Assembly (NCBI GenBank): GCA_026400815.1
Contig: JAPLOI010000063.1
Span: forward strand, 1-64,000
Origin: Alphaproteobacteria bacterium
Lineage (GTDB): Bacteria > Pseudomonadota > Alphaproteobacteria > Acetobacterales > Acetobacteraceae
Length of the DNA stretch: 64,000 bases
Direction of reading: 5' to 3'
The stretch's first letter is position 1. Each line of letters opens with the position of its first letter. The notes below the pieces were generated by a model. It did no database searches and was not told where the DNA came from. It worked only from the letters and a program-made list of their open reading frames with translations. Of this stretch, positions 1 to 64,000 are shown in pieces. The position numbers were made by a program, and so were the translations under genes.

Positions 1-1109
<1,109 letters not shown>

Positions 1110-1113
1110 ACGC

Positions 1114-2133
1114 TTGCGCCTGATCGAGCCGCTGGGGCTGTTGCACGGCCCCGGCGCCTCTGAGGCGATCGAACGCCGCCTGGCCCTGCCCCTGGCAGGA
1201 GGCCCGGCGGCGTTTTCGCTGGCGCGGCTCGTGGGCGATGCACGCGGCATTGTGCTTGCCAACGCCATCCCGCCGGAGTTCGCCGAGGCCTGCGCTCGCG
1301 TCTGCGCCCCGCGCCCCGCCTTTGCCGGCCTGCCCGGGCGTGGCCCCTGGGTGATGGGCATCGTGAACGTCACGCCCGACAGCTTCAGCGATGGCGGAAG
1401 GCATTTCACCCTGGAAGCGGCGGTGGAAGCCGGCCTCGCCACGCGCGCCGCCGGGGCTGATTTGGTGGATATCGGCGGTGAGAGCACCCGCCCGGGCTCC
1501 GCCCCCGTCACGCCGGAGCAGGAACAGGCGCGCATCCTGCCGGTGATCGAGGCCCTGGCGCGCGAAGGCGTGGTGGTGTCGGTGGATACCCGCCATGCCG
1601 CGACGATGCGCGCCGCGCTGGAGGCCGGGGCGCGGGTGGTGAACGACGTCACCGCCCTGGCGCACGACCCGCTTGCCGCCGCGGTTGTGGCTGCGGCCCG
1701 CGCCCCCGTGGTGCTGATGCACATGCGCGGCACGCCCCAGACGATGATGGACCACGCCAGCTATGCTGACGTGGCCGCCGAGGTTACCGCCGAGTTGGCC
1801 CAGCGCGTGGCCGCCGCCGTGGCAGCCGGCATCGCGCCCGGGGATATCGCCGTCGATCCCGGCATCGGCTTCGCCAAGGACCACGCCCAGAACATCGAAT
1901 TGCTGGACCGAATGGCGATCCTGCATACTCTTGGCTGCACCGTGCTGGCCGGCGTTTCCCGCAAGCGCTTCATCGGGCACCTGACCGGCGAGGCCGTCGC
2001 CGCCCAGCGCGGGCCGGGTTCCCTGGCCGCGGCGCTGGCGGCATTGGACCGCGGCGCCGCCATCTTGCGCGTGCACGACGTGGCTGAAACCGTACAGGCC
2101 GTTCGCGTCTGGCGCGGCCTTAACGGGCGCTGA
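1114..2133 (+). CDS. folP: Dihydropteroate synthase
   Basis: Condenses 6-hydroxymethyl-dihydropterin pyrophosphate with p-aminobenzoate in folate synthesis. Family motifs are clear: [15 protein letters not shown], the GGESTRPGS loop, and a C-terminal GVSRKRFIG segment. I place the start at TTG 1114 (then RLIEPLGLL), because the in-frame ATG at 1078 lies inside ftsH. This gives about 339 residues, longer than the usual ~280, owing to an N-terminal extension of roughly 75 residues before the TIM barrel. It sits between ftsH and glmM, a common alphaproteobacterial order. Confidence 0.95.
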
Positions 2134-2207
2134 GGGATGCCGGATACCAATCCGCGCCCGGGTGCGATACATCCACGCCAAATCTGGCACGGGGAGCGCG
2201 CGCCCGC

Positions 2208-3581
2208 ATGGACATGACACGTCGCCTGTTCGGCACCGACGGCATTCGCGGCACGGCCAATGCCGAGCCGATGACGGCCGAAACCGTCCTCCGCCTCGGC
2301 CAGGCCGCCGGCCTGCTGTTCACCCGTGGCGCCCACCGCCACCGCGTGGTGATCGGAAAGGACACGCGGCTTTCCGGCTACATGCTGGAACCTGCTTTGG
2401 TGGCAGGTTTCATCGGCTCCGGCATGGATGTGGTACTGGTCGGCCCGCTGCCCACGCCGGCCATTGCCATGCTCACCCGCAGCCTGCGCGCGGATCTCGG
2501 CGTGATGATCTCCGCCAGCCACAACACCTTCGAGGATAACGGCATCAAGCTGTTCGGCCCCGACGGGTTCAAGTTGAGCGACGCCACGGAGGCGGAGATC
2601 GAGCAGATGATGGAATCCAACCTCGCCGCCCGCATGGCAGGCGCGCGCAAGCTCGGCCGCGCCAGCCGCATGGAGGATGCCGGCGGGCGCTACATCGAGT
2701 TCGCCAAGAACACCTTCCCCCGCGGCTTGCGGCTCGATGGCATGAAGATCGTCGTCGATTGCGCCCATGGCGCCGCCTACAAGGTGGCACCCACCGTGCT
2801 GTGGGAACTCGGCGCGGAAGTGATCCGCGTCGGCGTGGCGCCCGATGGGTTCAACATCAACCGCGATTGCGGCTCCACCGTGCCCAACTTCCTCACCGGC
2901 GAGGTGCGCCGCCATGGTGCCGATCTCGGCATGGCGCTGGATGGCGATGCGGACCGGGTGATTTTGTCGGACGAACGCGGCCAGATCATCGATGGCGACC
3001 AGATCCTGGCGCTGATGGCCCGCTCCTGGCAGCAATCCGGCCAGCTGCGCGGCGGCGGCATCGTGGCCACGGTGATGTCCAATCTCGGGCTGGAGAAGTT
3101 CCTGGAGGGGCAGGGCCTGGCGCTGCACCGCACCCAGGTCGGCGACCGCTACGTGATGGAGAAGATGCGGGCGGACGGGCTGAACGTGGGCGGCGAGCAA
3201 TCCGGCCACATGATCCTGTCGGACTACGCCACCACCGGCGATGGGCTGCTGGCCGCGCTGCAGGTGCTGGCGGTGCTGGTGGAACAGCGCCGCCCGGCCA
3301 GCGAGGTGTGCCGCGTGTTCCAGCGCTGGCCGCAGAAGCTGCGCAGCGTGCGCTTTACCGGCGAATCGCCGCTGGAGGCGCCGGATGTGCAACGCGCCAT
3401 TGCCGCGGCGGAGGCAAGGCTGTCCGGCCAGGGCCGCCTGCTGATCCGCAAGAGCGGCACGGAGCCGGTGATCCGCGTGATGGCGGAAGCCGAGGACGAG
3501 GCGCTGGTGGAGCGGGAGGTGGATGATCTCTGCGCCGTGATCGGCCAGGCCGTGAAGCTCTCCGCCCAGGGCGCCACATGA
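2208..3581 (+). CDS. glmM: Phosphoglucosamine mutase
   Basis: Interconverts glucosamine-6-phosphate and glucosamine-1-phosphate for UDP-GlcNAc, hence peptidoglycan and LPS. Seen: N-terminal [14 protein letters not shown], the catalytic phosphoserine loop [12 protein letters not shown], the metal-binding loop DGDADR, and the C-terminal phosphate loop [15 protein letters not shown]. The length of 457 aa fits the family; an in-frame ATG two codons later (2214) is an equally plausible start. Its stop overlaps the thiD start (ATGA), so translation is probably coupled. Confidence 0.97.
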
Positions 3582-4381
3582 AGGGCCGCGTTCTCATCAT
3601 CGCCGGCTCCGATTCCGGTGGCGGCGCGGGCATCCAGGCTGACATCAAGGCCGTGACGGCGCTTGATGGCTTTGCGATGACGGCGATCACGGCACTCACG
3701 GCGCAGAACACGCTGGGCGTGCAGGGCGTATTCCCGGTGCCGCTGGATTTCCTGCGCCTTCAGATCAGCAGCGTGGTGGATGATCTCGGCGTGGATGCGG
3801 TGAAGACCGGCATGCTCGGCGATGCCGCCACGATCGACGTGGTGGCCGCGGCGCTCGATGGCCTGCCCGGCGTGCCCGTGGTGGTCGATCCCGTGATGGT
3901 GGCCAAGGGCGGCCACAAGCTGCTGCTGGACGAGGCGGTGGCCCATCTGCGCCGCGTGATGCTGCCGCGCGCCACCGTGCTGACCCCGAACCTGCCGGAA
4001 GCCGAACTCCTGGCCGGCATGAAGATCGCCAGCGAGGCCGACATGCGCCAGGCGGCGCACCTGCTGCTGAGCTTCGGCACCCCCGCAGTGCTGCTGAAGG
4101 GCGGGCATCTCGACAGCCCCGACGTGGTGGACCTGCTGGTGACGGCCGAGGGCGTGCAGGAATTCCGCTCCGCCCGCCTGCACACCCGCCACACCCACGG
4201 CACCGGCTGCACGCTGGCCAGCGCGATCGCGGCCGGGCTGGCGCAGGGCATGGCGCTTGCGGCGGCGGTGGATCGCGCGCGGCGCTACGTGCATCGCGCG
4301 ATTACCTCCGCGCCGGGCTATGGCGGCGGGCACGGGCCGCTCGATCATGCCAACACGGTGGATCTCTCCCGCCTCGGTTGA
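3578..4381 (+). CDS. thiD: Hydroxymethylpyrimidine/phosphomethylpyrimidine kinase
   Basis: Phosphorylates HMP and HMP-phosphate in thiamine synthesis. Ribokinase-fold motifs: [19 protein letters not shown] near the N-terminus, [11 protein letters not shown] in the middle, and the anion-hole motif [15 protein letters not shown] near the C-terminus. 267 aa, standard length. It overlaps glmM by four bases. No other thiamine gene and no room for a TPP riboswitch is present, so expression probably follows the upstream operon. Confidence 0.96.
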
Positions 4382-4424
4382 TGTTGCGCTGCAGCACCTG
4401 ATGCGCTAGTACGGTGTTGGGCCA

Positions 4425-4463
4425 CGCCCCCCCACCGGGGCGCTTCTGTTCTGAAAGGGACAG
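4425..4463 (+). promoter_or_regulatory. Two-hairpin leader in front of serC
   Basis: Two adjacent stem-loops lie in the 86-base gap before serC. Stem 1 is CGCCCC (4425-4430) with GGGGCG (4437-4442). Stem 2 is CTGTTC (4446-4451) with GGACAG (4458-4463), including one G-U pair, and its loop and 3' arm hold the likely Shine-Dalgarno AAAGGGA. The second hairpin could therefore control ribosome access. A serC leader RNA motif is known upstream of serC in alphaproteobacteria; that this is the same motif is my inference and has not been checked against its model. Confidence 0.5.
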
Positions 4464-4467
4464 CATC

Positions 4468-5646
4468 ATGGATGCTTCCGCTGCCGCGGCACCGCCGCGC
4501 GTGCCTGCCGTTCGTCCGGCAAATCCCGATTTCTCCTCCGGCCCCTGCGCCAAGCGACCAGGGTTTTCCCTGGTTGCATTGGAAGGCGCGCTGCTGGGCC
4601 GCAGCCATCGTGCCAAGGCGCCCAAGGCCAGGCTCGCCGAGGTGATCGACCGCTCGAAGGCGATCCTCGGCATGCCCGCGGAGTGGCGCCTGGGCATCGT
4701 CCCGGCCAGCGACACCGGCGCCGTGGAGATGGCGCTGTGGTCCCTGCTTGGCCCGCGCCCCGTCGATATCCTTGCCTTCGAGAGCTTCTCCGAGACCTGG
4801 GCCGACGACGTGGTGAAGCAGCTTCGCCTCGCCGATGCCCGCGTGTTGAAGGCCGGCTACGGCGCGCTGCCGGATCTCACGCAGGTGAACAAGGCGCACG
4901 ACCTCGTCTTCGCCTGGAACGGCACCACCTCCGGCGTGCGCGTGCCCAATGCCGATTTCATCGCCGCGGATCGCGAGGGGCTGGTGATCTGCGACGCCAC
5001 CTCGGCCGCCTTCGCCATGCGGCTGGACTGGGCGAAACTCGATGTCGTCACCTGGTCCTGGCAGAAGGTGCTGGGCGGCGAGGGGGCGCACGGCATGCTG
5101 GCGCTGTCCCCGCGCGCCGTGGCACGGCTGGAAAGCCACACGCCGTTCTGGCCGATGCCGAAGATCTTCCGCCTCACTTCCAAGGGCAAGATCTCCGAAG
5201 GCATCTTCAAGGGCGAGACGATCAACACGCCTTCCATGCTCTGCGTGGAGGATGCGCTTGATGGCCTGCGCTGGGCCGAGGGCGCCGGCGGGCTCGATGG
5301 GCTGGTGGCGCGCAGCGAGGCCAACCTCGCCGCGGTGCGCGATTGGGTGGCGGCAAGCGAGTGGGCGGCGTTCCTGGCCGAGGATGCGGCCACCACCTCC
5401 TGCACCTCGATCTGCTTGAAGATCACCTCGCCCTGGTTCACCGCGCTGGCGCCCGAGGCGCAGGCGGAGGCGGCGAAGCAGATCGCGGCATTGCTGGAAA
5501 AGCAGGGTGTTGCCAACGATATCGGCGCCTATCGCGATGCGCCGCCGGGCCTGCGCATCTGGGGCGGGGCGACGGTGGAAACCAGCGACATCAAGGCGCT
5601 GCTGCCGTGGCTGGACTGGGCGTATGAGACGGTAAAGGGGGCTTGA
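4468..5646 (+). CDS. serC: Phosphoserine aminotransferase
   Basis: PLP enzyme converting 3-phosphohydroxypyruvate to phosphoserine, the second step of serine synthesis; it can also serve pyridoxal phosphate synthesis. 392 aa from ATG 4468, which has AAAGGGA upstream. Seen: the N-terminal [29 protein letters not shown], the aspartate of ICDATSAAF, and the PLP lysine in [12 protein letters not shown]. It looks like the long alphaproteobacterial SerC type. It is followed at once by serA, so the pair forms an operon. Confidence 0.95.
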
Positions 5647-5651
5647 GTTCG

Positions 5652-7238
5652 ATGCCGAAGGTTCTGATCTCCGACAAGCTCTCCCCCGCCGCCGTGGCGA
5701 TCTTCCGCAGCCGCGGGATCGAGGCGGATGTGAAGACCGGCCTCTCGCCCGCCGAGCTGCGCGCCATCATCGGCGAGTACGACGGGCTGGCGATCCGCTC
5801 CGCCACCAAGGTCACGCGCGAAGTGCTTGAGGTTGCTCCCAACCTCAAGGTGGTCGGCCGCGCCGGGATCGGCGTGGACAATGTGGATGTGAAATCCGCC
5901 ACCGCCGCCGGCGTGGTGGTGATGAACACGCCCTACGGCAATGCCATCACCACCGCCGAGCACGCCATCGCGATGATGTTCGCCCTCGCCCGCCAGATCC
6001 CGGAGGCGAGTGCTTCCACAAAATCCGGCAAGTGGGAGAAGAACCGCTTCATGGGTGTGGAGCTCACCGGCAAGACGCTCGGGCTGATCGGCTGCGGCAA
6101 TATCGGCTCCATCGTGGCCGATCGCGCCATCGGGCTGCGCATGCGGGTGATCGCCTACGACCCGTATCTCACGGAAAAGCGGGCGCTCGATCTCGGGGTG
6201 GAGAAGGTGGAGCTGGACGAGCTGCTGTCCCGGGCGGAGGTCATCACGCTGCACACGCCGCTGACCGAAGCCACCCGCAACATCCTTTCGGCGGAGGCAC
6301 TGGCCAAGGCGAAGAAGGGCGTGCGCATCATCAACTGCGCCCGCGGCGGGTTGCTGGACGAGGCGGCGCTGGCCGAGGCGCTGAAATCCGGCCAGGTCGC
6401 CGGGGCGGCTTTGGATGTGTTCGAGACGGAGCCAGCGACCGACAGCCCGCTGTTCGGGCTGGAGAACGTGGTCTGCACCCCGCATCTGGGTGCGGCGACG
6501 GCGGAGGCGCAGGAGAACGTGGCGCTGCAGATCGCCGAGCAGATGAGCGATTTTTTGCTCACCGGCGCGGTGGCCAATGCGATCAACATGCCCAGCGTCT
6601 CCGCCGAGGATGCGCCACGGCTCAAGCCCTACATGGAGCTGTGTCGCCTGCTGGGCGGCTTTGCCGGGCAGCTGACGCAGTCGCGCGACGGGGTGCTGCG
6701 CCGCGTGACGATCGAGTACGAGGGACAGGTGGCGCAGCTGAACCAGCGGCCGCTCTCGGCGGCGGTGCTGGCCGGGCTGCTTTCGCCGGTGATGCACGGG
6801 GCCAATATGGTCAACGCGCCGATCCTCGCCCGCGAGCGCGGCATCGACGTGGCCGAGACGGTGCATGACCGGCCGAGCGAGTACCAGACGCTGGTGCGCG
6901 TGACGGTGACGACGGACGAGAGCACCCGCACTGTGGCCGGCACGCTGTTTGCGGGATCCAAGCCTAGGATCGTGGAGATCAAGGGCATCCGGGTGGAGGC
7001 CGATTTCGGGCGGCACATGCTGTACGTCACCAACCACGACAAGCCCGGCTTCATTGGCCGCTTCGGCGCCACGCTGGCCGGGGCGGGGATCAACATCGCC
7101 ACCTTCCATCTCGGCCGTGCCGAAGCCGGCGGCGATGCGATCTGCCTGGTCTCCGTGGATGAGCGGGTGCCGGACGATGTGCTTGCGATGGTGCGTACCT
7201 TGCCGCTGGTTGTGCAGGCGACGTCGCTCGAGTTCTGA
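5652..7238 (+). CDS. serA: D-3-phosphoglycerate dehydrogenase
   Basis: NAD-dependent oxidation of 3-phosphoglycerate, the first step of serine synthesis. 528 aa from ATG 5652 (a TTG at 5643, overlapping the serC stop, is an alternative). Domains in order: substrate/NAD-binding dehydrogenase ([12 protein letters not shown], Rossmann loop [10 protein letters not shown], catalytic-region His in TPHLGAAT), an intervening domain from about residue 320, and a C-terminal ACT domain (from about 455) that usually senses serine. Long-type SerA. Operon with serC. Confidence 0.97.
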
Positions 7239-7300
7239 GCGTTCTCGACAGGGCCTGCCCGGGCATGGGAAACCGGGGGGCCTGATCGAGGAGACCCGCC

Positions 7301-9622
7301 ATGAGCCCCGATGGAACCGCCGCACGGAATGCCTTCGGCCAGCCGATCCGCCGCAAGGAGGATCTGCGGCTGCTGCTGGGGCAGGGCAAGTTCACGGCGG
7401 ACCTGCTGCTTCCGGGCATGGCGCATGCGGTGATGATCCGCAGCCCGCATGCCCATGCGGCGATTCTCCGTATCGATGCCTCGGCCGCGCTGGCGCTGCC
7501 GGGGGTGCTCGCGGTGCTGACCGGCGAGGATTATGCCGCCGATGGGCTGGGCGGCATTTCGCCGGGCGGCCCGCTGATCCGGCTGCCGGGCACGCCGGCG
7601 GACCAGGGTTTCCTGTTCCGGCCGGAGCATCCGGCGCTGGCGCGGGGGCGGGTGCGCTATGTCGGCGAGACGGTGGCCGTGGTGGTGGCCGAGAGCGAGG
7701 TGCTTGCGCGCGATGCGGCCGAGATGGTGGTGGTGGAATACGACCCGCTGCCTGCGGTGACGGGTACGGCCGAGGCGGTGGCGCCGGGGGCGCCGGTGGT
7801 GTGGGACGAGGCGCCGGGGAATGCCTGCTTCCACTGGCAGGCCGGCGATGCCGCGGCGGTGGAGGCGGCGTTCGCCAAGGCGGCGCATGTGGTGAAGCTC
7901 GATACGCTGAACAATCGCATCCATGTCGCTTCCATGGAGACGCGGGCGGCGATCGGCGCGTTTGCCGATGGGCGCTACACGCTCGCCACCGGCACGCAGA
8001 TGCCGCACGGGCTGAAGGAGGCGCTGGCGGACGAGGTGTTCCGCATTCCGCGCGACCAAATTCGCGTGACGGTGGCCGATGTGGGCGGCAGCTTCGGCAT
8101 CAAGAACGCGCTGTATCCGGAGCAGATTCTGGTTCTGTGGGCGGCGAAGCGGGTGGGCCGCCAGGTGGCGTGGATCGGGGAGCGGAGCGACGGGTTCCTG
8201 ACCGACTACCATGCGCGGGACAACGTGTATTCCGCGGAGTTGGCGCTGGATGCCGAGTATCGCTTCCTTGGGTTGCGGGTAACGTCCGTGGCGGCGATCG
8301 GGGCGTATCTGGCGCCGAAGGGGCAGCTTTCTCCCACCGCCAATACGCCGGCGCTGGCCGGGGTGTACCGGTTGCCGGCGATCCATGTGCAGGTGACCGG
8401 GGCGTTCAGCCATACCTCCCCGACCGAGGTGTATCGCGGGGCGGGGCGGCCGGAATCGGTCTATCTGCTGGAGCGCACGGTGGATCATGCGGCCCAGGTG
8501 CTGGGGATCGACCGGCTGGAACTGCGGCGGCGGAACATGCTGCGGCCGGAGGAGTATCCGTATCGTACGGCGCTGGGGCTGAACTACGACAGCGGCGATT
8601 TTCCGCGGATGATCGATACCGCGCTGGAACGCGCGGACTACGCGGGATTTCCGGCGCGGCGGGATGCGGCGGCGGCGCGGGGGATGCTGCGTGGCATTGG
8701 CTGGGCGCATTACTGCGAGCGGGTGGCGGGAAGCTGGGGCGAGAATGCCTGGCTGGAGCTGCGCCCGGATGGGCGGGTGACGGCGCTGCTGGGCTCCATG
8801 TCCAACGGCCAGGGGCATGAGACGGCCTATGCGCAGCTGATCGCGGACCAGCTGGGCGTGGATTTCGACGATATCGATGTGATCCAGGGGGATACGGACC
8901 GGATCCCCTCGGGGCATGGGACTGGCGGGTCGGCTTCGATCCCGATTTCCAGCGTGGCGCTGCGCGAGGCTTCCAACGACCTGATCGCCAAGGCGCTGCC
9001 GCTGGCGGCGGGTGCGCTGGAGGTGGCGGCGGTGGATGTGGCGTTCGAGGATGGCGCGTATCGGATTGTCGGCACGGATCGGCGGGTGACGCTTTCGAGC
9101 GTGGCGGGGCGCCTGCCGGCGGATGCGATGCTGGGTGGCACCGGTGCCTGGACGCCGAGCGGGCCGACCTTTCCGAACGGGTGCCATGTGGCGGAGGTGG
9201 AGATCGACCCGGAGACCGGGGCATGGACGCTGGAGCGCTACACCATGCTGCATGATTTCGGCCGGGTGCTGAACCCGATGATGCTGGAAGGGCAGCTGCA
9301 GGGCGGGGTGGCGCAGGGGATCGGGCAGGCGGCGATGGAGCGGGTGGTCTATGACCCCGAGAGCGGGCAGATGCTCAGCGGGTCCATGATGGACTACCAG
9401 ATCCCGCGGGCCGACGAGTTGCCGCCGATGACGCTGGAGACGCTGCCGACCAATGCGCCGACGCATCCGCTGGGCATCAAGGGCTGCGGCGAGGCGGGTG
9501 CGGCCGGCGGGGCGCCGGCGGTGATGAATGCGCTGATGGATGCGATTTCCCGGGCCGGCGGTGGGCTGCTGGACATGCCGGCAACGCCGGAGCGGGTGTG
9601 GCGGGCCTTGCGGGGCGGGTAG
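7301..9622 (+). CDS. Molybdenum hydroxylase large subunit (xanthine dehydrogenase / CoxL-like)
   Basis: Catalytic molybdopterin subunit of an aerobic CO-dehydrogenase/xanthine-oxidase type enzyme. 773 aa. The N-terminal hammerhead domain begins FGQPIRRKEDLRLLLGQGKF; the Mo-binding part has DVGGSFGIKN, then VYRGAGRPE near residue 376, GTGGSAS and GCGEAGAAGG near the C-terminus. The loop VYRGAGR matches form II CoxL-like enzymes and not the AYXCSFR of true CO dehydrogenase, so CO is unlikely to be the substrate. The usual FAD (medium) and 2Fe-2S (small) subunits are not next to it. Substrate unknown. Confidence 0.88.
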   Translation: MSPDGTAARNAFGQPIRRKEDLRLLLGQGKFTADLLLPGMAHAVMIRSPHAHAAILRIDASAALALPGVLAVLTGEDYAADGLGGISPGGPLIRLPGTPADQGFLFRPEHPALARGRVRYVGETVAVVVAESEVLARDAAEMVVVEYDPLPAVTGTAEAVAPGAPVVWDEAPGNACFHWQAGDAAAVEAAFAKAAHVVKLDTLNNRIHVASMETRAAIGAFADGRYTLATGTQMPHGLKEALADEVFRIPRDQIRVTVADVGGSFGIKNALYPEQILVLWAAKRVGRQVAWIGERSDGFLTDYHARDNVYSAELALDAEYRFLGLRVTSVAAIGAYLAPKGQLSPTANTPALAGVYRLPAIHVQVTGAFSHTSPTEVYRGAGRPESVYLLERTVDHAAQVLGIDRLELRRRNMLRPEEYPYRTALGLNYDSGDFPRMIDTALERADYAGFPARRDAAAARGMLRGIGWAHYCERVAGSWGENAWLELRPDGRVTALLGSMSNGQGHETAYAQLIADQLGVDFDDIDVIQGDTDRIPSGHGTGGSASIPISSVALREASNDLIAKALPLAAGALEVAAVDVAFEDGAYRIVGTDRRVTLSSVAGRLPADAMLGGTGAWTPSGPTFPNGCHVAEVEIDPETGAWTLERYTMLHDFGRVLNPMMLEGQLQGGVAQGIGQAAMERVVYDPESGQMLSGSMMDYQIPRADELPPMTLETLPTNAPTHPLGIKGCGEAGAAGGAPAVMNALMDAISRAGGGLLDMPATPERVWRALRGG

Positions 9623-9651
9623 GCCGCCCGATCAAGAATCGTAACTGACCG

Positions 9652-9686
9652 GCACCTTTCCATTTTCTTACGGAATGGAAAGGTGC
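9652..9686. repeat. Perfect 13-bp inverted repeat before the MFS gene
   Basis: GCACCTTTCCATT (9652-9664) is followed after nine bases by its exact reverse complement (9674-9686), 30 bases past the stop of the molybdenum hydroxylase gene and 65 bases before the MFS start. There is no T-run on either strand, so a classic terminator is doubtful. It could be an operator or a stem-loop protecting the upstream mRNA 3' end. Confidence 0.7.
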
Positions 9687-9750
9687 AGTATCGCCCCTGA
9701 CGGAACCTGCCGGCAAAAGAATCGGCGGGGCGTCGGAAGGGGAAACGAGG

Positions 9751-11142
9751 ATGAGCACGACGACGGCGGATACGCCGGTGGGCGGCGCTACGGCCGGCTC
9801 CGGTCCACTCGAACAGAAACACATGCAGAGCGCGGCCTATCGCGCGGTGGCGGCTGAAGGCGGGCCGATCACCAAGACCCACTGGCACATTGCCAGTGCG
9901 AACTTCCTCGGCTGGGGGTTCGATGGGATGGATGGGGTGATCTTCGCCCTGATCACGCCGCTGATCATCAAGGATTTCGGGCTGACGATTCCCGAATGGC
10001 GCTCCGGGGTGCAGATCTGGCTGTTTATCGGCATTGCCGGGCTGTATTTCTGGCCCTGGCTGGCGGATCGCTATGGGCGGCGGACGCTGCTGGCGTTGAA
10101 CATCCTCATGTTCTCCCTGCTGATGCCGGTGGTGGCGTTGTCGCCTACCTTTGCGGCGTTCATCGCGGCGCGGTCGGCGGTGGGGTTTGCCTTGAATGGC
10201 GAATGGTCGCTGGGCTCGATGCTGGTGGCGGAAACCTGGCCGCCGCAGTATCGCGGGCGGGTGATCGGTATCAACCGGGCGGCGTGGTGCCTCGGTGCCT
10301 CCCTGGCCGGGGCGATTACCGGGATTGTCGCCGCGCAATGGGGCTGGCGGTTCGCGGTGATGGTGCCGGGCGTGATTGCGCTGCTGGCGATCTACGTTCG
10401 CGCCACCTGCCCTGAATCGCCGTATTGGGTGAAGGCGCAGGACCGCAAGACACGCATCCGGCAGACCCTGGCCAAGGGCGGGCACATCAACGCGGCGGAC
10501 GAGGCCTGGTATTCCAAGGCGGGCAAGGTGGGCATCGCGCAGGTGTTCGCGCCGGACGTGCTGCCGGCGACGCTGGTGGCGCTGTTCGTGACCATCTGCT
10601 CCTGCTGCATCTTCGGCACGGTGGGCACCTGGATGCCGCTGTACCTGGCGACCGAGAAGAAATGGTCGACCGTGGAGTTCAGCAGCTTCTACGTGGCCTG
10701 GGGCATCGCCGGGTTCTTCGGGCTGTGGCTTTCGGGCTGGCTGGCCGACAAGGTGGGCCGGCGGATCGGCTTCGTGGTGTGCCTGCTGGAAGGGGCGCTG
10801 TTCCTGACGCTGTGGGTGTATGCCGAGAGCCGCGAGGCGCTGTGGATCTACGGCATGCTGTGGAGCTTCGGGTTCCTGGGCTTCTGGGCGCCGAGCACGA
10901 TCTTGACCAGCGAGATCTTCCCGACGCGCATCCGCGGGGCAGGGAACGGGGTGGTTTGGGCGATCGGCTATTTCGTGGGCTTCGTGCTGTGGCCGTTCGT
11001 GACGGTGGCGCTGCAGCAATCCACGGGATCCTTCGCGGTGGCGTTCCTGTGCATCCCGGTCTTCATGGTGCTGATGGCGCTGGGCGTATGGCTGATGGTG
11101 CCGGAGCATGCGGGCAAGGAGCTGAATACGATCAGCGAATAG
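9751..11142 (+). CDS. MFS transporter, aromatic-acid/sugar-porter-like
   Basis: 463 aa with about 12 hydrophobic segments after a ~45-residue polar N-terminus. MFS signatures: the loop 2-3 motif LADRYGRRTLLAL, its repeat in the second half LADKVGRRIGFV, and loop motif WPPQYRGRVIG. PESPYWV in the central loop and IFPTRIRGAGNGV later resemble the AAHS and sugar porter families, which import aromatic acids or other small organic anions with protons. The substrate cannot be told. A hairpin terminator follows. Confidence 0.88.
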   Translation: MSTTTADTPVGGATAGSGPLEQKHMQSAAYRAVAAEGGPITKTHWHIASANFLGWGFDGMDGVIFALITPLIIKDFGLTIPEWRSGVQIWLFIGIAGLYFWPWLADRYGRRTLLALNILMFSLLMPVVALSPTFAAFIAARSAVGFALNGEWSLGSMLVAETWPPQYRGRVIGINRAAWCLGASLAGAITGIVAAQWGWRFAVMVPGVIALLAIYVRATCPESPYWVKAQDRKTRIRQTLAKGGHINAADEAWYSKAGKVGIAQVFAPDVLPATLVALFVTICSCCIFGTVGTWMPLYLATEKKWSTVEFSSFYVAWGIAGFFGLWLSGWLADKVGRRIGFVVCLLEGALFLTLWVYAESREALWIYGMLWSFGFLGFWAPSTILTSEIFPTRIRGAGNGVVWAIGYFVGFVLWPFVTVALQQSTGSFAVAFLCIPVFMVLMALGVWLMVPEHAGKELNTISE

Positions 11143-11813
11143 CGGCCGGGTTTCGGCTGGGCCCCGCCATTGCCCCTTGGGGTGGTGGCGGGGTTTCTGT
11201 GTATGGAATGGTTTATAAACGCAACAAATTCGGCGTGACTTGGCGTTGTCGCGCAGGGGTGGTTTCGAACCGGGGGCGAGCGGGCGCGGGCGCCAGGGCG
11301 GTGGCGGGAATGGGGGTGGGCGCGCGGACGCGCGATGGGATCTGGATAGGGCGGGGGTGGCCGTTCGGTCGGGCTGGGCGGCGTGAGGCTCGGCCGTGAG
11401 GCCGGTGGCGTCGGGCGTGTGGCGTTGACGGCGGGCCGGGCGTGGCTGGCGTGGGGCCGGTACGGGCGTGCGGAAGATGTGTGGCGGGCGGGTTCCGCAG
11501 GGAAGGTCATGTCGAGGAAGGACGGGCGCAGGAGTTCCAACAGCCAGGCGAGCGGGGCGAAGGGCTGGGGGGCGGGAGCCGGACGCGGGGCGGGTGGGAC
11601 GGTGGGGGCCGCACGGGGTGCGGGCGGCGGGGGGAGGGTGCCGGACTGCCATTTCTCGAACAGGTCGAGCAGTGCGGCGAGGGCGCGGGCCAGGGCGGCG
11701 TGGCCGGCGGCGATGAGGGGGGCGAGCAGGAGGTCGCGGGCGCGCAGGGCCAGGCTGCGGGCGGAGTCCTCCCGTGACGCCTGGGGCGCCGGGGGGAGGA
11801 GGGGTGATGACAT
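10968..11813 (-). CDS. Proline/arginine-rich protein of unknown function, leaderless-type start
   Basis: Not recognised as a characterised family. I choose the ATG at 11813 (MSSPLLPPAPQ) because it lies exactly 7 nt after a good -10 box. The first ~70 residues have a hydrophobic alanine/leucine-rich helix (LALRARDLLLAPLIAAGHAA) followed by LFEKWQSGTLPPPP; the rest is dominated by Pro, Arg, His and Ala. The open frame gives 281 aa, but its last ~60 codons run antisense into the MFS gene, so the true C-terminus may be shorter. The protein at 55354-55949 has the same WQxGTLP motif and the same promoter geometry. Confidence 0.5.
   Translation of the reverse strand: MSSPLLPPAPQASREDSARSLALRARDLLLAPLIAAGHAALARALAALLDLFEKWQSGTLPPPPAPRAAPTVPPAPRPAPAPQPFAPLAWLLELLRPSFLDMTFPAEPARHTSSARPYRPHASHARPAVNATRPTPPASRPSLTPPSPTERPPPPYPDPIARPRAHPHSRHRPGARARSPPVRNHPCATTPSHAEFVAFINHSIHRNPATTPRGNGGAQPKPGRYSLIVFSSLPACSGTISHTPSAISTMKTGMHRNATAKDPVDCCSATVTNGHSTKPTK
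11162..11196 (+). terminator. Stem-loop terminator after the MFS gene
   Basis: CCCCGCCA (11162-11169) pairs with TGGCGGGG (11186-11193), with an inner CCCC-TT-GGGG stem, and is followed by TTT. It starts 19 bases after the MFS stop. The T-tract is short, so termination may be partial. Confidence 0.6.
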
Positions 11814-11820
11814 GATTTTT

Positions 11821-11849
11821 TTACTAACAGACATTCCGGGCGATGCCAA
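11821..11849 (-). promoter_or_regulatory. Sigma-70-like promoter giving a leaderless mRNA
   Basis: On the - strand: TTGGCA (-35, 11844-11849), a 17-nt spacer, TAGTAA (-10, 11821-11826), 7 nt, then the ATG at 11813. The initiation point would fall at or next to the start codon. An A-tract (AAAAAAATCT, complement of 11870-11879) lies 20 bases upstream of the -35 box. The same arrangement occurs at 55957-55985. Confidence 0.6.
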
Positions 11850-11931
11850 GGAAAAAATGCGTTTCATGAAGATTTTTTTGGGGCGGATAGCTGGCCGGGA
11901 TAAGGTTTGCGAGCAGCAACGGGAGGCGGGT

Positions 11932-12693
11932 GTGGCGGGACGGTTTGTTTGGCATGAGCTGATGACAGCGGACGCGCCGGCGGCGGCGCCGTTCTACGCC
12001 GAGGTGGTGGGCTGGACGACCCAGGCGGGCATGAACCCCGAGATGGAGTACACCTTGCTGCTGGCCGGAGACCGGCAGGCGGCAGGGCTGATGGCGCTGA
12101 CCGACCAGGCGAAGGCGGGCGGGGCGGCGCCGGGGTGGACCGGGTATGTGGCGGTGGATGACGTGGATGCCGGCGCGGCGCGGGCGGTTTCGCTGGGCGG
12201 GACGGTGTGCATGCCGCCGATGGATATTCCTGGGGTGGGGCGCTTCGCGGTGGTGGCGGACCCGCAGGGGGCCGTGATCGCGCTGTTCGGCGATGACGGG
12301 GAGATGCCGTCGGCGCCGATGATGACGCCGGGGACGGTGGGGTGGAACGAGCTGATGGCGGCCGACATGCCGAGCGCGTGGCCGTTCTATGAGGCGATGT
12401 TCGGGTGGGTGAAGGGGGATGCGCTGGATATGGGGGCGATGGGGACCTACCAGCTGTTCTCGGCCGAGGGCGTGGTGTGCGGGGGGATGATGACGAAGCC
12501 GACGGAGGTGCCGGTTCCTTGCTGGGCATATTACTTCGCGGTGGAGGATATCGATGCGGCGCTGGCGCGGGCCACGGAGCGGGGGGCGCGGGTGATGAAC
12601 GGGCCGATGGAGGTGCCGGGCGGCGCCTGGGTGCTGCAGGCGTTGGACCCGCAGGGGGCTTTCTTTGCGCTGGTGGGGATGCGGGCAAGGTAG
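11932..12693 (+). CDS. Two-domain VOC (glyoxalase/bleomycin-resistance fold) protein
   Basis: 253 aa from GTG 11932, with GGGAGGCGGG as ribosome-binding site; upstream in-frame ATGs lie in the promoter region of the divergent proline-rich gene. Two similar VOC modules: residues ~5-120 (FVWHELMTADAPAAAPFYAEV ... DPQGAVIALF) and ~130-250 (GWNELMAADMPSAWPFYEAM ... DPQGAFFALV). This tandem form is typical of 27-kDa antigen/glyoxalase-like proteins of unknown substrate. The metal-ligand pattern of true glyoxalase I is not obvious. Confidence 0.85.
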   Translation: MAGRFVWHELMTADAPAAAPFYAEVVGWTTQAGMNPEMEYTLLLAGDRQAAGLMALTDQAKAGGAAPGWTGYVAVDDVDAGAARAVSLGGTVCMPPMDIPGVGRFAVVADPQGAVIALFGDDGEMPSAPMMTPGTVGWNELMAADMPSAWPFYEAMFGWVKGDALDMGAMGTYQLFSAEGVVCGGMMTKPTEVPVPCWAYYFAVEDIDAALARATERGARVMNGPMEVPGGAWVLQALDPQGAFFALVGMRAR

Positions 12694-12773
12694 GCTCGCA
12701 CCCGGGCGGGGCTATCGCGCCCCGTTGAGGGTGTGCTGTTGTCGAAGTGATATAATCATCCGCCCTGCGCGGC

Positions 12774-14795
12774 ATGAACAGGGCCGGACTCAGCGACGTG
12801 TATCGAAACTCGTATCTCGGTCATATCGACACGCTGCGGGCGATCGCGGTCGTGGCCGTGGTTCTCTACCACCTCGATCCCCGGCTGCTGCCGGGCGGCT
12901 TTGTTGGGGTGGACGTGTTCTTCGTCATCTCCGGCTACATTGTCAGCCGGTCCGTCAGCCACATGGGCGGGGCCTCGTTCCTGGGCTTCGTGACCCAGTT
13001 CTATGCCCGCCGGCTGCTGCGGATCGTGCCGGCGCTGGCGGTCTGCCTGGTGGCAGTGACGCTGCTGACGGTGATGTTCATCCCCTACGCCTGGCTCAGC
13101 GGCACCAGCCAGCGCACCGGGCTGGCGGCGTTCTTCGGGTTCAGCAACCTTGTGCTGCTCTCGACCGCTTCGGATTATTTCTCGCCGCGCTCGGAGTTCA
13201 ACAGCTTCACCCACACCTGGTCGCTGGGCGTGGAGGAGCAGTACTACCTGGTCTTCCCGTTCCTGTTCTTCTTCTGGTTGCGCGGCCGGCGCTGGCTGGC
13301 CACGGCGCTGTTCGGGCTGGCGGCGGTGGCTTCGTTCGCGTTGGCGGCGATGGCTGCGGAGCCGGTGCGGGCGTTTTTCCTGCTGCAGTTCCGGTTCTGG
13401 GAGCTGGCGGCCGGGGCCTTGCTGTTCCTGCTGGCCGAGCACCGTGCACCGATCCGCCATGCGCTGCCGGTGGCGTGGCTGTCGCTGGCGCTGCTGGCCG
13501 TGGCGCTGGCCACCGCATCGCCTGGCAGCACGCCATTCCCCGGTGCGGTGCTGCCGGTGCTGGGCACGCTGGGGGTGATCCTGTCCTTCCGGGCGTTGCC
13601 CGAGGCTTCCCGGCTGCGGCGCGGCTTTGCGCACCCGGTGCCCACCTATCTCGGCCGCATCTCCTATTCGCTGTACCTGTGGCACTGGCCGGTGTTCGTG
13701 CTGTTCCGCTGGACCGTTGGGCTGGAGGGGGCGGTGCCGATGGCCGCGGCCGCGGTGGTGAGCGTGGGAGCTGCGGCGCTGTCATACCGCTGGGTGGAGA
13801 CGCCTGCGCGCCGGTCGCCGATGATGTTGCGGCTGCCGCGCCCCTGGGTGGTGGCGGCCGGGGTGGGGGTGCTGCTGGTGGGGTGGGGCGCGGCCTCTGG
13901 CATCTGGTCGCTGCGGCCGGTGGTTTCCCTTTCGACGGTCAATCGCAACGCGGGCGAGTGGTTCGGCGGCCCGCACCGTGGCGCCGGCGGCTGCCGGGTG
14001 GCTGGCACGTCGTTTCCCGTGCTGCATGGGGCCGGTGCGCGCCTGGCCCGCATCGGCTGCGAGGAGCCGGCCACGCTGGCGCGCCGTATCTTCGTGGTGG
14101 GGGATTCGCACGCCTTTGCCTACGAGACGATGCTGCGCCAGCTGGTGCTGGAAACCGGCGCGCGGGTGGACCTGATGTCCGCCGGGGGCTGCGGCGTGCT
14201 GGGGCTGGTGGAGGAGCCCAGCGCCACCTGCCGCGCCTTCGAGGAGGCCGCGATGGCCGCCGTGCTGGCCACGGCGGCGCCTGGGGACGTGCTGTTCTTG
14301 CCGGCGCTGCGGGTGCCGCGGATTGCGGACCAGTTCGTTCTGCTGGGCGAGGCGGCGGCGCGGGTGCGGGTGGCGGATCCGGCGACGGCGGCGCGGCGCG
14401 TGCGGCAGGCCGAGGCGTTCGCGGGGCTGGCGGCGCGCCTGGCCGAGCGCGGCGTGGTGTTGGTTCTGGAAGCGCCGCTGCCGGTGTTCGCCGCACCGGC
14501 GTTCCGCTGTGCGGACTGGTTCAACCGGGCCAACCCGATCTGCGCCGGCGGGTTGGCGATGCCGCGCGCCACCGTGGAGGTGTTGCGCGCGCCGGTGCTG
14601 GAGACCTTTGCGCGCCTGGGTGCGGCGGTGCCGGGGCTGCGCGTGTGGGACCCGCTGCCGGAGCTTTGCCCTGGCGAGACGTGCCACGCCGTGCGGGACG
14701 GGCGGCCGCTGTTCTTCGACGGCGACCATCTCAGCAGCCTTGGCAACCGGGTGCTGGTGCCGTCGTTTGCGCGGCTGCTCGCCGGGCTGCCTTAG
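12774..14795 (+). CDS. OafA/YrhL-type acyltransferase with C-terminal SGNH domain
   Basis: Membrane enzyme that O-acylates surface polysaccharide or peptidoglycan. 673 aa. Residues ~15-365 form the acyltransferase-3 domain with about ten membrane segments (YLGHIDTLRAIAVVAVVLYH with the catalytic His, GVDVFFVISGYI, HTWSLGVEEQYY, SYSLYLWHWPVF). After a last membrane helix, an SGNH module follows, with the nucleophile block VVGDSHA near residue 442 and the D-H pair in FFDGDHLS near 649. The two-domain layout matches OafA and OatA relatives. No polysaccharide genes adjoin it, so the acceptor is unknown. Confidence 0.93.
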   Translation: MNRAGLSDVYRNSYLGHIDTLRAIAVVAVVLYHLDPRLLPGGFVGVDVFFVISGYIVSRSVSHMGGASFLGFVTQFYARRLLRIVPALAVCLVAVTLLTVMFIPYAWLSGTSQRTGLAAFFGFSNLVLLSTASDYFSPRSEFNSFTHTWSLGVEEQYYLVFPFLFFFWLRGRRWLATALFGLAAVASFALAAMAAEPVRAFFLLQFRFWELAAGALLFLLAEHRAPIRHALPVAWLSLALLAVALATASPGSTPFPGAVLPVLGTLGVILSFRALPEASRLRRGFAHPVPTYLGRISYSLYLWHWPVFVLFRWTVGLEGAVPMAAAAVVSVGAAALSYRWVETPARRSPMMLRLPRPWVVAAGVGVLLVGWGAASGIWSLRPVVSLSTVNRNAGEWFGGPHRGAGGCRVAGTSFPVLHGAGARLARIGCEEPATLARRIFVVGDSHAFAYETMLRQLVLETGARVDLMSAGGCGVLGLVEEPSATCRAFEEAAMAAVLATAAPGDVLFLPALRVPRIADQFVLLGEAAARVRVADPATAARRVRQAEAFAGLAARLAERGVVLVLEAPLPVFAAPAFRCADWFNRANPICAGGLAMPRATVEVLRAPVLETFARLGAAVPGLRVWDPLPELCPGETCHAVRDGRPLFFDGDHLSSLGNRVLVPSFARLLAGLP

Positions 14796-14841
14796 AGCAA
14801 CAGCCCATCAGGCGGAATCGTCTGGTGGGCTAAAGTTGCTC
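14795..14841. repeat. Long imperfect hairpin between convergent genes
   Basis: GAGCAAC plus AGCCCATCAG (14795-14811) pairs with CTGGTGGGCT plus GTTGCTC (14822-14841) in a 17-bp stem with one G-U pair and a 3-base AAA bulge, loop GCGGAATCGT. It overlaps the acyltransferase stop codon and faces the CoA-transferase gene from the other strand. It could end both transcripts but has no T-run. It looks like an interspersed palindrome; only this copy is in the window. Confidence 0.6.
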
Positions 14842-14904
14842 GCTCAAACAAAGAGCTAGGTCGTTGGCCGACCGCCTATCAGGTTGGCTATCGCTCTAGC
14901 CGGG

Positions 14905-16044
14905 CTATCGCGGGCCGAGCACGCTTTCGGTGTGCTCGCCGAGGGCGGGGGCGCCCTTCTCGTAGGCGGGGCGTTGGCCGTTGAAGCTGACGGGCAGGCC
15001 GATGGTTTGCAGGGTGTGGCCGGGGAGGGTTTGCAGGATGCCCAGCGCTTCGGTTTGGGGGTGGGTGACGACCTGGTCCAGGGTTTGGACGGGGCCGCAG
15101 GGGACGCCGACGGCTTCCAGCTTTTCCTGCCAGTGGCTGCGGGTTTGCGTGGCAAGCGCGGCGGAGAGGATGGGGATGAGGGTTTCGCGGTGTTCGACGC
15201 GGCCGGCGTTTTTCGTGAAGCGGGGGTCGTCGGCCAGTTCGGGTTGGCCGATCACGCCGCAGACCTTGCGGAAGAGGTTGTCGTTGCCGGAGGCGACCAT
15301 GAGGTGGCCGTCGGAGCAGGGGAAGGCCTGGTAGGGGACGATCATGCCGACGCCGGAGCCGGTGCGCTTGGGCAGGACCTGGCTGGCGATGTAGTCGGCC
15401 AGCGGGATGGCCATCCAGGCGCAGGAGGTCTCGTAGAGCGAGGTATCGACGATGCCGCCCTTGCCGGTGCGGGCGCGTTCGGCGTGGGCGGCGAGGATGC
15501 CGATGACGGTCCACATGCCGGTGGCGAGATCCATGATGGAGACGGGGACGCGCACGGGGGGGCGGCCGTCTTCGCCGAGCATGGACATGAGGCCGCCGAA
15601 GGCCTGCATCAGCGGGTCGTAGCCTGGCAGGGCGCTGAGCGGGCCGGTGCGGCCGAAGGCGCCGATGTTGCAGAAGATGAGAGAGGGTTTTTCGGCCAGG
15701 AGGCCCTCGGCGCCGAGGCCGAGTTTTTCCAGGGCGCCGGGCTTCAGGTTGTGGAGGACGACGTCCATCTCATCGAGGATCAGGGCGCGGACCTTGGTGC
15801 GGGTGGCATCGTCTGACAGGTCGGCGGCGATGCCGCGCTTGTGGCGGTTCATGCTGTGGAAGACGGTGGAGGTGCCCTCGACGAAGGGAGGGCCCCAGCC
15901 GCGGGCGTAGTCTCCGGCGCCGGGGTTTTCGAGCTTGATGACGTCGGCGCCGAGTTCGGCCAGGACCATGCCGGCATAGGGGGCGGCGATGGAGTGGCCG
16001 ATTTCCAGCACCTTCAGGCCGGCGAGCGGCTTGGTCGACGACAT
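14905..16044 (-). CDS. Class III CoA-transferase (CaiB/BaiF family)
   Basis: Moves CoA between carboxylic acids, usually to activate a substrate for degradation. 379 aa. Family features: N-terminal LAGLKVLEIGHSIAAPYAGM, NLKPGALEKLGL, and the catalytic Asp in VSIMDLATGMW (around residue 170), which forms the aspartyl-CoA anhydride. The C-terminal GVPCGPVQTLDQV also fits. It is divergent from the acyl-CoA dehydrogenase at 16154, and the two may share a promoter region and a pathway. Substrate unknown; formyl-CoA, succinyl-CoA and crotonobetainyl-CoA enzymes all look alike at this level. Confidence 0.92.
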   Translation of the reverse strand: MSSTKPLAGLKVLEIGHSIAAPYAGMVLAELGADVIKLENPGAGDYARGWGPPFVEGTSTVFHSMNRHKRGIAADLSDDATRTKVRALILDEMDVVLHNLKPGALEKLGLGAEGLLAEKPSLIFCNIGAFGRTGPLSALPGYDPLMQAFGGLMSMLGEDGRPPVRVPVSIMDLATGMWTVIGILAAHAERARTGKGGIVDTSLYETSCAWMAIPLADYIASQVLPKRTGSGVGMIVPYQAFPCSDGHLMVASGNDNLFRKVCGVIGQPELADDPRFTKNAGRVEHRETLIPILSAALATQTRSHWQEKLEAVGVPCGPVQTLDQVVTHPQTEALGILQTLPGHTLQTIGLPVSFNGQRPAYEKGAPALGEHTESVLGPR

Positions 16045-16153
16045 CTGCGTTCCCTCCGAGTCTCGTGGCGGAGGCTAGGCAGGGTGGGGAGGGGGGTCAA
16101 CGAGGGTTGCCCCTTTTCCGGAGTGGCCATATGCCGGGGGAACGACGGAGGAG

Positions 16154-17347
16154 ATGGTGATGGACGCGGAACAGGCTGACCTGACGATGGTGCCGGCGGG
16201 CAATGACTATCCGGAGCTGCGCGAGGGTATCCAGCGCATCTGCGCGAAATATCCTGGCGAATACTGGCGCGGGCTTGAGGAGCGCGAAGCGTATCCGACG
16301 GCGTTCATCACGGAGCTGACCGAGGCGGGGTATCTGGCGGCGCTGATTCCGGAGGAGTACGGCGGGACCGGGCTGCCGCTGCGGGCGGCGGCGGTGATCC
16401 TGGAGGAGATCAATGCCTCCGGCTGCACGGCCAGCCAGGGGCATGCCCAAATGTATATCATGGGCACTTTGCTGCGGCATGGGTCGGCGGAGCAGAAGAA
16501 GACGTATCTGCCGAAGATCGCCACCGGGGAGCTGCGGCTGCAGGCCTTCGGGGTGACGGAGCCGACGAGCGGGACGGATACGACCTCGCTGCGCACGCGG
16601 GCGGTGCGGGATGGCGATTCCTATGTGGTGAACGGGCAGAAGGTTTGGACCTCGCGCGCTGCGCATTCCGATCTGCTGCTGCTGCTGGCGCGGACGACGC
16701 CGCTGGATCATGTGGCCAAGAAATCCGACGGGTTGAGCGTGTTCCTGGTGGATATGCGCGAGGCCGTTGGGAACGGGCTGGAGATCCGGCCGATCAAGGC
16801 GATGATCAACCACAACACGACCGAGCTGTTCTTCGACAATCTGCGGATTCCGGCCGATAGCCTGATCGGGCAGGAGGGCAGGGGGTTCCGGTACATTCTC
16901 GACGGGATGAATGCCGAGCGGATCCTGGTGGCGAGCGAGTGCGTGGGGGACGGGAAGTGGTTCGTGAAGAAATCCGTCGCCTATGCCAATGAGCGGCAGG
17001 TGTTCGGGCGGCCGATCGGGCAGAACCAGGGGGTGCAGTTTCCGATCGCGCGGGCCTGGGCGGAGCTGGAGGCGGCGGACATGATCTGCCGGCGGGCGGC
17101 CGCACTTTTCGAGGCCGGAAAGGACTGCGGCGCGGATGCCAACATCGCCAAAATGCTGGCGAGCGAGGCGACCTGGAAGGCGGCCGAGGCGGCGATGCAG
17201 ACGCATGGCGGGTTCAGCTACGCGCGGGAATACGACATCGAGCGGAAGTGGCGCGAGGCGCGGCTGTACCAGATCGCGCCGATCTCCACGAACCTGGTGC
17301 TGAGCTATGTGGGGCAGCATGTGCTGGGGATGGCGCGGAGTTTCTAG
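16154..17347 (+). CDS. Acyl-CoA dehydrogenase
   Basis: FAD enzyme making a 2,3-double bond in an acyl-CoA. 397 aa (ATG 16154; 16160 also possible). Seen: FGVTEPTSGTDTTSLRT, NGQKVWTSRA, the flavin segment GRGFRYILDGMNAERI, and the C-terminal QTHGGFSYAREYDIERKWREARL. The usual IYEGT motif, whose Glu is the base in medium/short-chain enzymes, reads IAPIST here, so the base must lie elsewhere or the substrate class differs. It is divergent from a CoA-transferase, and a three-stem repeat follows the stop by seven bases. Confidence 0.92.
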   Translation: MVMDAEQADLTMVPAGNDYPELREGIQRICAKYPGEYWRGLEEREAYPTAFITELTEAGYLAALIPEEYGGTGLPLRAAAVILEEINASGCTASQGHAQMYIMGTLLRHGSAEQKKTYLPKIATGELRLQAFGVTEPTSGTDTTSLRTRAVRDGDSYVVNGQKVWTSRAAHSDLLLLLARTTPLDHVAKKSDGLSVFLVDMREAVGNGLEIRPIKAMINHNTTELFFDNLRIPADSLIGQEGRGFRYILDGMNAERILVASECVGDGKWFVKKSVAYANERQVFGRPIGQNQGVQFPIARAWAELEAADMICRRAAALFEAGKDCGADANIAKMLASEATWKAAEAAMQTHGGFSYAREYDIERKWREARLYQIAPISTNLVLSYVGQHVLGMARSF

Positions 17348-17354
17348 GGAAAAA

Positions 17355-17475
17355 GAGTCTTCTTTTTCTGAAGAAAAAGAAGCAAAAAGACTTCTCTGAC
17401 TTTGCGCCCGTTTCCCCAGGGAAACCAGGCGCAAATTCACAAAAGTTTTTTGGTTCTTTTTTTCAAAAAAGAACC
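17355..17475 (+). repeat. AT-rich three-stem intergenic repeat, copy 1
   Basis: Stem A: CTTCTTTTTCT (17359-17369) with its exact complement at 17372-17382. Central stem: TTTGCGCC (17401-17408) with GGCGCAAA (17428-17435), enclosing GTTTCCC/GGGAAAC. Stem B: GGTTCTTTTTT (17452-17462) with AAAAAAGAACC (17465-17475). CAAAAAGACTT (17383-17393) can also pair with AAGTTTTTTG (17443-17452) around the centre. It starts seven bases after the acyl-CoA dehydrogenase stop. Confidence 0.85.
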
Positions 17476-17567
17476 GCTTTCTTGATTCTGTCCTCGGCTT
17501 GCCGATTTCCGTTGCGCTTCGGTGCCGTGCTGCGCTGCACTGGCGTGGGCGGATGGGAGTGCGGGGC

Positions 17568-18290
17568 ATGCGGCGGCGCGCGGTTCTGGCGGCGGGTGGC
17601 GCCTTGGCGCTGGGCGGCAGGGCGCGTGCGGAAGGGGCAGGGCCCGTCGATCTGTTGCTCGTACTGGCGGTGGATGTGAGCCGGTCCATTGACGAGGAGG
17701 AGGCGCGGCTGCAGCGCGAGGGCTACCAGGCGGCGATGATGGACCCGCAGGTGGTGGCGGCGATCACCGGGGGGCCGGCGGGGGCCATTGCGGTGGCGTA
17801 TCTGGAATGGGCGGGGATCCAGTATCAGCGGGTGGTGATCCCGTGGGTGCGGTTGGGGTCGGCGGCCGAGTGTGCTGGGTGGTCGGCGCGGTTGGGGCGG
17901 GCGTCTCGGGACAGCATGAGCTGGACGAGCATTTCCGGGGCGTTGATCGCGGCCGGGCGGGCGCTGGAGGAGTGCCCGTTTTTGGCGACGCGGCGGGTGA
18001 TCGATGTTTCCGGCGATGGGGTGAACAATTCCGGGCCACCGCCCGAGGTGATCCGCGATGTGTTGGTGCGGGATGGGGTGGTGATCAACGGGCTGCCGAT
18101 CGTGAACGACCGGCCGAATTTTGGCCGGGCGCCGGAGCAGGATCTGGAGGAGCATTATCGGGAGCGGGTGATCGGGGGCGAGGGCGCGTTCCTGGTGGTG
18201 GCGGAGGATTTCGAGAAATTCGGCGCGGCGGTGCGGCGCAAGTTGATGACGGAGATCGCGGGGGTGGCGGGGCCTGCGCGGCTAGGCTGA
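17568..18290 (+). CDS. Exported DUF1194 protein with von Willebrand A-like fold
   Basis: 240 aa from ATG 17568, chosen because it opens a clean export signal (MRRRAVLAAGGALALGGRARA); earlier in-frame ATGs (17499, 17553) would bury it. The mature part begins VDLLLVLAVDVSRSID, a MIDAS-type DxSxS metal site of the vWA fold, and continues with RRVIDVSGDGVNNSG. The family is common in alphaproteobacteria and its role is not known; the fold suggests Mg-dependent protein binding in the periplasm. It converges with the mmgE/prpD-like gene, and the ends overlap by nine bases. Confidence 0.85.
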   Translation: MRRRAVLAAGGALALGGRARAEGAGPVDLLLVLAVDVSRSIDEEEARLQREGYQAAMMDPQVVAAITGGPAGAIAVAYLEWAGIQYQRVVIPWVRLGSAAECAGWSARLGRASRDSMSWTSISGALIAAGRALEECPFLATRRVIDVSGDGVNNSGPPPEVIRDVLVRDGVVINGLPIVNDRPNFGRAPEQDLEEHYRERVIGGEGAFLVVAEDFEKFGAAVRRKLMTEIAGVAGPARLG

Positions 18291-19625
18291 CCAGAGCGGG
18301 GCGAGGGTGGCGACGTTGGGTGCGCTGTCGATGGCGGCCAGGGCGTCGCCGAGGGCCAGGGCGCGGGGGGTGCCCAGCAGGGGGGCCACCAAGCCGTCGA
18401 ACTTGGCGCGGATGCGGGTGCCCTGGTGGGAGACGCTGGCGGCGGGGATGCCGGCGTCGTGTTCGGCGCTGAGGGTAGTCTGGTCGGTGAGGCGGATGTC
18501 CATGGCGGCGTGGGTGACGCCGAAGCCGGGCTGGAGCTCGATCGTGACCTTGTCGCGGAGCGCGGTGATGCGGGGATCGGCGGCGACTTCGGCGGTGAAG
18601 CTGTCCAGCCGGCTGGTCTCCAGGCCCGCGAGCGCCATGGCGGCGGTGAGGCGGTGGGAGAACTTGGCTTCAAGGCCGGTGCGCGGGGCGGCGATGTTGC
18701 AGACGCGGTCGGTGGTTTCGTCGACGCGCAGGGTGATGGCGGCGATGCGGTCGGCGGTGAAGGCGGGGTTGGCGCGCAGGGTGCGGGCGGCTTCGATGCC
18801 GGCGTGGGTGAGGTAGCAGGCGGCGTGGTATTTGAAGAGGTTGGCGCGGATGTGCCAGCCGCCTTCGGGTTCGGCGAGGGCTGCTTCGGGGTTGAAATCG
18901 GGCGAGTGGGTTTTCGCGAAGCCTTGCGGGCATTCCAGGCTGTCTGGCCGGGCGGTGAAGCCGCGGGCGGCGAGCTTGGCGGCGAGGAGGCCGTTCTGGG
19001 CGGCCTTTCCGGCGTGCAGCGGCTTGCACATGGTGCCGAACATGGATTTGAGGCCGGCAGCCTGGGTGGCGGCGATGCCCAGGGCGTGGAGGGTTTGTTC
19101 CTCATCGAGGCCCAGCAGGTGGGCGCAGCCGGCGGCGGCGCCGAAGGTGCCCACGGTGCCGGTGGCGTGGAAGCCGACCTGTTCGTAGTGCGCGGGGGCC
19201 ATCACCGGGCCGACGCGGCAGGCGGTTTCGTAGCCGACGACGAAGGCGGCCAGCACTTCGGCCCCCGAGGCGCCGCGGGCTTCGCCGAGGGCCATGACGG
19301 CGGGCAGGATGGCGACCGTGGGGTGGCCGGGCATGGAGAGGTTGACGTCGTCGTAGTCCAGCGCGTGGGCCATGGTGCCGTTGAGCAGCGCGACGGCGCC
19401 GGCGGGCAGGCGCATTGTGCTTCCCCAGACGCTGGCCTGGGGGGTGCCGCCGGCTTCCTCCAGCTCTGCGCGCAGGATGCGGACGAGGTCGTCCTCCGCG
19501 CCGGCCATGGCGACGGCGATCGCGTCCTGCATGCATTGCCGGGCGAGGTCGCGCACTTCCGCGGGCATTGCGGCGTAGGTGAGCGCGCGGGTGCGGCGGA
19601 CGATGCTGCGGGTGAGGTCTTTCAT
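18282..19625 (-). CDS. MmgE/PrpD family protein
   Basis: 447 aa from ATG 19625 (MKDLTRSIVRRTRAL). The family includes 2-methylcitrate dehydratase (PrpD), cis-aconitate decarboxylase and many uncharacterised dehydratases. Seen: LLNGTMAHALDYDDVNLSMPGH with the conserved D-D-H region, GFHATGTVGTFGAAAGCA, and KPLHAGKAAQNG. No methylcitrate synthase or methylisocitrate lyase is nearby, so a role in propionate use is not supported; the CoA-thioester genes around it suggest another organic-acid pathway. Confidence 0.88.
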   Translation of the reverse strand: MKDLTRSIVRRTRALTYAAMPAEVRDLARQCMQDAIAVAMAGAEDDLVRILRAELEEAGGTPQASVWGSTMRLPAGAVALLNGTMAHALDYDDVNLSMPGHPTVAILPAVMALGEARGASGAEVLAAFVVGYETACRVGPVMAPAHYEQVGFHATGTVGTFGAAAGCAHLLGLDEEQTLHALGIAATQAAGLKSMFGTMCKPLHAGKAAQNGLLAAKLAARGFTARPDSLECPQGFAKTHSPDFNPEAALAEPEGGWHIRANLFKYHAACYLTHAGIEAARTLRANPAFTADRIAAITLRVDETTDRVCNIAAPRTGLEAKFSHRLTAAMALAGLETSRLDSFTAEVAADPRITALRDKVTIELQPGFGVTHAAMDIRLTDQTTLSAEHDAGIPAASVSHQGTRIRAKFDGLVAPLLGTPRALALGDALAAIDSAPNVATLAPLWSA

Positions 19626-19713
19626 GGCGCGTTCCTGTCCGGCGGGCGGCTGGGTGCCCTTTGGAATGGAGTATGCGCGACCTCGGCCCGGGCGGGAACC
19701 TCTCTGCCGGCGG

Positions 19714-19854
19714 TCAGCCCTTGACGGTTTTCGGGCCCTGCTTGGTGGCGATGGGCATGGGGCGCGGCGGGGCCGGGGGTGGGGTGTTGCTGACCGTCTT
19801 GGTGGCCTTCGGCTTCTTGGCCTCGCGGCCGCCTTTGTCCCTGCCCTTGGCCAT
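19714..19854 (-). CDS. Small lysine-rich protein (46 aa)
   Basis: Short gene encoding MAKGRDKGGREAKKPKATK, then a Pro-rich stretch and a basic end (TKQGPKTVKG). Such MAKGRDK-type highly basic small proteins occur in many proteobacteria and have no known function. The composition (Lys, Arg, Pro) suggests nucleic-acid binding or disorder, which is inference. The gene lies alone between the mmgE/prpD-like gene and the small envelope genes, all on the - strand. Confidence 0.65.
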   Translation of the reverse strand: MAKGRDKGGREAKKPKATKTVSNTPPPAPPRPMPIATKQGPKTVKG

Positions 19855-19953
19855 GGTGGTGCTCCTTCGCTGGCGCGTGCGGCGCCGAATGAGTGCCAGT
19901 GGTGCACGCTTCGGCGCCGGAATGCCAGGGGTGCTAGGGCCTGATGGTGTCCT

Positions 19954-20052
19954 TCAGGCTGGCAACGGCGTTTTGGGCCTGGCTGCTGGCAGCAGCCGCG
20001 CCGTGGCGAGCAGGAGGAGGAAGGCGACGAGAGTGTAGGCCTGGATGGTCAT
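19954..20052 (-). CDS. Possible 32-aa single-pass membrane peptide
   Basis: ATG 20052 with AAGGGAA upstream opens a 32-codon frame: MTIQAYTLVAFLLLLATARL and a short Pro/Lys tail. One hydrophobic helix fills most of it. It sits 37 bases beyond the stop of the lipoprotein gene on the same strand. The ribosome-binding site and helix support it, but a frame of this size could arise by chance. Confidence 0.35.
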   Translation of the reverse strand: MTIQAYTLVAFLLLLATARLLPAARPKTPLPA

Positions 20053-20089
20053 GGCGGTGTTCCCTTGCGATGCGCGGGGACGGGAGGCG

Positions 20090-20338
20090 TCAGCGCCAGA
20101 CGGGGGTGCCCAGGTTGATGTTGCGGTTGGTGGTGGCGGCACCGCCGACGGCACCGACGGCGCCGCCTATGAGGGCGCCGGTGCCCAGGGCGCCGCCTGT
20201 GAGTGCACTGGCGGCGACGCCGGCGCCGGCGCCGATCATGCCGCCCGAAAGAGCGCGGTCGCCGGAGGTGTTGCCGCAGCCGGCCAGGGCCAGGATGGCG
20301 ATGGCGAAGAGAAGGGTGGCGGGAAGGGCTGTTTTCAT
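20090..20338 (-). CDS. Small glycine-zipper lipoprotein
   Basis: 82 aa. Signal peptide MKTALPATLLFAIAILALAGC with lipobox LAGC (acylated Cys at about 21), then a Gly/Ala-rich segment with repeated small-residue spacing (GGMIGAGAGVAASALTGGA), a glycine zipper that may insert into or pack on membrane. It resembles small 17-kDa-antigen/osmotically inducible lipoproteins. Likely outer-membrane anchored. Function unknown. Confidence 0.8.
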   Translation of the reverse strand: MKTALPATLLFAIAILALAGCGNTSGDRALSGGMIGAGAGVAASALTGGALGTGALIGGAVGAVGGAATTNRNINLGTPVWR

Positions 20339-20526
20339 GGGATGGCTTTCAAGGAAATGACGGGGCGGATTGCCGCGCGCCCTGTGTTGAGGGCGTGTCG
20401 CCAGTCAAACCATGAAATTTGATCTGAATGGATAGGCCCGCCGTCTCGCCCCGCGTCGCAGTGGACGGGGCGGTGCACCTGGCGATTTGCCAGGGTGCGG
20501 CGTGCCGTAATCTAAGAGATGGCGAC

Positions 20527-20548
20527 GGGGTGTATGGAAATACACCCC
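20527..20548. terminator. Short GC hairpin downstream of the enoyl-CoA hydratase
   Basis: GGGGTGTAT (20527-20535), loop GGAA, then ATACACCCC (20540-20548). It lies 26 bases past the - strand enoyl-CoA hydratase stop. There is no T-run, so it may be a terminator or a 3'-end stabiliser. The rest of the 236-base gap (20339-20574) shows nothing else I recognise. Confidence 0.45.
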
Positions 20549-20574
20549 GCCCGGCCGATTTATTATGGTATGAA

Positions 20575-21375
20575 CTAGCAGCCCTTGAATACCGGCTTGC
20601 GCTTTTCGTTGAAGGCGGCGACGCCTTCGCGGCGGTCTTCGGTGGGGGGGAGGCGGTTATAGGCCTCGATCTCGAACAGCAGGGCGCTGGCCAGGTCCAT
20701 CTGCATGCCGGTGTTCACGGAATGCTTGATCTGGCGGGTGGAGAGCGGGGCGTTGCCGGCGATGCGCTGGGCGGTGGCCAGCACCTCGGCCTGGAGGGCG
20801 GCGGGTTCGCAGACCTTGTTGAGCATGCCCCATTCCAGGCCCTGCTGGGCGGTGAAGGGCAGGCCGGTGAGCAGGACCTCCTTGGCGCGCTTGATGCCGA
20901 CGGCGCGGGGCATGTTCTGGGTGCCGCCGGCGCCGGGCATGATGCCGAGCGTGACTTCCGTGAGCGCGAAGCGGGCGGTGGTGCTGGCGTAGGCGAAATC
21001 GCAGGCGAGCGCGAATTCGCAGCCGCCGCCATAGGCCGCGCCGTTGATGGCGCCGATGATCGGGATGGGGCATTCCTTCATCGCGCGCACGCCGCGCTCG
21101 AAGATCAGATGCTGGGCCTGCCATTGCGCATCCGTCATGCCGTTGCGCTGCTTGAGGTCGCCGCCGGCGCAGAAGGCTTTCTCGCCGGCGCCGGTGAGGA
21201 TGACGCAGCGATACAGGCCGGGGTCGTTGCACAGCGAGTCCCACACCGCGAGCATGTCCAGCCCCATCTGGGTGTTCATGGCGTTGGAGACTTCGGGGCG
21301 GTTGAGCGTGATGCGCAGCACGTGCTCGGCGGGTTCGTCGAGCGCGAGGGTCTCGTAGGTCTGGGTGAGTTTCAT
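20575..21375 (-). CDS. Enoyl-CoA hydratase/isomerase family protein
   Basis: Hydrates or isomerises an enoyl-CoA. 266 aa from ATG 21375 (MKLTQTYETLAL). Crotonase features: HVLRITLNRPEVSNAMN, oxyanion-hole segment EKAFCAGGDLKQRN and INGAAYGGGCEFALACD, with both acid positions present (GGCE and TEVTLGIMPGAGG), consistent with hydratase activity. It is divergent from the acyl-CoA ligase at 21461 with 85 bases between, suggesting joint control. Substrate unknown. Confidence 0.92.
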   Translation of the reverse strand: MKLTQTYETLALDEPAEHVLRITLNRPEVSNAMNTQMGLDMLAVWDSLCNDPGLYRCVILTGAGEKAFCAGGDLKQRNGMTDAQWQAQHLIFERGVRAMKECPIPIIGAINGAAYGGGCEFALACDFAYASTTARFALTEVTLGIMPGAGGTQNMPRAVGIKRAKEVLLTGLPFTAQQGLEWGMLNKVCEPAALQAEVLATAQRIAGNAPLSTRQIKHSVNTGMQMDLASALLFEIEAYNRLPPTEDRREGVAAFNEKRKPVFKGC

Positions 21376-21460
21376 GGGGCGTTTCCGTGGGCTGGGCGGC
21401 GGGCTTGGCGCGGCGACCGTACCGGCCGTAGGAAGGCGGGTCAAACGGGCGGGGCGGGCC

Positions 21461-22960
21461 ATGCCGGCGGTGAACTGGGGGCGGGAACTGGCGACCATGC
21501 GCGCGCGCTTCGGCGGGCGGGTGGCGGTGGAGGATGCGGCGGGGGCGGCCAGCTATGCCGAGGTGATCGACCGCGCGGCGGGGCTGGGGCGGCGGCTGCG
21601 GGAGGCGGGGATCGGGCCCGGCGACCGGGTGGCCACGGTGGCGCGCAACGGGCGGCTGGCGGTGGCGATCTCCTGGGGTGTGATGCTGTCGGGTGCCGCG
21701 GAGGTGCCGCTGAACATCGCCTATACCGAGGCTGAGTTCCGCGATGCGCTGGCGATTGCGGGCATACAGACAGTGGCCTGCACGCGGGAGCATGCGGCGC
21801 TGTTCCGTGATGCCGGGTGCGCGGTGCATGCGATCGAGGATCTGGGCGCTTCAGCGCTGGAGGCCGGGTTGTTTCCGAGCGTGCCGGCCGGGGCGCCGGG
21901 GCGGATCGGGTTCACCAGTGGGACGACGGGGCGGCCCAAGGCGATCGTGACCAGCCAGCGGGCGCGGTTCCTGGGGCATTTGCTGTTGCAGGCGAGCCTG
22001 CCGTGGCTGCCGGGTGCCGGGAGCCGCTGCCTGGCGATGACGCCGTTCGCGCATGGGGCTTCGTTGCAGAGCTATGCCTGGTTGAGCCAGGGCGGGACGA
22101 TGGTGCTGCATGACGGGGTGGACCCGGAGCGGGTGCGGCCGTTGCTGGCGGGCGGGTTGGAGGCGATGTTCGCCGCACCCACGGTGCTGGCCAAGCTGAC
22201 CGCGGCGTTCGCGGGGGCGGAGTTGCCGGGGCTGCGGACGATCTTCACCGGCACCGCGCCGTTGCCGCCGCTGCTGTATGGGCGGGTGCGCGGGATGTTC
22301 GGGCCAGTGGTGCGGGTGACGTACGGAAAGACCGAGGTGGTGAACCCGATCACCATCCTGCGGCCGGAGGAGACGGAGGCCTGGTACGCCGAGGGCGGCG
22401 GGGCGGATGGCGCGGCCTGCGTCGGCTGGCCGGGCCAGGGGGTGGAGGTGGTGATCGACGGCGGGGACGAGGGCGAGGTGCTGCTGCGGGCGGCGCATAT
22501 GTCCGAGGGCACGCTGGATGCCGATTTCCGCGTGGTGCCGTGGCGGGCGGATGGGTTCCATGCCACCGGGGATGTCGGGCGGGTCGATGCGCAGGGGCGG
22601 CTGCACCTGGTGGCGCGACTTTCGGATGCGATGAAGTCGGGCGGCTACAAGATCTATCCGCAGGAGATCGAGCGGGCGTTGGCGCCGGCGAGGGATGCGG
22701 TGGTGGTGGGGTTTCCCTCTGACTACTGGGGCGAGATCATCGTGGCGGTGGCCGAGGATGCGGCGCCGGGGTGGGAGGCGGCGGCGAAGGCGGCGTGTGG
22801 GGATCTGGCGCCGTTCAAGCGACCGCGCTTCCATGCCTCGGTGGCGGCGTTGCCGCGCAACGGGCAGGGCAAGGTGGTGCGGCGGTTGTTGCTGGCGGAA
22901 TTGCAGAGGCAATGGCGGCTGGTGGATGGGCCGCGGCCCGTGTTCGAGAGGATCGACTGA
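21461..22960 (+). CDS. AMP-dependent acyl-CoA synthetase/ligase
   Basis: Activates a carboxylic acid to its CoA ester via an acyl-adenylate. 499 aa from ATG 21461 (GGGGCGGG upstream; an earlier in-frame ATG at 21365 would overlap the divergent gene). Motifs: P-loop-like FTSGTTGRPKAI, YGKTE, hinge GDVGRVDAQGRLHLVARLSD, MKSGGYKIYPQEIE, and the C-terminal catalytic Lys in LPRNGQGKVVRR. It overlaps the next CoA-transferase gene by one base (TGATG), so the two are translated together. Confidence 0.93.
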   Translation: MPAVNWGRELATMRARFGGRVAVEDAAGAASYAEVIDRAAGLGRRLREAGIGPGDRVATVARNGRLAVAISWGVMLSGAAEVPLNIAYTEAEFRDALAIAGIQTVACTREHAALFRDAGCAVHAIEDLGASALEAGLFPSVPAGAPGRIGFTSGTTGRPKAIVTSQRARFLGHLLLQASLPWLPGAGSRCLAMTPFAHGASLQSYAWLSQGGTMVLHDGVDPERVRPLLAGGLEAMFAAPTVLAKLTAAFAGAELPGLRTIFTGTAPLPPLLYGRVRGMFGPVVRVTYGKTEVVNPITILRPEETEAWYAEGGGADGAACVGWPGQGVEVVIDGGDEGEVLLRAAHMSEGTLDADFRVVPWRADGFHATGDVGRVDAQGRLHLVARLSDAMKSGGYKIYPQEIERALAPARDAVVVGFPSDYWGEIIVAVAEDAAPGWEAAAKAACGDLAPFKRPRFHASVAALPRNGQGKVVRRLLLAELQRQWRLVDGPRPVFERID

Positions 22961-24195
22961 TGCTGCATCGCAGGGAATTCGAGCCCGGGGCCACGCCGCC
23001 GCTTTCGGGGCTGCGGGTGGTGGATCTGTCGCGGCTGGTGGCGGGGAACATGGTGAGCCTGCAACTGGCGGACCATGGCGCGGAGGTGATCAAGATCGAG
23101 GATCCCGCCAAGGGCGATCCGCTGCGGGCGTGGCGCACCGATGGGCATTCGCTGCACTGGAAAGTCTATGCGCGGAACAAGAAGTCCCTGGCGCTCGACC
23201 TTCGACACAAGGATGGGTTGGCGATTTTGGCCGACCTGATCGCATCCAGCGACGTGCTGATCGAGAATTTCCGGCCCGGCACGCTGGAGGCGATGGGGCT
23301 GGCGCCTGCGGTGCTGCACGCGCGCAACCCGAAGCTGATCATCGTGCGGGTTTCCGGCTTCGGGCAGGACGGGCCGTATCGGGAGCGGCCGGGCTTCGGC
23401 ACGCTGGTGGAGGGGATGAGCGGGTTTGCGGCGATGAACGGGTTCGGCGACCGCGAGCCGGTGCTGCCGCCGCTGGCGTTGGCGGACATGGTGGCGGGGC
23501 TCTACGGCGCCTTCGCGGTGATGATCGCGCGGCGCGAGGTGGAGGCAGGCAGGCCCAATGGAACAGGCAGGGGCCAGGTGATCGACCTGCCGCTGCTGGA
23601 TCCCATGATTTCGATCCTGGGGCCGCAGGCGGCGATGTTCCAGGTTTCCGGCGAGATCCCGCCGCGCACCGGCAGCCGCAGCAACACCACCAGCCCGCGC
23701 AACGTGTTCCGCACCCGGGATGGGCGCTATATCGCGATTTCCGCCTCCATCCAGGCGATGGCGGAGCGGCTGCTGCGCACCATCGGGCGGGAGGACATGA
23801 TTTCGGACCCGCGCTTTGCCAACAACACGGCGCGGGTGGCCAATGCCGCCGAATGCGAGGCGCCGATTGCCGCGTTCATTGCCGCGCGCGACAGTGCGGA
23901 GGTGCTGGCGATCTTCGAGAAGGCCGAGATTACCGCCGCACCGGTGTACGACATCGACCAGCTGATCGATGATCCCCATGTGGCGGAGCGGGAGATCCTG
24001 GTGGAGCTGCCCGACGCCGATCTCGGCCACGTGGCGATGCATGCCGTGGTGCCGCGGCTGGCGGCGACGCCGGGGGCGATCCGCTCCCCCGCGCCGGGGC
24101 TGGGGGAGCACACGGCGGAGGTGCTGCGGATGCTGGGGCGCGATGAGGCGGCGATCACGGCGCTCGCCGCCTCGGGCGCGGTGAAGCTGGGATAG
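22960..24195 (+). CDS. Class III CoA-transferase (CaiB/BaiF family), second copy
   Basis: 411 aa from ATG 22960, coupled to the acyl-CoA ligase. Seen: LSGLRVVDLSRLVAGNMVS, ENFRPGTLEAMGLAP, the catalytic Asp in LALADMVAGLYGAF, then NTTSPRNVFRTRDGRYI and GLGEHTAEVLRMLG at the C-terminus. It is clearly not a recent duplicate of the 14905-16044 gene, since the sequences differ throughout. Together with the ligase and the divergent hydratase it suggests a small degradation module for one organic acid. Confidence 0.92.
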   Translation: MLHRREFEPGATPPLSGLRVVDLSRLVAGNMVSLQLADHGAEVIKIEDPAKGDPLRAWRTDGHSLHWKVYARNKKSLALDLRHKDGLAILADLIASSDVLIENFRPGTLEAMGLAPAVLHARNPKLIIVRVSGFGQDGPYRERPGFGTLVEGMSGFAAMNGFGDREPVLPPLALADMVAGLYGAFAVMIARREVEAGRPNGTGRGQVIDLPLLDPMISILGPQAAMFQVSGEIPPRTGSRSNTTSPRNVFRTRDGRYIAISASIQAMAERLLRTIGREDMISDPRFANNTARVANAAECEAPIAAFIAARDSAEVLAIFEKAEITAAPVYDIDQLIDDPHVAEREILVELPDADLGHVAMHAVVPRLAATPGAIRSPAPGLGEHTAEVLRMLGRDEAAITALAASGAVKLG

Positions 24196-24238
24196 GGCTT
24201 CGTCTTGCGCGCGGCCACCGGCCAGCCCCGCGCGCGTG

Positions 24239-25198
24239 TCAGTAGCGCCCGTTCTCGCGCAGCATCAGCGGCACGAAGCCGAACACGCCGGGGCTGTCGG
24301 GATCGACCAGGACCTTCACCGCCTGCACCTGGGCGGCGCCGAACACCTCCAGCCGCACCACGTTCGGGATCGGCTTCAGCTTCGAATCCTTCAGCACGCC
24401 GATCTGGAACTCGTGCTCGTCGCCGTGGATCACCAGCACGGGGCCGGGGTAGTCCTTGGCGTGGCGCGCCACCGCCTCCACCGTGTCGATGAAGCCGGAG
24501 GCCGCCGGCATCACGCCGTAGGGAGTGGTGACATCCAGCGTTTGTGCCTGCCAGGAGAGCACGACGGCCTTGCTGCCGGCGGCCCGTGCGCGGGCGAAGG
24601 TGTCGTCGATCCAGGCGAGGTTGGCGGCGTTGCGCTCCAGGTATTCCTCCGCCGCGCCGGCGCGCGGTTCGAAGTTGTTGTTGCTGCCGACCACGTGGAC
24701 GGTGGCGAACATCACGCCGTTATGGCTCCAGCGCTGGTTCTCCACGAACTTGGCGAACTTGTCGGCCATGGCGCGCGACTGGCTTTCGACCGCCAGCTTG
24801 GTGCGGCCCAGCGAGGCGGTGGGCTCGGGGAAGAACATCGTGCGCAGCTTGGCCAGGCGCTCCAGCGGGTCCATCGCGCCGTTGTTGCGGCGGTGGCAAT
24901 CGGTCCATTCGTTGTCGCCGGGGGTGTAGAGCAGCGGCTGCTCGAAGGTGGCGAACTGGTCCAGCACCTTCTGGAAGATCTCGTCCGAGCACAGGGTGGA
25001 GCCGGACTTGATGTCGCCAATATGCACGGAGAAGGCGGGCTTGGTGGCGTTGATCGCGCCGATCAGGCGGTCGAACTTCGCGTAGTCGCCGGGCAGGGTG
25101 TAGGGCATGTCGCCGAGGGCGACGAAATGGAAGGGCTGGGCGGCGGCGGGGACGGCTGCGAAGGCGAGCGACGCGGCCAGGGCAAGGCGCTTGAGCAT
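24239..25198 (-). CDS. Exported calcineurin-like metallophosphatase
   Basis: 319 aa with signal peptide MLKRLALAASLAFAAVPAAA. Metal-binding blocks appear in the family order: FVALGDMPY, HIGDIKSG, YTPGDNEWTDCH (GDNE replaces the usual GNH/GNHE), and VIHGDEHEF near the C-terminus. It is probably periplasmic. No partner gene is linked to it and the substrate is unknown. The msrA gene lies upstream on the same strand, separated by a repeat element. Confidence 0.87.
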   Translation of the reverse strand: MLKRLALAASLAFAAVPAAAQPFHFVALGDMPYTLPGDYAKFDRLIGAINATKPAFSVHIGDIKSGSTLCSDEIFQKVLDQFATFEQPLLYTPGDNEWTDCHRRNNGAMDPLERLAKLRTMFFPEPTASLGRTKLAVESQSRAMADKFAKFVENQRWSHNGVMFATVHVVGSNNNFEPRAGAAEEYLERNAANLAWIDDTFARARAAGSKAVVLSWQAQTLDVTTPYGVMPAASGFIDTVEAVARHAKDYPGPVLVIHGDEHEFQIGVLKDSKLKPIPNVVRLEVFGAAQVQAVKVLVDPDSPGVFGFVPLMLRENGRY

Positions 25199-25299
25199 GT
25201 CGGGCTCCAGGATTGGGAGCCCTCACATTGCCCAAGCGGCGGCGGCGCTCAAGCGTCCCTTGAGGGTTTCATGCAATTGTCGCAGAGAGTGAAGGAAGT

Positions 25300-25421
25300 G
25301 GTTCTTTTTTTAAAAAAAGAACCAAAAAACTTTTGTCCGCTTGCACGCGTGCCGGACAGCCTGACACGCGTGCAAGCGGGAAAAGTCTTTTTGCTTCTTT
25401 TTCTTCAGAAAAAGAAGAATC
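25300..25421 (-). repeat. AT-rich three-stem intergenic repeat, copy 2
   Basis: Read on the - strand it begins six bases after the msrA stop. Stem A occupies 25394-25417 (11 bp). The central stem is a perfect 15-bp pair, CCGCTTGCACGCGTG (25337-25351) with its complement at 25365-25379, unrelated in sequence to copy 1 but in the same place. Stem B is a perfect 24-base palindrome, 25300-25323. AAGTCTTTTTG and CAAAAAACTT again flank the centre. Confidence 0.85.
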
Positions 25422-25427
25422 CTTCCC

Positions 25428-25973
25428 TTAAGCTGCCGCCGGCTTGAGCCGATCGGCGAAGCTCTTGCGGAACTTCATCACCTTCGGCGCCACCACGGCA
25501 CGGCAGTAGCCGGACCAGGGATTGCGGGCGAAGTAGTTGTGGTGCTCCGGCTCGGCCGGCCAGAACTTCGCCAGCGGCTCGATGTCGGTGACCGCCTTGC
25601 CGTCCCAGATGCCGGCGGCGTCGATCTCGGCGATCATCTTCTCCGCGGCTTCGCGCTGGGCATCGTTGTGCGTGAGGATGATGGAGCGGTATTGCGGGCC
25701 GATGTCGTGGCCCTGGCGGTCTTTCGTGGTGGGATCGTGGATGGTGAAGAAGACCCGCAGCAGGTCTTCGAAGCTGACCTCGGCGTCGTCGTAGGTGATC
25801 TGCACCACCTCGGCGTGGCCGGTGGTCTTGGCGCAGACTGCCTCGTAGCTGGGGTTTTCGACATGGCCGCCGGCATAGCCGCTCATGACCGCGCTGACGC
25901 CGCGCAGGCCGAGATACACCGCCTCCAGGCACCAGAAGCAGCCGCCGCCGAGCGTTGCGAGTTGTTGGGCCAT
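25428..25973 (-). CDS. msrA: Peptide-methionine (S)-S-oxide reductase
   Basis: Repairs oxidised methionine. 181 aa from ATG 25973. N-terminal catalytic motif GGGCFWCLEAVY with the nucleophilic Cys, then GYAGGHVENPSYEAVC, QYRSIIL, and a C-terminal SGYCRAVVAPKV whose Cys is a likely resolving residue. Length and motifs are those of a single-domain MsrA; there is no MsrB fusion. Divergent from the crotonase gene at 26044. Confidence 0.95.
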   Translation of the reverse strand: MAQQLATLGGGCFWCLEAVYLGLRGVSAVMSGYAGGHVENPSYEAVCAKTTGHAEVVQITYDDAEVSFEDLLRVFFTIHDPTTKDRQGHDIGPQYRSIILTHNDAQREAAEKMIAEIDAAGIWDGKAVTDIEPLAKFWPAEPEHHNYFARNPWSGYCRAVVAPKVMKFRKSFADRLKPAAA

Positions 25974-26043
25974 CGCGTCCTCCTGTGATTGGTCATAGGT
26001 TGGCATGGTGTGTTCGCTTGTCCAGCCGGGAGGAAGACGCCGC

Positions 26044-26814
26044 ATGGCGCAGATCGTGACAACGTTCGAGGAACGGGCAGAGGGGCGGGTGGCCCGCGTG
26101 GTGATCGACAACGCGGTGAAGCTGAACGTGCTGAATTCCGCGCTGTCTGCGGAGCTGGAGGCGGCGTTTCGCGGGCTGGCCGGTGCGCCGGGGCTGCGGG
26201 CGGTGGTGCTGGCGGGCGAAGGCGGCCGGGCGCTGATCGGCGGGGCGGATATCCGCGAGATGGCGGGGCTGACGCCGGTGACGGCGCGGGCGTTCATCAC
26301 CCAGCTGCACAATGTCTGTGGGGCGATCCGGGCGCTGCCGGTGCCGGTGATCGCGCGGATGCAGGGCTATTGCCTCGGTGGTGGGCTGGAGGTGGCGGCG
26401 GCGTGCGATATGCGCATTGCCAGCGACGATGCGGTGATGGGCATGCCGGAGGTGCGGGTGGGCATTCCCAGCGTGATCGAGGCGGCGTTGCTGCCGCAGC
26501 TGATCGGCTGGGGGCGGACACGGCGCATCCTGATGACCGGGGAGACGTTCGACGCGCAGAAGGCGCTGGCCTGGGGCATGGTGGAGGAGGTGGTGCCGGT
26601 GGCGGAGCTGGATGCGACGATCGGGCGGGTGCTGGACGACCTGCTGGCCGGTGCGCCGCATGCGCTGGCACTGCAGAAGCGGCTGATCGGCGAGTGGGAG
26701 GAGCGCGGCATGGCCGGGGCCATCGCGGCGGGGATCGATGCCTTCGCGGAGGCCTGGACCACGCCGGAGCCCGGCGCGCGGATGCGGCATTTCCTGGAGA
26801 GCAAGCGCAAGTGA
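26044..26814 (+). CDS. Enoyl-CoA hydratase/isomerase family protein, second copy
   Basis: 256 aa from ATG 26044. Crotonase motifs: RALIGGADIREMAGL (oxyanion hole), QGYCLGGGLEVAAACDMRIAS and PEVRVGIPSVIEAALL, where PS replaces the usual PGAGG. Both acidic positions (GLE and PEV) are present. The changed loop suggests a substrate other than short-chain enoyl-CoA. The stop overlaps the GTG start of the next gene (GTGA). Confidence 0.9.
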   Translation: MAQIVTTFEERAEGRVARVVIDNAVKLNVLNSALSAELEAAFRGLAGAPGLRAVVLAGEGGRALIGGADIREMAGLTPVTARAFITQLHNVCGAIRALPVPVIARMQGYCLGGGLEVAAACDMRIASDDAVMGMPEVRVGIPSVIEAALLPQLIGWGRTRRILMTGETFDAQKALAWGMVEEVVPVAELDATIGRVLDDLLAGAPHALALQKRLIGEWEERGMAGAIAAGIDAFAEAWTTPEPGARMRHFLESKRK

Positions 26815-27314
26815 AGGGCCAGCCGCCGCCGTTCCGGGCGCAGGGTTGGCCCGGCCTGCGCGATGTGGCCGCGATGGCCTTCACGATGGTGCTGCTGCTG
26901 GCCTGGTTGCTGGCATTGGCGGTGGCGTGGCGGCACTGGACCACGCGCAGCGACCTGGAATCCATCGTGCTGCTTGTGCTGGCCGCCGGGGTGGTGGGGA
27001 TGGGCGTTAGCTTCGTGCGCGCCGTGCACCGCCACCGCCTGCGCTGGGTGACGCTGGTGCAGCGGGGGGAATGGCGGCAGGCGACGGTGGTGGAGATCGC
27101 CCGCGGGTTCGATCCGCGCGGGATCGAGATCGGCGTGCCGTATCGCTGGATCGTCACTGCCGCGGCGCCGGGGCCGGACGGGGTGGAGCAGACATTCCAG
27201 TCCGCCCCGGTGCGGCGGTTGCGCGATGTGCGCGACCTGATGGGCAAGCGCGTGTGGGTGCGGGTGGATCCGGCCGACCCTTCCTGCCACGTGCTGCTGC
27301 CGATCCTGGCCTGA
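26811..27314 (+). CDS. Two-helix membrane protein, DUF3592-like
   Basis: 167 aa from GTG 26811, overlapping the preceding stop. Two hydrophobic helices (AFTMVLLLAWLLALAVAW and SIVLLVLAAGVVGMGVSFV) are followed by a soluble beta-rich domain with the sequence RGEWRQATVVEIARGFDPRG, PYRWIVTA, GKRVWVRVDPADPSCHVLLP, which resembles DUF3592 proteins. Function unknown. Coupled to the crotonase gene by overlap only; a functional link is not evident. Confidence 0.75.
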   Translation: MKGQPPPFRAQGWPGLRDVAAMAFTMVLLLAWLLALAVAWRHWTTRSDLESIVLLVLAAGVVGMGVSFVRAVHRHRLRWVTLVQRGEWRQATVVEIARGFDPRGIEIGVPYRWIVTAAAPGPDGVEQTFQSAPVRRLRDVRDLMGKRVWVRVDPADPSCHVLLPILA

Positions 27315-27321
27315 ATCGAAA

Positions 27322-27348
27322 CGCCCCGCCGGAGGGTCCGGCGGGGCG
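27322..27348. terminator. GC-rich hairpin between convergent genes
   Basis: CGCCCCGCCGG (27322-27332), loop AGGGT, then the exact complement (27338-27348). It sits eight bases after the DUF3592-like stop and 18 bases beyond the TRAP gene end on the other strand, so it can serve both. The T-tract is absent. Confidence 0.7.
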
Positions 27349-27365
27349 CATCGTGGGTGGCGCGG

Positions 27366-28463
27366 TCAGATCCGGTTGGCGGCGGACTGGCGGGCCATGA
27401 AGGTGTCGAAGCTGCCTTCGGCGACGCGGAACCACAGCACCTGCTCGCGGCGGAAGGCCATGTAGTGGTCGTGGACCTTCTTGAAGCGCGGGTTGGCGGC
27501 GCAGGTCTCGGTATAGAGTTCCTGGGCGGCGTTGAAGCAGGCTTCCAGCACCGGCGCCGGGAAGGGCGAGAGCTTGGTGCCGTTGGCGACCAGTTCGCGC
27601 AGGGCGCGGGGGTTCTGGGCGTCGTACTTGGCGACGGACCAGGCGACGGTTTCGCCGGCCGCGACCTCGATGGCGTTGCGATACACCTCCGGCAGCGTGT
27701 CGATTGCCTTCTGGTTGACGAACAGCGAGAGCGCCGCGCCGCCTTCCCACCAGCCGGGGTAGTAGTAGAACGGTGCGACCTTGTTGAAGCCGAGCTTCTG
27801 GTCGTCGTAGGGGCCGACCCATTCGGCGGCGTCGATGATGCCCTTTTCCAGCGCCGGGTAGATGTCGCCGCCGGCGATCTGCTGGGCGACGACCCCGAGC
27901 TTGGCCAGCACCTGGCCGGCAAAGCCGCCGATGCGCATCTTGAGGCCCTTCAGGTCCTCAACGGTCTTGATCTCCTTGCGGAACCAGCCGCCCATCTGCG
28001 CCCCGGTGTGGGAGAGGGTGTAGGAGGTGATGTTGTAGTCCTTGTAGAACTCCCGCATCAGCTCCTGCCCGCCGCCATGGAACACCCAGGCATTGTGCTG
28101 GCGGGTGTTGAGGCCGAAGGGCACGGCGGTGTCGAAGGCGAAGGTGGGGTCCTTGCCGACATAGTAGTAGGGCGCGGTGTGGCAGCATTCCACGGTGCCG
28201 TTCTGCACCGCATCGAGCGCCTGCAACGGCGGCACGATCTCGCCACCGGCGAACACGCGGATCTGGAACTTGTTGTCGGTCAGCTGGGCCACGCGGCGGG
28301 CGAAGTGCTCGCCGGCGCCGTAGATGGTGTCCAGGCTCTTGGGGAAGCTGGAGGTGAGGCGCCACTTGATTTCGGGCAGGCCCTGGGCGAGCGCGGGCGC
28401 AGCGAGCGTGCTGGCCGCGACGGCGCCGAGCCCGGCGCGGCGAATGGCGGAACGGCGGTTCAT
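27366..28463 (-). CDS. TRAP transporter solute-binding protein (DctP family), copy 1
   Basis: Periplasmic binding protein for carboxylate-type solutes. 365 aa from ATG 28463. Tat-like signal MNRRSAIRRAGLGAVAAS ending near APALAQ; then WRLTSSFPKSLDTIYGA, TAPYYYVGKDPTFAF, and the ligand-Arg segment LKGLKMRIGGFAGQ. The membrane partners DctQ and DctM are not in the window. It is very similar over its whole length to the next gene upstream, pointing to tandem duplication. Confidence 0.93.
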   Translation of the reverse strand: MNRRSAIRRAGLGAVAASTLAAPALAQGLPEIKWRLTSSFPKSLDTIYGAGEHFARRVAQLTDNKFQIRVFAGGEIVPPLQALDAVQNGTVECCHTAPYYYVGKDPTFAFDTAVPFGLNTRQHNAWVFHGGGQELMREFYKDYNITSYTLSHTGAQMGGWFRKEIKTVEDLKGLKMRIGGFAGQVLAKLGVVAQQIAGGDIYPALEKGIIDAAEWVGPYDDQKLGFNKVAPFYYYPGWWEGGAALSLFVNQKAIDTLPEVYRNAIEVAAGETVAWSVAKYDAQNPRALRELVANGTKLSPFPAPVLEACFNAAQELYTETCAANPRFKKVHDHYMAFRREQVLWFRVAEGSFDTFMARQSAANRI

Positions 28464-28634
28464 GCGTGTCCCTCGCGGCGGGTGCCGCGATCCCTGCAAG
28501 GTGCCCTTTGGGTTAGGGCACTCCGATGATGGCCCGTCAGGCCGCCGCCGTGGTTCGGCGGGCGGTCCCGGACGCCAGGATCATATCATTCCCGGTGCGG
28601 CAGGTGAATACATTCTGCAATAAAGGGGCACGAT

Positions 28635-28660
28635 GGCCCCGCGCCGGGTGGCGCGGGGCC
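28635..28660 (-). terminator. GC-rich hairpin between the two TRAP genes
   Basis: GGCCCCGCGCC (28635-28645), loop GGGT, exact complement (28650-28660), nine bases beyond the stop of the upstream TRAP gene on the - strand, followed there by a weak CCCCTTTATT. It suggests that the two copies are at least partly separate transcripts. Confidence 0.65.
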
Positions 28661-28668
28661 GCTTCAGG

Positions 28669-29766
28669 CTAGAGGCGATTGGCGGCGGACTGGCGGGCCA
28701 TGAAAGTGTCGAAGCCGTTTTCCGCCACGCGGAACCACAGCACCTCCTCCGCGCGGAAGGCCATGTAGCTGTCGTGGACCTTCTTGAAGCGCGGGTTGGC
28801 GGCGGAGGTTTCCGCGAACACTTCCTTCGCGGCGGCGAAGCTGGCTTCCAACACCGCGGCGGGGAAGGGCACCAGCTTGGTGCCGCCGGCCACCAGCTCG
28901 CGCAGGGCGCGGGGGTTCAGCGCGTCGTACTTGGCCAGGGTCCATTCCGTGGCCTCGGTGCAGGCGGCCTGCAGGATGGCGCGGTAGCTTTCCGGCAGTG
29001 CCTCGAACGCCTGCAGGTTCACGAACAGGCTGAGCGCGGCGCCGCCCTCCCACCAGGCGGGGTAGTGGTAGAACGGGGCGACCTTGGCGATGCCGAGCTT
29101 CTGGTCGTCGTGCGGGCCGACGAACTCCATGGCGTCGATCGTGCCCTTTTCCAGCGCGGAATAGACCTCGCCGGCGGCGAGCTGCTGCGGCAGCACGCCG
29201 AGCTTCTGCATCACCTGCCCGGCAAAGCCGGCGATGCGCATCTTGAGGCCCTTGAGGTCGTCCAGCGACTTGATTTCCTTGCGGAACCAGCCGCCCATCT
29301 GGGCGCCGGTGTGGCCCATTTGGAAGGCCGTGGTGTTGTAGGACTTGTACAGCTCGTCCAGCAGCTCCTGCCCGCCGCCGTGGCGCAGCCAGGCGGTGTG
29401 CTGGCGGGTGTTGAGGCCGAAGGGCACGGCGGTGCCAAAGGCGAAGGTCGCATCCTTGCCGATGTAGTAGTACGGCGCGGTCTGGGCGCATTCCACGGTG
29501 CCGTTCTGCACCGCATCCAGCGCCTGCAGCGGCGGCACGATCTCTCCGGCGGCGAAGGTGCGGATCTGGAAGCGGTTGTCGGTCATCTGTGCGACGCGGC
29601 GGGCCAGGAACTCGGTGGCGCCGAACAGCGTGTCGAGGCTCTTGGGGAAGCTGGAGGTGAGGCGCCATTTCACCTCTGGCAGCGGCGACTGGGCGAGCGC
29701 GGGGCGGGACAGGGTTGCGGCAACGGCGCCGACGGCACCGGTGCGGACGATCTGGCGGCGATCCAT
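28669..29766 (-). CDS. TRAP transporter solute-binding protein (DctP family), copy 2
   Basis: 365 aa from ATG 29766 (MDRRQIVRTGAVGAVAAT, signal ending near RPALAQ). Same blocks as copy 1: WRLTSSFPKSLDTLFGA, TAPYYYIGKDATFAF, LKGLKMRIAGFAGQ, and an almost identical C-terminus FDTFMARQSAANR. Differences cluster in the middle (EFVGPHDDQK against EWVGPYDDQK; CTEATEW against AGETVAW), so the ligands may differ. There are no DctQM genes here; the pair must use membrane subunits encoded elsewhere. Confidence 0.93.
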   Translation of the reverse strand: MDRRQIVRTGAVGAVAATLSRPALAQSPLPEVKWRLTSSFPKSLDTLFGATEFLARRVAQMTDNRFQIRTFAAGEIVPPLQALDAVQNGTVECAQTAPYYYIGKDATFAFGTAVPFGLNTRQHTAWLRHGGGQELLDELYKSYNTTAFQMGHTGAQMGGWFRKEIKSLDDLKGLKMRIAGFAGQVMQKLGVLPQQLAAGEVYSALEKGTIDAMEFVGPHDDQKLGIAKVAPFYHYPAWWEGGAALSLFVNLQAFEALPESYRAILQAACTEATEWTLAKYDALNPRALRELVAGGTKLVPFPAAVLEASFAAAKEVFAETSAANPRFKKVHDSYMAFRAEEVLWFRVAENGFDTFMARQSAANRL

Positions 29767-29873
29767 GGTCGGGACATCTCCTTGCAGCGGCTCACACACG
29801 GAGCCGCCGCAGGGATTAGGGATGTTTGGCGGCGCGATGAAGGGGCTGGCACGGCGCCAGCCATGCGTGCGCG

Positions 29874-30440
29874 TCAGCCGCCGGCGGGGGTGGGGGCGCC
29901 GAGCCCGGCCAGCGCCGCCGCAAGCACGGCGCCCGCGGGTTGGCCGCCATCGAGGCGCAGCACGGCGCAGGGCAGGGCGGCCAGCCAGGCGAGGTGGCGC
30001 GCAAGGCTGCGTTGGCTGGTGCCGGCGGAGTCGTAGCTCTCCGCCCAGGCCAGGAACTCCTGGCTGCCGGCGTGCATGTCTCCACCCGGGGCGATGCGGG
30101 GACCGAAGCGCGCCGCCTCCCGCGCGCGCAGGCGGTCCATGCGGGCTTGCTGGGGCACGTGCAGGAAGATCTCCGTGCCGATGCGCTTCGCCAGTGGGTC
30201 GCCCCAGCCATCGAGCGAGCCGGAGAGCACCCAGCCCACCTCGTCGTCCAGCGCGCGGGCGAGGCGGTCCAGGCGGTCCGGCATCGGGCGGGGGGTGACG
30301 TAGGCGGGGTTGGTCGGCAGCCAGAAATAGCTGTCGGTGTCATGCCAGGGCACGCCGAGCCGGCCGGCCAGTGCTGCGCCCAGGGTGCTGGTGCCGCTGC
30401 CGGAGGCGCCGGTGATGTGGATGCGTGGGCGCTGGGCCAT
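29874..30440 (-). CDS. P-loop kinase-like NTPase (adenylate/shikimate kinase fold)
   Basis: 188 aa from ATG 30440. Walker A GASGSGTST at residues 10-18, then DTDSYFWLPTNPAY and a lid-like Arg-rich segment (QQARMDRLRAREAARFG). It resembles small P-loop kinases annotated as adenylate-kinase-like or AAA-family proteins in this group; substrate unknown. Divergent from mobA with 53 bases between. Confidence 0.75.
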   Translation of the reverse strand: MAQRPRIHITGASGSGTSTLGAALAGRLGVPWHDTDSYFWLPTNPAYVTPRPMPDRLDRLARALDDEVGWVLSGSLDGWGDPLAKRIGTEIFLHVPQQARMDRLRAREAARFGPRIAPGGDMHAGSQEFLAWAESYDSAGTSQRSLARHLAWLAALPCAVLRLDGGQPAGAVLAAALAGLGAPTPAGG

Positions 30441-30493
30441 GCGGGGCTTTCCTGTTGGTGACATGGGCCGGACGCTGGCGCACGCTGGCTGAC

Positions 30494-31153
30494 ATGGCCA
30501 TTGCCCAACGTGCCCCCCCGGGATCGCGCCCGCCAGATGTCGCCATCGTGCTGGCCGGCGGGCAGGCGCGGCGCATGGGCGGAGGGGACAAGGCGCTGCG
30601 CGTGCTGGCGGGGCGCACTCTGCTGGACCATGTGCTGGCGCGCCTTGCCCCGCAGGTGGATCGGGTGGCGCTGAATGCCAATGGCGACCCCGCGCGCTTT
30701 GCCGCCTGGGGCCTGCCGGTGCTGAGCGACACGTTGCCGGATTTCTCCGGCCCGCTCGCCGGGGTATTGGCCGGGCTGCGCTGGGCGGCGGGGCAGGGGG
30801 CGGCGGAGGCGCTGGTGGTGCCGACCGATTCGCCCTTCCTGCCACCGGACCTGCTGGCCCGCCTGCGCGCCGGGCGCGGGGATGCCGAGTTGGCCTGCGC
30901 GGCCTCCGCCGGGCAGGTTCATCCGGTGGCGGCGCTATGGCGCACCGGGCTGGCCGAGGCGCTGGAGGCGGCGCTGCTGGGCGGGGAGCGGCGGATGATG
31001 GCGTTCATGCGCGGCCAGGGGCTCGCTGTGGTCGATGTCCCGATGGGGCCGGAGGGAGACCCTTTCGCCAACCTCAACACGCCGGAGGATCTGGCCGCCG
31101 CCGAGGCGTGGCTGGCTCAGGGGTGCGGCGGGTCGGTGTGCCGGAATGCGTAG
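30494..31153 (+). CDS. mobA: Molybdenum cofactor guanylyltransferase
   Basis: Adds GMP to Mo-molybdopterin to form the bis-MGD cofactor. 219 aa from ATG 30494. Nucleotidyltransferase motif VLAGGQARRMGGGDKAL, PTDSPFLPPDLL for the metal-binding Asp, and NTPEDL near the C-terminus. It serves DMSO-reductase-family enzymes; the molybdenum hydroxylase at 7.3 kb would use the cytosine form instead, so the two need not be linked. Its 3' end overlaps the convergent esterase gene by 37 bases. Confidence 0.93.
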   Translation: MAIAQRAPPGSRPPDVAIVLAGGQARRMGGGDKALRVLAGRTLLDHVLARLAPQVDRVALNANGDPARFAAWGLPVLSDTLPDFSGPLAGVLAGLRWAAGQGAAEALVVPTDSPFLPPDLLARLRAGRGDAELACAASAGQVHPVAALWRTGLAEALEAALLGGERRMMAFMRGQGLAVVDVPMGPEGDPFANLNTPEDLAAAEAWLAQGCGGSVCRNA

Positions 31154-31962
31154 GTGAGGGCCTTTGGCATCAAGGCTCGCCAGACGGCGGGCGCGTGGCC
31201 GCCGGGCACGAGCACCATTTCCACCGGCATGCCCTCCGCCTTCCATGTGTCGCGCAGGGTTTCGATCTGGCCGGCGATGCCAAGGTGATCTGCCAGGCCG
31301 GAGGCGACGAATATCGGCATGGGCAGGCCGCGCGCGCGGAAGCCGGGCAGCAGGACGGGATAGTTCAGCGCCGTCCAGGTCTCGGGCACCAGCGGCCGCC
31401 CGAAGGCGCCGGAGGTACGCGTGCCGGAACCCTCGGGCGGCTGCGGCACATAGATCGCCGGGCTCAGCAGCACCGCCGCGGCGAAGCGTTCCGGGTGCAG
31501 CAGCGCCAGGCGCAGCGCGGCATAGCCGCCGGCGGAGATGCCGCCCACCACCTGGCCGCGCCGGCCATCGAGCCCGCGCCAGCACTTTGCAGCGGTGGGG
31601 AACAGCTCCTCGGCCAGGGCGGCTTGCACGCGCTCCTGGGTATCCAGCCCCCAGCTGCGGCCGATCTCCGGCACCACGATCACCGCCGGGGGCATTCGGC
31701 CGGCGGTGATGGCGGCATTGGCCGCTGCCTCTATGCCGAGCTCCGGGAATTCGGCGGCGGGCACGCCGTCGCCGGGCATGAAGAACAGCATGGGATAGCG
31801 CAGGCCGCTGGTGGCGTGCCCGGTGGGGAGATAGACGCCAATTTGCCACGGGCGGCCCAGCACGGCCGACTCCAGCGTGACGCGCCGCAGCTCGCCGGCC
31901 TGCGCCGTGGCGGCGAGCAGCATCGCCGCGAGACCCAGAAAAAGGGCGCGCCAGTGCCTCAT
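31117..31962 (-). CDS. Exported esterase of the alpha/beta-hydrolase fold (esterase D-like)
   Basis: 281 aa from ATG 31962, with a signal peptide MRHWRALFLGLAAMLLAATAQA. Nucleophile elbow VGGISAGGYAALRLAL (G-I-S-A-G), then a likely acid in SGLADHLG and the His in VPGGHAPAVW. The layout matches the putative esterase family that includes enterochelin esterase and mycolyltransferases. Periplasmic by the signal. Substrate unknown. Confidence 0.83.
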   Translation of the reverse strand: MRHWRALFLGLAAMLLAATAQAGELRRVTLESAVLGRPWQIGVYLPTGHATSGLRYPMLFFMPGDGVPAAEFPELGIEAAANAAITAGRMPPAVIVVPEIGRSWGLDTQERVQAALAEELFPTAAKCWRGLDGRRGQVVGGISAGGYAALRLALLHPERFAAAVLLSPAIYVPQPPEGSGTRTSGAFGRPLVPETWTALNYPVLLPGFRARGLPMPIFVASGLADHLGIAGQIETLRDTWKAEGMPVEMVLVPGGHAPAVWRALMPKALTYAFRHTDPPHP

Positions 31963-32058
31963 TGCAGCGCTGCGGCCCCCTGAGCCGTTTGTTGTGTGGA
32001 TGGACAGGGTCTCGGCCGGCGGCAATGCTGTCAAGCAACACCTGCCCTTGGAGCCTGC

Positions 32059-32778
32059 ATGACCTGGTCCATCGTTACCCATGACGCCGCCAGCGGCGCC
32101 TTCGCGGTGGCCGTTGCCACCTGCAACTTCGCCGTGGGCGCCAGCGTGCCGCATATCCGGCCGGGCGTGGGCGCGGTGGCCAGCCAATCCTTCTCCAACC
32201 GCTATCTCGGCCCCGCCATCCTGGACGCGATGGCGCGCGGGCTGACGCCGGAACAGGCGATCCGCGGGGCCGTGGCCAGCGACGAGGGGCGTGGGTTGCG
32301 CCAGGTGCACGCGATCGACCGGCACGGCCGCACCGCCGCCTGGACCGGCGAGAACTGCGTGATGTGGTGCGGGCACAAGGCTGGGGCGTCTGTGAGCGTG
32401 GCCGGCAACATGCTGGCCAACGAGGCGGTGGTGGGCGACACGCTGGCCACTTTCCTGGCGCAGAATGGGCTGGCGCTGCCGGAGCGCCTGCTGGCCGCCA
32501 TGCAGGCCGGGCAGCGCGCCGGGGGCGATGCGCGCGGCCAGCAATCCGCTGCCATGCGCCTGTTCACCGGTGAGGACTTCCCCGATTTGTGCATCCGCAC
32601 CGACGACCATCCCACGCCGCTGGATGAGCTCGATCGCCTGCTGAAGCTGTGGCGCCGGGACCGCGAGCCGGGCCTGGCCAGCCAGCCGCGCCGGGCCGAC
32701 CCGGCAGGGGCGATCGACCTTGAAGCGATCGACGCCCGCTTCAAGGCCGCCGGATCACCGTTGCGCGTGCGGCGCTGA
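32059..32778 (+). CDS. DUF1028 family protein (Ntn-hydrolase-like)
   Basis: 239 aa from ATG 32059. It begins MTWSIVTHDAASGAFAVAVA and contains VGAVASQSFSNRYLGP, SDEGRGLRQVHAID, and NMLANEAVVGDTLATFL, the standard blocks of DUF1028. The family has an Ntn-hydrolase-like fold and occurs beside amidases and peptide-uptake genes in many bacteria; its reaction is not established. Here a rhodanese gene follows 56 bases later. Confidence 0.9.
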   Translation: MTWSIVTHDAASGAFAVAVATCNFAVGASVPHIRPGVGAVASQSFSNRYLGPAILDAMARGLTPEQAIRGAVASDEGRGLRQVHAIDRHGRTAAWTGENCVMWCGHKAGASVSVAGNMLANEAVVGDTLATFLAQNGLALPERLLAAMQAGQRAGGDARGQQSAAMRLFTGEDFPDLCIRTDDHPTPLDELDRLLKLWRRDREPGLASQPRRADPAGAIDLEAIDARFKAAGSPLRVRR

Positions 32779-32834
32779 TTGTTTCGGCTGCCTCGCGCCC
32801 CTACCTATACGCCGCAAAACCAGGAGGAACCGCC

Positions 32835-33206
32835 ATGGCCCTGTCCGCCAAGGATATGCTCGCCGCTGCCAACGCATCCGTGCCGAAGATCTCGCCCGAG
32901 GAGGCGCGCGATCTGATCGCCCAGGGCGCGCTGGTGGTGGATGTGCGCGACGGTACTGAAGTTGCCCTCGGCAAGGTGAAGGGTGCGGTGCATGCCCAGC
33001 GCGGGCTGATCGAGTTCAAGGCTGATCCCGAGATGCCCAGCCACGACCCTGCGTTCCAGAAGGATCGCACCGTGATCGTGTACTGCGCCTCTGGCGGACG
33101 CTCGGCGATGGCCGGCAAGACGTTGCAGGACATGGGCTACACCGATGTCCGCAACCTCGGTGGGTTCAAGGGCTGGGTGGATGTTGGTGGTGAGGTGGAG
33201 AAGTAA
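32835..33206 (+). CDS. Rhodanese-like sulfurtransferase
   Basis: Single rhodanese domain, 123 aa. SPEEARDLIAQGALVVDVRD, ALGKVKGAVHA, and the active-site loop VYCASGGRSA with the persulfide Cys. Preceded by a strong AGGAGGAA ribosome-binding site. Cytoplasmic; the sulfur acceptor is unknown. A three-stem repeat begins three bases after the stop. Confidence 0.92.
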   Translation: MALSAKDMLAAANASVPKISPEEARDLIAQGALVVDVRDGTEVALGKVKGAVHAQRGLIEFKADPEMPSHDPAFQKDRTVIVYCASGGRSAMAGKTLQDMGYTDVRNLGGFKGWVDVGGEVEK

Positions 33207-33209
33207 GGA

Positions 33210-33321
33210 AGTCTTCTTTTTCTGAAGAAAAAGAAGCAAAAAGACTTCATCCATTTGCGCCGTGGCTAGCCCCGGCGCAAACGAACAAAAGTTTTTTGGT
33301 TCTTCTTTTCAAAAAAGAACC
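33210..33321 (+). repeat. AT-rich three-stem intergenic repeat, copy 3
   Basis: It fills the gap between two convergent stop codons (rhodanese 33206; ABC-F 33324). Stem A 33213-33236 (11 bp), central stem TTTGCGCC (33254-33261) with GGCGCAAA (33274-33281) enclosing GGCTAGCC, stem B 33298-33321 with one mismatch (C in the T-run). CAAAAAGACTT and AAGTTTTTTG flank the centre as in the other copies. Confidence 0.85.
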
Positions 33322-33323
33322 GC

Positions 33324-35150
33324 TTAGCTTGCTTCCAGCGTCTCCCGCAGCAGCTCCAGCTCCAGCCAGCGCTCCTCTGCCGCCGCGAGGTCAATGCTGG
33401 CGCGAGTGAGTGCGTCCGTCGCTTTCTGGAACGCGGCGGGGTCGCGGCGGTAGAGGTCGGGGTCGTCCATCTTGGCCTGCAACTTGGCGATCTCGGCCTG
33501 CAGCTTTGCCATCTGCGCGGGCAGCTGTTCCAGCGCGTGCTTGTCCTTGAAGGTCATTTTGCGCGCGGGCGGGGCGGAGATCGGGGCAAGGGTGTTGCCC
33601 TTGGCCTTGGTCTCGCGCGCCGGGGTGCTGCCGACGGGCAGCCAGGGCGGGGCGCCGCGCTGGGCCAGCATGTCGCTCCAGCCGCCGGCATAGTCTTGCC
33701 AGCGCCCGTCGCCCTCGGCCACCAGCACGCTGGTGCAGACGCGGTCGATGAAATCGCGGTCGTGGCTGACGAGCAGGACGGTGCCGGGGTAGTCGGCCAG
33801 GAGTTCCTGCAGCAGTTCCAGGGTTTCGAGGTCGAGGTCGTTGGTGGGTTCGTCCAGCACCAGCAGGTTGCCGGGCTTGGCCAGGGCCACGGCCAAAGCG
33901 AGGCGCCCGCGCTCGCCGCCGGAGAGTACGCCCACCGGGGTGCGGGCCTGTTCCGGCGGGAACAGGAAGTCCTTCATGTAGCCGATCACGTGGCGCGCCT
34001 GGCCGTTGACGATCACCTGGTCGCCGCCGCGGCGGCCGTTGGCGCCGGTGAGCGTGTCGGCCAGGGTGGCGGTGGGGTCGAGCGAATCGCGGCGCTGGTC
34101 GAGCGTGACCATCTGCAGCGAGGCGCCGAGCTTCACCACGCCCTCGTCTGGCGGCATCGCGCCGGTGAGCAGGTTCAGCAGGGTGGTCTTGCCGGCACCG
34201 TTGGCACCGATGATGCCCAGGCGGTCGCCGCGCAGCACGCGCGTATCCAGCTCGCGCACCACGGTGCGGTCGCCGAAGGATTTGGAGACGCCCTCGGCCA
34301 CCATCACCATCCGGCCGGAGATTTCGCCTTCCGTGGCGGCGAGTTTCGGGCCGCCGGCGGGGCCGCGCAGCTGCTTGGTTTTGGCGCGCAGCTCATGCAG
34401 GTCCGACAGGCGGCGGACATTGCGCTTGCGCCGGGCCGTCACGCCGTAGCGCAGCCAGTCCTCTTCCATCACCAGCTTGCGGTCGAGCTTGTGGCGCTCC
34501 TTCTCCTCCTGCTCCAGCGTGTCGTCGCGCCAGGCCTCGAAATGGGCGAAGCCGCGATCGAGCCGGCGGGCGGTTCCACGGTCCAGCCACACGATTCCGC
34601 GCGAGAGCGATTCCAGCAGGCGGCGATCATGGCTGATCAGCACCATGGCGGAGCGCAGGGAGGCCAGCTCCTGCTCCAGCCAGGCGATGGCGGGCAGGTC
34701 CAGGTGGTTGGTGGGCTCGTCCAGCAGCAGGATGTCGGGCTGGGGGGCGAGCACGCGGGCGAGCGCCGCGCGCCGGGCCTCGCCGCCTGAGAGGCGGTCA
34801 GGATTCTCGGCGCCGGTGAGGCCGAGGGCCTCCAGCAAGGTGCGCGCGCGGTGCGGGTCGTCGCCCGGGCCGAGGCCCGCTTCCACGTAGGCCAGGGTGG
34901 TTTCGAATCCCGCAAGATCAGGCTCCTGCGGCAAATAGCGCACGGTGGCGCCGGGCTGCACGAAGCGCTGGCCGGAATCGGCGGCCAGCAGCCCGGCGGC
35001 CACTTTCAGCAGGGTGGACTTGCCGGAGCCGTTGCGCCCGACCAGGCACAGCCGGTCTCCGGGCGAGACGGCGATCTCCGCGCCGCGCAGCAGCGGGGAC
35101 GTGCCGAGGGTGAGGAAGATGTCGGACAGGAAGAGAAGGGGGGGCGCCAT
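33324..35150 (-). CDS. uup: ABC-F family ATPase, Uup type
   Basis: Soluble tandem ATPase of the ABC-F group that acts on ribosomes or on replication/transposon-excision processes. 608 aa. Two nucleotide-binding domains: Walker [13 protein letters not shown] and [12 protein letters not shown], signatures [13 protein letters not shown] and [13 protein letters not shown], Walker [15 protein letters not shown] and [13 protein letters not shown]. The C-terminal ~80 residues form a coiled coil ([20 protein letters not shown]), the hallmark of Uup over EttA. It has no membrane segments. Confidence 0.92.
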
Positions 35151-35328
35151 GGCGCGGCTTCTATCATGGCGCGGCGCACAATGCGTGCACGTGACCGCTT
35201 GCGCCTGCGCGAAATGCGCGGCAGGCTTGCCTTACCATCATGTCACTTGACCCAATGGTTTCGGCCCTTCTGGCCGCTGGACTGTGCCCATCCACCGGCA
35301 GTGCGCTGCCGCACAAAGGAGAGTCTGC

Positions 35329-36567
35329 ATGCTGACCCGTCGTTCCGCATTCAAGGCCGCAGCCGGCGTTGCCGCCGCCTCCGCCTTTGGCACCGAAGCC
35401 ATGGCGCAGGGCGCCGACAAGGTGATCAAGGTTGGCCTCAACCTGTCGTACACCGGCGCCGACGCGCTGGGCGCCCAGCGCATCGCCAATGGCGCGCAGA
35501 TGGCCTTCGATAGCGCGAATGCCCGCAAGATCGTGAAGGGCCATGTGTTCCGCATCGAGAAGTTCGATGACGCCACCGCCACCGCCGGCCAGTACGACCC
35601 CGCCCAGGGCGCGATCAACGCGCGCAAGATGGTGTCGGACAAGGCGATCATGGCCGCCATCGGCCCGATGATGTCTGGCGTGGGCAAGGCGATGAGCCCG
35701 ATCCTGTCCAGCGGCAACCTGCCGATCATCACGCCGTCGGCCACCAACCCCGACATTACCGACCCGAAATTCGCCAGCCAGTACCGCCCGGGCGGCAAGG
35801 CCGTGTTCTTCCGCACCGTGACGACGGATGCCTTCCAGGGCCCGAACATGGCGAACTACTTCGCCGACGTGCTGAAGGTGAAGACCATCTATATCCTGGA
35901 CGACAGCGGCGCCTTCGGCGTGGGCATCGCCGATGCGTTCGAGGGCCAGGCGAAGAAGAAGGGCATCACCGTGCTCGGCCGTGATCGGCTGGACCCGAAG
36001 GCGGCCGACTACGCCTCCGTGCTGACCAAAATCAAGTCGCTCAACGCCCAGGCGATCTACTATGGCGGCGTGACGCTGGCCGGCGTGAAGGTGGCCAAGC
36101 AGGCCTATGACATCATCCCGAACGCCATCAAGGGCGGCGGCGACGGCATCTGGGGCACCGACTTCCTCACCGCCGGCGGCTTCCCGGCCGTGGACGGCTG
36201 GTATGCCACCCAGGCGAGCCCGGAACTGGTGGGCGACCCGAAGCTGGCCGGCTGGAACAAGCTCTATGCGGAGCGCTTCAAGAGCCAGCCGGACAACTAC
36301 ACCATCACCGCCCATGCCGGCGCGGAGGCCATCATCGAGGCCGCCCGTACCCTGGTGGCGGCGAACAAGGCCGTGACCCGCGAAGCCCTGCGCGATGCGC
36401 TGCAGAGCGTGAAGGTGAACACCATCATGGGCACGGTGGAGTTCGACGCGAACGGCGACATCAAGAGCAAGGTCGTCAGCGTCTATCAGATCAAGAAGGA
36501 CGACTCGAAGAAGCTGGACGATCCCTCGGCCCAGTACAAGTATGTCGGCGTGGCCCCCGAGGCCTGA
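35329..36567 (+). CDS. livK: Branched-chain amino-acid-type ABC substrate-binding protein
   Basis: Type I periplasmic binding protein (LivJ/LivK family). 412 aa from ATG 35329 with AAGGAG upstream. Twin-arginine-like signal MLTRRSAFKAAAGVAAAS ending near EAMAQ. Then VIKVGLNLSYTGADALGAQR, MMSGVGKAMSPIL, ITPSATNPDITD, FFRTVTTDAFQGPNMA, and YGGVTLAGVKVAK, all family blocks. First gene of livK-livH-livMG-livF. The ligand may be another amide or amino acid, since the family is broad. Confidence 0.93.
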   Translation: MLTRRSAFKAAAGVAAASAFGTEAMAQGADKVIKVGLNLSYTGADALGAQRIANGAQMAFDSANARKIVKGHVFRIEKFDDATATAGQYDPAQGAINARKMVSDKAIMAAIGPMMSGVGKAMSPILSSGNLPIITPSATNPDITDPKFASQYRPGGKAVFFRTVTTDAFQGPNMANYFADVLKVKTIYILDDSGAFGVGIADAFEGQAKKKGITVLGRDRLDPKAADYASVLTKIKSLNAQAIYYGGVTLAGVKVAKQAYDIIPNAIKGGGDGIWGTDFLTAGGFPAVDGWYATQASPELVGDPKLAGWNKLYAERFKSQPDNYTITAHAGAEAIIEAARTLVAANKAVTREALRDALQSVKVNTIMGTVEFDANGDIKSKVVSVYQIKKDDSKKLDDPSAQYKYVGVAPEA

Positions 36568-36592
36568 TCGGCCGGCCCACACCTGAACGGAT

Positions 36593-36619
36593 GCGCCCTG
36601 GCCCACGCGGCCGGGGCGC
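36593..36619 (+). promoter_or_regulatory. Stem-loop between livK and livH
   Basis: GCGCCCTGGCC (36593-36603), loop CACGC, GGCCGGGGCGC (36609-36619), an 11-bp stem with one G-U pair, 26 bases after the livK stop. With no T-run it is likely an mRNA-stabilising or attenuating hairpin that raises binding-protein output over the permeases, as in other binding-protein operons. That role is inference. Confidence 0.55.
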
Positions 36620-36699
36620 CATTCCCCCTACCGCAGCCAAGGCCCGGCCCGCGCCCCATGCGCGGCCCGTGCGGCGCGCGATGCCGGAGACCCGCTTCG

Positions 36700-37629
36700 A
36701 TGACCTTCACCGATCTGCTGCTGCAGCAGGCGATCAACGGGCTCAGCCTGGGCGCCATGTATGCCTTGCTCGCGCTCGGCTTCACCCTGGTCTACGGCAT
36801 TCTCGAACTGATCAACTTCTCCCACTTCAACGTCTTCATGGTGGGCAGCTTCGTCGGCCTCCATATCCTGGAGGCGTTCGGCATCCAGGGGCAGCTGACG
36901 GTGCTGGCCGGCCTGCCGCTGATCGGCATTCTGCTGGTGGCGTTTGCCGGCACGATGCTGTTCTGCGGCGGATTGGGGGCGGGCATAGAACGCGTGTTGT
37001 TGCGGCCCCTGCGCCAGGTGCGCGGGCCCGCGCCGATGATCACCACCATCGGCATCTCCTATATCCTGTTCAACATCGTCATCCTCACCCAGGGCGCTGA
37101 CTCCAAGAACTTCCCCAACCCGCTGCCGCCCACGGAATGGCATATCGGCGGCGCGGAGTTGAAGCTGCGCGAGGTGCTGATCTGGGTGGTGGCCCTGCTG
37201 CTGATGGGCGGGCTGACCTATTTCGCCGGCTACACCAAGCTCGGCAAGGCGATGCGCGCCACCGCGCAGGACCCGGAAGCGGCACGCATGATGGGCGTGG
37301 ACGTGGACCGCGTGATCTCTGTTGCCTTCTTCCTCGGCGGCGCGATGGCCGGGGCGGGCGGGCTGATCTTCGGGCTGTACTACAACTTCACCAGCTTCAT
37401 CATCGGCTTCAAGACCGGGCTGTTCGCCTTCACCGCCGCCGTGCTGGGCGGCATCGGCAACGTGCCGGGCGCCATGATCGGCGGCATCCTCATCGGCCTG
37501 ATCGAGGCGATGAGCAGTGCCTTTATCGCCAATGCCTGGGCCGACGTGATCATCTTCTCGATCCTGGTGCTGGTCCTTGTGTTCATGCCCTCCGGCCTGC
37601 TTGGCCGCGTGGCCCCGAACAAGTCCTAG
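36700..37629 (+). CDS. livH: Branched-chain amino-acid-type ABC permease, LivH
   Basis: Inner-membrane permease, 309 aa from ATG 36700. Starts DLLLQQAINGLSLGAMYALL and has about eight membrane segments; FTLVYGILELINFSH and KLGKAMRATAQDPEAARMMG (EAA-like loop that meets the ATPases) are standard LivH blocks. Followed twelve bases later by the fused livM-livG gene. Confidence 0.94.
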   Translation: MTFTDLLLQQAINGLSLGAMYALLALGFTLVYGILELINFSHFNVFMVGSFVGLHILEAFGIQGQLTVLAGLPLIGILLVAFAGTMLFCGGLGAGIERVLLRPLRQVRGPAPMITTIGISYILFNIVILTQGADSKNFPNPLPPTEWHIGGAELKLREVLIWVVALLLMGGLTYFAGYTKLGKAMRATAQDPEAARMMGVDVDRVISVAFFLGGAMAGAGGLIFGLYYNFTSFIIGFKTGLFAFTAAVLGGIGNVPGAMIGGILIGLIEAMSSAFIANAWADVIIFSILVLVLVFMPSGLLGRVAPNKS

Positions 37630-37641
37630 GGAGGGGCCGCC

Positions 37642-39670
<2,029 letters not shown>

Positions 39671-39678
<8 letters not shown>

Positions 39679-40405
39679 CGCATTGCTCGAATTCCGCGGC
39701 GTCAACACCTACTACGGCGACCTGCATGTTCTGAAGAATGTCGACTACAGCATCGGCCGTGGCGAGATCGTCTGCCTGCTGGGCGGCAATGCCTCCGGCA
39801 AGTCCACGACGATGAAAACCATCATGGGCGTGGTGCGCCCACAAAGCGGCCAGGTGCTGTACGACGGGCAGGAGATCGCGGAGCTTGCCACCAGCAAGCG
39901 CGTGAAGCGCGGCATCGCCCCGGTGCTGGAGGCGCGCCGCCTGTTCCCGCGCATGACCGTTTACGAAAACCTGGAGATCGGCGCCTACACCCGCAAGAAG
40001 GGCCCGGAGTTCGACCAGGACCTGGAGCGCGTGTACCAGCTCTTCCCGCGCGTGAAGGAACGCCGCACCCAGATCTCCGGCACCCTCTCCGGCGGCGAGC
40101 AGCAGATGGTGGCGATCGGCCGCGCCTTGATGTCCCGCCCGAAGCTGATCTGCATGGACGAGCCCTCCATGGGCCTGTCGCCGCTGTTCGTGGAACAGGT
40201 GTTCGACATCATCCAGGAGATCAACAAGCAGGGCGTGACCATCTTCATGGTGGAACAGAACGCCTCCATGGCGCTGTCCATCGCGCATCGCGCCTATGTG
40301 CTGCAGACCGGCGTTGTTGTTCTCTCGGGCCCGGCGGCCGAGATGAAGGAGAACGAGATGATCAAGCAGGCCTATCTGGGCGAAATGCAGGTGGAAGCCG
40401 CCTGA
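39671..40405 (+). CDS. livF: Branched-chain amino-acid-type ABC ATPase, LivF
   Basis: 244 aa from ATG 39671, overlapping livM-livG. ATPase motifs: LGGNASGKSTTMK (Walker A with an unusual N-A-S instead of N-G-A), LSGGEQQMVAIGRAL, LICMDEPSMGLSP, and VEQNASMALSIAHRAYVLQTG at the C-terminus, typical of LivF. It pairs with the LivG half of the fused protein. Confidence 0.95.
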
Positions 40406-40412
40406 CGCCACC

Positions 40413-40847
40413 ATGAACGGCGAGGTCACGCTGCTCCTTTCGGGTGCGGAACGCCGCATCCAGGGCGGCCCGTTCAACGATTTCGTGCCGCCGGCGATCG
40501 GCGTGTGCCTGGAGATGCACTCGCGCCTGGCCAACCTCGCCGACGTGAAGATCGACGTGCCGGACTTCACCGCGCCTACGCAGGCCCAGCTGCACCAGGG
40601 CCTGTTGGAGACGCTGCGGCTGATGGAAGCGGCGCCCGATCTGCCGGTCTTTGTCGGCTGTGCCGCCGGGCTGGGCCGCACCGGCACCTTCATCGCGGCC
40701 CTGGCGCGCCTGGCCGGGATCGAGGACGGGGTGGCCTGGACGCGCGCGAACTACGACCGGCGCGCGGTGGAAACCCCGGCGCAGGAACAGGCGGTGGCGG
40801 CGCTTGACGTGGCGGCGGTCTGGGCCGCCTATGCGGCAAAACCGTAG
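40413..40847 (+). CDS. Small protein-tyrosine-phosphatase-like protein
   Basis: 144 aa. The segment VFVGCAAGLGRTGT fits the CX5R phosphate-binding loop of dual-specificity phosphatases, with the nucleophile Cys near residue 80. The His that usually precedes the Cys is Gly here, and an upstream general-acid Asp could be in IDVPDFTAP. The N-terminus has no signal peptide, so it is cytoplasmic. It lies between two transport operons, eight bases after livF and sixteen before the next gene; the target is unknown. Confidence 0.75.
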   Translation: MNGEVTLLLSGAERRIQGGPFNDFVPPAIGVCLEMHSRLANLADVKIDVPDFTAPTQAQLHQGLLETLRLMEAAPDLPVFVGCAAGLGRTGTFIAALARLAGIEDGVAWTRANYDRRAVETPAQEQAVAALDVAAVWAAYAAKP

Positions 40848-40863
40848 TTCCGGAGGGTCTTCC

Positions 40864-41880
40864 ATGCGCCTCACCCGCCGCGCCGCGCTCGCCCTGGGCG
40901 CGACCACGCTCACCATGCCCGCCCTGGCCCAGGCACCCGCGCCGATCCGCCTTGGCCTGCTGCGCACCGCCTCGCCGGCACCGCTCTACATCGCGCAGGA
41001 ACGCGGCTGGTTCCGCGAAGCCGGGGTGGAGGTGCAGTTCCGCTTCTTCGATGCCGCCCAGCCGATCGCCGCCGCTGCCGTTTCTGGCGATACCGACATG
41101 GGCATCACGGCGTTGACCGGCGGGTTCTTCGCCCTGGCCGGGCGCGGCGAGCTAGTGGTGATCGGCGGCGGGCTGCACGAGCAGCGCGGGCTGAAGCTGA
41201 CGGCCGTGCTGGTGTCGAAGAAGGCCTACGATGCCGGGCTCACGAGCCTGGACAAGCTGGGCGGGAAGAGCTTCGGCATCACGCAATACGGCTCCAGCTT
41301 CCACTACATGGCCGGGCGGCTGGCCGAGACCCAGAATTTCGACCTGAAGTCGCTCACCCTGCGCCCGCTGCAGACGGTGCAGAACATGGTCGCCGCCGTG
41401 CGCACCGGGCAGGTGGATGCCACCATGGCGATCGCATCGATGGCCACGCCGGCGGCAGCCAGCGGCGAGGCGGTGATCATCGGCTGGGTGGGCGACCACG
41501 TGCCCTACCAGATCACCGCGCTGTTCGCCTCCAAGGCGATGGTCGGCAACCGTGCCGATGACCTGCGCAAGTTCGCTACCGCCTATCGCCGTGGCATCAC
41601 TTCCTATCGCGAGGCCTTCCTGCGCCTGGATGCCTCTGGCACCCCGCAATATGGCCCGGCGACGGATGCCGCGATTGCCGACATCACCAAATACGTCTTC
41701 GTCGGCGACCCCGCCGCCGGGGACAAGATCAAGGCCGGACTGGGCTGGTACGACGAAGGCGGGGCGCTCAACGTCGCCGATGTGCGCAACCAGCTCACCT
41801 GGTTCTCGGCCCAGGGCATGGTGAAGGGCGAGGTGGACGCGGGCGCCATCATCGACACACGGTTCCTGCCCACACGGTGA
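40864..41880 (+). CDS. NitT/TauT-type ABC substrate-binding protein
   Basis: 338 aa from ATG 40864 with GGAGGG upstream. Twin-arginine-like signal MRLTRRAALALGATTLTMPALAQ, then IRLGLLRTASPAPLYIAQERGWFREAGVEV, the N-terminal block of SsuA/TauA/ThiY-like proteins, and GDTDMGITALTGGFF. First subunit of a three-gene uptake system. The ligand could be a sulfonate, nitrate, pyrimidine or an aromatic; the sequence does not decide. Confidence 0.9.
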   Translation: MRLTRRAALALGATTLTMPALAQAPAPIRLGLLRTASPAPLYIAQERGWFREAGVEVQFRFFDAAQPIAAAAVSGDTDMGITALTGGFFALAGRGELVVIGGGLHEQRGLKLTAVLVSKKAYDAGLTSLDKLGGKSFGITQYGSSFHYMAGRLAETQNFDLKSLTLRPLQTVQNMVAAVRTGQVDATMAIASMATPAAASGEAVIIGWVGDHVPYQITALFASKAMVGNRADDLRKFATAYRRGITSYREAFLRLDASGTPQYGPATDAAIADITKYVFVGDPAAGDKIKAGLGWYDEGGALNVADVRNQLTWFSAQGMVKGEVDAGAIIDTRFLPTR

Positions 41881-42650
41881 GTTCCGTTCGCCTCCGCGCC
41901 GAGGGCATCGGCCACCGCTTCGGCGCGCTGCAGGTGCTGGCGGACATCGAGCTGGATATCCGCCCCGGCGAGGTGACGGTGCTGCTCGGCCCCTCGGGCT
42001 GCGGCAAGTCCACGCTGCTGGCCATCCTCGGCGGGCTGCTGAAGCCGGAGCGGGGCAGGGTGGTGGTGGAGGGCACGCCGCCGCCGGGCTGCCTCAATCC
42101 GCTCACCTATGTGTTCCAGGATTTCGCCCTGCTGCCCTGGCGGCGGGTGGCGGCCAATGTCTCCCTGGTGCTCGAAGGCTGCTTGCCCAAGCCGGAACGC
42201 GAGGCGCGCATCAGCGAGGTGCTGGCGCTGACCGGCCTCACTGATTTCGCGCAGGCCTGGCCGCGCCAGCTTTCCGGCGGCATGCGCCAGCGCCTCGGCA
42301 TCGCCCGCGCGCTGGCCGTGCGCCCCGCCGTGCTGCTGATGGATGAGCCGCTTTCGGCGCTGGACACGCCCACCCGCCTGCTGCTGCAGGAGGAGTTCGC
42401 CGAGACCATCGCGCGCACCGGCCTCACCTGCGTCTATGTCACCCACAACCTGGCCGAGGCGGTGCGCATGGGCCACGAGATCGTCGTGCTTTCCCGCCGC
42501 CCCGGCCGCATCGCCGCCCGCCTGCGCCTGGATGCCCCGCTCACCAGCCGCACCCCGGACGATCCCGCGCTGCGCGAAGCCGAGGCACGGCTATGGACCA
42601 TCATCCGGGCGGATGCCGCCGCGGCCACGCATGAGATGGACCATGGCTGA
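41877..42650 (+). CDS. NitT/TauT-type ABC ATPase
   Basis: 257 aa from GTG 41877, overlapping the preceding stop (GTGA). Walker A LGPSGCGKSTLLAIL, Q-loop YVFQDFALLPWR, signature LSGGMRQRLGIARAL, Walker B VLLMDEPLSALD, H-loop YVTHNLAEAVRMG. These are the blocks of SsuB/TauB. It overlaps the permease gene by eight bases. Confidence 0.95.
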   Translation: MSSVRLRAEGIGHRFGALQVLADIELDIRPGEVTVLLGPSGCGKSTLLAILGGLLKPERGRVVVEGTPPPGCLNPLTYVFQDFALLPWRRVAANVSLVLEGCLPKPEREARISEVLALTGLTDFAQAWPRQLSGGMRQRLGIARALAVRPAVLLMDEPLSALDTPTRLLLQEEFAETIARTGLTCVYVTHNLAEAVRMGHEIVVLSRRPGRIAARLRLDAPLTSRTPDDPALREAEARLWTIIRADAAAATHEMDHG

Positions 42651-43437
42651 AATCCCGTTCCGCGATGTTCCGTTCAGGGCGGGGGGCTTCGCGCCCCGCA
42701 TCATCCCGTTCGCCGGTGCCGCCACACTCGTGCTGCTGCTGGCGCTGTGGCAGGGCGCGGCCAGTGCAGGGCTTATCTCCACCCGCTTCCTGCCGCCGCC
42801 GGTCGCCATCGCCCGCGCGCTCGCCATGCTGGCGGCCAGCGGCGAGCTGTGGGGGCATCTCTCGGCGTCGCTGCAACGCTTCGCGTTCGGCTGGGCCATG
42901 GGCACGGCGGCCGGGCTCGTTGCCGGCTTCGCCATCGGGTTGTTCACCCTGTTCCGCACCCCGGGCATGGCGGTGGTCTCCGCCCTGTTCCCCATCCCGA
43001 AGATCGCGCTCGCCCCGCTGTTCATCATCTGGTTCGGTATCGGGGAGGGCAGCAAGCTGGCCACACTGGCCTTCGGCGTGTTCTTCCCCACCGTGATCAA
43101 CACGGTCGCCGGGGTGGATGGCGTGCCGCGCACGCTGATCCGGATGGGCCAGAGCTTCGGCCTGTCGTGGCACGCCATCGTACGCAAGATCGTGCTGCCC
43201 GGGGCCCTTCCCGCCATCCTGTCGGGCTTCCGCATCACCACCTCCACCGCGGTGATCCTGCTGGTGGCCGCCGAGATGATCGGGGCCGATCGCGGCATCG
43301 GCAGCTACGTGCTGCAGGCCGGCAACCTCTACGATACCGAGGGGCTGATGGCGGGGATCGTGATGCTCAGCGCCCTGGGTCTCTCGGTGGCCTGGGCGCT
43401 GGGGCGGCTGGAGCGGTGGTTGCTGGCGTGGCGGTAG
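42643..43437 (+). CDS. NitT/TauT-type ABC permease
   Basis: 264 aa from ATG 42643. About six membrane segments; LSASLQRFAFGWAMGTAAGL and the EAA loop GQSFGLSWHAIVRKIVLPGALPAIL mark the SsuC/TauC family. Last gene of the operon. The 45-base gap to the convergent beta-helix gene holds no clear terminator. Confidence 0.93.
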   Translation: MAEIPFRDVPFRAGGFAPRIIPFAGAATLVLLLALWQGAASAGLISTRFLPPPVAIARALAMLAASGELWGHLSASLQRFAFGWAMGTAAGLVAGFAIGLFTLFRTPGMAVVSALFPIPKIALAPLFIIWFGIGEGSKLATLAFGVFFPTVINTVAGVDGVPRTLIRMGQSFGLSWHAIVRKIVLPGALPAILSGFRITTSTAVILLVAAEMIGADRGIGSYVLQAGNLYDTEGLMAGIVMLSALGLSVAWALGRLERWLLAWR

Positions 43438-43482
43438 CGTCTGATCGTCGGAGGCGGAACGCCGGAGACGTGAATCAGCCGC

Positions 43483-45081
43483 TCAGCGACCGGCGTCGCG
43501 ACACTTCGCGTAGTCCTCGAACGCCCCCGGCATCGCCCGGCCCATACGTTCCATGCCGCACAGATCGGCGCGCCATTCCGCGAGTGTTATCTGCGCCGGC
43601 CGTTCGCGCCAGCGCAGGTCCAGCTTCGCCACGTCGCGGAACACGTCGCGCACCGGGTGCTGCCCCACGAACAGGCCCAGCAGCGGCGTGCCCAGATTGT
43701 CCCGCTCGCGCAGCAGCGCCGCGTCGCGCGCCAGGATCGCGCCATCCACCACGTTGCCCACCACGTCGGCGGAGGATTCGGCGAACCGCACACTGATCCC
43801 CGCCGTGTCCAGCACCGTGTTGTTCGCGATCAGCGAGCGCTGGCCCTTGTTCACGTAGATGCCGACATCGTTGCAGAAGGCGATGAGGTTGTCGCGGATC
43901 ACGCCCGCCACCTGCTCCACGCCGAGGGCACCCTGCTGGCGCTTCACCGCATCCGGGAAGGTGCCGCCGCCACCGACCGAAAGCCCCACGGTGGGGGATT
44001 TCGCGCCCAGCAGCTTCCATTCGCACAGCACCACGTTGCGCTCCATCACGGTCCCTTCGCCCTCGCCCTTCATGAAGGCGGCATAGGTCGCGCCACCGCG
44101 ATAGGCGCGCTGGAAATCGGCGATGAAGTTGCCGGCGATGCGCCAGTGGCTTGCCGCCACCAGGTCGATCGGCGTGACCGGGTTGCGCGTGTCCCGCGCG
44201 GCGCGGTTGGTCAGGGAGTTGCCCTCGATCCGGCCGCGATCCGGAAAGGTACCGCCCTCGCCATTGATCTTGACGTGGGCGTTGAAGTCCTCGATCCGGT
44301 TGTTGCGGATCACGGTCCCCGCGGCGCCGCCCACCACGTGGAAGGCGTGCTCGCAATCCTTGTGGCTCTCGCACATGCCGCGGATCGCCAGGTTCTCCAC
44401 CACCCAATGCGGCGCGCTGATCTTGAAGGCCGCGACAGCGTAGGATTCGATCGAGGCATCACCCAGCCGCTCCGCCCGCAGCGTGATCGGTGCCGATGGT
44501 GTTCCCGGCCGCGTGACCTGCAGGCCGCGCCCGCCGACGGTATAGGTGCCCGGCAGCAGCTGGATCACCTGGCCCGGTGTCGCCGCGGCCAGTGCGGCCT
44601 CCAGCTGCGGCGTGCTGGTCACCAGTTTCACCATGCCGGCGGGCGCCGTGCCGGAGCGGGCAACGGAAGCCCCGGCCTGCGGCGGCAGCGCCGGCTCGCC
44701 GAACCGCTCCAGCCGGTCCATCGCATCGAGAAAGCCCGCCACCTTGCCCGCGGCCATCACAATCAGCGCGTGGTTGCCCGCCGCGCGCTGCTGGATATAG
44801 GGCGCCCATTCGTGCGGCGTGCGGCCGACATCCATCAGGTACCAACCCAGGCCGCCCACCGCCGCCGCGCCGGCAAAGACCCCCAGCACCAGCAGCGCCA
44901 GCAGCCAGCCCCAGATCGGCGAGCGCGGGCGCCGCACGCGGATCACCTTGCGGCGCTCCGTCGGCTTCTCGCCGCGCCGCTCCCGTTCCGCGCGCCGGAT
45001 CATCCGTGGCGCCACCGTGCCCGCCGCGACATCGGCCAGGCTGGGCTCGCGCGGTGGTTCCCAGGCCGGCGGGCGCGCCAT
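43483..45081 (-). CDS. Membrane-anchored right-handed beta-helix protein
   Basis: 532 aa. Basic cytoplasmic N-terminus (about 50 residues), one membrane helix WGWLLALLVLGVFAGAAAVGG, then a periplasmic part with repeated Asn/Ile-rich turns: HWVVENLAIRG, GTVIRNNRIEDF, GRIEGNSLTNRA, HWRIAGNFIADF, GVIRDNLIAF, SLIANNTVLDT. This pattern of short beta-strands is that of pectate-lyase-like or carbohydrate-binding/sulfohydrolase beta-helices. No catalytic set is recognisable. The start lies next to the tartrate-dehydrogenase-like gene end, in the same direction. Confidence 0.82.
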   Translation of the reverse strand: MARPPAWEPPREPSLADVAAGTVAPRMIRRAERERRGEKPTERRKVIRVRRPRSPIWGWLLALLVLGVFAGAAAVGGLGWYLMDVGRTPHEWAPYIQQRAAGNHALIVMAAGKVAGFLDAMDRLERFGEPALPPQAGASVARSGTAPAGMVKLVTSTPQLEAALAAATPGQVIQLLPGTYTVGGRGLQVTRPGTPSAPITLRAERLGDASIESYAVAAFKISAPHWVVENLAIRGMCESHKDCEHAFHVVGGAAGTVIRNNRIEDFNAHVKINGEGGTFPDRGRIEGNSLTNRAARDTRNPVTPIDLVAASHWRIAGNFIADFQRAYRGGATYAAFMKGEGEGTVMERNVVLCEWKLLGAKSPTVGLSVGGGGTFPDAVKRQQGALGVEQVAGVIRDNLIAFCNDVGIYVNKGQRSLIANNTVLDTAGISVRFAESSADVVGNVVDGAILARDAALLRERDNLGTPLLGLFVGQHPVRDVFRDVAKLDLRWRERPAQITLAEWRADLCGMERMGRAMPGAFEDYAKCRDAGR

Positions 45082-45084
45082 GGG

Positions 45085-46170
45085 CTACCCCACCCGCGGC
45101 AGGTTCATCCCCGCCAGCACCTGCAGCATCGCCGCCGTCACCTCCTTCGTGGTGGCCTTGCCGCCGAGATCCGGCGTCAGCACCCCGGCAGCGCAAACCT
45201 GCTCGATCGCCGTCATCAGCACCGCGGCCGCCGCCCGCTCACCGAGATGCTCCAGCATCATCGACGCGGTCCAGAAACTGGCCACCGGGTTGGCGATGCC
45301 CTTGCCGGTGATGTCGAAGGCGCTGCCGTGGATCGGCTCGAACATGGAGGGATAGCGCCGCTGCGGGTCCACATTCCCCGTGGGCGCGATGCCCAGGGAG
45401 CCCGCAAGGGCCGCGGCCAGGTCCGACAGGATGTCGGCATGCAGGTTGGTGGCCACCACGGTGTCGATGCTCTGCGGCTTGCGCACCATGCGCATCGTCA
45501 TCGCATCCACCAGCTCCTTGTCCCAGGTCACGTCCGGGTAGTCGGCGGCCACTTCCAGCGCGATCTCGTCCCACATCACCAGGCCGAAGCGCTGGGCGTT
45601 GGATTTGGTCACGATGGTGATGTGCTTGCGCGGGCGTGCCTGGGCGCAATCGAAGGCGAAGCGCATGATCCGCTCCACGCCCACGCGGGTGAAGATCGCC
45701 ACCTCGGTCGCCACTTCTTCCGGCAATCCCTTGTGCGCCCGCCCGCCATGGCCCGCGTATTCGCCCTCGGAATTCTCGCGGATGATCAACCAGTCCAGCT
45801 CCGCCGGCCCCACGTCGCGCAGCGGGGAGGTCACGCCGGGGAAGATCTTCGTCGGCCGCACATTGGCGTATTGGTCGAAGCCCTGGCAGATCGGCAGGCG
45901 CAGGCCCCAGAGCGAGATGTGGTCCGGCACGTCCTGCGCGCCGACCGCGCCGAAATAGATCGCGTCCTGCGCCTTGAGCTGCTGCAGCCCATCCGCCGGC
46001 ATGAACGCCCCGGTCGCCTTGTAGCGGTCCGACCCCCAGTCCAGCCGCGTTACCTCCAGGCGGAAGTCGCCCATGCGTGCGGAAAGCGCCTCCAGCACCT
46101 CCAGCCCTGCTTCGATCACCTCCGGCCCGATGCCGTCGGCGGGAATGGACGCGATCTTGTGGGTGCGCAT
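45085..46170 (-). CDS. Tartrate dehydrogenase/D-malate-type decarboxylating dehydrogenase
   Basis: 361 aa from ATG 46170. Member of the isopropylmalate/isocitrate dehydrogenase fold: IASIPADGIGPEVIEAGLEVL, LRLPICQGFDQYANVRPTKIFPG, ENSEGEYAGHGGR, TKSNAQRFGLVMWDE, and NLHADILSDLAAALAGSLGIAP. ENSEGEYAG and the short GDFRLEV region match tartrate/D-malate dehydrogenases (TtuC/DmlA) better than LeuB. NAD and Mn-dependent decarboxylation of malate or tartrate is likely. A probable organic-acid catabolic role fits the neighbourhood. Confidence 0.88.
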   Translation of the reverse strand: MRTHKIASIPADGIGPEVIEAGLEVLEALSARMGDFRLEVTRLDWGSDRYKATGAFMPADGLQQLKAQDAIYFGAVGAQDVPDHISLWGLRLPICQGFDQYANVRPTKIFPGVTSPLRDVGPAELDWLIIRENSEGEYAGHGGRAHKGLPEEVATEVAIFTRVGVERIMRFAFDCAQARPRKHITIVTKSNAQRFGLVMWDEIALEVAADYPDVTWDKELVDAMTMRMVRKPQSIDTVVATNLHADILSDLAAALAGSLGIAPTGNVDPQRRYPSMFEPIHGSAFDITGKGIANPVASFWTASMMLEHLGERAAAAVLMTAIEQVCAAGVLTPDLGGKATTKEVTAAMLQVLAGMNLPRVG

Positions 46171-46335
46171 GGCGTTCCTCGAATGGTTCGGCCCAGAGTG
46201 GCCCGGCGCGCCAGCAGGATCAATCGGGCCTTCTTGCCGGGCTGTTTCGCAACAAAATGTATATTCTATCTGCAATCATTGCCAATACTCAAAGAGACGG
46301 TCATCCAATCAACGTTGCTTGAACGGAGATTCACC

Positions 46336-46604
46336 ATGCGTTGGTTGCCGCTTCTTGGCCGAGTGATGAGTCTGTCTGGCGACGCGCAGGCCTTCACCCC
46401 GGCACCCACTCCATCGTTCTGCTCTACGAGACTTTGCTGATCACGTCCGCGGCGACAGTCAACAAGGCGCAGGAATTGCCGCCCGCGCCTCTCAGCCTCG
46501 GTGCCTATACCGCGGCGCTGTCCACCACCGCTCCAGAGCCCGCCAGCCTGGCCCTGTTCGGCACCGCCCTGCTCGGTCTCGCCCTGCGTTGCCGCCGCGC
46601 CTAA
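46336..46604 (+). pseudogene. Broken PEP-CTERM protein gene
   Basis: ATG 46336 follows CGGAGATTCACC and opens a signal-like start (MRWLPLLGRVMSLSGDAQAF) that stops at 46440. In another frame (46341-46604) the sequence ends with PEPASLALFGTALLGLALR then Cys-Arg-Arg-Ala, a textbook PEP-CTERM sorting signal (PEP, membrane helix, basic tail). A single frameshift between 46341 and 46440 would join a short exported protein of about 85-90 residues. No exosortase gene is in the window. It could also be real but programmed frameshifting, which is less likely. Confidence 0.6.
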
Positions 46605-48709
46605 TCCGCGTGGGTGATGTCGGGCGAACCCGCCACCGCCCGTCCCACCACCCAAGCCTCGCATCTGGCCTCGACCAGCGCCGCCACGCAAGCTTCCGCC
46701 TGCTCCGCCGGCACCCCCGCCAGCAGCCCGCCCGAGGTCTGGGGATCGGACAGAAGCGCCACCGCTTCGCCATCTCCCAGGTCCAGCCAGGCCCGGTTCG
46801 CCGGTGCCAGCGTGCTGGCCACGCCACCTGCCGCGAGTTCCCGCGCCCCTGGCAATGCCGGCAGCGATGCCACCAGCTCCGCCGCCACGCCGGAGGCGCG
46901 CAGCATTTCCATCAGGTGCCCGCCCAGTCCGAACCCGGTCACGTCGGTGCAGGCGGTGATCGCGAACCGGCGCAGCACGGCAGCCGCCGCCCCGTTGCTG
47001 CGCGCCATGCTCGCCAGCGTCGCCGCCAGCCAGTCCACCCGCGCCAGCCCCTGCATCTGCGCCGCCAGCACGATCCCGGTGCCCAGCGGCTTGGTCAGCA
47101 CCAGCGCATCACCCGGCCGCAGCCCGCCCTTGCGCCATAGCGCATCAGGCGCCGCCAGCCCGGTCACCGCGAAGCCCAGCGACGCCTCCGCTCCCTCCGC
47201 GCTGTGGCCGCCCACCAGAGCGCAGCCATCGGCACGCAGCACCTCGGTGGCGCCGAGCATCATCGCGCGCAGGTCCTGGCCCATGCGGCGGCCCGGCATG
47301 AAGGGCAGGGCGGCAATCGCCATCGCCGTCCACGGCCGGGCACCCATGGCATGGATGTCCGACAGAGCATGGGCGGCGGCGATGCGCCCGAACACATAGG
47401 GGTCATCGAGGAAGGCGCGGAAATGGTCCACGCTCTGCACCACCGCCATGCCCGCCGGCGGCAGCGTCACCGCCGCGTCGTCGCCCTCGGCCAAGCCCAC
47501 CGGGATATCGGCGCGCGGTGGTTCGGCGAGGCCCGCCAGCGCCTCGGCCAGCGCCTCCGGCCCGATCTTGGCGCCGCAGCCGCCGCAGCGCATGGGATCA
47601 TCCAACGCCATCGGCCGCAGCCCCTGGTACATCGCCATCCAGCGCCGATCGATGCGCCGCTTGAGCCAATGCGCCAGGCGCCCCTCATGGGCCCAGCCCC
47701 CACGCCAGGCCACCGCCCGGCCGCGCCCCAGACCCAATATCGCCAGCGCGTGGCGCTGCGGCGCCCAGTGCATCAACGGCGCGCCGCGCGCGGCATGCAC
47801 CAGATTGTCGAACAGCGGCGCCCCCGCCCGCACCGCCCACACCCCCGCCTTGGGCCGCGGCGCCCCTTCCATCGCCGCGCAATCACCGGCGGCGAACACG
47901 GCCGGATGGCTCACGCTGCGCAGCGAGGCATCCACGCGAATGCACCCCGTGTCGTCGCAGGCCAGGCCGGAGGCGGCGAGGAAGGCCGGCCCCACCACGC
48001 CGGTGGCCCAGAGCACATGCGTCGCCGCGATGGTGCGCCCGTCGGACAGCGCCAGCAGCGCCCCATCATGCGCGCCGGCCTCAGCGCCCGTGGCCACCTC
48101 CACCCCGGCCTTTGCCAGCGCCGCCTGCACCGCATGCTGTACCTTGCCGGGCGTGACCTCCATCGGCGCCGTGCGCCCCACCAGAACCACATCGGCCCGC
48201 CCGGCCAACCGCAGCGCCAGCGCGATGGCCAGTTCGCATCCCGCCGCCCCGGTGCCCACCACCGCGATGCGCTGCCCCGGCGCCAGGTCCCGCTCGATCT
48301 CCGCCAGCCGCGCCAGGAACCGCCCGATCGGTTTCACCGGCGTGCCGCCCCCCGGGGGCATGGCGGGCAGCCCGCCTACGTCGACCGACAGCAGGTCGAA
48401 CCCCAGCGCCGGCCGCCCGGCCACCTGCACCTCGCGCCGCGCAAGGTCGATCGCGGTCGCCTCGCCCAGGATCAGCCGCGCCCCGCTGGCCGCGGCCAGC
48501 TTCGCGCAGTCCAGATGCGCCGCGTCGAAGCCATGTTCGCCGCGGATCAGCCCGGGCAGCATGCCGGAATAGGGCGTGAACCCCTCACGCGCGACCAGGG
48601 TCAGCCGGATGCCCGGCATCGGCCGCATGGCGAAGCGCCGCAGCACCTCCACATGGGCGTGCCCGGCGCCGAGCAGCACGAGATCGGTGGCAACGGGCGT
48701 CGGTGTCAT
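46601..48709 (-). CDS. selD: FAD/NAD oxidoreductase fused to selenophosphate synthase
   Basis: 702 aa with two domains. Residues ~1-365 are an Ndh-like pyridine nucleotide-disulfide oxidoreductase (LVLLGAGHAHVEVLRRFA, RIAVVGTGAAGCELAIAL, VFAAGDCAAMEG). Residues ~372-702 are SelD, which makes selenophosphate from selenide and ATP: catalytic Cys/Lys loop RCGGCGAKIG, GDDAAV, SDIHAMGARP, VGGHSAEG, TDVTGFGLGGHL. Cys is used where some SelD have selenocysteine. Such fusions occur in several bacterial groups; the flavin half may reduce the selenium substrate, which is inference. Confidence 0.95.
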   Translation of the reverse strand: MTPTPVATDLVLLGAGHAHVEVLRRFAMRPMPGIRLTLVAREGFTPYSGMLPGLIRGEHGFDAAHLDCAKLAAASGARLILGEATAIDLARREVQVAGRPALGFDLLSVDVGGLPAMPPGGGTPVKPIGRFLARLAEIERDLAPGQRIAVVGTGAAGCELAIALALRLAGRADVVLVGRTAPMEVTPGKVQHAVQAALAKAGVEVATGAEAGAHDGALLALSDGRTIAATHVLWATGVVGPAFLAASGLACDDTGCIRVDASLRSVSHPAVFAAGDCAAMEGAPRPKAGVWAVRAGAPLFDNLVHAARGAPLMHWAPQRHALAILGLGRGRAVAWRGGWAHEGRLAHWLKRRIDRRWMAMYQGLRPMALDDPMRCGGCGAKIGPEALAEALAGLAEPPRADIPVGLAEGDDAAVTLPPAGMAVVQSVDHFRAFLDDPYVFGRIAAAHALSDIHAMGARPWTAMAIAALPFMPGRRMGQDLRAMMLGATEVLRADGCALVGGHSAEGAEASLGFAVTGLAAPDALWRKGGLRPGDALVLTKPLGTGIVLAAQMQGLARVDWLAATLASMARSNGAAAAVLRRFAITACTDVTGFGLGGHLMEMLRASGVAAELVASLPALPGARELAAGGVASTLAPANRAWLDLGDGEAVALLSDPQTSGGLLAGVPAEQAEACVAALVEARCEAWVVGRAVAGSPDITHAD

Positions 48710-48773
48710 GCCCCCAGACTACGCCTGCCGCCTGGCATCTTGCACCCTCCAAGCGCTGCCGCGTCTCTCACCT

Positions 48774-48787
48774 GCAAGACGTCTTGC
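48774..48787. promoter_or_regulatory. Perfect 14-bp palindrome between divergent genes
   Basis: GCAAGACGTCTTGC lies 65 bases upstream of the selD fusion start and 119 bases before the first peptide-binding-protein gene. It is a good size for a dimeric regulator site. No regulator gene is nearby. Chance is not excluded. Confidence 0.35.
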
Positions 48788-48906
48788 CATGCCCGGCGCG
48801 CCCCGGCACGATGTGCCTCGAAACCGACATAAAACAGGGGGGCAGACGCGCGACGGGGATTCGCACCGCCGCGCCTGCTGCATTTCCCGGCTGGAAAGGA
48901 CAAGCG

Positions 48907-50439
48907 ATGGCCGCGACCCGAATGCGATCCCTGCTGTTCCTCGTCGCGCTCGCCGCCCCCATGGCGGCCCCGGCGGCGCTGGCCCAAACCGGCCCCGCCG
49001 GTACGCTGCGCATCGGGTTGGACGTGGATGCGGATGCGCTCGATCCCACCCTGTCGCGCACCTATGTCGGCCGGATCGTGTTCAACGCGCTGTGCGACAA
49101 GCTGGTGGATATCGACGACAAGCTGAACATCGTGCCGCAGATGGCCGCCAGCTTCACCTGGGTCGACCCGACCACGCTGGAATTCAAGCTGCGCCCCGGC
49201 CTCAAGTTCCACGACGGCACCGATGTCGATGCGGCGGCGATCAAGTTCAACATGGACCGCCACCTCACCATGCAGGGCAGCACCCGCCGTGGCGAGATCG
49301 CGGGCATCGAGCGGGTGGAGGAGGTGGACAAGCTCACCGCCCGCATCGTGCTGAAGGCACCGAACGTGCCCTTCCTCGCCCAGCTGACGGACCGCGCCGG
49401 CATGCTGGTCTCGCCCAAGGCGGCCACCGCGCTGGGCGCCGATTTCGGCAAGGCGCCGGTGTGTGCCGGGCCGTTTAAGTTTGTGGAACGCGTGCCGCAG
49501 GACCGGATCGTGCTGGAGAAATTCCCGGAATACTGGGATGCCGGCAAGATCCACCTCAACCGCGTGGTGTACCAGCCGATCATCGACGGCTCCGTGCGCC
49601 AGGCGAACCTGCGGGCCGGCTCCATCGACATGGGCATGGGCTTCCTGCCCACCGATGCCGTGGATCTCGGCAAGGACAACCGGATCAAGCTGTTCACCTT
49701 CGCGGGGCTTGGCTACCAGAGCCTGACCTTCAACCTCACCAACGGCACCCGCCCGCGCACGCCGATGATGAGCGATGCCCGCGTGCGCAAGGCGTTCGAG
49801 CTTTCCATCGATCGCACCGCGCTGATCCAGGTGGTTTATAACGGGCTCTACACCCCGATCGCCCAGATGGTGCCGCCGAACTCGCCGTTCTACGCGCCCG
49901 AGGTGCCGCCGCCGGCACGCGACGTGGCCAAGGCAAAGGCGCTGCTGGCCGAGGCCGGCGTGAAGGGCCCGCTGGCGGTGGAGCTGATGATCGCCAACAG
50001 CCCCGATGCCCGCCAGGCCGCCGAGGTGATCCAGTCCATGGCCGCCGAGGCCGGGTTCGACGTGAAGATCCGCTCCACCGAGTTCGTTACCGCGCTGCAG
50101 GCCAGCGACAAGGGTGATTTCGAGGTGTTCTGGATCGGCTGGTCCGGCCGCGCCGATGCCGATGGCAATATCTGGAACATGGTCCGCACCGGCGGGCCGC
50201 TGAATGCCTCCAGCTACTCTAACAAGGACGTGGACTCGCTGCTGGAGCAGGCCCGCACCATCCCCGACGTGGCCGCCCGCCGCGCGCTCTATGGCAAGGT
50301 CGCCACCCAGCTGCACCAGGACCTGCCGCTGATGTACGTGTTCTCCGGCAAGTGGATCATGGCCACCACCGGGCGTGTCAGCGGCTTCCAGCCGGTGCCG
50401 GATGGGTTGATCCGCCTGCAGGGAGTGCGCGTGCAATGA
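48907..50439 (+). CDS. Peptide/nickel-type ABC substrate-binding protein, copy 1 of 3
   Basis: Cluster C (DppA/OppA-type) binding protein, 510 aa from ATG 48907 with AAAGGA upstream. Signal peptide to about APAALAQ; then TLRIGLDVDADALDPTLSRTY, LRPGLKFHDGTDVDAAAIKF, and GPFKFVERVPQDRIVLEKFP, all family blocks. The ligand is probably a dipeptide, oligopeptide or similar. First gene of a five-gene operon; its stop overlaps the next start (ATGA). Confidence 0.93.
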   Translation: MAATRMRSLLFLVALAAPMAAPAALAQTGPAGTLRIGLDVDADALDPTLSRTYVGRIVFNALCDKLVDIDDKLNIVPQMAASFTWVDPTTLEFKLRPGLKFHDGTDVDAAAIKFNMDRHLTMQGSTRRGEIAGIERVEEVDKLTARIVLKAPNVPFLAQLTDRAGMLVSPKAATALGADFGKAPVCAGPFKFVERVPQDRIVLEKFPEYWDAGKIHLNRVVYQPIIDGSVRQANLRAGSIDMGMGFLPTDAVDLGKDNRIKLFTFAGLGYQSLTFNLTNGTRPRTPMMSDARVRKAFELSIDRTALIQVVYNGLYTPIAQMVPPNSPFYAPEVPPPARDVAKAKALLAEAGVKGPLAVELMIANSPDARQAAEVIQSMAAEAGFDVKIRSTEFVTALQASDKGDFEVFWIGWSGRADADGNIWNMVRTGGPLNASSYSNKDVDSLLEQARTIPDVAARRALYGKVATQLHQDLPLMYVFSGKWIMATTGRVSGFQPVPDGLIRLQGVRVQ

Positions 50440-51944
50440 GGCGCCTTCTTCTCGCCGCCGTCGCGGCCCTCGGCCTCGCCACCTCGGCCGGCGCCCAGCC
50501 CACGCTGCGCATCGGCCTGGCCGACGATGCCGACGCGCTCGATCCCACCCTGTCGCGCACCTATGTGGGGCGGATCATCTTTGCCGGGCTGTGCGACAAG
50601 CTGTTCGATATCGACGCCAAGCTGAACGTGGTGCCGCAGCTGGCCACCGGGTACGAATACACCGACCCGCAGACGATGGTGATCAAGCTGCGCCCCGGCG
50701 TGACCTTCCATGATGGGGAGGTGTTCGACAGTGCCGCGGTGAAGTTCAGCCTGGAACGCCACCTGACCATGCAGGGCAGCACGCGGCGCGGCGAGATCAA
50801 CGTGATCGACCGGATCGAGACGCCGGATCCGCTGACGGTGACGCTGCACCTGAAGGCGCCTTCGTCGCCGCTGCTGATCCAGCTGACGGACCGCTCGGGC
50901 ATGGTGATCTCGCCCAAGGCGGCCATGGCGTTGGGGGCGGATTTCTCCAAGGCACCGGTGTGCACCGGCCCGTTCAAGTTCGCCGAGCGCGTGCCGCAGG
51001 ACCGGATCGTGCTCGACCGGTTCGACGGCTACTGGAACAAGGACGCGATCAAGCTGGGCCGCGTGGTGTACCGGCCGATCATCGATGCCACGGTGCGGCT
51101 GGCCAACCTGCAGGCCAATGCGCTGGATTTCGGCGAGCGCTTCCAGCCCTCCGACACCGCGGAGATCAGGAAGGACAGCCGGCTGGTGCTGGTGCAGAAC
51201 GCCGGGCTGGGCTTCCAGAGCCTGCTGTTCAACCAGACCAACGGCACCCGCCCGCGCACGCCGATGATGACCGATGCCCGCGTGCGCCAGGCCTTCGCGC
51301 TGTCGATCGACCGCAACGTGATCAACGAGGTGGTGTATGCCGGCCTGCATACGCCCAACCCGCATTTCGTCTCGCCGGAAAGCCCGTTCTGGTCTGCCGA
51401 GGTGAAGGCGCCGGCACGCAACGTGGCGCGTGCCAAGCAGCTACTGGCCGAGGCCGGGGTGCGCACGCCGCTTGCGGTAGAGCTGATGCTGGCCAACAAT
51501 CCGGATCTGCGACAGACCGGCGAGGTGATCCAGTCCATGGCGGCCGAGGCCGGGTTCGACGTGAAGATCCGTTCCACCGAGTTTGTCACCGCGCTGCAGG
51601 CCTCCGATAAGGGCGACTACGAGGTGTTCCTGATCGGCTGGTCCGGCCGGGCGGATGCTGATGGCAACGTGTACAGCTTCACCCATACCGGCCCGCCGAA
51701 CCTCAATGCCTCCGGCTACTCCAACGCCCAGATGGATGGCTGGCTGGACGAGGCGCGGCGCGTTTCGGGCATGCCGGAGCGGCGGGCATTGTACACCAAG
51801 GTGGCGCAGCAATTGATGGCCGACCTGCCGCGGATGTATCTCTATACACCGAACAACATCTTCGCGATGACCACCCGGGTTCGCGGTTTCGTACCTGTGC
51901 CGGACGGGCTGATCCGCCTGCACGGCATCTCCCTGTCTCCCTGA
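50436..51944 (+). CDS. Peptide/nickel-type ABC substrate-binding protein, copy 2 of 3
   Basis: 502 aa from ATG 50436. Signal MRRLLLAAVAALGLATSAGAQ. Very close to copy 1 (DALDPTLSRTYVGRI, HLTMQGSTRRGEI, EVIQSMAAEAGFDVKIRSTE are shared), so the two arose by recent tandem duplication. Differences lie around the ligand-facing middle (NALDFGERFQPSD against SIDMGMGFLPTDAV), suggesting different ligands. It overlaps copy 3 by one base. Confidence 0.93.
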   Translation: MRRLLLAAVAALGLATSAGAQPTLRIGLADDADALDPTLSRTYVGRIIFAGLCDKLFDIDAKLNVVPQLATGYEYTDPQTMVIKLRPGVTFHDGEVFDSAAVKFSLERHLTMQGSTRRGEINVIDRIETPDPLTVTLHLKAPSSPLLIQLTDRSGMVISPKAAMALGADFSKAPVCTGPFKFAERVPQDRIVLDRFDGYWNKDAIKLGRVVYRPIIDATVRLANLQANALDFGERFQPSDTAEIRKDSRLVLVQNAGLGFQSLLFNQTNGTRPRTPMMTDARVRQAFALSIDRNVINEVVYAGLHTPNPHFVSPESPFWSAEVKAPARNVARAKQLLAEAGVRTPLAVELMLANNPDLRQTGEVIQSMAAEAGFDVKIRSTEFVTALQASDKGDYEVFLIGWSGRADADGNVYSFTHTGPPNLNASGYSNAQMDGWLDEARRVSGMPERRALYTKVAQQLMADLPRMYLYTPNNIFAMTTRVRGFVPVPDGLIRLHGISLSP

Positions 51945-53476
51945 TGAGTGCCCTGAACATGAGCTTCCGTTTCGCCCTTCTCGGCCTAGCCGCCACCTTG
52001 CCGCTGGGCCTGCCGGCCAAGGCGCAGGAATTGCCGCAGCTGCGCGTCGCCATGCCCGAAGATGCCGACGCGATGGACCCGACAACGGGCCGCGCCTATG
52101 TGCAGCGCGTGGCGATGCTGAACATGTGCGACAGCCTGTTCACGTACAACAGCAAGATGGAGATCGTGCCGCGGCTGGCCCTCTCCTATGAATGGGCCGA
52201 CCCGCAGACGCTGGTGGTAAAGCTGCGGCCGAACGTGGCCTTCCATGACGGCACGCCGGTGGATGCGGCCTCGGTGAAGTACAGCATCGAGCGGCACGCC
52301 ACCTACCAGGGCAGCGCACGGCGCGGCGACGTTTCCAGCGTGGCGGCGGTGGAGGTGGTGGACCCGCTGACGGTGCGCTTCCGCCTGAAGTCGCCGGACG
52401 TGGTGTTCCTGAGCCAGCTGGGCGTGCGTGCCGGCGTTCTGGTCTCGCCGAAGGCGGCCGAGGCGGCGGGCAAGGATTTCCCGCTCAATCCCGTCTGCGC
52501 CGGGCCGTATCGCTGGGTGGAGCGGGTGGCGCAGGATCGCATCGTGATCGAGCGCGTGCCGAACTACTGGGATGCGGCGAACTACCACTTCTCCCGCGTG
52601 ACCTTCCGCCCGATTGCCGACAGCACGGTGCGGCTGGCCAACCTGCGGGCGGGCTCGGTGGATGTGAACATGAACATCCCGCCGGTGGATGCCGACAGCG
52701 TTCGCAAGGACAACCGCCTGAAGCTCTATACCTTCGACGGGCTGGGCTATACCGGCATCACGGTGAACATGGGCCGCAACAACACCACGCCGGGGCCGTT
52801 CGGCACCGACCCGCGGGTGCGCCAGGCCTTCGATCTCGCCATTGATCGCGATGCGCTGGTGAGCGTGGTGTTCTCTGGCGTGCATGCGCCGAATGCCTAT
52901 CCGGTGCCGCCGACCAGCCCGTTCTTCGACGCGACGCTGCCGCAGCCCAAGCGCGACCTGGCCAAGGCGCGCGCGTTGCTGGCCGCCGCCGGGGTGAAGA
53001 CGCCGTTCACCGTGCAGCTGACGGTGATCAACAATCCTGAGTCCATCCAGGTGGCGGAGGTGATGCAGTCGATGGCCGCCGAGGCGGGCTTCGAGCTGAA
53101 GCTGAACACGATGGAGTTCGTCTCCAGCCTGGATGCGGCGGACAAGGGCAACTTCACCGCCTACATGGTGGGCTGGACCGGCCGGCCGGATGTGGACGGC
53201 AATCTGCGCGACCTGCTGTACACCAGCGGCGGCACCAACTACGTGGGCTACAAGAACGCGCAATTTGACACGCTGCTGGACCAGGGGCGCAGCACCGGGG
53301 ACATGGCGGCGCGCATGGCGACGTATCGCAAGATCTACCAGGGGCTGCGCGAGGATCTGCCGATCATCTACCTGTATTCGGCGCGCTGGAGCTTCGGCAT
53401 GGCGGCCAAGGTCGAGGGGTTCGAGCCGGTGGCTGACGGGATGCTCCGCCTCAATGGCGTGAAGTTCGCCCGATGA
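51944..53476 (+). CDS. Peptide/nickel-type ABC substrate-binding protein, copy 3 of 3
   Basis: 510 aa from ATG 51944 (a second ATG follows five codons later). Signal to about LPAKAQ. Same family, but more diverged than copies 1 and 2 (DADAMDPTTGRAYVQRV, RRGDVSSVAAVEVVD, EVMQSMAAEAGFELKLNTME). Overlaps dppB by four bases, so the whole operon is translationally coupled. Confidence 0.93.
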   Translation: MSALNMSFRFALLGLAATLPLGLPAKAQELPQLRVAMPEDADAMDPTTGRAYVQRVAMLNMCDSLFTYNSKMEIVPRLALSYEWADPQTLVVKLRPNVAFHDGTPVDAASVKYSIERHATYQGSARRGDVSSVAAVEVVDPLTVRFRLKSPDVVFLSQLGVRAGVLVSPKAAEAAGKDFPLNPVCAGPYRWVERVAQDRIVIERVPNYWDAANYHFSRVTFRPIADSTVRLANLRAGSVDVNMNIPPVDADSVRKDNRLKLYTFDGLGYTGITVNMGRNNTTPGPFGTDPRVRQAFDLAIDRDALVSVVFSGVHAPNAYPVPPTSPFFDATLPQPKRDLAKARALLAAAGVKTPFTVQLTVINNPESIQVAEVMQSMAAEAGFELKLNTMEFVSSLDAADKGNFTAYMVGWTGRPDVDGNLRDLLYTSGGTNYVGYKNAQFDTLLDQGRSTGDMAARMATYRKIYQGLREDLPIIYLYSARWSFGMAAKVEGFEPVADGMLRLNGVKFAR

Positions 53477-54417
53477 GAGGGCATCTTGGGGTTCGCTTCG
53501 CGCAGGTCATCCCGACGCTGCTGCTGGTCAGCATCATGGTGTTCTGCCTGCAGCAGCTGATGCCGGGCGATCCGGCGCTGGTGCTGGCGGGTGAGGAGCG
53601 TGATCCGGAGGTGCTGGAGCAGATCCGGCGCGAGCTGAAGCTCGATCAGCCGCTGGTGTTCCAATATTTCTACTGGATCGGCAACGTGCTGCAGGGCGAT
53701 CTCGGGTTTTCCTGGCGCATTCGCCAGCCGGTGACGGAGCTGGTGGCGACGAAGCTGCCGGTGACGCTGCAGTTGGCGACGATGGCGTTCATCATCGCGG
53801 TGTTCATCGGGGTGCCGATGGGCGTTCTATCGGCGGTGAAGAAGAACACCTTCTGGGACTACCTGGCCAACGGCATCGGGCTGGCGGGGCTTTCCACGCC
53901 GAATTTCTGGCTGGGGATCATGCTGATCCTGCTGGTTTCCGTGCATCTCGGCTGGTTGCCGCCATCGGGCTATGTGCCGTTGACGGAGGATTGGCGACAA
54001 TCCTTGGCAACCACGATCATGCCGGCCTTCGTGCTGGGCAACGCGATCTCTGCCGTGCTGATGCGGCATACGCGCAGCGCGATGCTGACGGCGTTGCAGC
54101 AGGATTACGTTCGCACGGCGCGGGCCAAGGGGCTGAGTGAGCATCTGGTGGTGATCAAGCATGCGCTGCGCAATGCGCTGGTGCCGGTGGTGACGCTGGG
54201 GGCGCTGGAGTTGGGCACGCTGCTTTCGGGCGCGGTGCTGACGGAGCAGGTGTTCTCGATCCCCGGGTTCGGGAAGATGATCGTGGATGCCGTGTTCAAC
54301 CGGGATTATCCGGTGGTGCAGGGCGTGGTTCTGGTGACGGCGACGGTGTATGTGATGCTGAACCTGGTGGCTGACGTTCTGTATGTGATGATCAATCCGA
54401 GGCTGCGCGGGGCATGA
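53473..54417 (+). CDS. Peptide/nickel-type ABC permease, DppB-like
   Basis: 314 aa, about six membrane segments. VIPTLLLVSIMVFCLQQLMPGDP at the N-terminus, TARAKGLSEHLVVIKHALRNAL (EAA loop) and LLSGAVLTEQVFSIPGFG are DppB/GsiC blocks. Overlaps both neighbours by four bases. Confidence 0.94.
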   Translation: MRGHLGVRFAQVIPTLLLVSIMVFCLQQLMPGDPALVLAGEERDPEVLEQIRRELKLDQPLVFQYFYWIGNVLQGDLGFSWRIRQPVTELVATKLPVTLQLATMAFIIAVFIGVPMGVLSAVKKNTFWDYLANGIGLAGLSTPNFWLGIMLILLVSVHLGWLPPSGYVPLTEDWRQSLATTIMPAFVLGNAISAVLMRHTRSAMLTALQQDYVRTARAKGLSEHLVVIKHALRNALVPVVTLGALELGTLLSGAVLTEQVFSIPGFGKMIVDAVFNRDYPVVQGVVLVTATVYVMLNLVADVLYVMINPRLRGA

Positions 54418-55310
54418 GTGCGACTGTGGTGACCCCTTCGAATTCGGCCGGCGCCGTGATGGCGTCGGCCAGCCAATCCCCGGCGCGGATGGCGGTGCGG
54501 CGCTTTGCGGCGCGGCCGGCGGCGGTGGTGGGGCTGGTGGTGGTGGTGTTCTTCGTGCTGGTGGCGGCGTTCGCGCCGTGGATCGCGCCGTTCGATCCGG
54601 TGAAGACATCGTGGACGCTGATCCGCAAGGCGCCTTCCTGGGCGAACTGGATGGGCACGGACGAGAACGGGCGCGACGTGCTTTCGCGCATCATCTGGGG
54701 GGCGCGGGCGAGCCTGACCGCCGGGGTGATTTCGGTGACCATCGCCACCGGGGTGGGCGTGCCGATCGGGCTGCTAGCGGGGTTCGCCGGCGGCAAGACC
54801 GACATGATCATCGGGCGGCTGGTGGATGCCATGCTGGCCTCCCCGTTCCTGATCCTGGCGATTGCGCTGGCGGCGTTCCTGGGGCCGAGCCTGCAGAACG
54901 CGATGATCGCGATCGGCATCACGGCCACACCCATCTTCGTGCGGGTGGCGCGCGGGGCGACGATCGATGCTGCGACGAACGACTATGTTGAGGCGGCGCG
55001 GGCGCTGGGCAATCCGCCGTGGCGGGTGGCGGTTCGGCATGTGCTGCCGAACATCATCCCGCCGGTGATGGTGCAGGCGACGTTGGCCATTGCGGGCGCG
55101 ATCATCGCCGAGGCGAGCCTTTCGTTCCTGGGGCTGGGGCAGCAGCCGCCGGCGCCTTCCTGGGGGTCGATGCTGAATTCGGCGCAGCGCTTCCTGACGC
55201 AGGCGCCGTGGCTGGCGATCTTCCCGGGGGCGGCGATCTTCCTGGTGGTGCTGAGCTTCAACCTGGTGGGCGACGGACTGCGGGATGCGCTGGATCCGCG
55301 GGCGAAGTAG
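54414..55310 (+). CDS. Peptide/nickel-type ABC permease, DppC-like
   Basis: 298 aa. N-terminal helix AAVVGLVVVVFFVLVAAFAPW, GTDENGRDVLSRIIWGARASL, the EAA loop AARALGNPPWRVAVRHVLPN, and EASLSFLGLGQQPPAPSWG are typical of DppC. It is the last gene of the operon; the DppD/DppF ATPases are missing and a strong terminator follows, so the ATPases must be encoded elsewhere. Confidence 0.94.
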   Translation: MSATVVTPSNSAGAVMASASQSPARMAVRRFAARPAAVVGLVVVVFFVLVAAFAPWIAPFDPVKTSWTLIRKAPSWANWMGTDENGRDVLSRIIWGARASLTAGVISVTIATGVGVPIGLLAGFAGGKTDMIIGRLVDAMLASPFLILAIALAAFLGPSLQNAMIAIGITATPIFVRVARGATIDAATNDYVEAARALGNPPWRVAVRHVLPNIIPPVMVQATLAIAGAIIAEASLSFLGLGQQPPAPSWGSMLNSAQRFLTQAPWLAIFPGAAIFLVVLSFNLVGDGLRDALDPRAK

Positions 55311-55330
55311 TAACGGTCTTATATCGTAAC

Positions 55331-55374
55331 AATATGGCCGCGGCTGGGGATGCTCAGTCGCGGCCATATTTTTT
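55331..55374 (+). terminator. Strong intrinsic terminator of the peptide ABC operon
   Basis: AATATGGCCGCG (55331-55342) pairs exactly with CGCGGCCATATT (55359-55370), extendable inward, and runs into six T's (55369-55374) on the + strand. It starts 20 bases after the dppC-like stop. The 3' arm also encodes the last residues (KKYGRD) of the - strand gene that follows. Confidence 0.9.
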
Positions 55375-55949
55375 GTGGAAGCCGCGGATGGCGGGGCGCT
55401 CCCAGGGGCGGAAACGCAGATCGGGGTCGTTGAGGGACGGGCGTCGCGGGCGGTTGGGGCGGGGCTTGCGGATGGGTTTTTGGCGCGGGGGGCGTTGCAG
55501 CCATGCCGGTTGATCCACGCCAAGGGCGTGGCAGAGCGGGCGGAGGAGGCGGGCGGCGTGGGGGGCGGCTTGCACGAATTCCCGGGTGTGGGGCTGCTGG
55601 AGGAGATCGTGGAGCGCGCCGGCGCTGGGGCCGGATTCCGGGATGCGGCGGATGATCCAGCCGCGGCCACGCGGGAGGCGCAGGGGAGCCTCGACCAGGG
55701 GCATGCCGGGGGCGGGGAGTTCGGGGATCTGGGGCGGAGGCTGGCGGGCGGTTTTCGGGCGTTGGGTGGTTTTGCGGGGTTTGGGGAGGGTGCCTTTCTG
55801 CCAGTGGTCGTATGGGGGGCGATGATCCAGCGGAGTTCGGGCCCGGCCCAGATCGGGCGTGCGGGCGCGCTGACGACAGGGGCTGCGCGCGCGATGACGC
55901 GGCGCAGGCCCTGGATCAGGCCGGTGAGGAGAAGGGATAACTGAAGCAT
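55354..55949 (-). pseudogene. Proline/arginine-rich protein of unknown function, apparently frameshifted
   Basis: ATG 55949 (MLQLSLLLTGLIQGLRRVIA) lies 7 nt after a -10 box. The frame runs to GPELRWIIAP, then becomes low-quality. A G-run of six (55814-55819) is there; with seven, the frame would continue as PYDHWQKGTLPKPRK and on to GWIIRRIPESGPSAGALHD, HALGVDQPAWLQRPP, ending WERPAIRGFHKKYGRD. Joined length is about 199 aa. The WQKGTLP motif matches WQSGTLP in the gene at 10968-11813. It may be a real pseudogene, a phase-variable tract, or a sequencing error. Confidence 0.5.
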
Positions 55950-55956
55950 GGTTAGA

Positions 55957-55985
55957 TAAATAACTAACCTATGGTGGCGGTGCAA
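55957..55985 (-). promoter_or_regulatory. Sigma-70-like promoter giving a leaderless mRNA, second copy
   Basis: On the - strand: TTGCAC (-35, 55980-55985), 17-nt spacer, TATTTA (-10, 55957-55962), 7 nt, then ATG 55949. The 10-base A-tract AAAAAAATCT (complement of 55995-56004) lies nine bases upstream of the -35 box; at the first copy it is 20 away, a difference of about one helical turn. Confidence 0.6.
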
Positions 55986-56061
55986 GGGGGGTGGAGATTT
56001 TTTTCTGAGTGGGGCGGTGGACGTCGCAAGAGCCCCTCCCGCGACGACGCGAGCAGAGAGA

Positions 56062-56096
56062 GAAGGAAGGAAGGAAGGAAGTAAGGAAGGAAGTAA
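56062..56096 (+). repeat. GGAA-type tetranucleotide repeat
   Basis: A purine-only run of GAAG/GTAAG units (several GGAA in tandem, interrupted twice by GTAA) directly before the 48-bp inverted repeat. Tetranucleotide tracts can slip in replication. No reading frame depends on it. Confidence 0.7.
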
Positions 56097-56261
56097 GAAA
56101 GTGGCCACAGAGACACAGAGGCACGGAGGAGCAAGGCAAGGGAGGAGGACGAAAGGAAGGTGGCGGAACCGCTTCGCGTTCCGCCCTACGCGGCTGAGGG
56201 AGAGGGGTTTCTGCTCCCTTGCCTTGTTTCTCTGTGCCTCTGTGTCTTTGTGGCCGCTTTC
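56097..56261 (+). repeat. 48-bp inverted repeat with GC-rich hairpin core
   Basis: Left arm 56097-56144 (starting GAAAGTGGCCACAGAGACAC) and right arm 56214-56261 are reverse complements at 43 of 48 positions. All five mismatches are transitions that become G-U pairs in + strand RNA. The 69-base core includes GGCGGAAC (56162-56169) with GTTCCGCC (56178-56185). It lies in the 353-base gap between the frameshifted gene and the MFS gene, which holds no other feature I can support. Confidence 0.85.
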
Positions 56262-56302
56262 TTTGTTTCAGCGCGCTCGGTGTTCGGGGTTTCGCGCGTG
56301 GT

Positions 56303-57520
56303 TCAGCTGGGGTGGCGGGATTGGGTTAGCAGGATGAGGGTGCCGGTGGCCTGCATGGCGATGACGGCGAGGAGGACGGGGCGGTAGCCGCCGGCGGTGT
56401 CGTGGATCAGGCCGAGCAGGCCGGGGGTGATGGCGTAGCCGAGCTGGGCGATGGCGCTGTAGAGGCCGACGGTGAGGGCGAAGCTGGCGCGGGTGAAGGC
56501 GCGCTGGAGCTGGAGCGGGGGCAGGGTGATGTTGTTGCCCACTGACAGGCCGAACAGGACGCAGCCGGTGTAGAGCGCCCAGGGTTCCGCCGGCAGGGCG
56601 GCCATGAGGGCGAGGCCGGCCATCTGCACCGCAGTCCCCATGGCGCTGGCGCGGCGGCGGTCGATGCGGTCGATGATGGTGCCGAGGGCGACGCGGCCGA
56701 GGACGGCGCAGGCGGCGACGAGGCCCATGGCCAGGCCGGCACCGGCGGCGCCCAGCGTGGGCAGCAGGAAGGTGACCAGGTGCACCATCAGGCCGACCTG
56801 GGCCATGACGATCAGCGCGAAGGGCAGGGCGATGGCCCAGAAGCGTAGGCTGCGCAGGGCATCCCCTTGGGTGGCCAGATCCGTGCCCGGGGTGGCTGGC
56901 GCCGGTGGGGCCATCTGGGGGATCGGGCGGGCCAGGGCGAGCAGCACCACGGGGATGACGACGGCCAGCATGCCGAGGGCGAGGGTGGTGCCGGCCCAGG
57001 CGATGCCGTGGCCGTCTGACAGCCAGACCAGGGCGGGGGCCAGGGTGAAGCCGGCCGCACTGGCGCCGTTCAGCGCGAGGGACATCGCCATGCCGCGTTT
57101 GGCATCGAACCAGAGGGCGATGACGGTGGAAAGTGCGGGGACCGAGGTGCAGGCCCAGCCCAGGGCCAGAATCAGGAAACCCAGCACGAGGTGCCACGGC
57201 GCGGTGGCATTGGCGGCGATGGTGGCGCCCAGCGAAAGTGCCGCGCAGCCGCCGAGAAGGATGGTGCGCGGGCCGAAGCGCTGCACCCAAAGGGGGGCGC
57301 GGGCGAGGGCGACGGCGCCGACGAGGTAGAAGGCGGAGGTGGCGCCGGAGGTGAGCGCATTCGACCAGCCCTGCTCGCGCTGGAAAGCGGCGACGTAGGC
57401 GGAGAGGCCGTAGAAGCCGTAGGTCCAGGCGTGGATCGCTACAAGAAAACACGCGGCGATCACGGGCCAGTGGCGGCGGAGTTCGGACAGCCCGTCTGAT
57501 ACCTCTACTCTGGCGGTCAT
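56303..57520 (-). CDS. MFS transporter (monocarboxylate/oxalate-formate-like)
   Basis: 405 aa, about twelve membrane segments. Starts with a polar ~20-residue end, then WPVIAACFLVAIHAWTYGFYG, STVIALWFDAKRGMAMSLAL (the WF-x(3)-RG-A motif of the monocarboxylate-porter and OFA group), and a second-half repeat. It likely moves a small organic anion. Substrate unknown. Upstream (57521-57675) is a non-coding stretch with direct repeats. Confidence 0.87.
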   Translation of the reverse strand: MTARVEVSDGLSELRRHWPVIAACFLVAIHAWTYGFYGLSAYVAAFQREQGWSNALTSGATSAFYLVGAVALARAPLWVQRFGPRTILLGGCAALSLGATIAANATAPWHLVLGFLILALGWACTSVPALSTVIALWFDAKRGMAMSLALNGASAAGFTLAPALVWLSDGHGIAWAGTTLALGMLAVVIPVVLLALARPIPQMAPPAPATPGTDLATQGDALRSLRFWAIALPFALIVMAQVGLMVHLVTFLLPTLGAAGAGLAMGLVAACAVLGRVALGTIIDRIDRRRASAMGTAVQMAGLALMAALPAEPWALYTGCVLFGLSVGNNITLPPLQLQRAFTRASFALTVGLYSAIAQLGYAITPGLLGLIHDTAGGYRPVLLAVIAMQATGTLILLTQSRHPS

Positions 57521-57537
57521 CCGACGGCGCTGTCCTG

Positions 57538-57581
57538 CGCTCCGGTGCTCACGGCCTCCAGGCCGCTCCGCTCCGGTGCTC
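57538..57581. repeat. 13-bp direct repeat upstream of the MFS gene
   Basis: CGCTCCGGTGCTC occurs at 57538-57550 and again at 57569-57581 (31 bases apart, near three helical turns), with the palindrome GGCCTCCAGGCC between them. It lies 18 bases upstream of the MFS start, so a regulator site is possible. Evidence is positional only. Confidence 0.4.
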
Positions 57582-57675
57582 GGACATCACCGCCGGGCGG
57601 CGGCCAAGGGGCCGCCTCTGACTCACCAGAGCGAGGTCTCAAACAGGCTGTCACGGTGGATTCCCTCAGTAAGGG

Positions 57676-57843
57676 GTCTTCTTTTTTCCGAAGAAAAAAG
57701 AAGCAAAAAAGACTTTATTTGTTGGTGGCGGGGTGGAGGATCGGGCGATGGGGGATGTGGCGCGGTGGATTGCTCCGCTGCGCTCGCAATGACGGGACAG
57801 CAAATTTCCAAAAGTTTTTTGGTTCTTTTTTTCAAAAAAGAAC
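57676..57843 (+). repeat. AT-rich three-stem intergenic repeat, copy 4 (enlarged centre)
   Basis: Stem A 57678-57703 (11 bp, CTTCTTTTTTC type), flanking GCAAAAAAGACTT, then about 90 bases of centre, then AAAAGTTTTTTGG and stem B 57822-57843 (10 bp). The centre carries ATTGCTCCGCTGCGCTCGCAAT (57769-57790), related to GCAATCC/ATTGCGAGC-type repeats common in many genomes. Here the B end, not the A end, adjoins a stop codon (GST gene, 13 bases away). Confidence 0.8.
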
Positions 57844-57856
57844 ATGCTTGCTTGCT

Positions 57857-58501
57857 TCAGAACGCGCTTGACGTTGCCGGCCGTGCATTGCGTTGCCAGA
57901 CGGCTTTGAACTGGGGCACGGCTTCCACGGCGTGGGCGATGGCGATGAGGTTTGGGGTGTTGGGTTCGAACCAGACGCGGTTGGGGCGCCATTGGGTCAT
58001 GACGGCGATGTAGAGGTCCATGGCGGTGAGGGTGGGGCCGGTGAACCAGGGGGATTGGGCGGCCTGCTCGACCTGGAGCCAGAGGCGCTTGGCGTAGGCG
58101 TCCACTTTATCCTTGAAGCCGGGCTGGGCGGCTTCGTTCTCGACGAAACGGGCGGGGACGTCGGCGTAGGTGAAGGTGGGGTAGATGTTGGCGACCATGA
58201 AGATGAGCCAGCGCAGGAAGGCTGGGCGGGTGGGGTCTCCGGGGGGCGGAACGAGGGTGCGGGCGGGGGCGAGGTCGGCGAGGTGGAGGGTGATGGCGGC
58301 GGATTCGGTGAGGATCTCGCCGGTGGGCAGGACCAGGGTGGGGACCTGGGTGATGGGGTTGAGGGGGGCGAGGCGGGTGCGGGCGGCTTCGGAGGTGAAG
58401 AGGTCGTCGAGGTCGATGATTTCGTGCGGGATGCCGTAATGGGCGAGTTGGAGCTCGATGATGGCGGAGCCCCAGCCGGGGCGGGCGTAGAGGGTGTGCA
58501 T
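57857..58501 (-). CDS. Glutathione S-transferase family protein
   Basis: 214 aa from ATG 58501. Thioredoxin-like N-terminal domain (MHTLYARPGWGSAIIELQLA; PITQVPTLVLPTGEILTESAAI with the cis-Pro and the Glu-Ser pair that bind glutathione), then an all-helical domain with GPTLTAMDLYIAVM. Cytoplasmic detoxification or isomerase role. Substrate unknown. Divergent from the hydroxyacid dehydrogenase gene. Confidence 0.92.
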   Translation of the reverse strand: MHTLYARPGWGSAIIELQLAHYGIPHEIIDLDDLFTSEAARTRLAPLNPITQVPTLVLPTGEILTESAAITLHLADLAPARTLVPPPGDPTRPAFLRWLIFMVANIYPTFTYADVPARFVENEAAQPGFKDKVDAYAKRLWLQVEQAAQSPWFTGPTLTAMDLYIAVMTQWRPNRVWFEPNTPNLIAIAHAVEAVPQFKAVWQRNARPATSSAF

Positions 58502-58579
58502 GGCGGCCTCCGTTTCCGGTCAGGCTAGCCGGTGGGGTGGGGCTGTGCCAGCTTCGCCGTGAACGGGGAGGGCTGGGCC

Positions 58580-59545
58580 ATGGTGCGGATTGCGGTGCTG
58601 GACGATTGGCAGGGGATTGCCGAGGCAGCGGCGGATTGGGGCGCGGTGCGGGCGAAGGGGGCGGAGGTGGTGATCTTCGGCGACCATCTCGGCGGGCCGG
58701 AGGCGGTGGTGGCGGCGCTGCAGGGGTTTGATGCCGTGGTGGCGATGCGCGAGCGGACGCGGTTGCAGGCCGATGTGATCACGAAGCTGCCGGGGTTGAA
58801 GCTGCTGAGCTTCACGGGGGCGCGGAATGCGGCGGTGGATGTGGATGCCTGCACGGCGCAGGGTGTGGTGGTGTGCAACACCACGACGACGCGCACGAGC
58901 CATGGGACGGCGGAGCTGACGCTGGGGCTGATCCTGGCAGCGCAGCGGCGGATTGCGCTGGGCGATGCGGAGATGCGGGCCGGGCGGTTCCAGGGGAATG
59001 TGCCGCTGGGGGGCGAGGTGGCCGGCGCCACGCTGGGGCTGGTGGGGTTGGGGAACATTGGCGGGCGGGTGGCGCGCTATGCCAAGGCTATGGACATGGA
59101 GGTGATTGCCTGGAGCCAGAACCTGACCGCGGAGCGCGCGGCTTCGGTGGGGGCGGTGCGGGTGGAGAAGGCCGAGCTGTTCGCGCGGGCCGATGTGGTG
59201 AGTGTTCACCTGGTGCTGTCGGAGCGGACCCGGCACATCGTTGGGGCGGCGGAGATCGGGGCGATGAAGCCGGGGGCGCTGCTGGTGAACACCTCGCGCG
59301 GGCCGCATGTGGATACCGATGCGTTGCTGGGCGCGCTGGAGGCCGGGCGGGTGCGGGCGGCGATCGATGTGTATGACCAGGAGCCGCTGCCGGCGGAGCA
59401 CCCGTTGCGGCGGGCGCCCGGGACGCTGCTGACGCCGCATCTGGGGTATGTGACCGCGGAGAACATGCCGGCGCTGTATGCCAGCACGGTGGAGAACCTG
59501 CTGGCGTGGCTGGATGGGGCGCCTATTCGGGTTGTGAACGGGTAG
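58580..59545 (+). CDS. D-2-hydroxyacid dehydrogenase
   Basis: 321 aa from ATG 58580. NAD(P)-dependent enzyme of the D-isomer family: FTGARNAAVDVDAC, Rossmann loop GLVGLGNIGGRVA, the Arg of NTSRGPHVDTDALL, and the catalytic His in LLTPHLGYVT. Compared with SerA (5.65 kb) it lacks the C-terminal regulatory domains. It reduces a 2-keto acid or oxidises a D-hydroxy acid; which one is not clear. Confidence 0.92.
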   Translation: MVRIAVLDDWQGIAEAAADWGAVRAKGAEVVIFGDHLGGPEAVVAALQGFDAVVAMRERTRLQADVITKLPGLKLLSFTGARNAAVDVDACTAQGVVVCNTTTTRTSHGTAELTLGLILAAQRRIALGDAEMRAGRFQGNVPLGGEVAGATLGLVGLGNIGGRVARYAKAMDMEVIAWSQNLTAERAASVGAVRVEKAELFARADVVSVHLVLSERTRHIVGAAEIGAMKPGALLVNTSRGPHVDTDALLGALEAGRVRAAIDVYDQEPLPAEHPLRRAPGTLLTPHLGYVTAENMPALYASTVENLLAWLDGAPIRVVNG

Positions 59546-59621
59546 GCGGCTCGGCGCGACAGACAGGGTGGCCGCCGGGGCGTAGGGTCTGGTTCGCGCC
59601 GCAGGGGCGCTTGAGGGTGCC

Positions 59622-60725
59622 ATGACCCGCCGGGGTGTGCTGTTGGGTGCGGGGGCCGCTGGATTGGCCGCGGCGGTCGGCGTGGCGTGGTCGATCCGGC
59701 GGGGGGTGTCGGCCTGGAGCGAGGCCCAGGCGGTGTTGCGGCGGCCGGTGGTACCGGGGCTGATGGGGCGGGCGGCTCGCGAGGAGCTGGTGCGGCTGGC
59801 GACGCTGGCGGCCAACAGCCACAACACGCAGCCCTGGCGGTTCGAGATTGGCGAGGACGCGATCGCCGTCCGGCCGGATTTCAGCCGGCGCTGCCCGGTG
59901 GTGGACCCTGATGACCATCATCTGTTCGCCAGCCTGGGCGCCGCGGCGGAGAACATCGTGCAGGCGGCGCCGGTGATGGGGCTGGAGGCGACGCTGCTGT
60001 TCGAGCCGCAGGGCGATGGGCGGGTGGTGGTGGCGCTGCGTGCCGGGCCGGTCCCGGAATCGGCACTGGCAGGTGCCATTTTGCTGCGGCAATGCACGCG
60101 TGGGCCGTATGACGGGCGGGCGGTGGCGGAGGACGGGCTGCGGGCGCTGGCGGCGGCTGGGAGCGGCGATGGGGTGGCGGTTCGGCTGATCACGGCGCGG
60201 CCGGCGATCGACGCGGTGGCGGCGCTGGTGCTGGCGGGCAATGCCGCGCAGATGGGCGATCCGCGCTTCATGGCCGAGTTGAAGGCGTGGATCCGGTTTG
60301 ACCATGCCACGGCGGTGGCGCGGCGGGATGGGTTGTTCGCGGCGTGTTCGGGCAACCCCGTGGTGCCGGAGCTGGTGGGGCGGGCGATGCTCGGCCTGCT
60401 GATGAGTGCGGAGGGAGAGAACGAGAAATACCATCAGCACATCGCGGGTTCGGCGGGGCTGGCGGTGTTCATGGCGGCGAGCGACGACCGGGCCGGATGG
60501 GTGGCGGCGGGGCGCGCCTATCAGCGGTTCGCGTTGCAGGCGACGGTGCTGGGGGTGCGGCACGCGTTCGTGAACCAGGCGGTGGAGGTGCCGGTGCAGC
60601 GGGCGCGGCTGGTGGCGTTGCTGGGGCTGGGCGGGCGGCCGGATCTGGTGGTGCGGTTCGGGTATGGCGATGCGTTGCCCATGTCCTTGCGGCGGCAGGT
60701 GGGCGACGTGGTGATCGGTGCTTGA
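59622..60725 (+). CDS. Nitroreductase-fold FMN protein, Acg-like
   Basis: 367 aa. The N-terminus MTRRGVLLGAGAAGLAAAVGVA resembles a Tat signal (one RR pair) or a membrane anchor. AANSHNTQPWRFEI is the FMN-binding block of Acg-family nitroreductases; a second half-domain follows (LLRQCTRGPYDGR, RAYQRFALQATVLGVRHAF). Acg-like proteins can bind FMN tightly rather than turn over. Role here unknown. Confidence 0.8.
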   Translation: MTRRGVLLGAGAAGLAAAVGVAWSIRRGVSAWSEAQAVLRRPVVPGLMGRAAREELVRLATLAANSHNTQPWRFEIGEDAIAVRPDFSRRCPVVDPDDHHLFASLGAAAENIVQAAPVMGLEATLLFEPQGDGRVVVALRAGPVPESALAGAILLRQCTRGPYDGRAVAEDGLRALAAAGSGDGVAVRLITARPAIDAVAALVLAGNAAQMGDPRFMAELKAWIRFDHATAVARRDGLFAACSGNPVVPELVGRAMLGLLMSAEGENEKYHQHIAGSAGLAVFMAASDDRAGWVAAGRAYQRFALQATVLGVRHAFVNQAVEVPVQRARLVALLGLGGRPDLVVRFGYGDALPMSLRRQVGDVVIGA

Positions 60726-60783
60726 CCGGGGAGGCCTCGCAGGCCTTTTGTGCGCGAAAGCAACTCCGTTGGGGGACTCCGCC

Positions 60784-61857
60784 ATGCGTGCCTGGGCCGT
60801 CGTTGAGAACGAGAAGCCGCTGCAGGAAATCGAGATGCCGACGCCGGAACCCCAGGGCACCGAGGTGCTGCTGGAGACGACGTATTGCGGCGTGTGCCAC
60901 TCCGACATCCATATCTGGGAAGGGCGCTACGACCTGGGCGGCGGCAAGGTGATGACGCTGACCGATCGCGGGCTGACGCTGCCGGTGGCGATGGGGCATG
61001 AGATCGTCGGGCGGGTGGTGAAGCTGGGGCCGGATGCCGAGGGCGTGCCAGGGGGGCCAAAAGTGGGGGATATCCGCATCGTGTTCCCGTGGGTGGGATG
61101 CGGGACCTGCCAGGCCTGCCTGGATGAAGACGACAACATGTGCCTGCAGGGCAAGGCGCTGGGCGTGTTCCAGAACGGCGGCTATGCCACGCACGTGGTG
61201 GCGCCGCATCCGCGGCACCTGGTGGACCCCGGCAAGATTCCGCATGCGATCGCGGCGACCTATGCGTGCTCCGGCATTACCGTGTTCTCGGCGATCAAGA
61301 AGGTGATGCCGATGGCGCCGACCGAGCCGATTGTGCTGGTGGGGGCCGGTGGGCTTGGCCTGAACGCGATTGCCGTGCTGAAGGCGCTGAAGCACGAGAA
61401 CATCGTGGTGGTTGATATCGATGCCACCAAGCGTTCGGTGGCGGCGCAGGCCGGGGCGACGAAGACGGTGGATGGCTCCGGCGAGGGGGTGTCGCAGCGG
61501 ATCATCGAGGCGTGCGGCAAGCAGCCGCTGGCGGTGATCGACCTGGTGAACGGGACGTCTTCGGCCAAGTTCGCGTTCGACAGCCTGCGCAAGGGCGGCA
61601 AGCTGGTGCAGGTGGGGCTGTTCGGCGGCGAGCTGAACGTGCCGCTGCCGCTGATGCCGATCCGCGCGCTGACGATCCAGGGCAGCTATGTGGGCAACCC
61701 GAAGGAACTGCGCGAGCTGGTGCAGCTGGCCAATGACGGCACGTTGCCGGCGCTGCCGGTGGAGACGGTGCCGCAGCGCGACGCGAACGATGCGCTGATG
61801 CGGCTGCGGGACGGGAAGGTGATCGGGCGGCTGGTGCTCAAGAGCGAGGTGGCGTGA
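60784..61857 (+). CDS. Zinc-dependent alcohol dehydrogenase
   Basis: MDR family, 357 aa from ATG 60784. Catalytic zinc ligands in YCGVCHSDIHIW and GHEIVGRVV; structural zinc cysteines in VGCGTCQACLDEDDNMC; NAD-binding loop VGAGGLGLNAIAVL. The substrate may be an alcohol or aldehyde. It overlaps the next MDR gene by one base, so the two form an operon. Confidence 0.94.
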   Translation: MRAWAVVENEKPLQEIEMPTPEPQGTEVLLETTYCGVCHSDIHIWEGRYDLGGGKVMTLTDRGLTLPVAMGHEIVGRVVKLGPDAEGVPGGPKVGDIRIVFPWVGCGTCQACLDEDDNMCLQGKALGVFQNGGYATHVVAPHPRHLVDPGKIPHAIAATYACSGITVFSAIKKVMPMAPTEPIVLVGAGGLGLNAIAVLKALKHENIVVVDIDATKRSVAAQAGATKTVDGSGEGVSQRIIEACGKQPLAVIDLVNGTSSAKFAFDSLRKGGKLVQVGLFGGELNVPLPLMPIRALTIQGSYVGNPKELRELVQLANDGTLPALPVETVPQRDANDALMRLRDGKVIGRLVLKSEVA

Positions 61858-62873
61858 TGGCGAACGATGTTCAGCGTTCCGTTGTCCTGAAGAAGCGGCC
61901 CACGGGGGAGCCGGGGCCGGAGAACTTCGAGATCGTCAGCGGTGCGGTGCCGCAGCCTGGCGCGGGGCAGGTGCTGACGCGGACGATCTGGCTTTCGATC
62001 GATCCCTATATGCGTGGGCGGTTGCGGGAGGTGCAGACCTATGCCGCACCGATCATGCCCGGCGAGGTGATGACCGGGGAGACGATCGGCGAGGTGATTG
62101 CCTCGGGCGATCCCGGCTTCGCGGTGGGGGACATCGTGGGCGGGTCGCGCGGGTGGCAGAGCCATACCGTCTCGGCCGCCGCGTCGCTCTACAAGATCGC
62201 GCGCGGGTCGGCGCCGCTGCAGGCCTATCTGGGCGTGCTGGGGATGCCGGGGACGACGGCGTATTCCGGGATGAAGGATATCGGGCAGCCGAAGGCCGGC
62301 GAGACGGTGGTGATTTCCGCCGCTTCCGGGGCCGTGGGCTCCGTGGCCGGGCAGTTGGCCAAGCGGGCCGGGGCGCGGGTGATCGGGGTGGCCGGCGGGC
62401 CGGACAAGTGCCTGTGGGTGCAGGAGGCGCTGGGCTTCGATGCTTGCATCGATCATCGCGTGGGTAATCTGGATGACGCGCTGCGCGAGACCTGCCCGAA
62501 CGGGATCGATGTGTATTTCGAGAACGTAGGCGGGGCGCTGCAGCATGCGGTGTTCGCGCAGCTCAATCCGTTCGCGCGCGTGGTGATGTGCGGGATGGTG
62601 GCGCAGTACAACGAGCAGGAGATGCCGGCGGGGCCCAATCTGGGGTCCGTGGTGGGCAAGCGGGTGCGGATCGAGGGGCTGATCGTTTCCGACAAGCCGG
62701 AGCGGTTCGCGGAATGGCGCGCGCTGGCGGCGCCTTGGGTGAAGGAGGGCTCGCTGCACTATCGCGAGACGGTGCTGGACGGGCTGGAAAGCGCGCCCGA
62801 GGCGCTGGGCGGGATCCTGCGCGGGGACAACTTCGGCAAGATGCTGGTGAAGGTGGGGGCGGACCCGGCGTAA
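61857..62873 (+). CDS. NADP-dependent MDR oxidoreductase (leukotriene B4/curcumin reductase type)
   Basis: 338 aa from ATG 61857 (GTG 61854 also in frame). Zinc-free MDR: IWLSIDPYMRGRL, GMPGTTAYSGMKDIGQPK, nucleotide loop SAASGAVGSVAGQLAK, and FENVGGALQHAVF mark the PTGR/CurA group of enone and alkenal reductases. Coupled to the zinc dehydrogenase. A three-stem repeat starts four bases after the stop. Confidence 0.93.
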   Translation: MANDVQRSVVLKKRPTGEPGPENFEIVSGAVPQPGAGQVLTRTIWLSIDPYMRGRLREVQTYAAPIMPGEVMTGETIGEVIASGDPGFAVGDIVGGSRGWQSHTVSAAASLYKIARGSAPLQAYLGVLGMPGTTAYSGMKDIGQPKAGETVVISAASGAVGSVAGQLAKRAGARVIGVAGGPDKCLWVQEALGFDACIDHRVGNLDDALRETCPNGIDVYFENVGGALQHAVFAQLNPFARVVMCGMVAQYNEQEMPAGPNLGSVVGKRVRIEGLIVSDKPERFAEWRALAAPWVKEGSLHYRETVLDGLESAPEALGGILRGDNFGKMLVKVGADPA

Positions 62874-62877
62874 GGGT

Positions 62878-63003
62878 TCTTCTTTTTCTGTAGAAAAAGA
62901 AGCAAAAAGACTTTCATTTGTTGGCGCCGGGTCTGGCCAGGCCGGCACGCGTGACAGCGAATGAAGTTTTTTTGCTTCTTTTTGTTCACAAAAAGAAGAG
63001 TCT
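62878..63003 (+). repeat. AT-rich three-stem intergenic repeat, copy 5 (variant B stem)
   Basis: Stem A 62879-62902 (11 bp), then CAAAAAGACTT. The centre has TTCATT/AATGAA at its base and a GC-rich interior. AAGTTTTTTTG leads into a variant B stem CTTCTTTTTGT (62975-62985) with ACAAAAAGAAG (62988-62998), 11 bp, which resembles stem A rather than the usual GGTTC type. It ends eight bases before the EamA start codon. Confidence 0.8.
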
Positions 63004-63010
63004 TGCTTTG

Positions 63011-63880
63011 ATGCCCCCAGTTGATCATGTGCGCCCCACGGTGCCCTTCGCCGTGGCGACACTGGCGATCATGGTGTTCACCACCATGGACGCGGTGGTG
63101 AAGGCGCTGCCGGCGGGGTTGCCGACCATCCAGGTGGTGGCGATGCGGTTTGCCTTGGGCATTCCGCTGGTGCTTCTGGCGGTGTGGTGGGGGCGGGCGG
63201 GGTGGCCGAGTGCGGCTTCGTGGCGGGCGAACGGGCCGCGCGGGCTGCTGACGATTGCCTCGACCTTCCTGTTTTTCACCGCGCTGCGGCGGTTGCCGTT
63301 CGCGGAGGCGCTGGCGCTTTCGTATCTCGGGCCGCTGCTGGTGGCGACGCTGGCGGCGTTGATCCTGAAGGAGAAGCTGCGGCCGGATGTGCTGGGGGCG
63401 GTGCTGCTGGGCCTGGCGGGCGTGGGGGTGATTGCCTGGGGGCCGCTTTCGGAGGCGGAGGGGCTCAGCGGGGATGTGATCGGGATTGCCGCGGCGGTGG
63501 GGTCGGCGGTGACCTATGCGCTGAATACGGTGTTGCTGCGGCGGCAGGCGAAGAAGGACAGCGCGACCTCCATCGTGTTGATCTTGCACATTGTGCCGGC
63601 GTTCCTGGCCGCACCTTTCGCGGTGGTTGGGTGGCAGGCGCCCTCGGCGCAGGTGTGGGGGGTGTTCGCGCTGGTGGCGGTGCTCGGCGTGTCTGGCCAT
63701 TTCCTGCTGACCTGGGCGTTCGGGCGGGCGCGGGCGGGGGTGCTGGCGATCGTGGATTACCTGGCGCTGCCCTATGCGGCGGCGGTGGGGTATCTGTTTT
63801 TTGGCGAGGTGCCGGCGCTGGCGGTGTGGCTGGGGGCGGGGCTGATCGTGGTGGCGTGCCTGATCGTGACGCGCAGGTAG
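63011..63880 (+). CDS. EamA-family (DMT) transporter
   Basis: 289 aa from ATG 63011 (an earlier in-frame ATG at 62918 would translate the repeat). Ten hydrophobic segments in two EamA repeats: AIMVFTTMDAVVKALPAG, ALRRLPFAEALALSYLGPLLV, and GRARAGVLAIVDYLALPYAAAVGYL. It probably exports amino acids or metabolites. The substrate cannot be assigned. Confidence 0.9.
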   Translation: MPPVDHVRPTVPFAVATLAIMVFTTMDAVVKALPAGLPTIQVVAMRFALGIPLVLLAVWWGRAGWPSAASWRANGPRGLLTIASTFLFFTALRRLPFAEALALSYLGPLLVATLAALILKEKLRPDVLGAVLLGLAGVGVIAWGPLSEAEGLSGDVIGIAAAVGSAVTYALNTVLLRRQAKKDSATSIVLILHIVPAFLAAPFAVVGWQAPSAQVWGVFALVAVLGVSGHFLLTWAFGRARAGVLAIVDYLALPYAAAVGYLFFGEVPALAVWLGAGLIVVACLIVTRR

Positions 63881-63881
63881 A

Positions 63882-64000
63882 TCAGGCAGCCAGGACTTCC
63901 AGCGTGTGGAGCGCCATCATGCGTTCCTCATCGGTGTGGATGACGAGGACTGGGGTGGTGCCGTCGGCGGAGATGGTGGGGGCGTTGGAAGCGTTGCGGG
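63882..64000 (-). CDS. ackA: Acetate/propionate kinase, C-terminal end
   Basis: Partial - strand gene cut by the window edge; 38 codons and the stop are visible. The sequence ISADGTTPVLVIHTDEERMM followed by a short helical tail matches the C-terminus of acetate kinase, which makes acetyl phosphate from acetate and ATP. Convergent with the EamA gene, only one base apart. The identification rests on a short segment. Confidence 0.75.
   Translation of the reverse strand, partial: RNASNAPTISADGTTPVLVIHTDEERMMALHTLEVLAA

Follow-up and report, generated by a model that had tools for sequence, protein, structure and literature searches.

Five AT-rich sequences, each lying close to a stop codon, interrupt the 64,000-nucleotide stretch of Acetobacteraceae DNA analysed here (the window), and they raise the question of what a repeat of this kind does behind genes. 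The original prediction, made from the letters of the window, left two possibilities side by side: a mobile palindromic element, or a 3'-UTR/terminator module. The anatomy of the copies, their placement, their pairing and their fate in related genomes were analyzed, and the two ideas are weighed against these results below.

Anatomy of the five window copies

All five copies were present at the positions first reported for them (Table 1). The element is one imperfect palindrome about 120 letters long, composed in order of a purine-rich linker, an AT hairpin A (CTTCTTTTTC-TGAA-GAAAAAGAAG), the inner arm CAAAAAGACTT, a variable centre that is usually a hairpin, the inner arm AAGTTTTTTG, an AT hairpin B (common form GTTCTTTTTTTCAAAAAAGAAC) and a pyrimidine-rich linker. 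The inner arms were confirmed, by reading and by the model structure, to be complementary with a bulged G. Unlike in the outer plan first proposed, copy 5 carries a different B hairpin, the CTTCTTTTTGTTCACAAAAAGAAG variant. The distances to the stop codons, counted from the stem base, were 11, 10, 6 and 3, 13, and 5 nt; these lie within a few nt of the earlier values, since the start of the element can be set differently.

Table 1. Coordinates of the element copies in the window and of the parts of copy 1.
Feature	Position	Strand	Basis or context
Element copy 1	17359..17475	+	Sequence; 11 nt past stop of acyl-CoA dehydrogenase gene 16154-17347
Copy 1, stem A	17359-17382	+	Sequence
Copy 1, inner arm CAAAAAGACTT	17383-17393	+	Sequence
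Copy 1, central region	17394-17442	+	Sequence
Copy 1, inner arm AAGTTTTTTG	17443-17452	+	Sequence
Copy 1, stem B	17453-17475	+	Sequence
Copy 1, putative U-tract for + transcription (TTTTTTGGTTCTTTTTTT)	17446..17463	+	Inferred from hairpin plus U-tract architecture
Copy 1, putative U-tract for - transcription (CTTTTTGCTTCTTTTTCTT on minus strand)	17371..17389	-	Inferred
Element copy 2	25301..25417	-	Stem A toward stop of msrA-like gene (minus strand, 25428-25973)
Element copy 3	33213..33320	+	Between convergent genes; orthologous site exists in relatives
Element copy 4	57678..57843	+	Stem B toward stop (57857) of GST-like gene (minus strand, 57857-58501)
Element copy 5	62879..62997	+	5 nt past stop of ADH-like gene (61854-62873)

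When up to three mismatches were allowed, GAAAAAGAAGCAAAAAGACTT matched the window five times, on the stem-A side of copies 1, 2, 3 and 5 and, backwards, on the B side of copy 5; copy 4 was missed because of its longer A/T run. The scan with AAAGTTTTTTGGTTCTTTTTT gave four matches (copies 1–4). Neither half-motif matched the shuffled sequence, and both are thus far above chance. The neighbour of copy 2 was recognised as msrA-like by its Pfam PMSR match, and copy 3 is flanked by a rhodanese-domain gene (stop ends 33206) and by an ABC ATPase gene on the minus strand, whose stop is at 33324.

Fold z-scores from -4.1 to -10.6 were obtained for six of the seven sequences folded (copy 1, -5.5 on the plus and -6.2 on the minus strand; copy 2, -10.6; copy 5, -7.9), the seventh, a cut piece of copy 4, reaching -1.9. 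The closed three-stem structure that had been proposed is the minimum-energy fold of copy 2, in which three hairpins are closed by an outer stem. It was not seen in all folds: copy 5 formed a single long hairpin, and copies 1 and 3 adopted partly different pairings on the plus strand.

Placement at gene ends and terminator-like features

The strict pattern had 96 exact matches in the host genome (5.1 Mb), and its reversed control had none genome-wide. A half-motif scan using the consensus of the strict pattern, with mismatches allowed, was performed on 464 kb of this genome (tiles of C31, C42 and C40 plus the window) and yielded 39 copies, of which 29 have the two end hairpins and 10 are partial; by extrapolation, the genome would hold some 400 to 430. 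Genes were called with a home-made caller trained on the window, which was also applied to other genera.

In the 464 kb, 15 copies were convergent, 23 tandem and one divergent, a distribution different (p 4e-7) from that of the element-free gaps of at least 50 nt (16 convergent, 117 tandem and 52 divergent). The element had been said always to follow a stop codon. A facing stop within 25 nt was found for 36 of the 39 copies; the three without one are the divergent copy and two of the partial copies. Copy 4 turns its B side toward its gene. The median distance of the 53 facing stops was 10 nt, with 41 of them within 15 nt. None of the 39 copies in the 464 kb fell within a called gene, and one overlapped a gene end by 14 nt.

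The same placement was observed in a wider set of 161 unique elements, in which inner-arm identity is by construction because the loci were picked by the strict inner-arm pattern. These comprised 66 convergent, 87 tandem (43 and 44 in the two orientations) and three divergent copies, one within a called gene and four at edges. Here a facing stop lay within 15 nt on 94 of 109 A sides and 98 of 110 B sides, at a median of 6 nt from the stem base. Placement was looser in the other genera (57 elements; 26 convergent, 27 tandem, 4 divergent), where 44 of 79 facing stops lay within 15 nt and 56 within 25 nt. Both Pseudoroseomonas plasmid copies with RefSeq annotation agreed with gene-end placement, one lying between two convergent CDS, 3 and 8 nt from their ends, and the other 5 nt after a tandem CDS end. 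Random placement relative to genes was therefore not seen, and the copies concentrate at gene ends.

The stop codons adjoining the element were also unusual. In the 464 kb, TAA was used at 30 of 51 such stops (e.g. window 25427, 33206, 33323 and 62873), at 27 of 141 element-free operon ends and at 15 of 215 other stops; in the wider loci the figures were 93/185 beside elements versus 64/596 elsewhere. That the element brings its own TAA stop was considered and rejected as a simple explanation, TAAG being present at 90 of 195 stop-facing element boundaries versus 15 of 105 other boundaries.

Whichever strand is read, the central hairpin is followed by a U-tract supplied by the 5' arm of the far hairpin. 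One fixed score, considering only hairpins of up to 44 nt, rated 33 of the 44 element-facing gene ends in the 464 kb as terminator-like, and a T-run of at least 5 was present at all 44. The same score was reached by 10 of 78 element-free convergent ends, by 2/60 (gap over 100), 2/55 (40–100) and 0/153 (rest) element-free tandem ends, and by 3 of 578 random positions. The element family was thus the source of 33 of the 47 terminator-like ends in the sample; 13 element-free terminator-like ends were listed, three of which are element parts further away. Eleven of the 44 element ends failed the score, among them ends at window copies 1, 2 and 4, and these count against a terminator reading. The remaining gene ends presumably depend on Rho or other means. 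Divergent placement was rare in every set (1/39 in the 464 kb, 3/156 placed elements in the wider set, 4/57 in the other genera). Of the two ideas first put forward, the terminator module is well supported by its position, by the hairpin plus U-tract on both strands and by the rarity of divergent copies, and the mobile element only in part.

Other repeated sequences were noted close to the element. The enlarged centre of copy 4 contains a second repeat, GATTGCTTCGCTNCGCTCGCAATGACG (window 57768-57794); it occurs four times in the 464 kb, each time in or at most about 60 nt from a copy of the element, and is placed as if inserting there. The palindrome GGCGGGTCGCGAAGCGGACCCGCC was found twice in the 464 kb, in L185 near 18927 (C31 118927) and L196 near 2828 (C42 122828), both within about 60 nt of a partial element. 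Another repeated terminator-like sequence, CTTTGTTTGAGCGAGCAA ... GATGGGCT, lies on the minus strand at window 14801-14904 and recurs near 110750 in C42 and near 125760 in C31.

Covariation, spread and turnover

In alignment A1 (48 sequences of the close set) the arms hardly varied, with two double-change cells, and since covariation there is uninformative a cross-genus set, A3, was needed. A3 (57 matches, 56 distinct) contained 30 double-change cells in six pairs and all three helices, against a shuffle mean of 3.4 with none of 500 shuffles reaching 30; it was fitted to the model, and its cells count sequences, not events. Against arm pairing, one inner pair was broken in 9 of the 56 sequences. 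Every model match was also found on the opposite strand with a lower score, as expected of a palindrome. In 41 of 120 centres (3.9 expected) the 5' half paired better with its own partner than with any of 30 swapped partners, and the median fold z of the centre was -3.0 (n = 122). The central region thus changes fast yet tends to keep its pairing, part of which template-switch correction of palindromes could yield without selection.

The strict pattern was present in 32 of 299 family genomes, including all eight of the host genus. Model R1 matched 60 of 200 family genomes and 36 of the 102 family genera sampled (E at most 1e-4). At 1e-6 it matched 69 of 299 genomes in the order sample and 2 of 385 in the class sample, and every genome matched belonged to Acetobacteraceae. 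In these searches 8–16 candidates were scored per genome under strict filters, so that copy numbers are lower bounds and diverged copies may escape. Carriers among the matches listed were Rhodovarius, Pseudoroseomonas, Roseomonas and Rhodovastum, together with metagenome-assembled genomes labelled Acetobacteraceae, Rhodospirillales, Proteobacteria or Asaia. The E. coli genomes searched contained no match to the element.

Some variants are shared across a genus, as judged from 57 high-scoring hits with few per genus. All eight sequences of g56 share an inner and stem-B change, also seen in g76, and the common closing pair of stem A was absent from all eight of g96. On these few sequences, the variants point to concerted evolution. 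The likeness of the arms exceeds what a terminator requires, which counts against a terminator reading.

Nine host sites were compared with four relatives, and in 27 readable comparisons the element was present in 22, reduced to a remnant in two and absent in three. In relative G244, near-identical arms enclose an unrelated centre at C40_16337, and only a fused A/B hairpin is left at C40_15055. Among the readable relatives at the rhodanese/ABC site (copy 3), five have the element, two of them with a damaged A, and two lack it, their stops being 4 nt apart or overlapping. Behind msrA, it was present in three of seven relatives and absent in four. In a member of the family (L170, genome G013), an msrA homologue has one TAA within the matched stretch.

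The element was also found on phage contigs. On viral contigs the B module was seen in 30 stretches; of its 38 instances, 18 include an A half by the test used, and others have visibly shortened A halves; some of these contigs may contain host DNA. In one of them, copies lie behind genes with matches to tail sheath and baseplate wedge families. An exact B module also stands behind a GC stem unrelated to the element family in a Microviridae record flagged as unverified. This arrangement favours a terminator; that the stem ends about 10 nt before the B module and its T-run counts against one. Matches to 24 of 26 plasmid records covered only about a quarter of the query (e.g. Bacteroides, 28%) and were taken as chance.

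This turnover could be the mark of a chiefly non-autonomous mobile palindromic element, REP- or MITE-like, that builds up behind stop codons because insertion there does no harm, any termination being a by-product. Such a repeat could leave numerous near-identical copies together with partial ones and forms in which both ends carry a stem-A-like hairpin, and the rhodanese/ABC site, filled in some relatives and empty in others, and the copies in phage contigs can be read in the same way. Yet no clear target-site duplication is visible at the few empty sites read, namely rhodanese/ABC (two genomes), msrA (four genomes, with diverged flanks) and C40_16337 (G171), and no RAYT link was found in the one genome searched, the sole Y1_Tnp match of the host having no B motif in its 3336-nt locus. 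Retention of the element in most of the 27 comparisons, the U-tracts on both strands and the tight spacing to the stops also speak against it, and we regard a chiefly mobile element as unlikely. A TA duplication of IS630 type was hinted at by the rhodanese site but not by msrA (TGA in two of four filled alleles), and was set aside. What stood of the proposed mobility is turnover and exchange, seen as presence and absence, half-elements, replaced centres and phage copies; no clear target-site duplication was seen at these empty sites, and no Y1 transposase link in the one genome searched.

Proposed explanation and comparison with known systems

The element is probably, with fairly high confidence, a standardised and concertedly evolving bidirectional intrinsic (Rho-independent) terminator at gene ends, a role read from its sequence and position. 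RNA polymerase, coming from either strand, would first make the short AT hairpin just past the stop codon and then the long central hairpin, before reaching the U-rich 5' arm of the far AT hairpin, where it would pause and release. The near hairpin would be the complement of the U-tract used in the other direction. The copies would be kept alike by ectopic recombination or copying, and the central stem would drift and tend to keep its pairing. The partial copies (10 of 39), the three of 39 without a facing stop within 25 nt, the looser placement in the other genera and the relatives lacking the element count against a terminator.

The near hairpin could also fix a distance. The central hairpin starts a median of 32 nt past the stop codon on A sides and 30 nt past it on B sides, and this distance is 27 nt or more on 92 of 96 A sides and 75 of 97 B sides. 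For the E. coli terminator tR2, Li et al. (PMC4824070) measured almost no activity when it stood a few nt behind a stop and close to full strength once the distance exceeded 27–30 nt. By analogy, the end hairpins may double as spacers between stop codon and central hairpin, 30–32 nt being enough, by these E. coli data, for a stopped ribosome to leave the folding of the central hairpin free.

The same closeness to stops, with the stem base at a median of 6 nt in the wider set, could instead belong to an mRNA 3'-end stabiliser or a translation-linked element resembling the REPs found within 15 nt of stops; REPs fewer than 16 nt from the stop reportedly lower translation (PMC12306157), and the folds of the element are stable. 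U-tracts on both strands, the use between convergent genes and the microvirus B module behind another stem fit this poorly, and such a role in place of termination is very unlikely, although it may exist in addition. Also very unlikely is a site that acts at the level of DNA, as an uptake signal, nucleoid or gyrase site or cruciform, and that gene ends tolerate; it would suit the near-invariant arms, the full palindrome and the genus-wide variants, but not the 0 of 39 copies inside called genes in the 464 kb, uptake signals being usually present in coding DNA as well.

Returning to the bidirectional terminator, a broader scenario can be offered tentatively and at less than even confidence: most intrinsic termination in these genomes may have been taken over by a former or still active selfish, copy-spreading palindrome, also carried by phages and now the standard two-way terminator of this lineage, with end hairpins as ribosome-clearance spacers and exchange keeping the copies uniform. 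Terminators are normally regarded as independent, unrelated hairpins, whereas most of the recognisable intrinsic terminators in 464 kb of this GC-rich genome appear to come from a single repeat family. The stop-to-hairpin distance near 30 nt on both sides would make ribosome–terminator spacing testable with hundreds of natural replicates, and the family would likewise make testable how a repeat is domesticated into the core gene-expression machinery. It would also provide Acetobacteraceae with a ready stock of compact two-way terminators, and gene ends could be annotated by a simple rule.

No described repeat or terminator family corresponding to the element was found in Rfam 15 or in the open-licence literature, where strings of its sequence matched no papers. 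At gathering score, the sole Rfam match in the window was the serC leader (4415-4468), and a relaxed search of 16800-33800 gave matches far below gathering scores. MITEs of the Correia/RUP type are short, palindromic and copied, and sometimes act on transcript ends; the element would share these features but shows no clear TA duplication at the sites read and ends in variable purine/pyrimidine linkers instead of fixed inverted repeats. REP/BIME elements share with it their rarity between divergent genes. Like the element, they are, according to PMC12306157, high-copy intergenic palindromes behind stop codons, from which the AT-rich three-hairpin plan with U-tracts differs.

The uptake signal of Neisseria and Haemophilus is short and also occurs singly in genes. 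The element has long AT-rich arms and a variable stem, and single copies in genes, common for uptake signals, were found in none of 39 cases in the 464 kb and in one of 161 in the wider set. The likeness, as given in PMC1852404, is that uptake-signal repeats in these two genera build terminator stems from a sequence repeated genome-wide. With bidirectional intrinsic terminators the element shares a hairpin followed by a U-tract on both strands, common to convergent genes. Intrinsic terminators within one genome are usually unrelated in sequence, whereas here a single family with near-invariant arms accounts for most terminator-like ends of the sample, and each A/U tract forms a local hairpin of its own.
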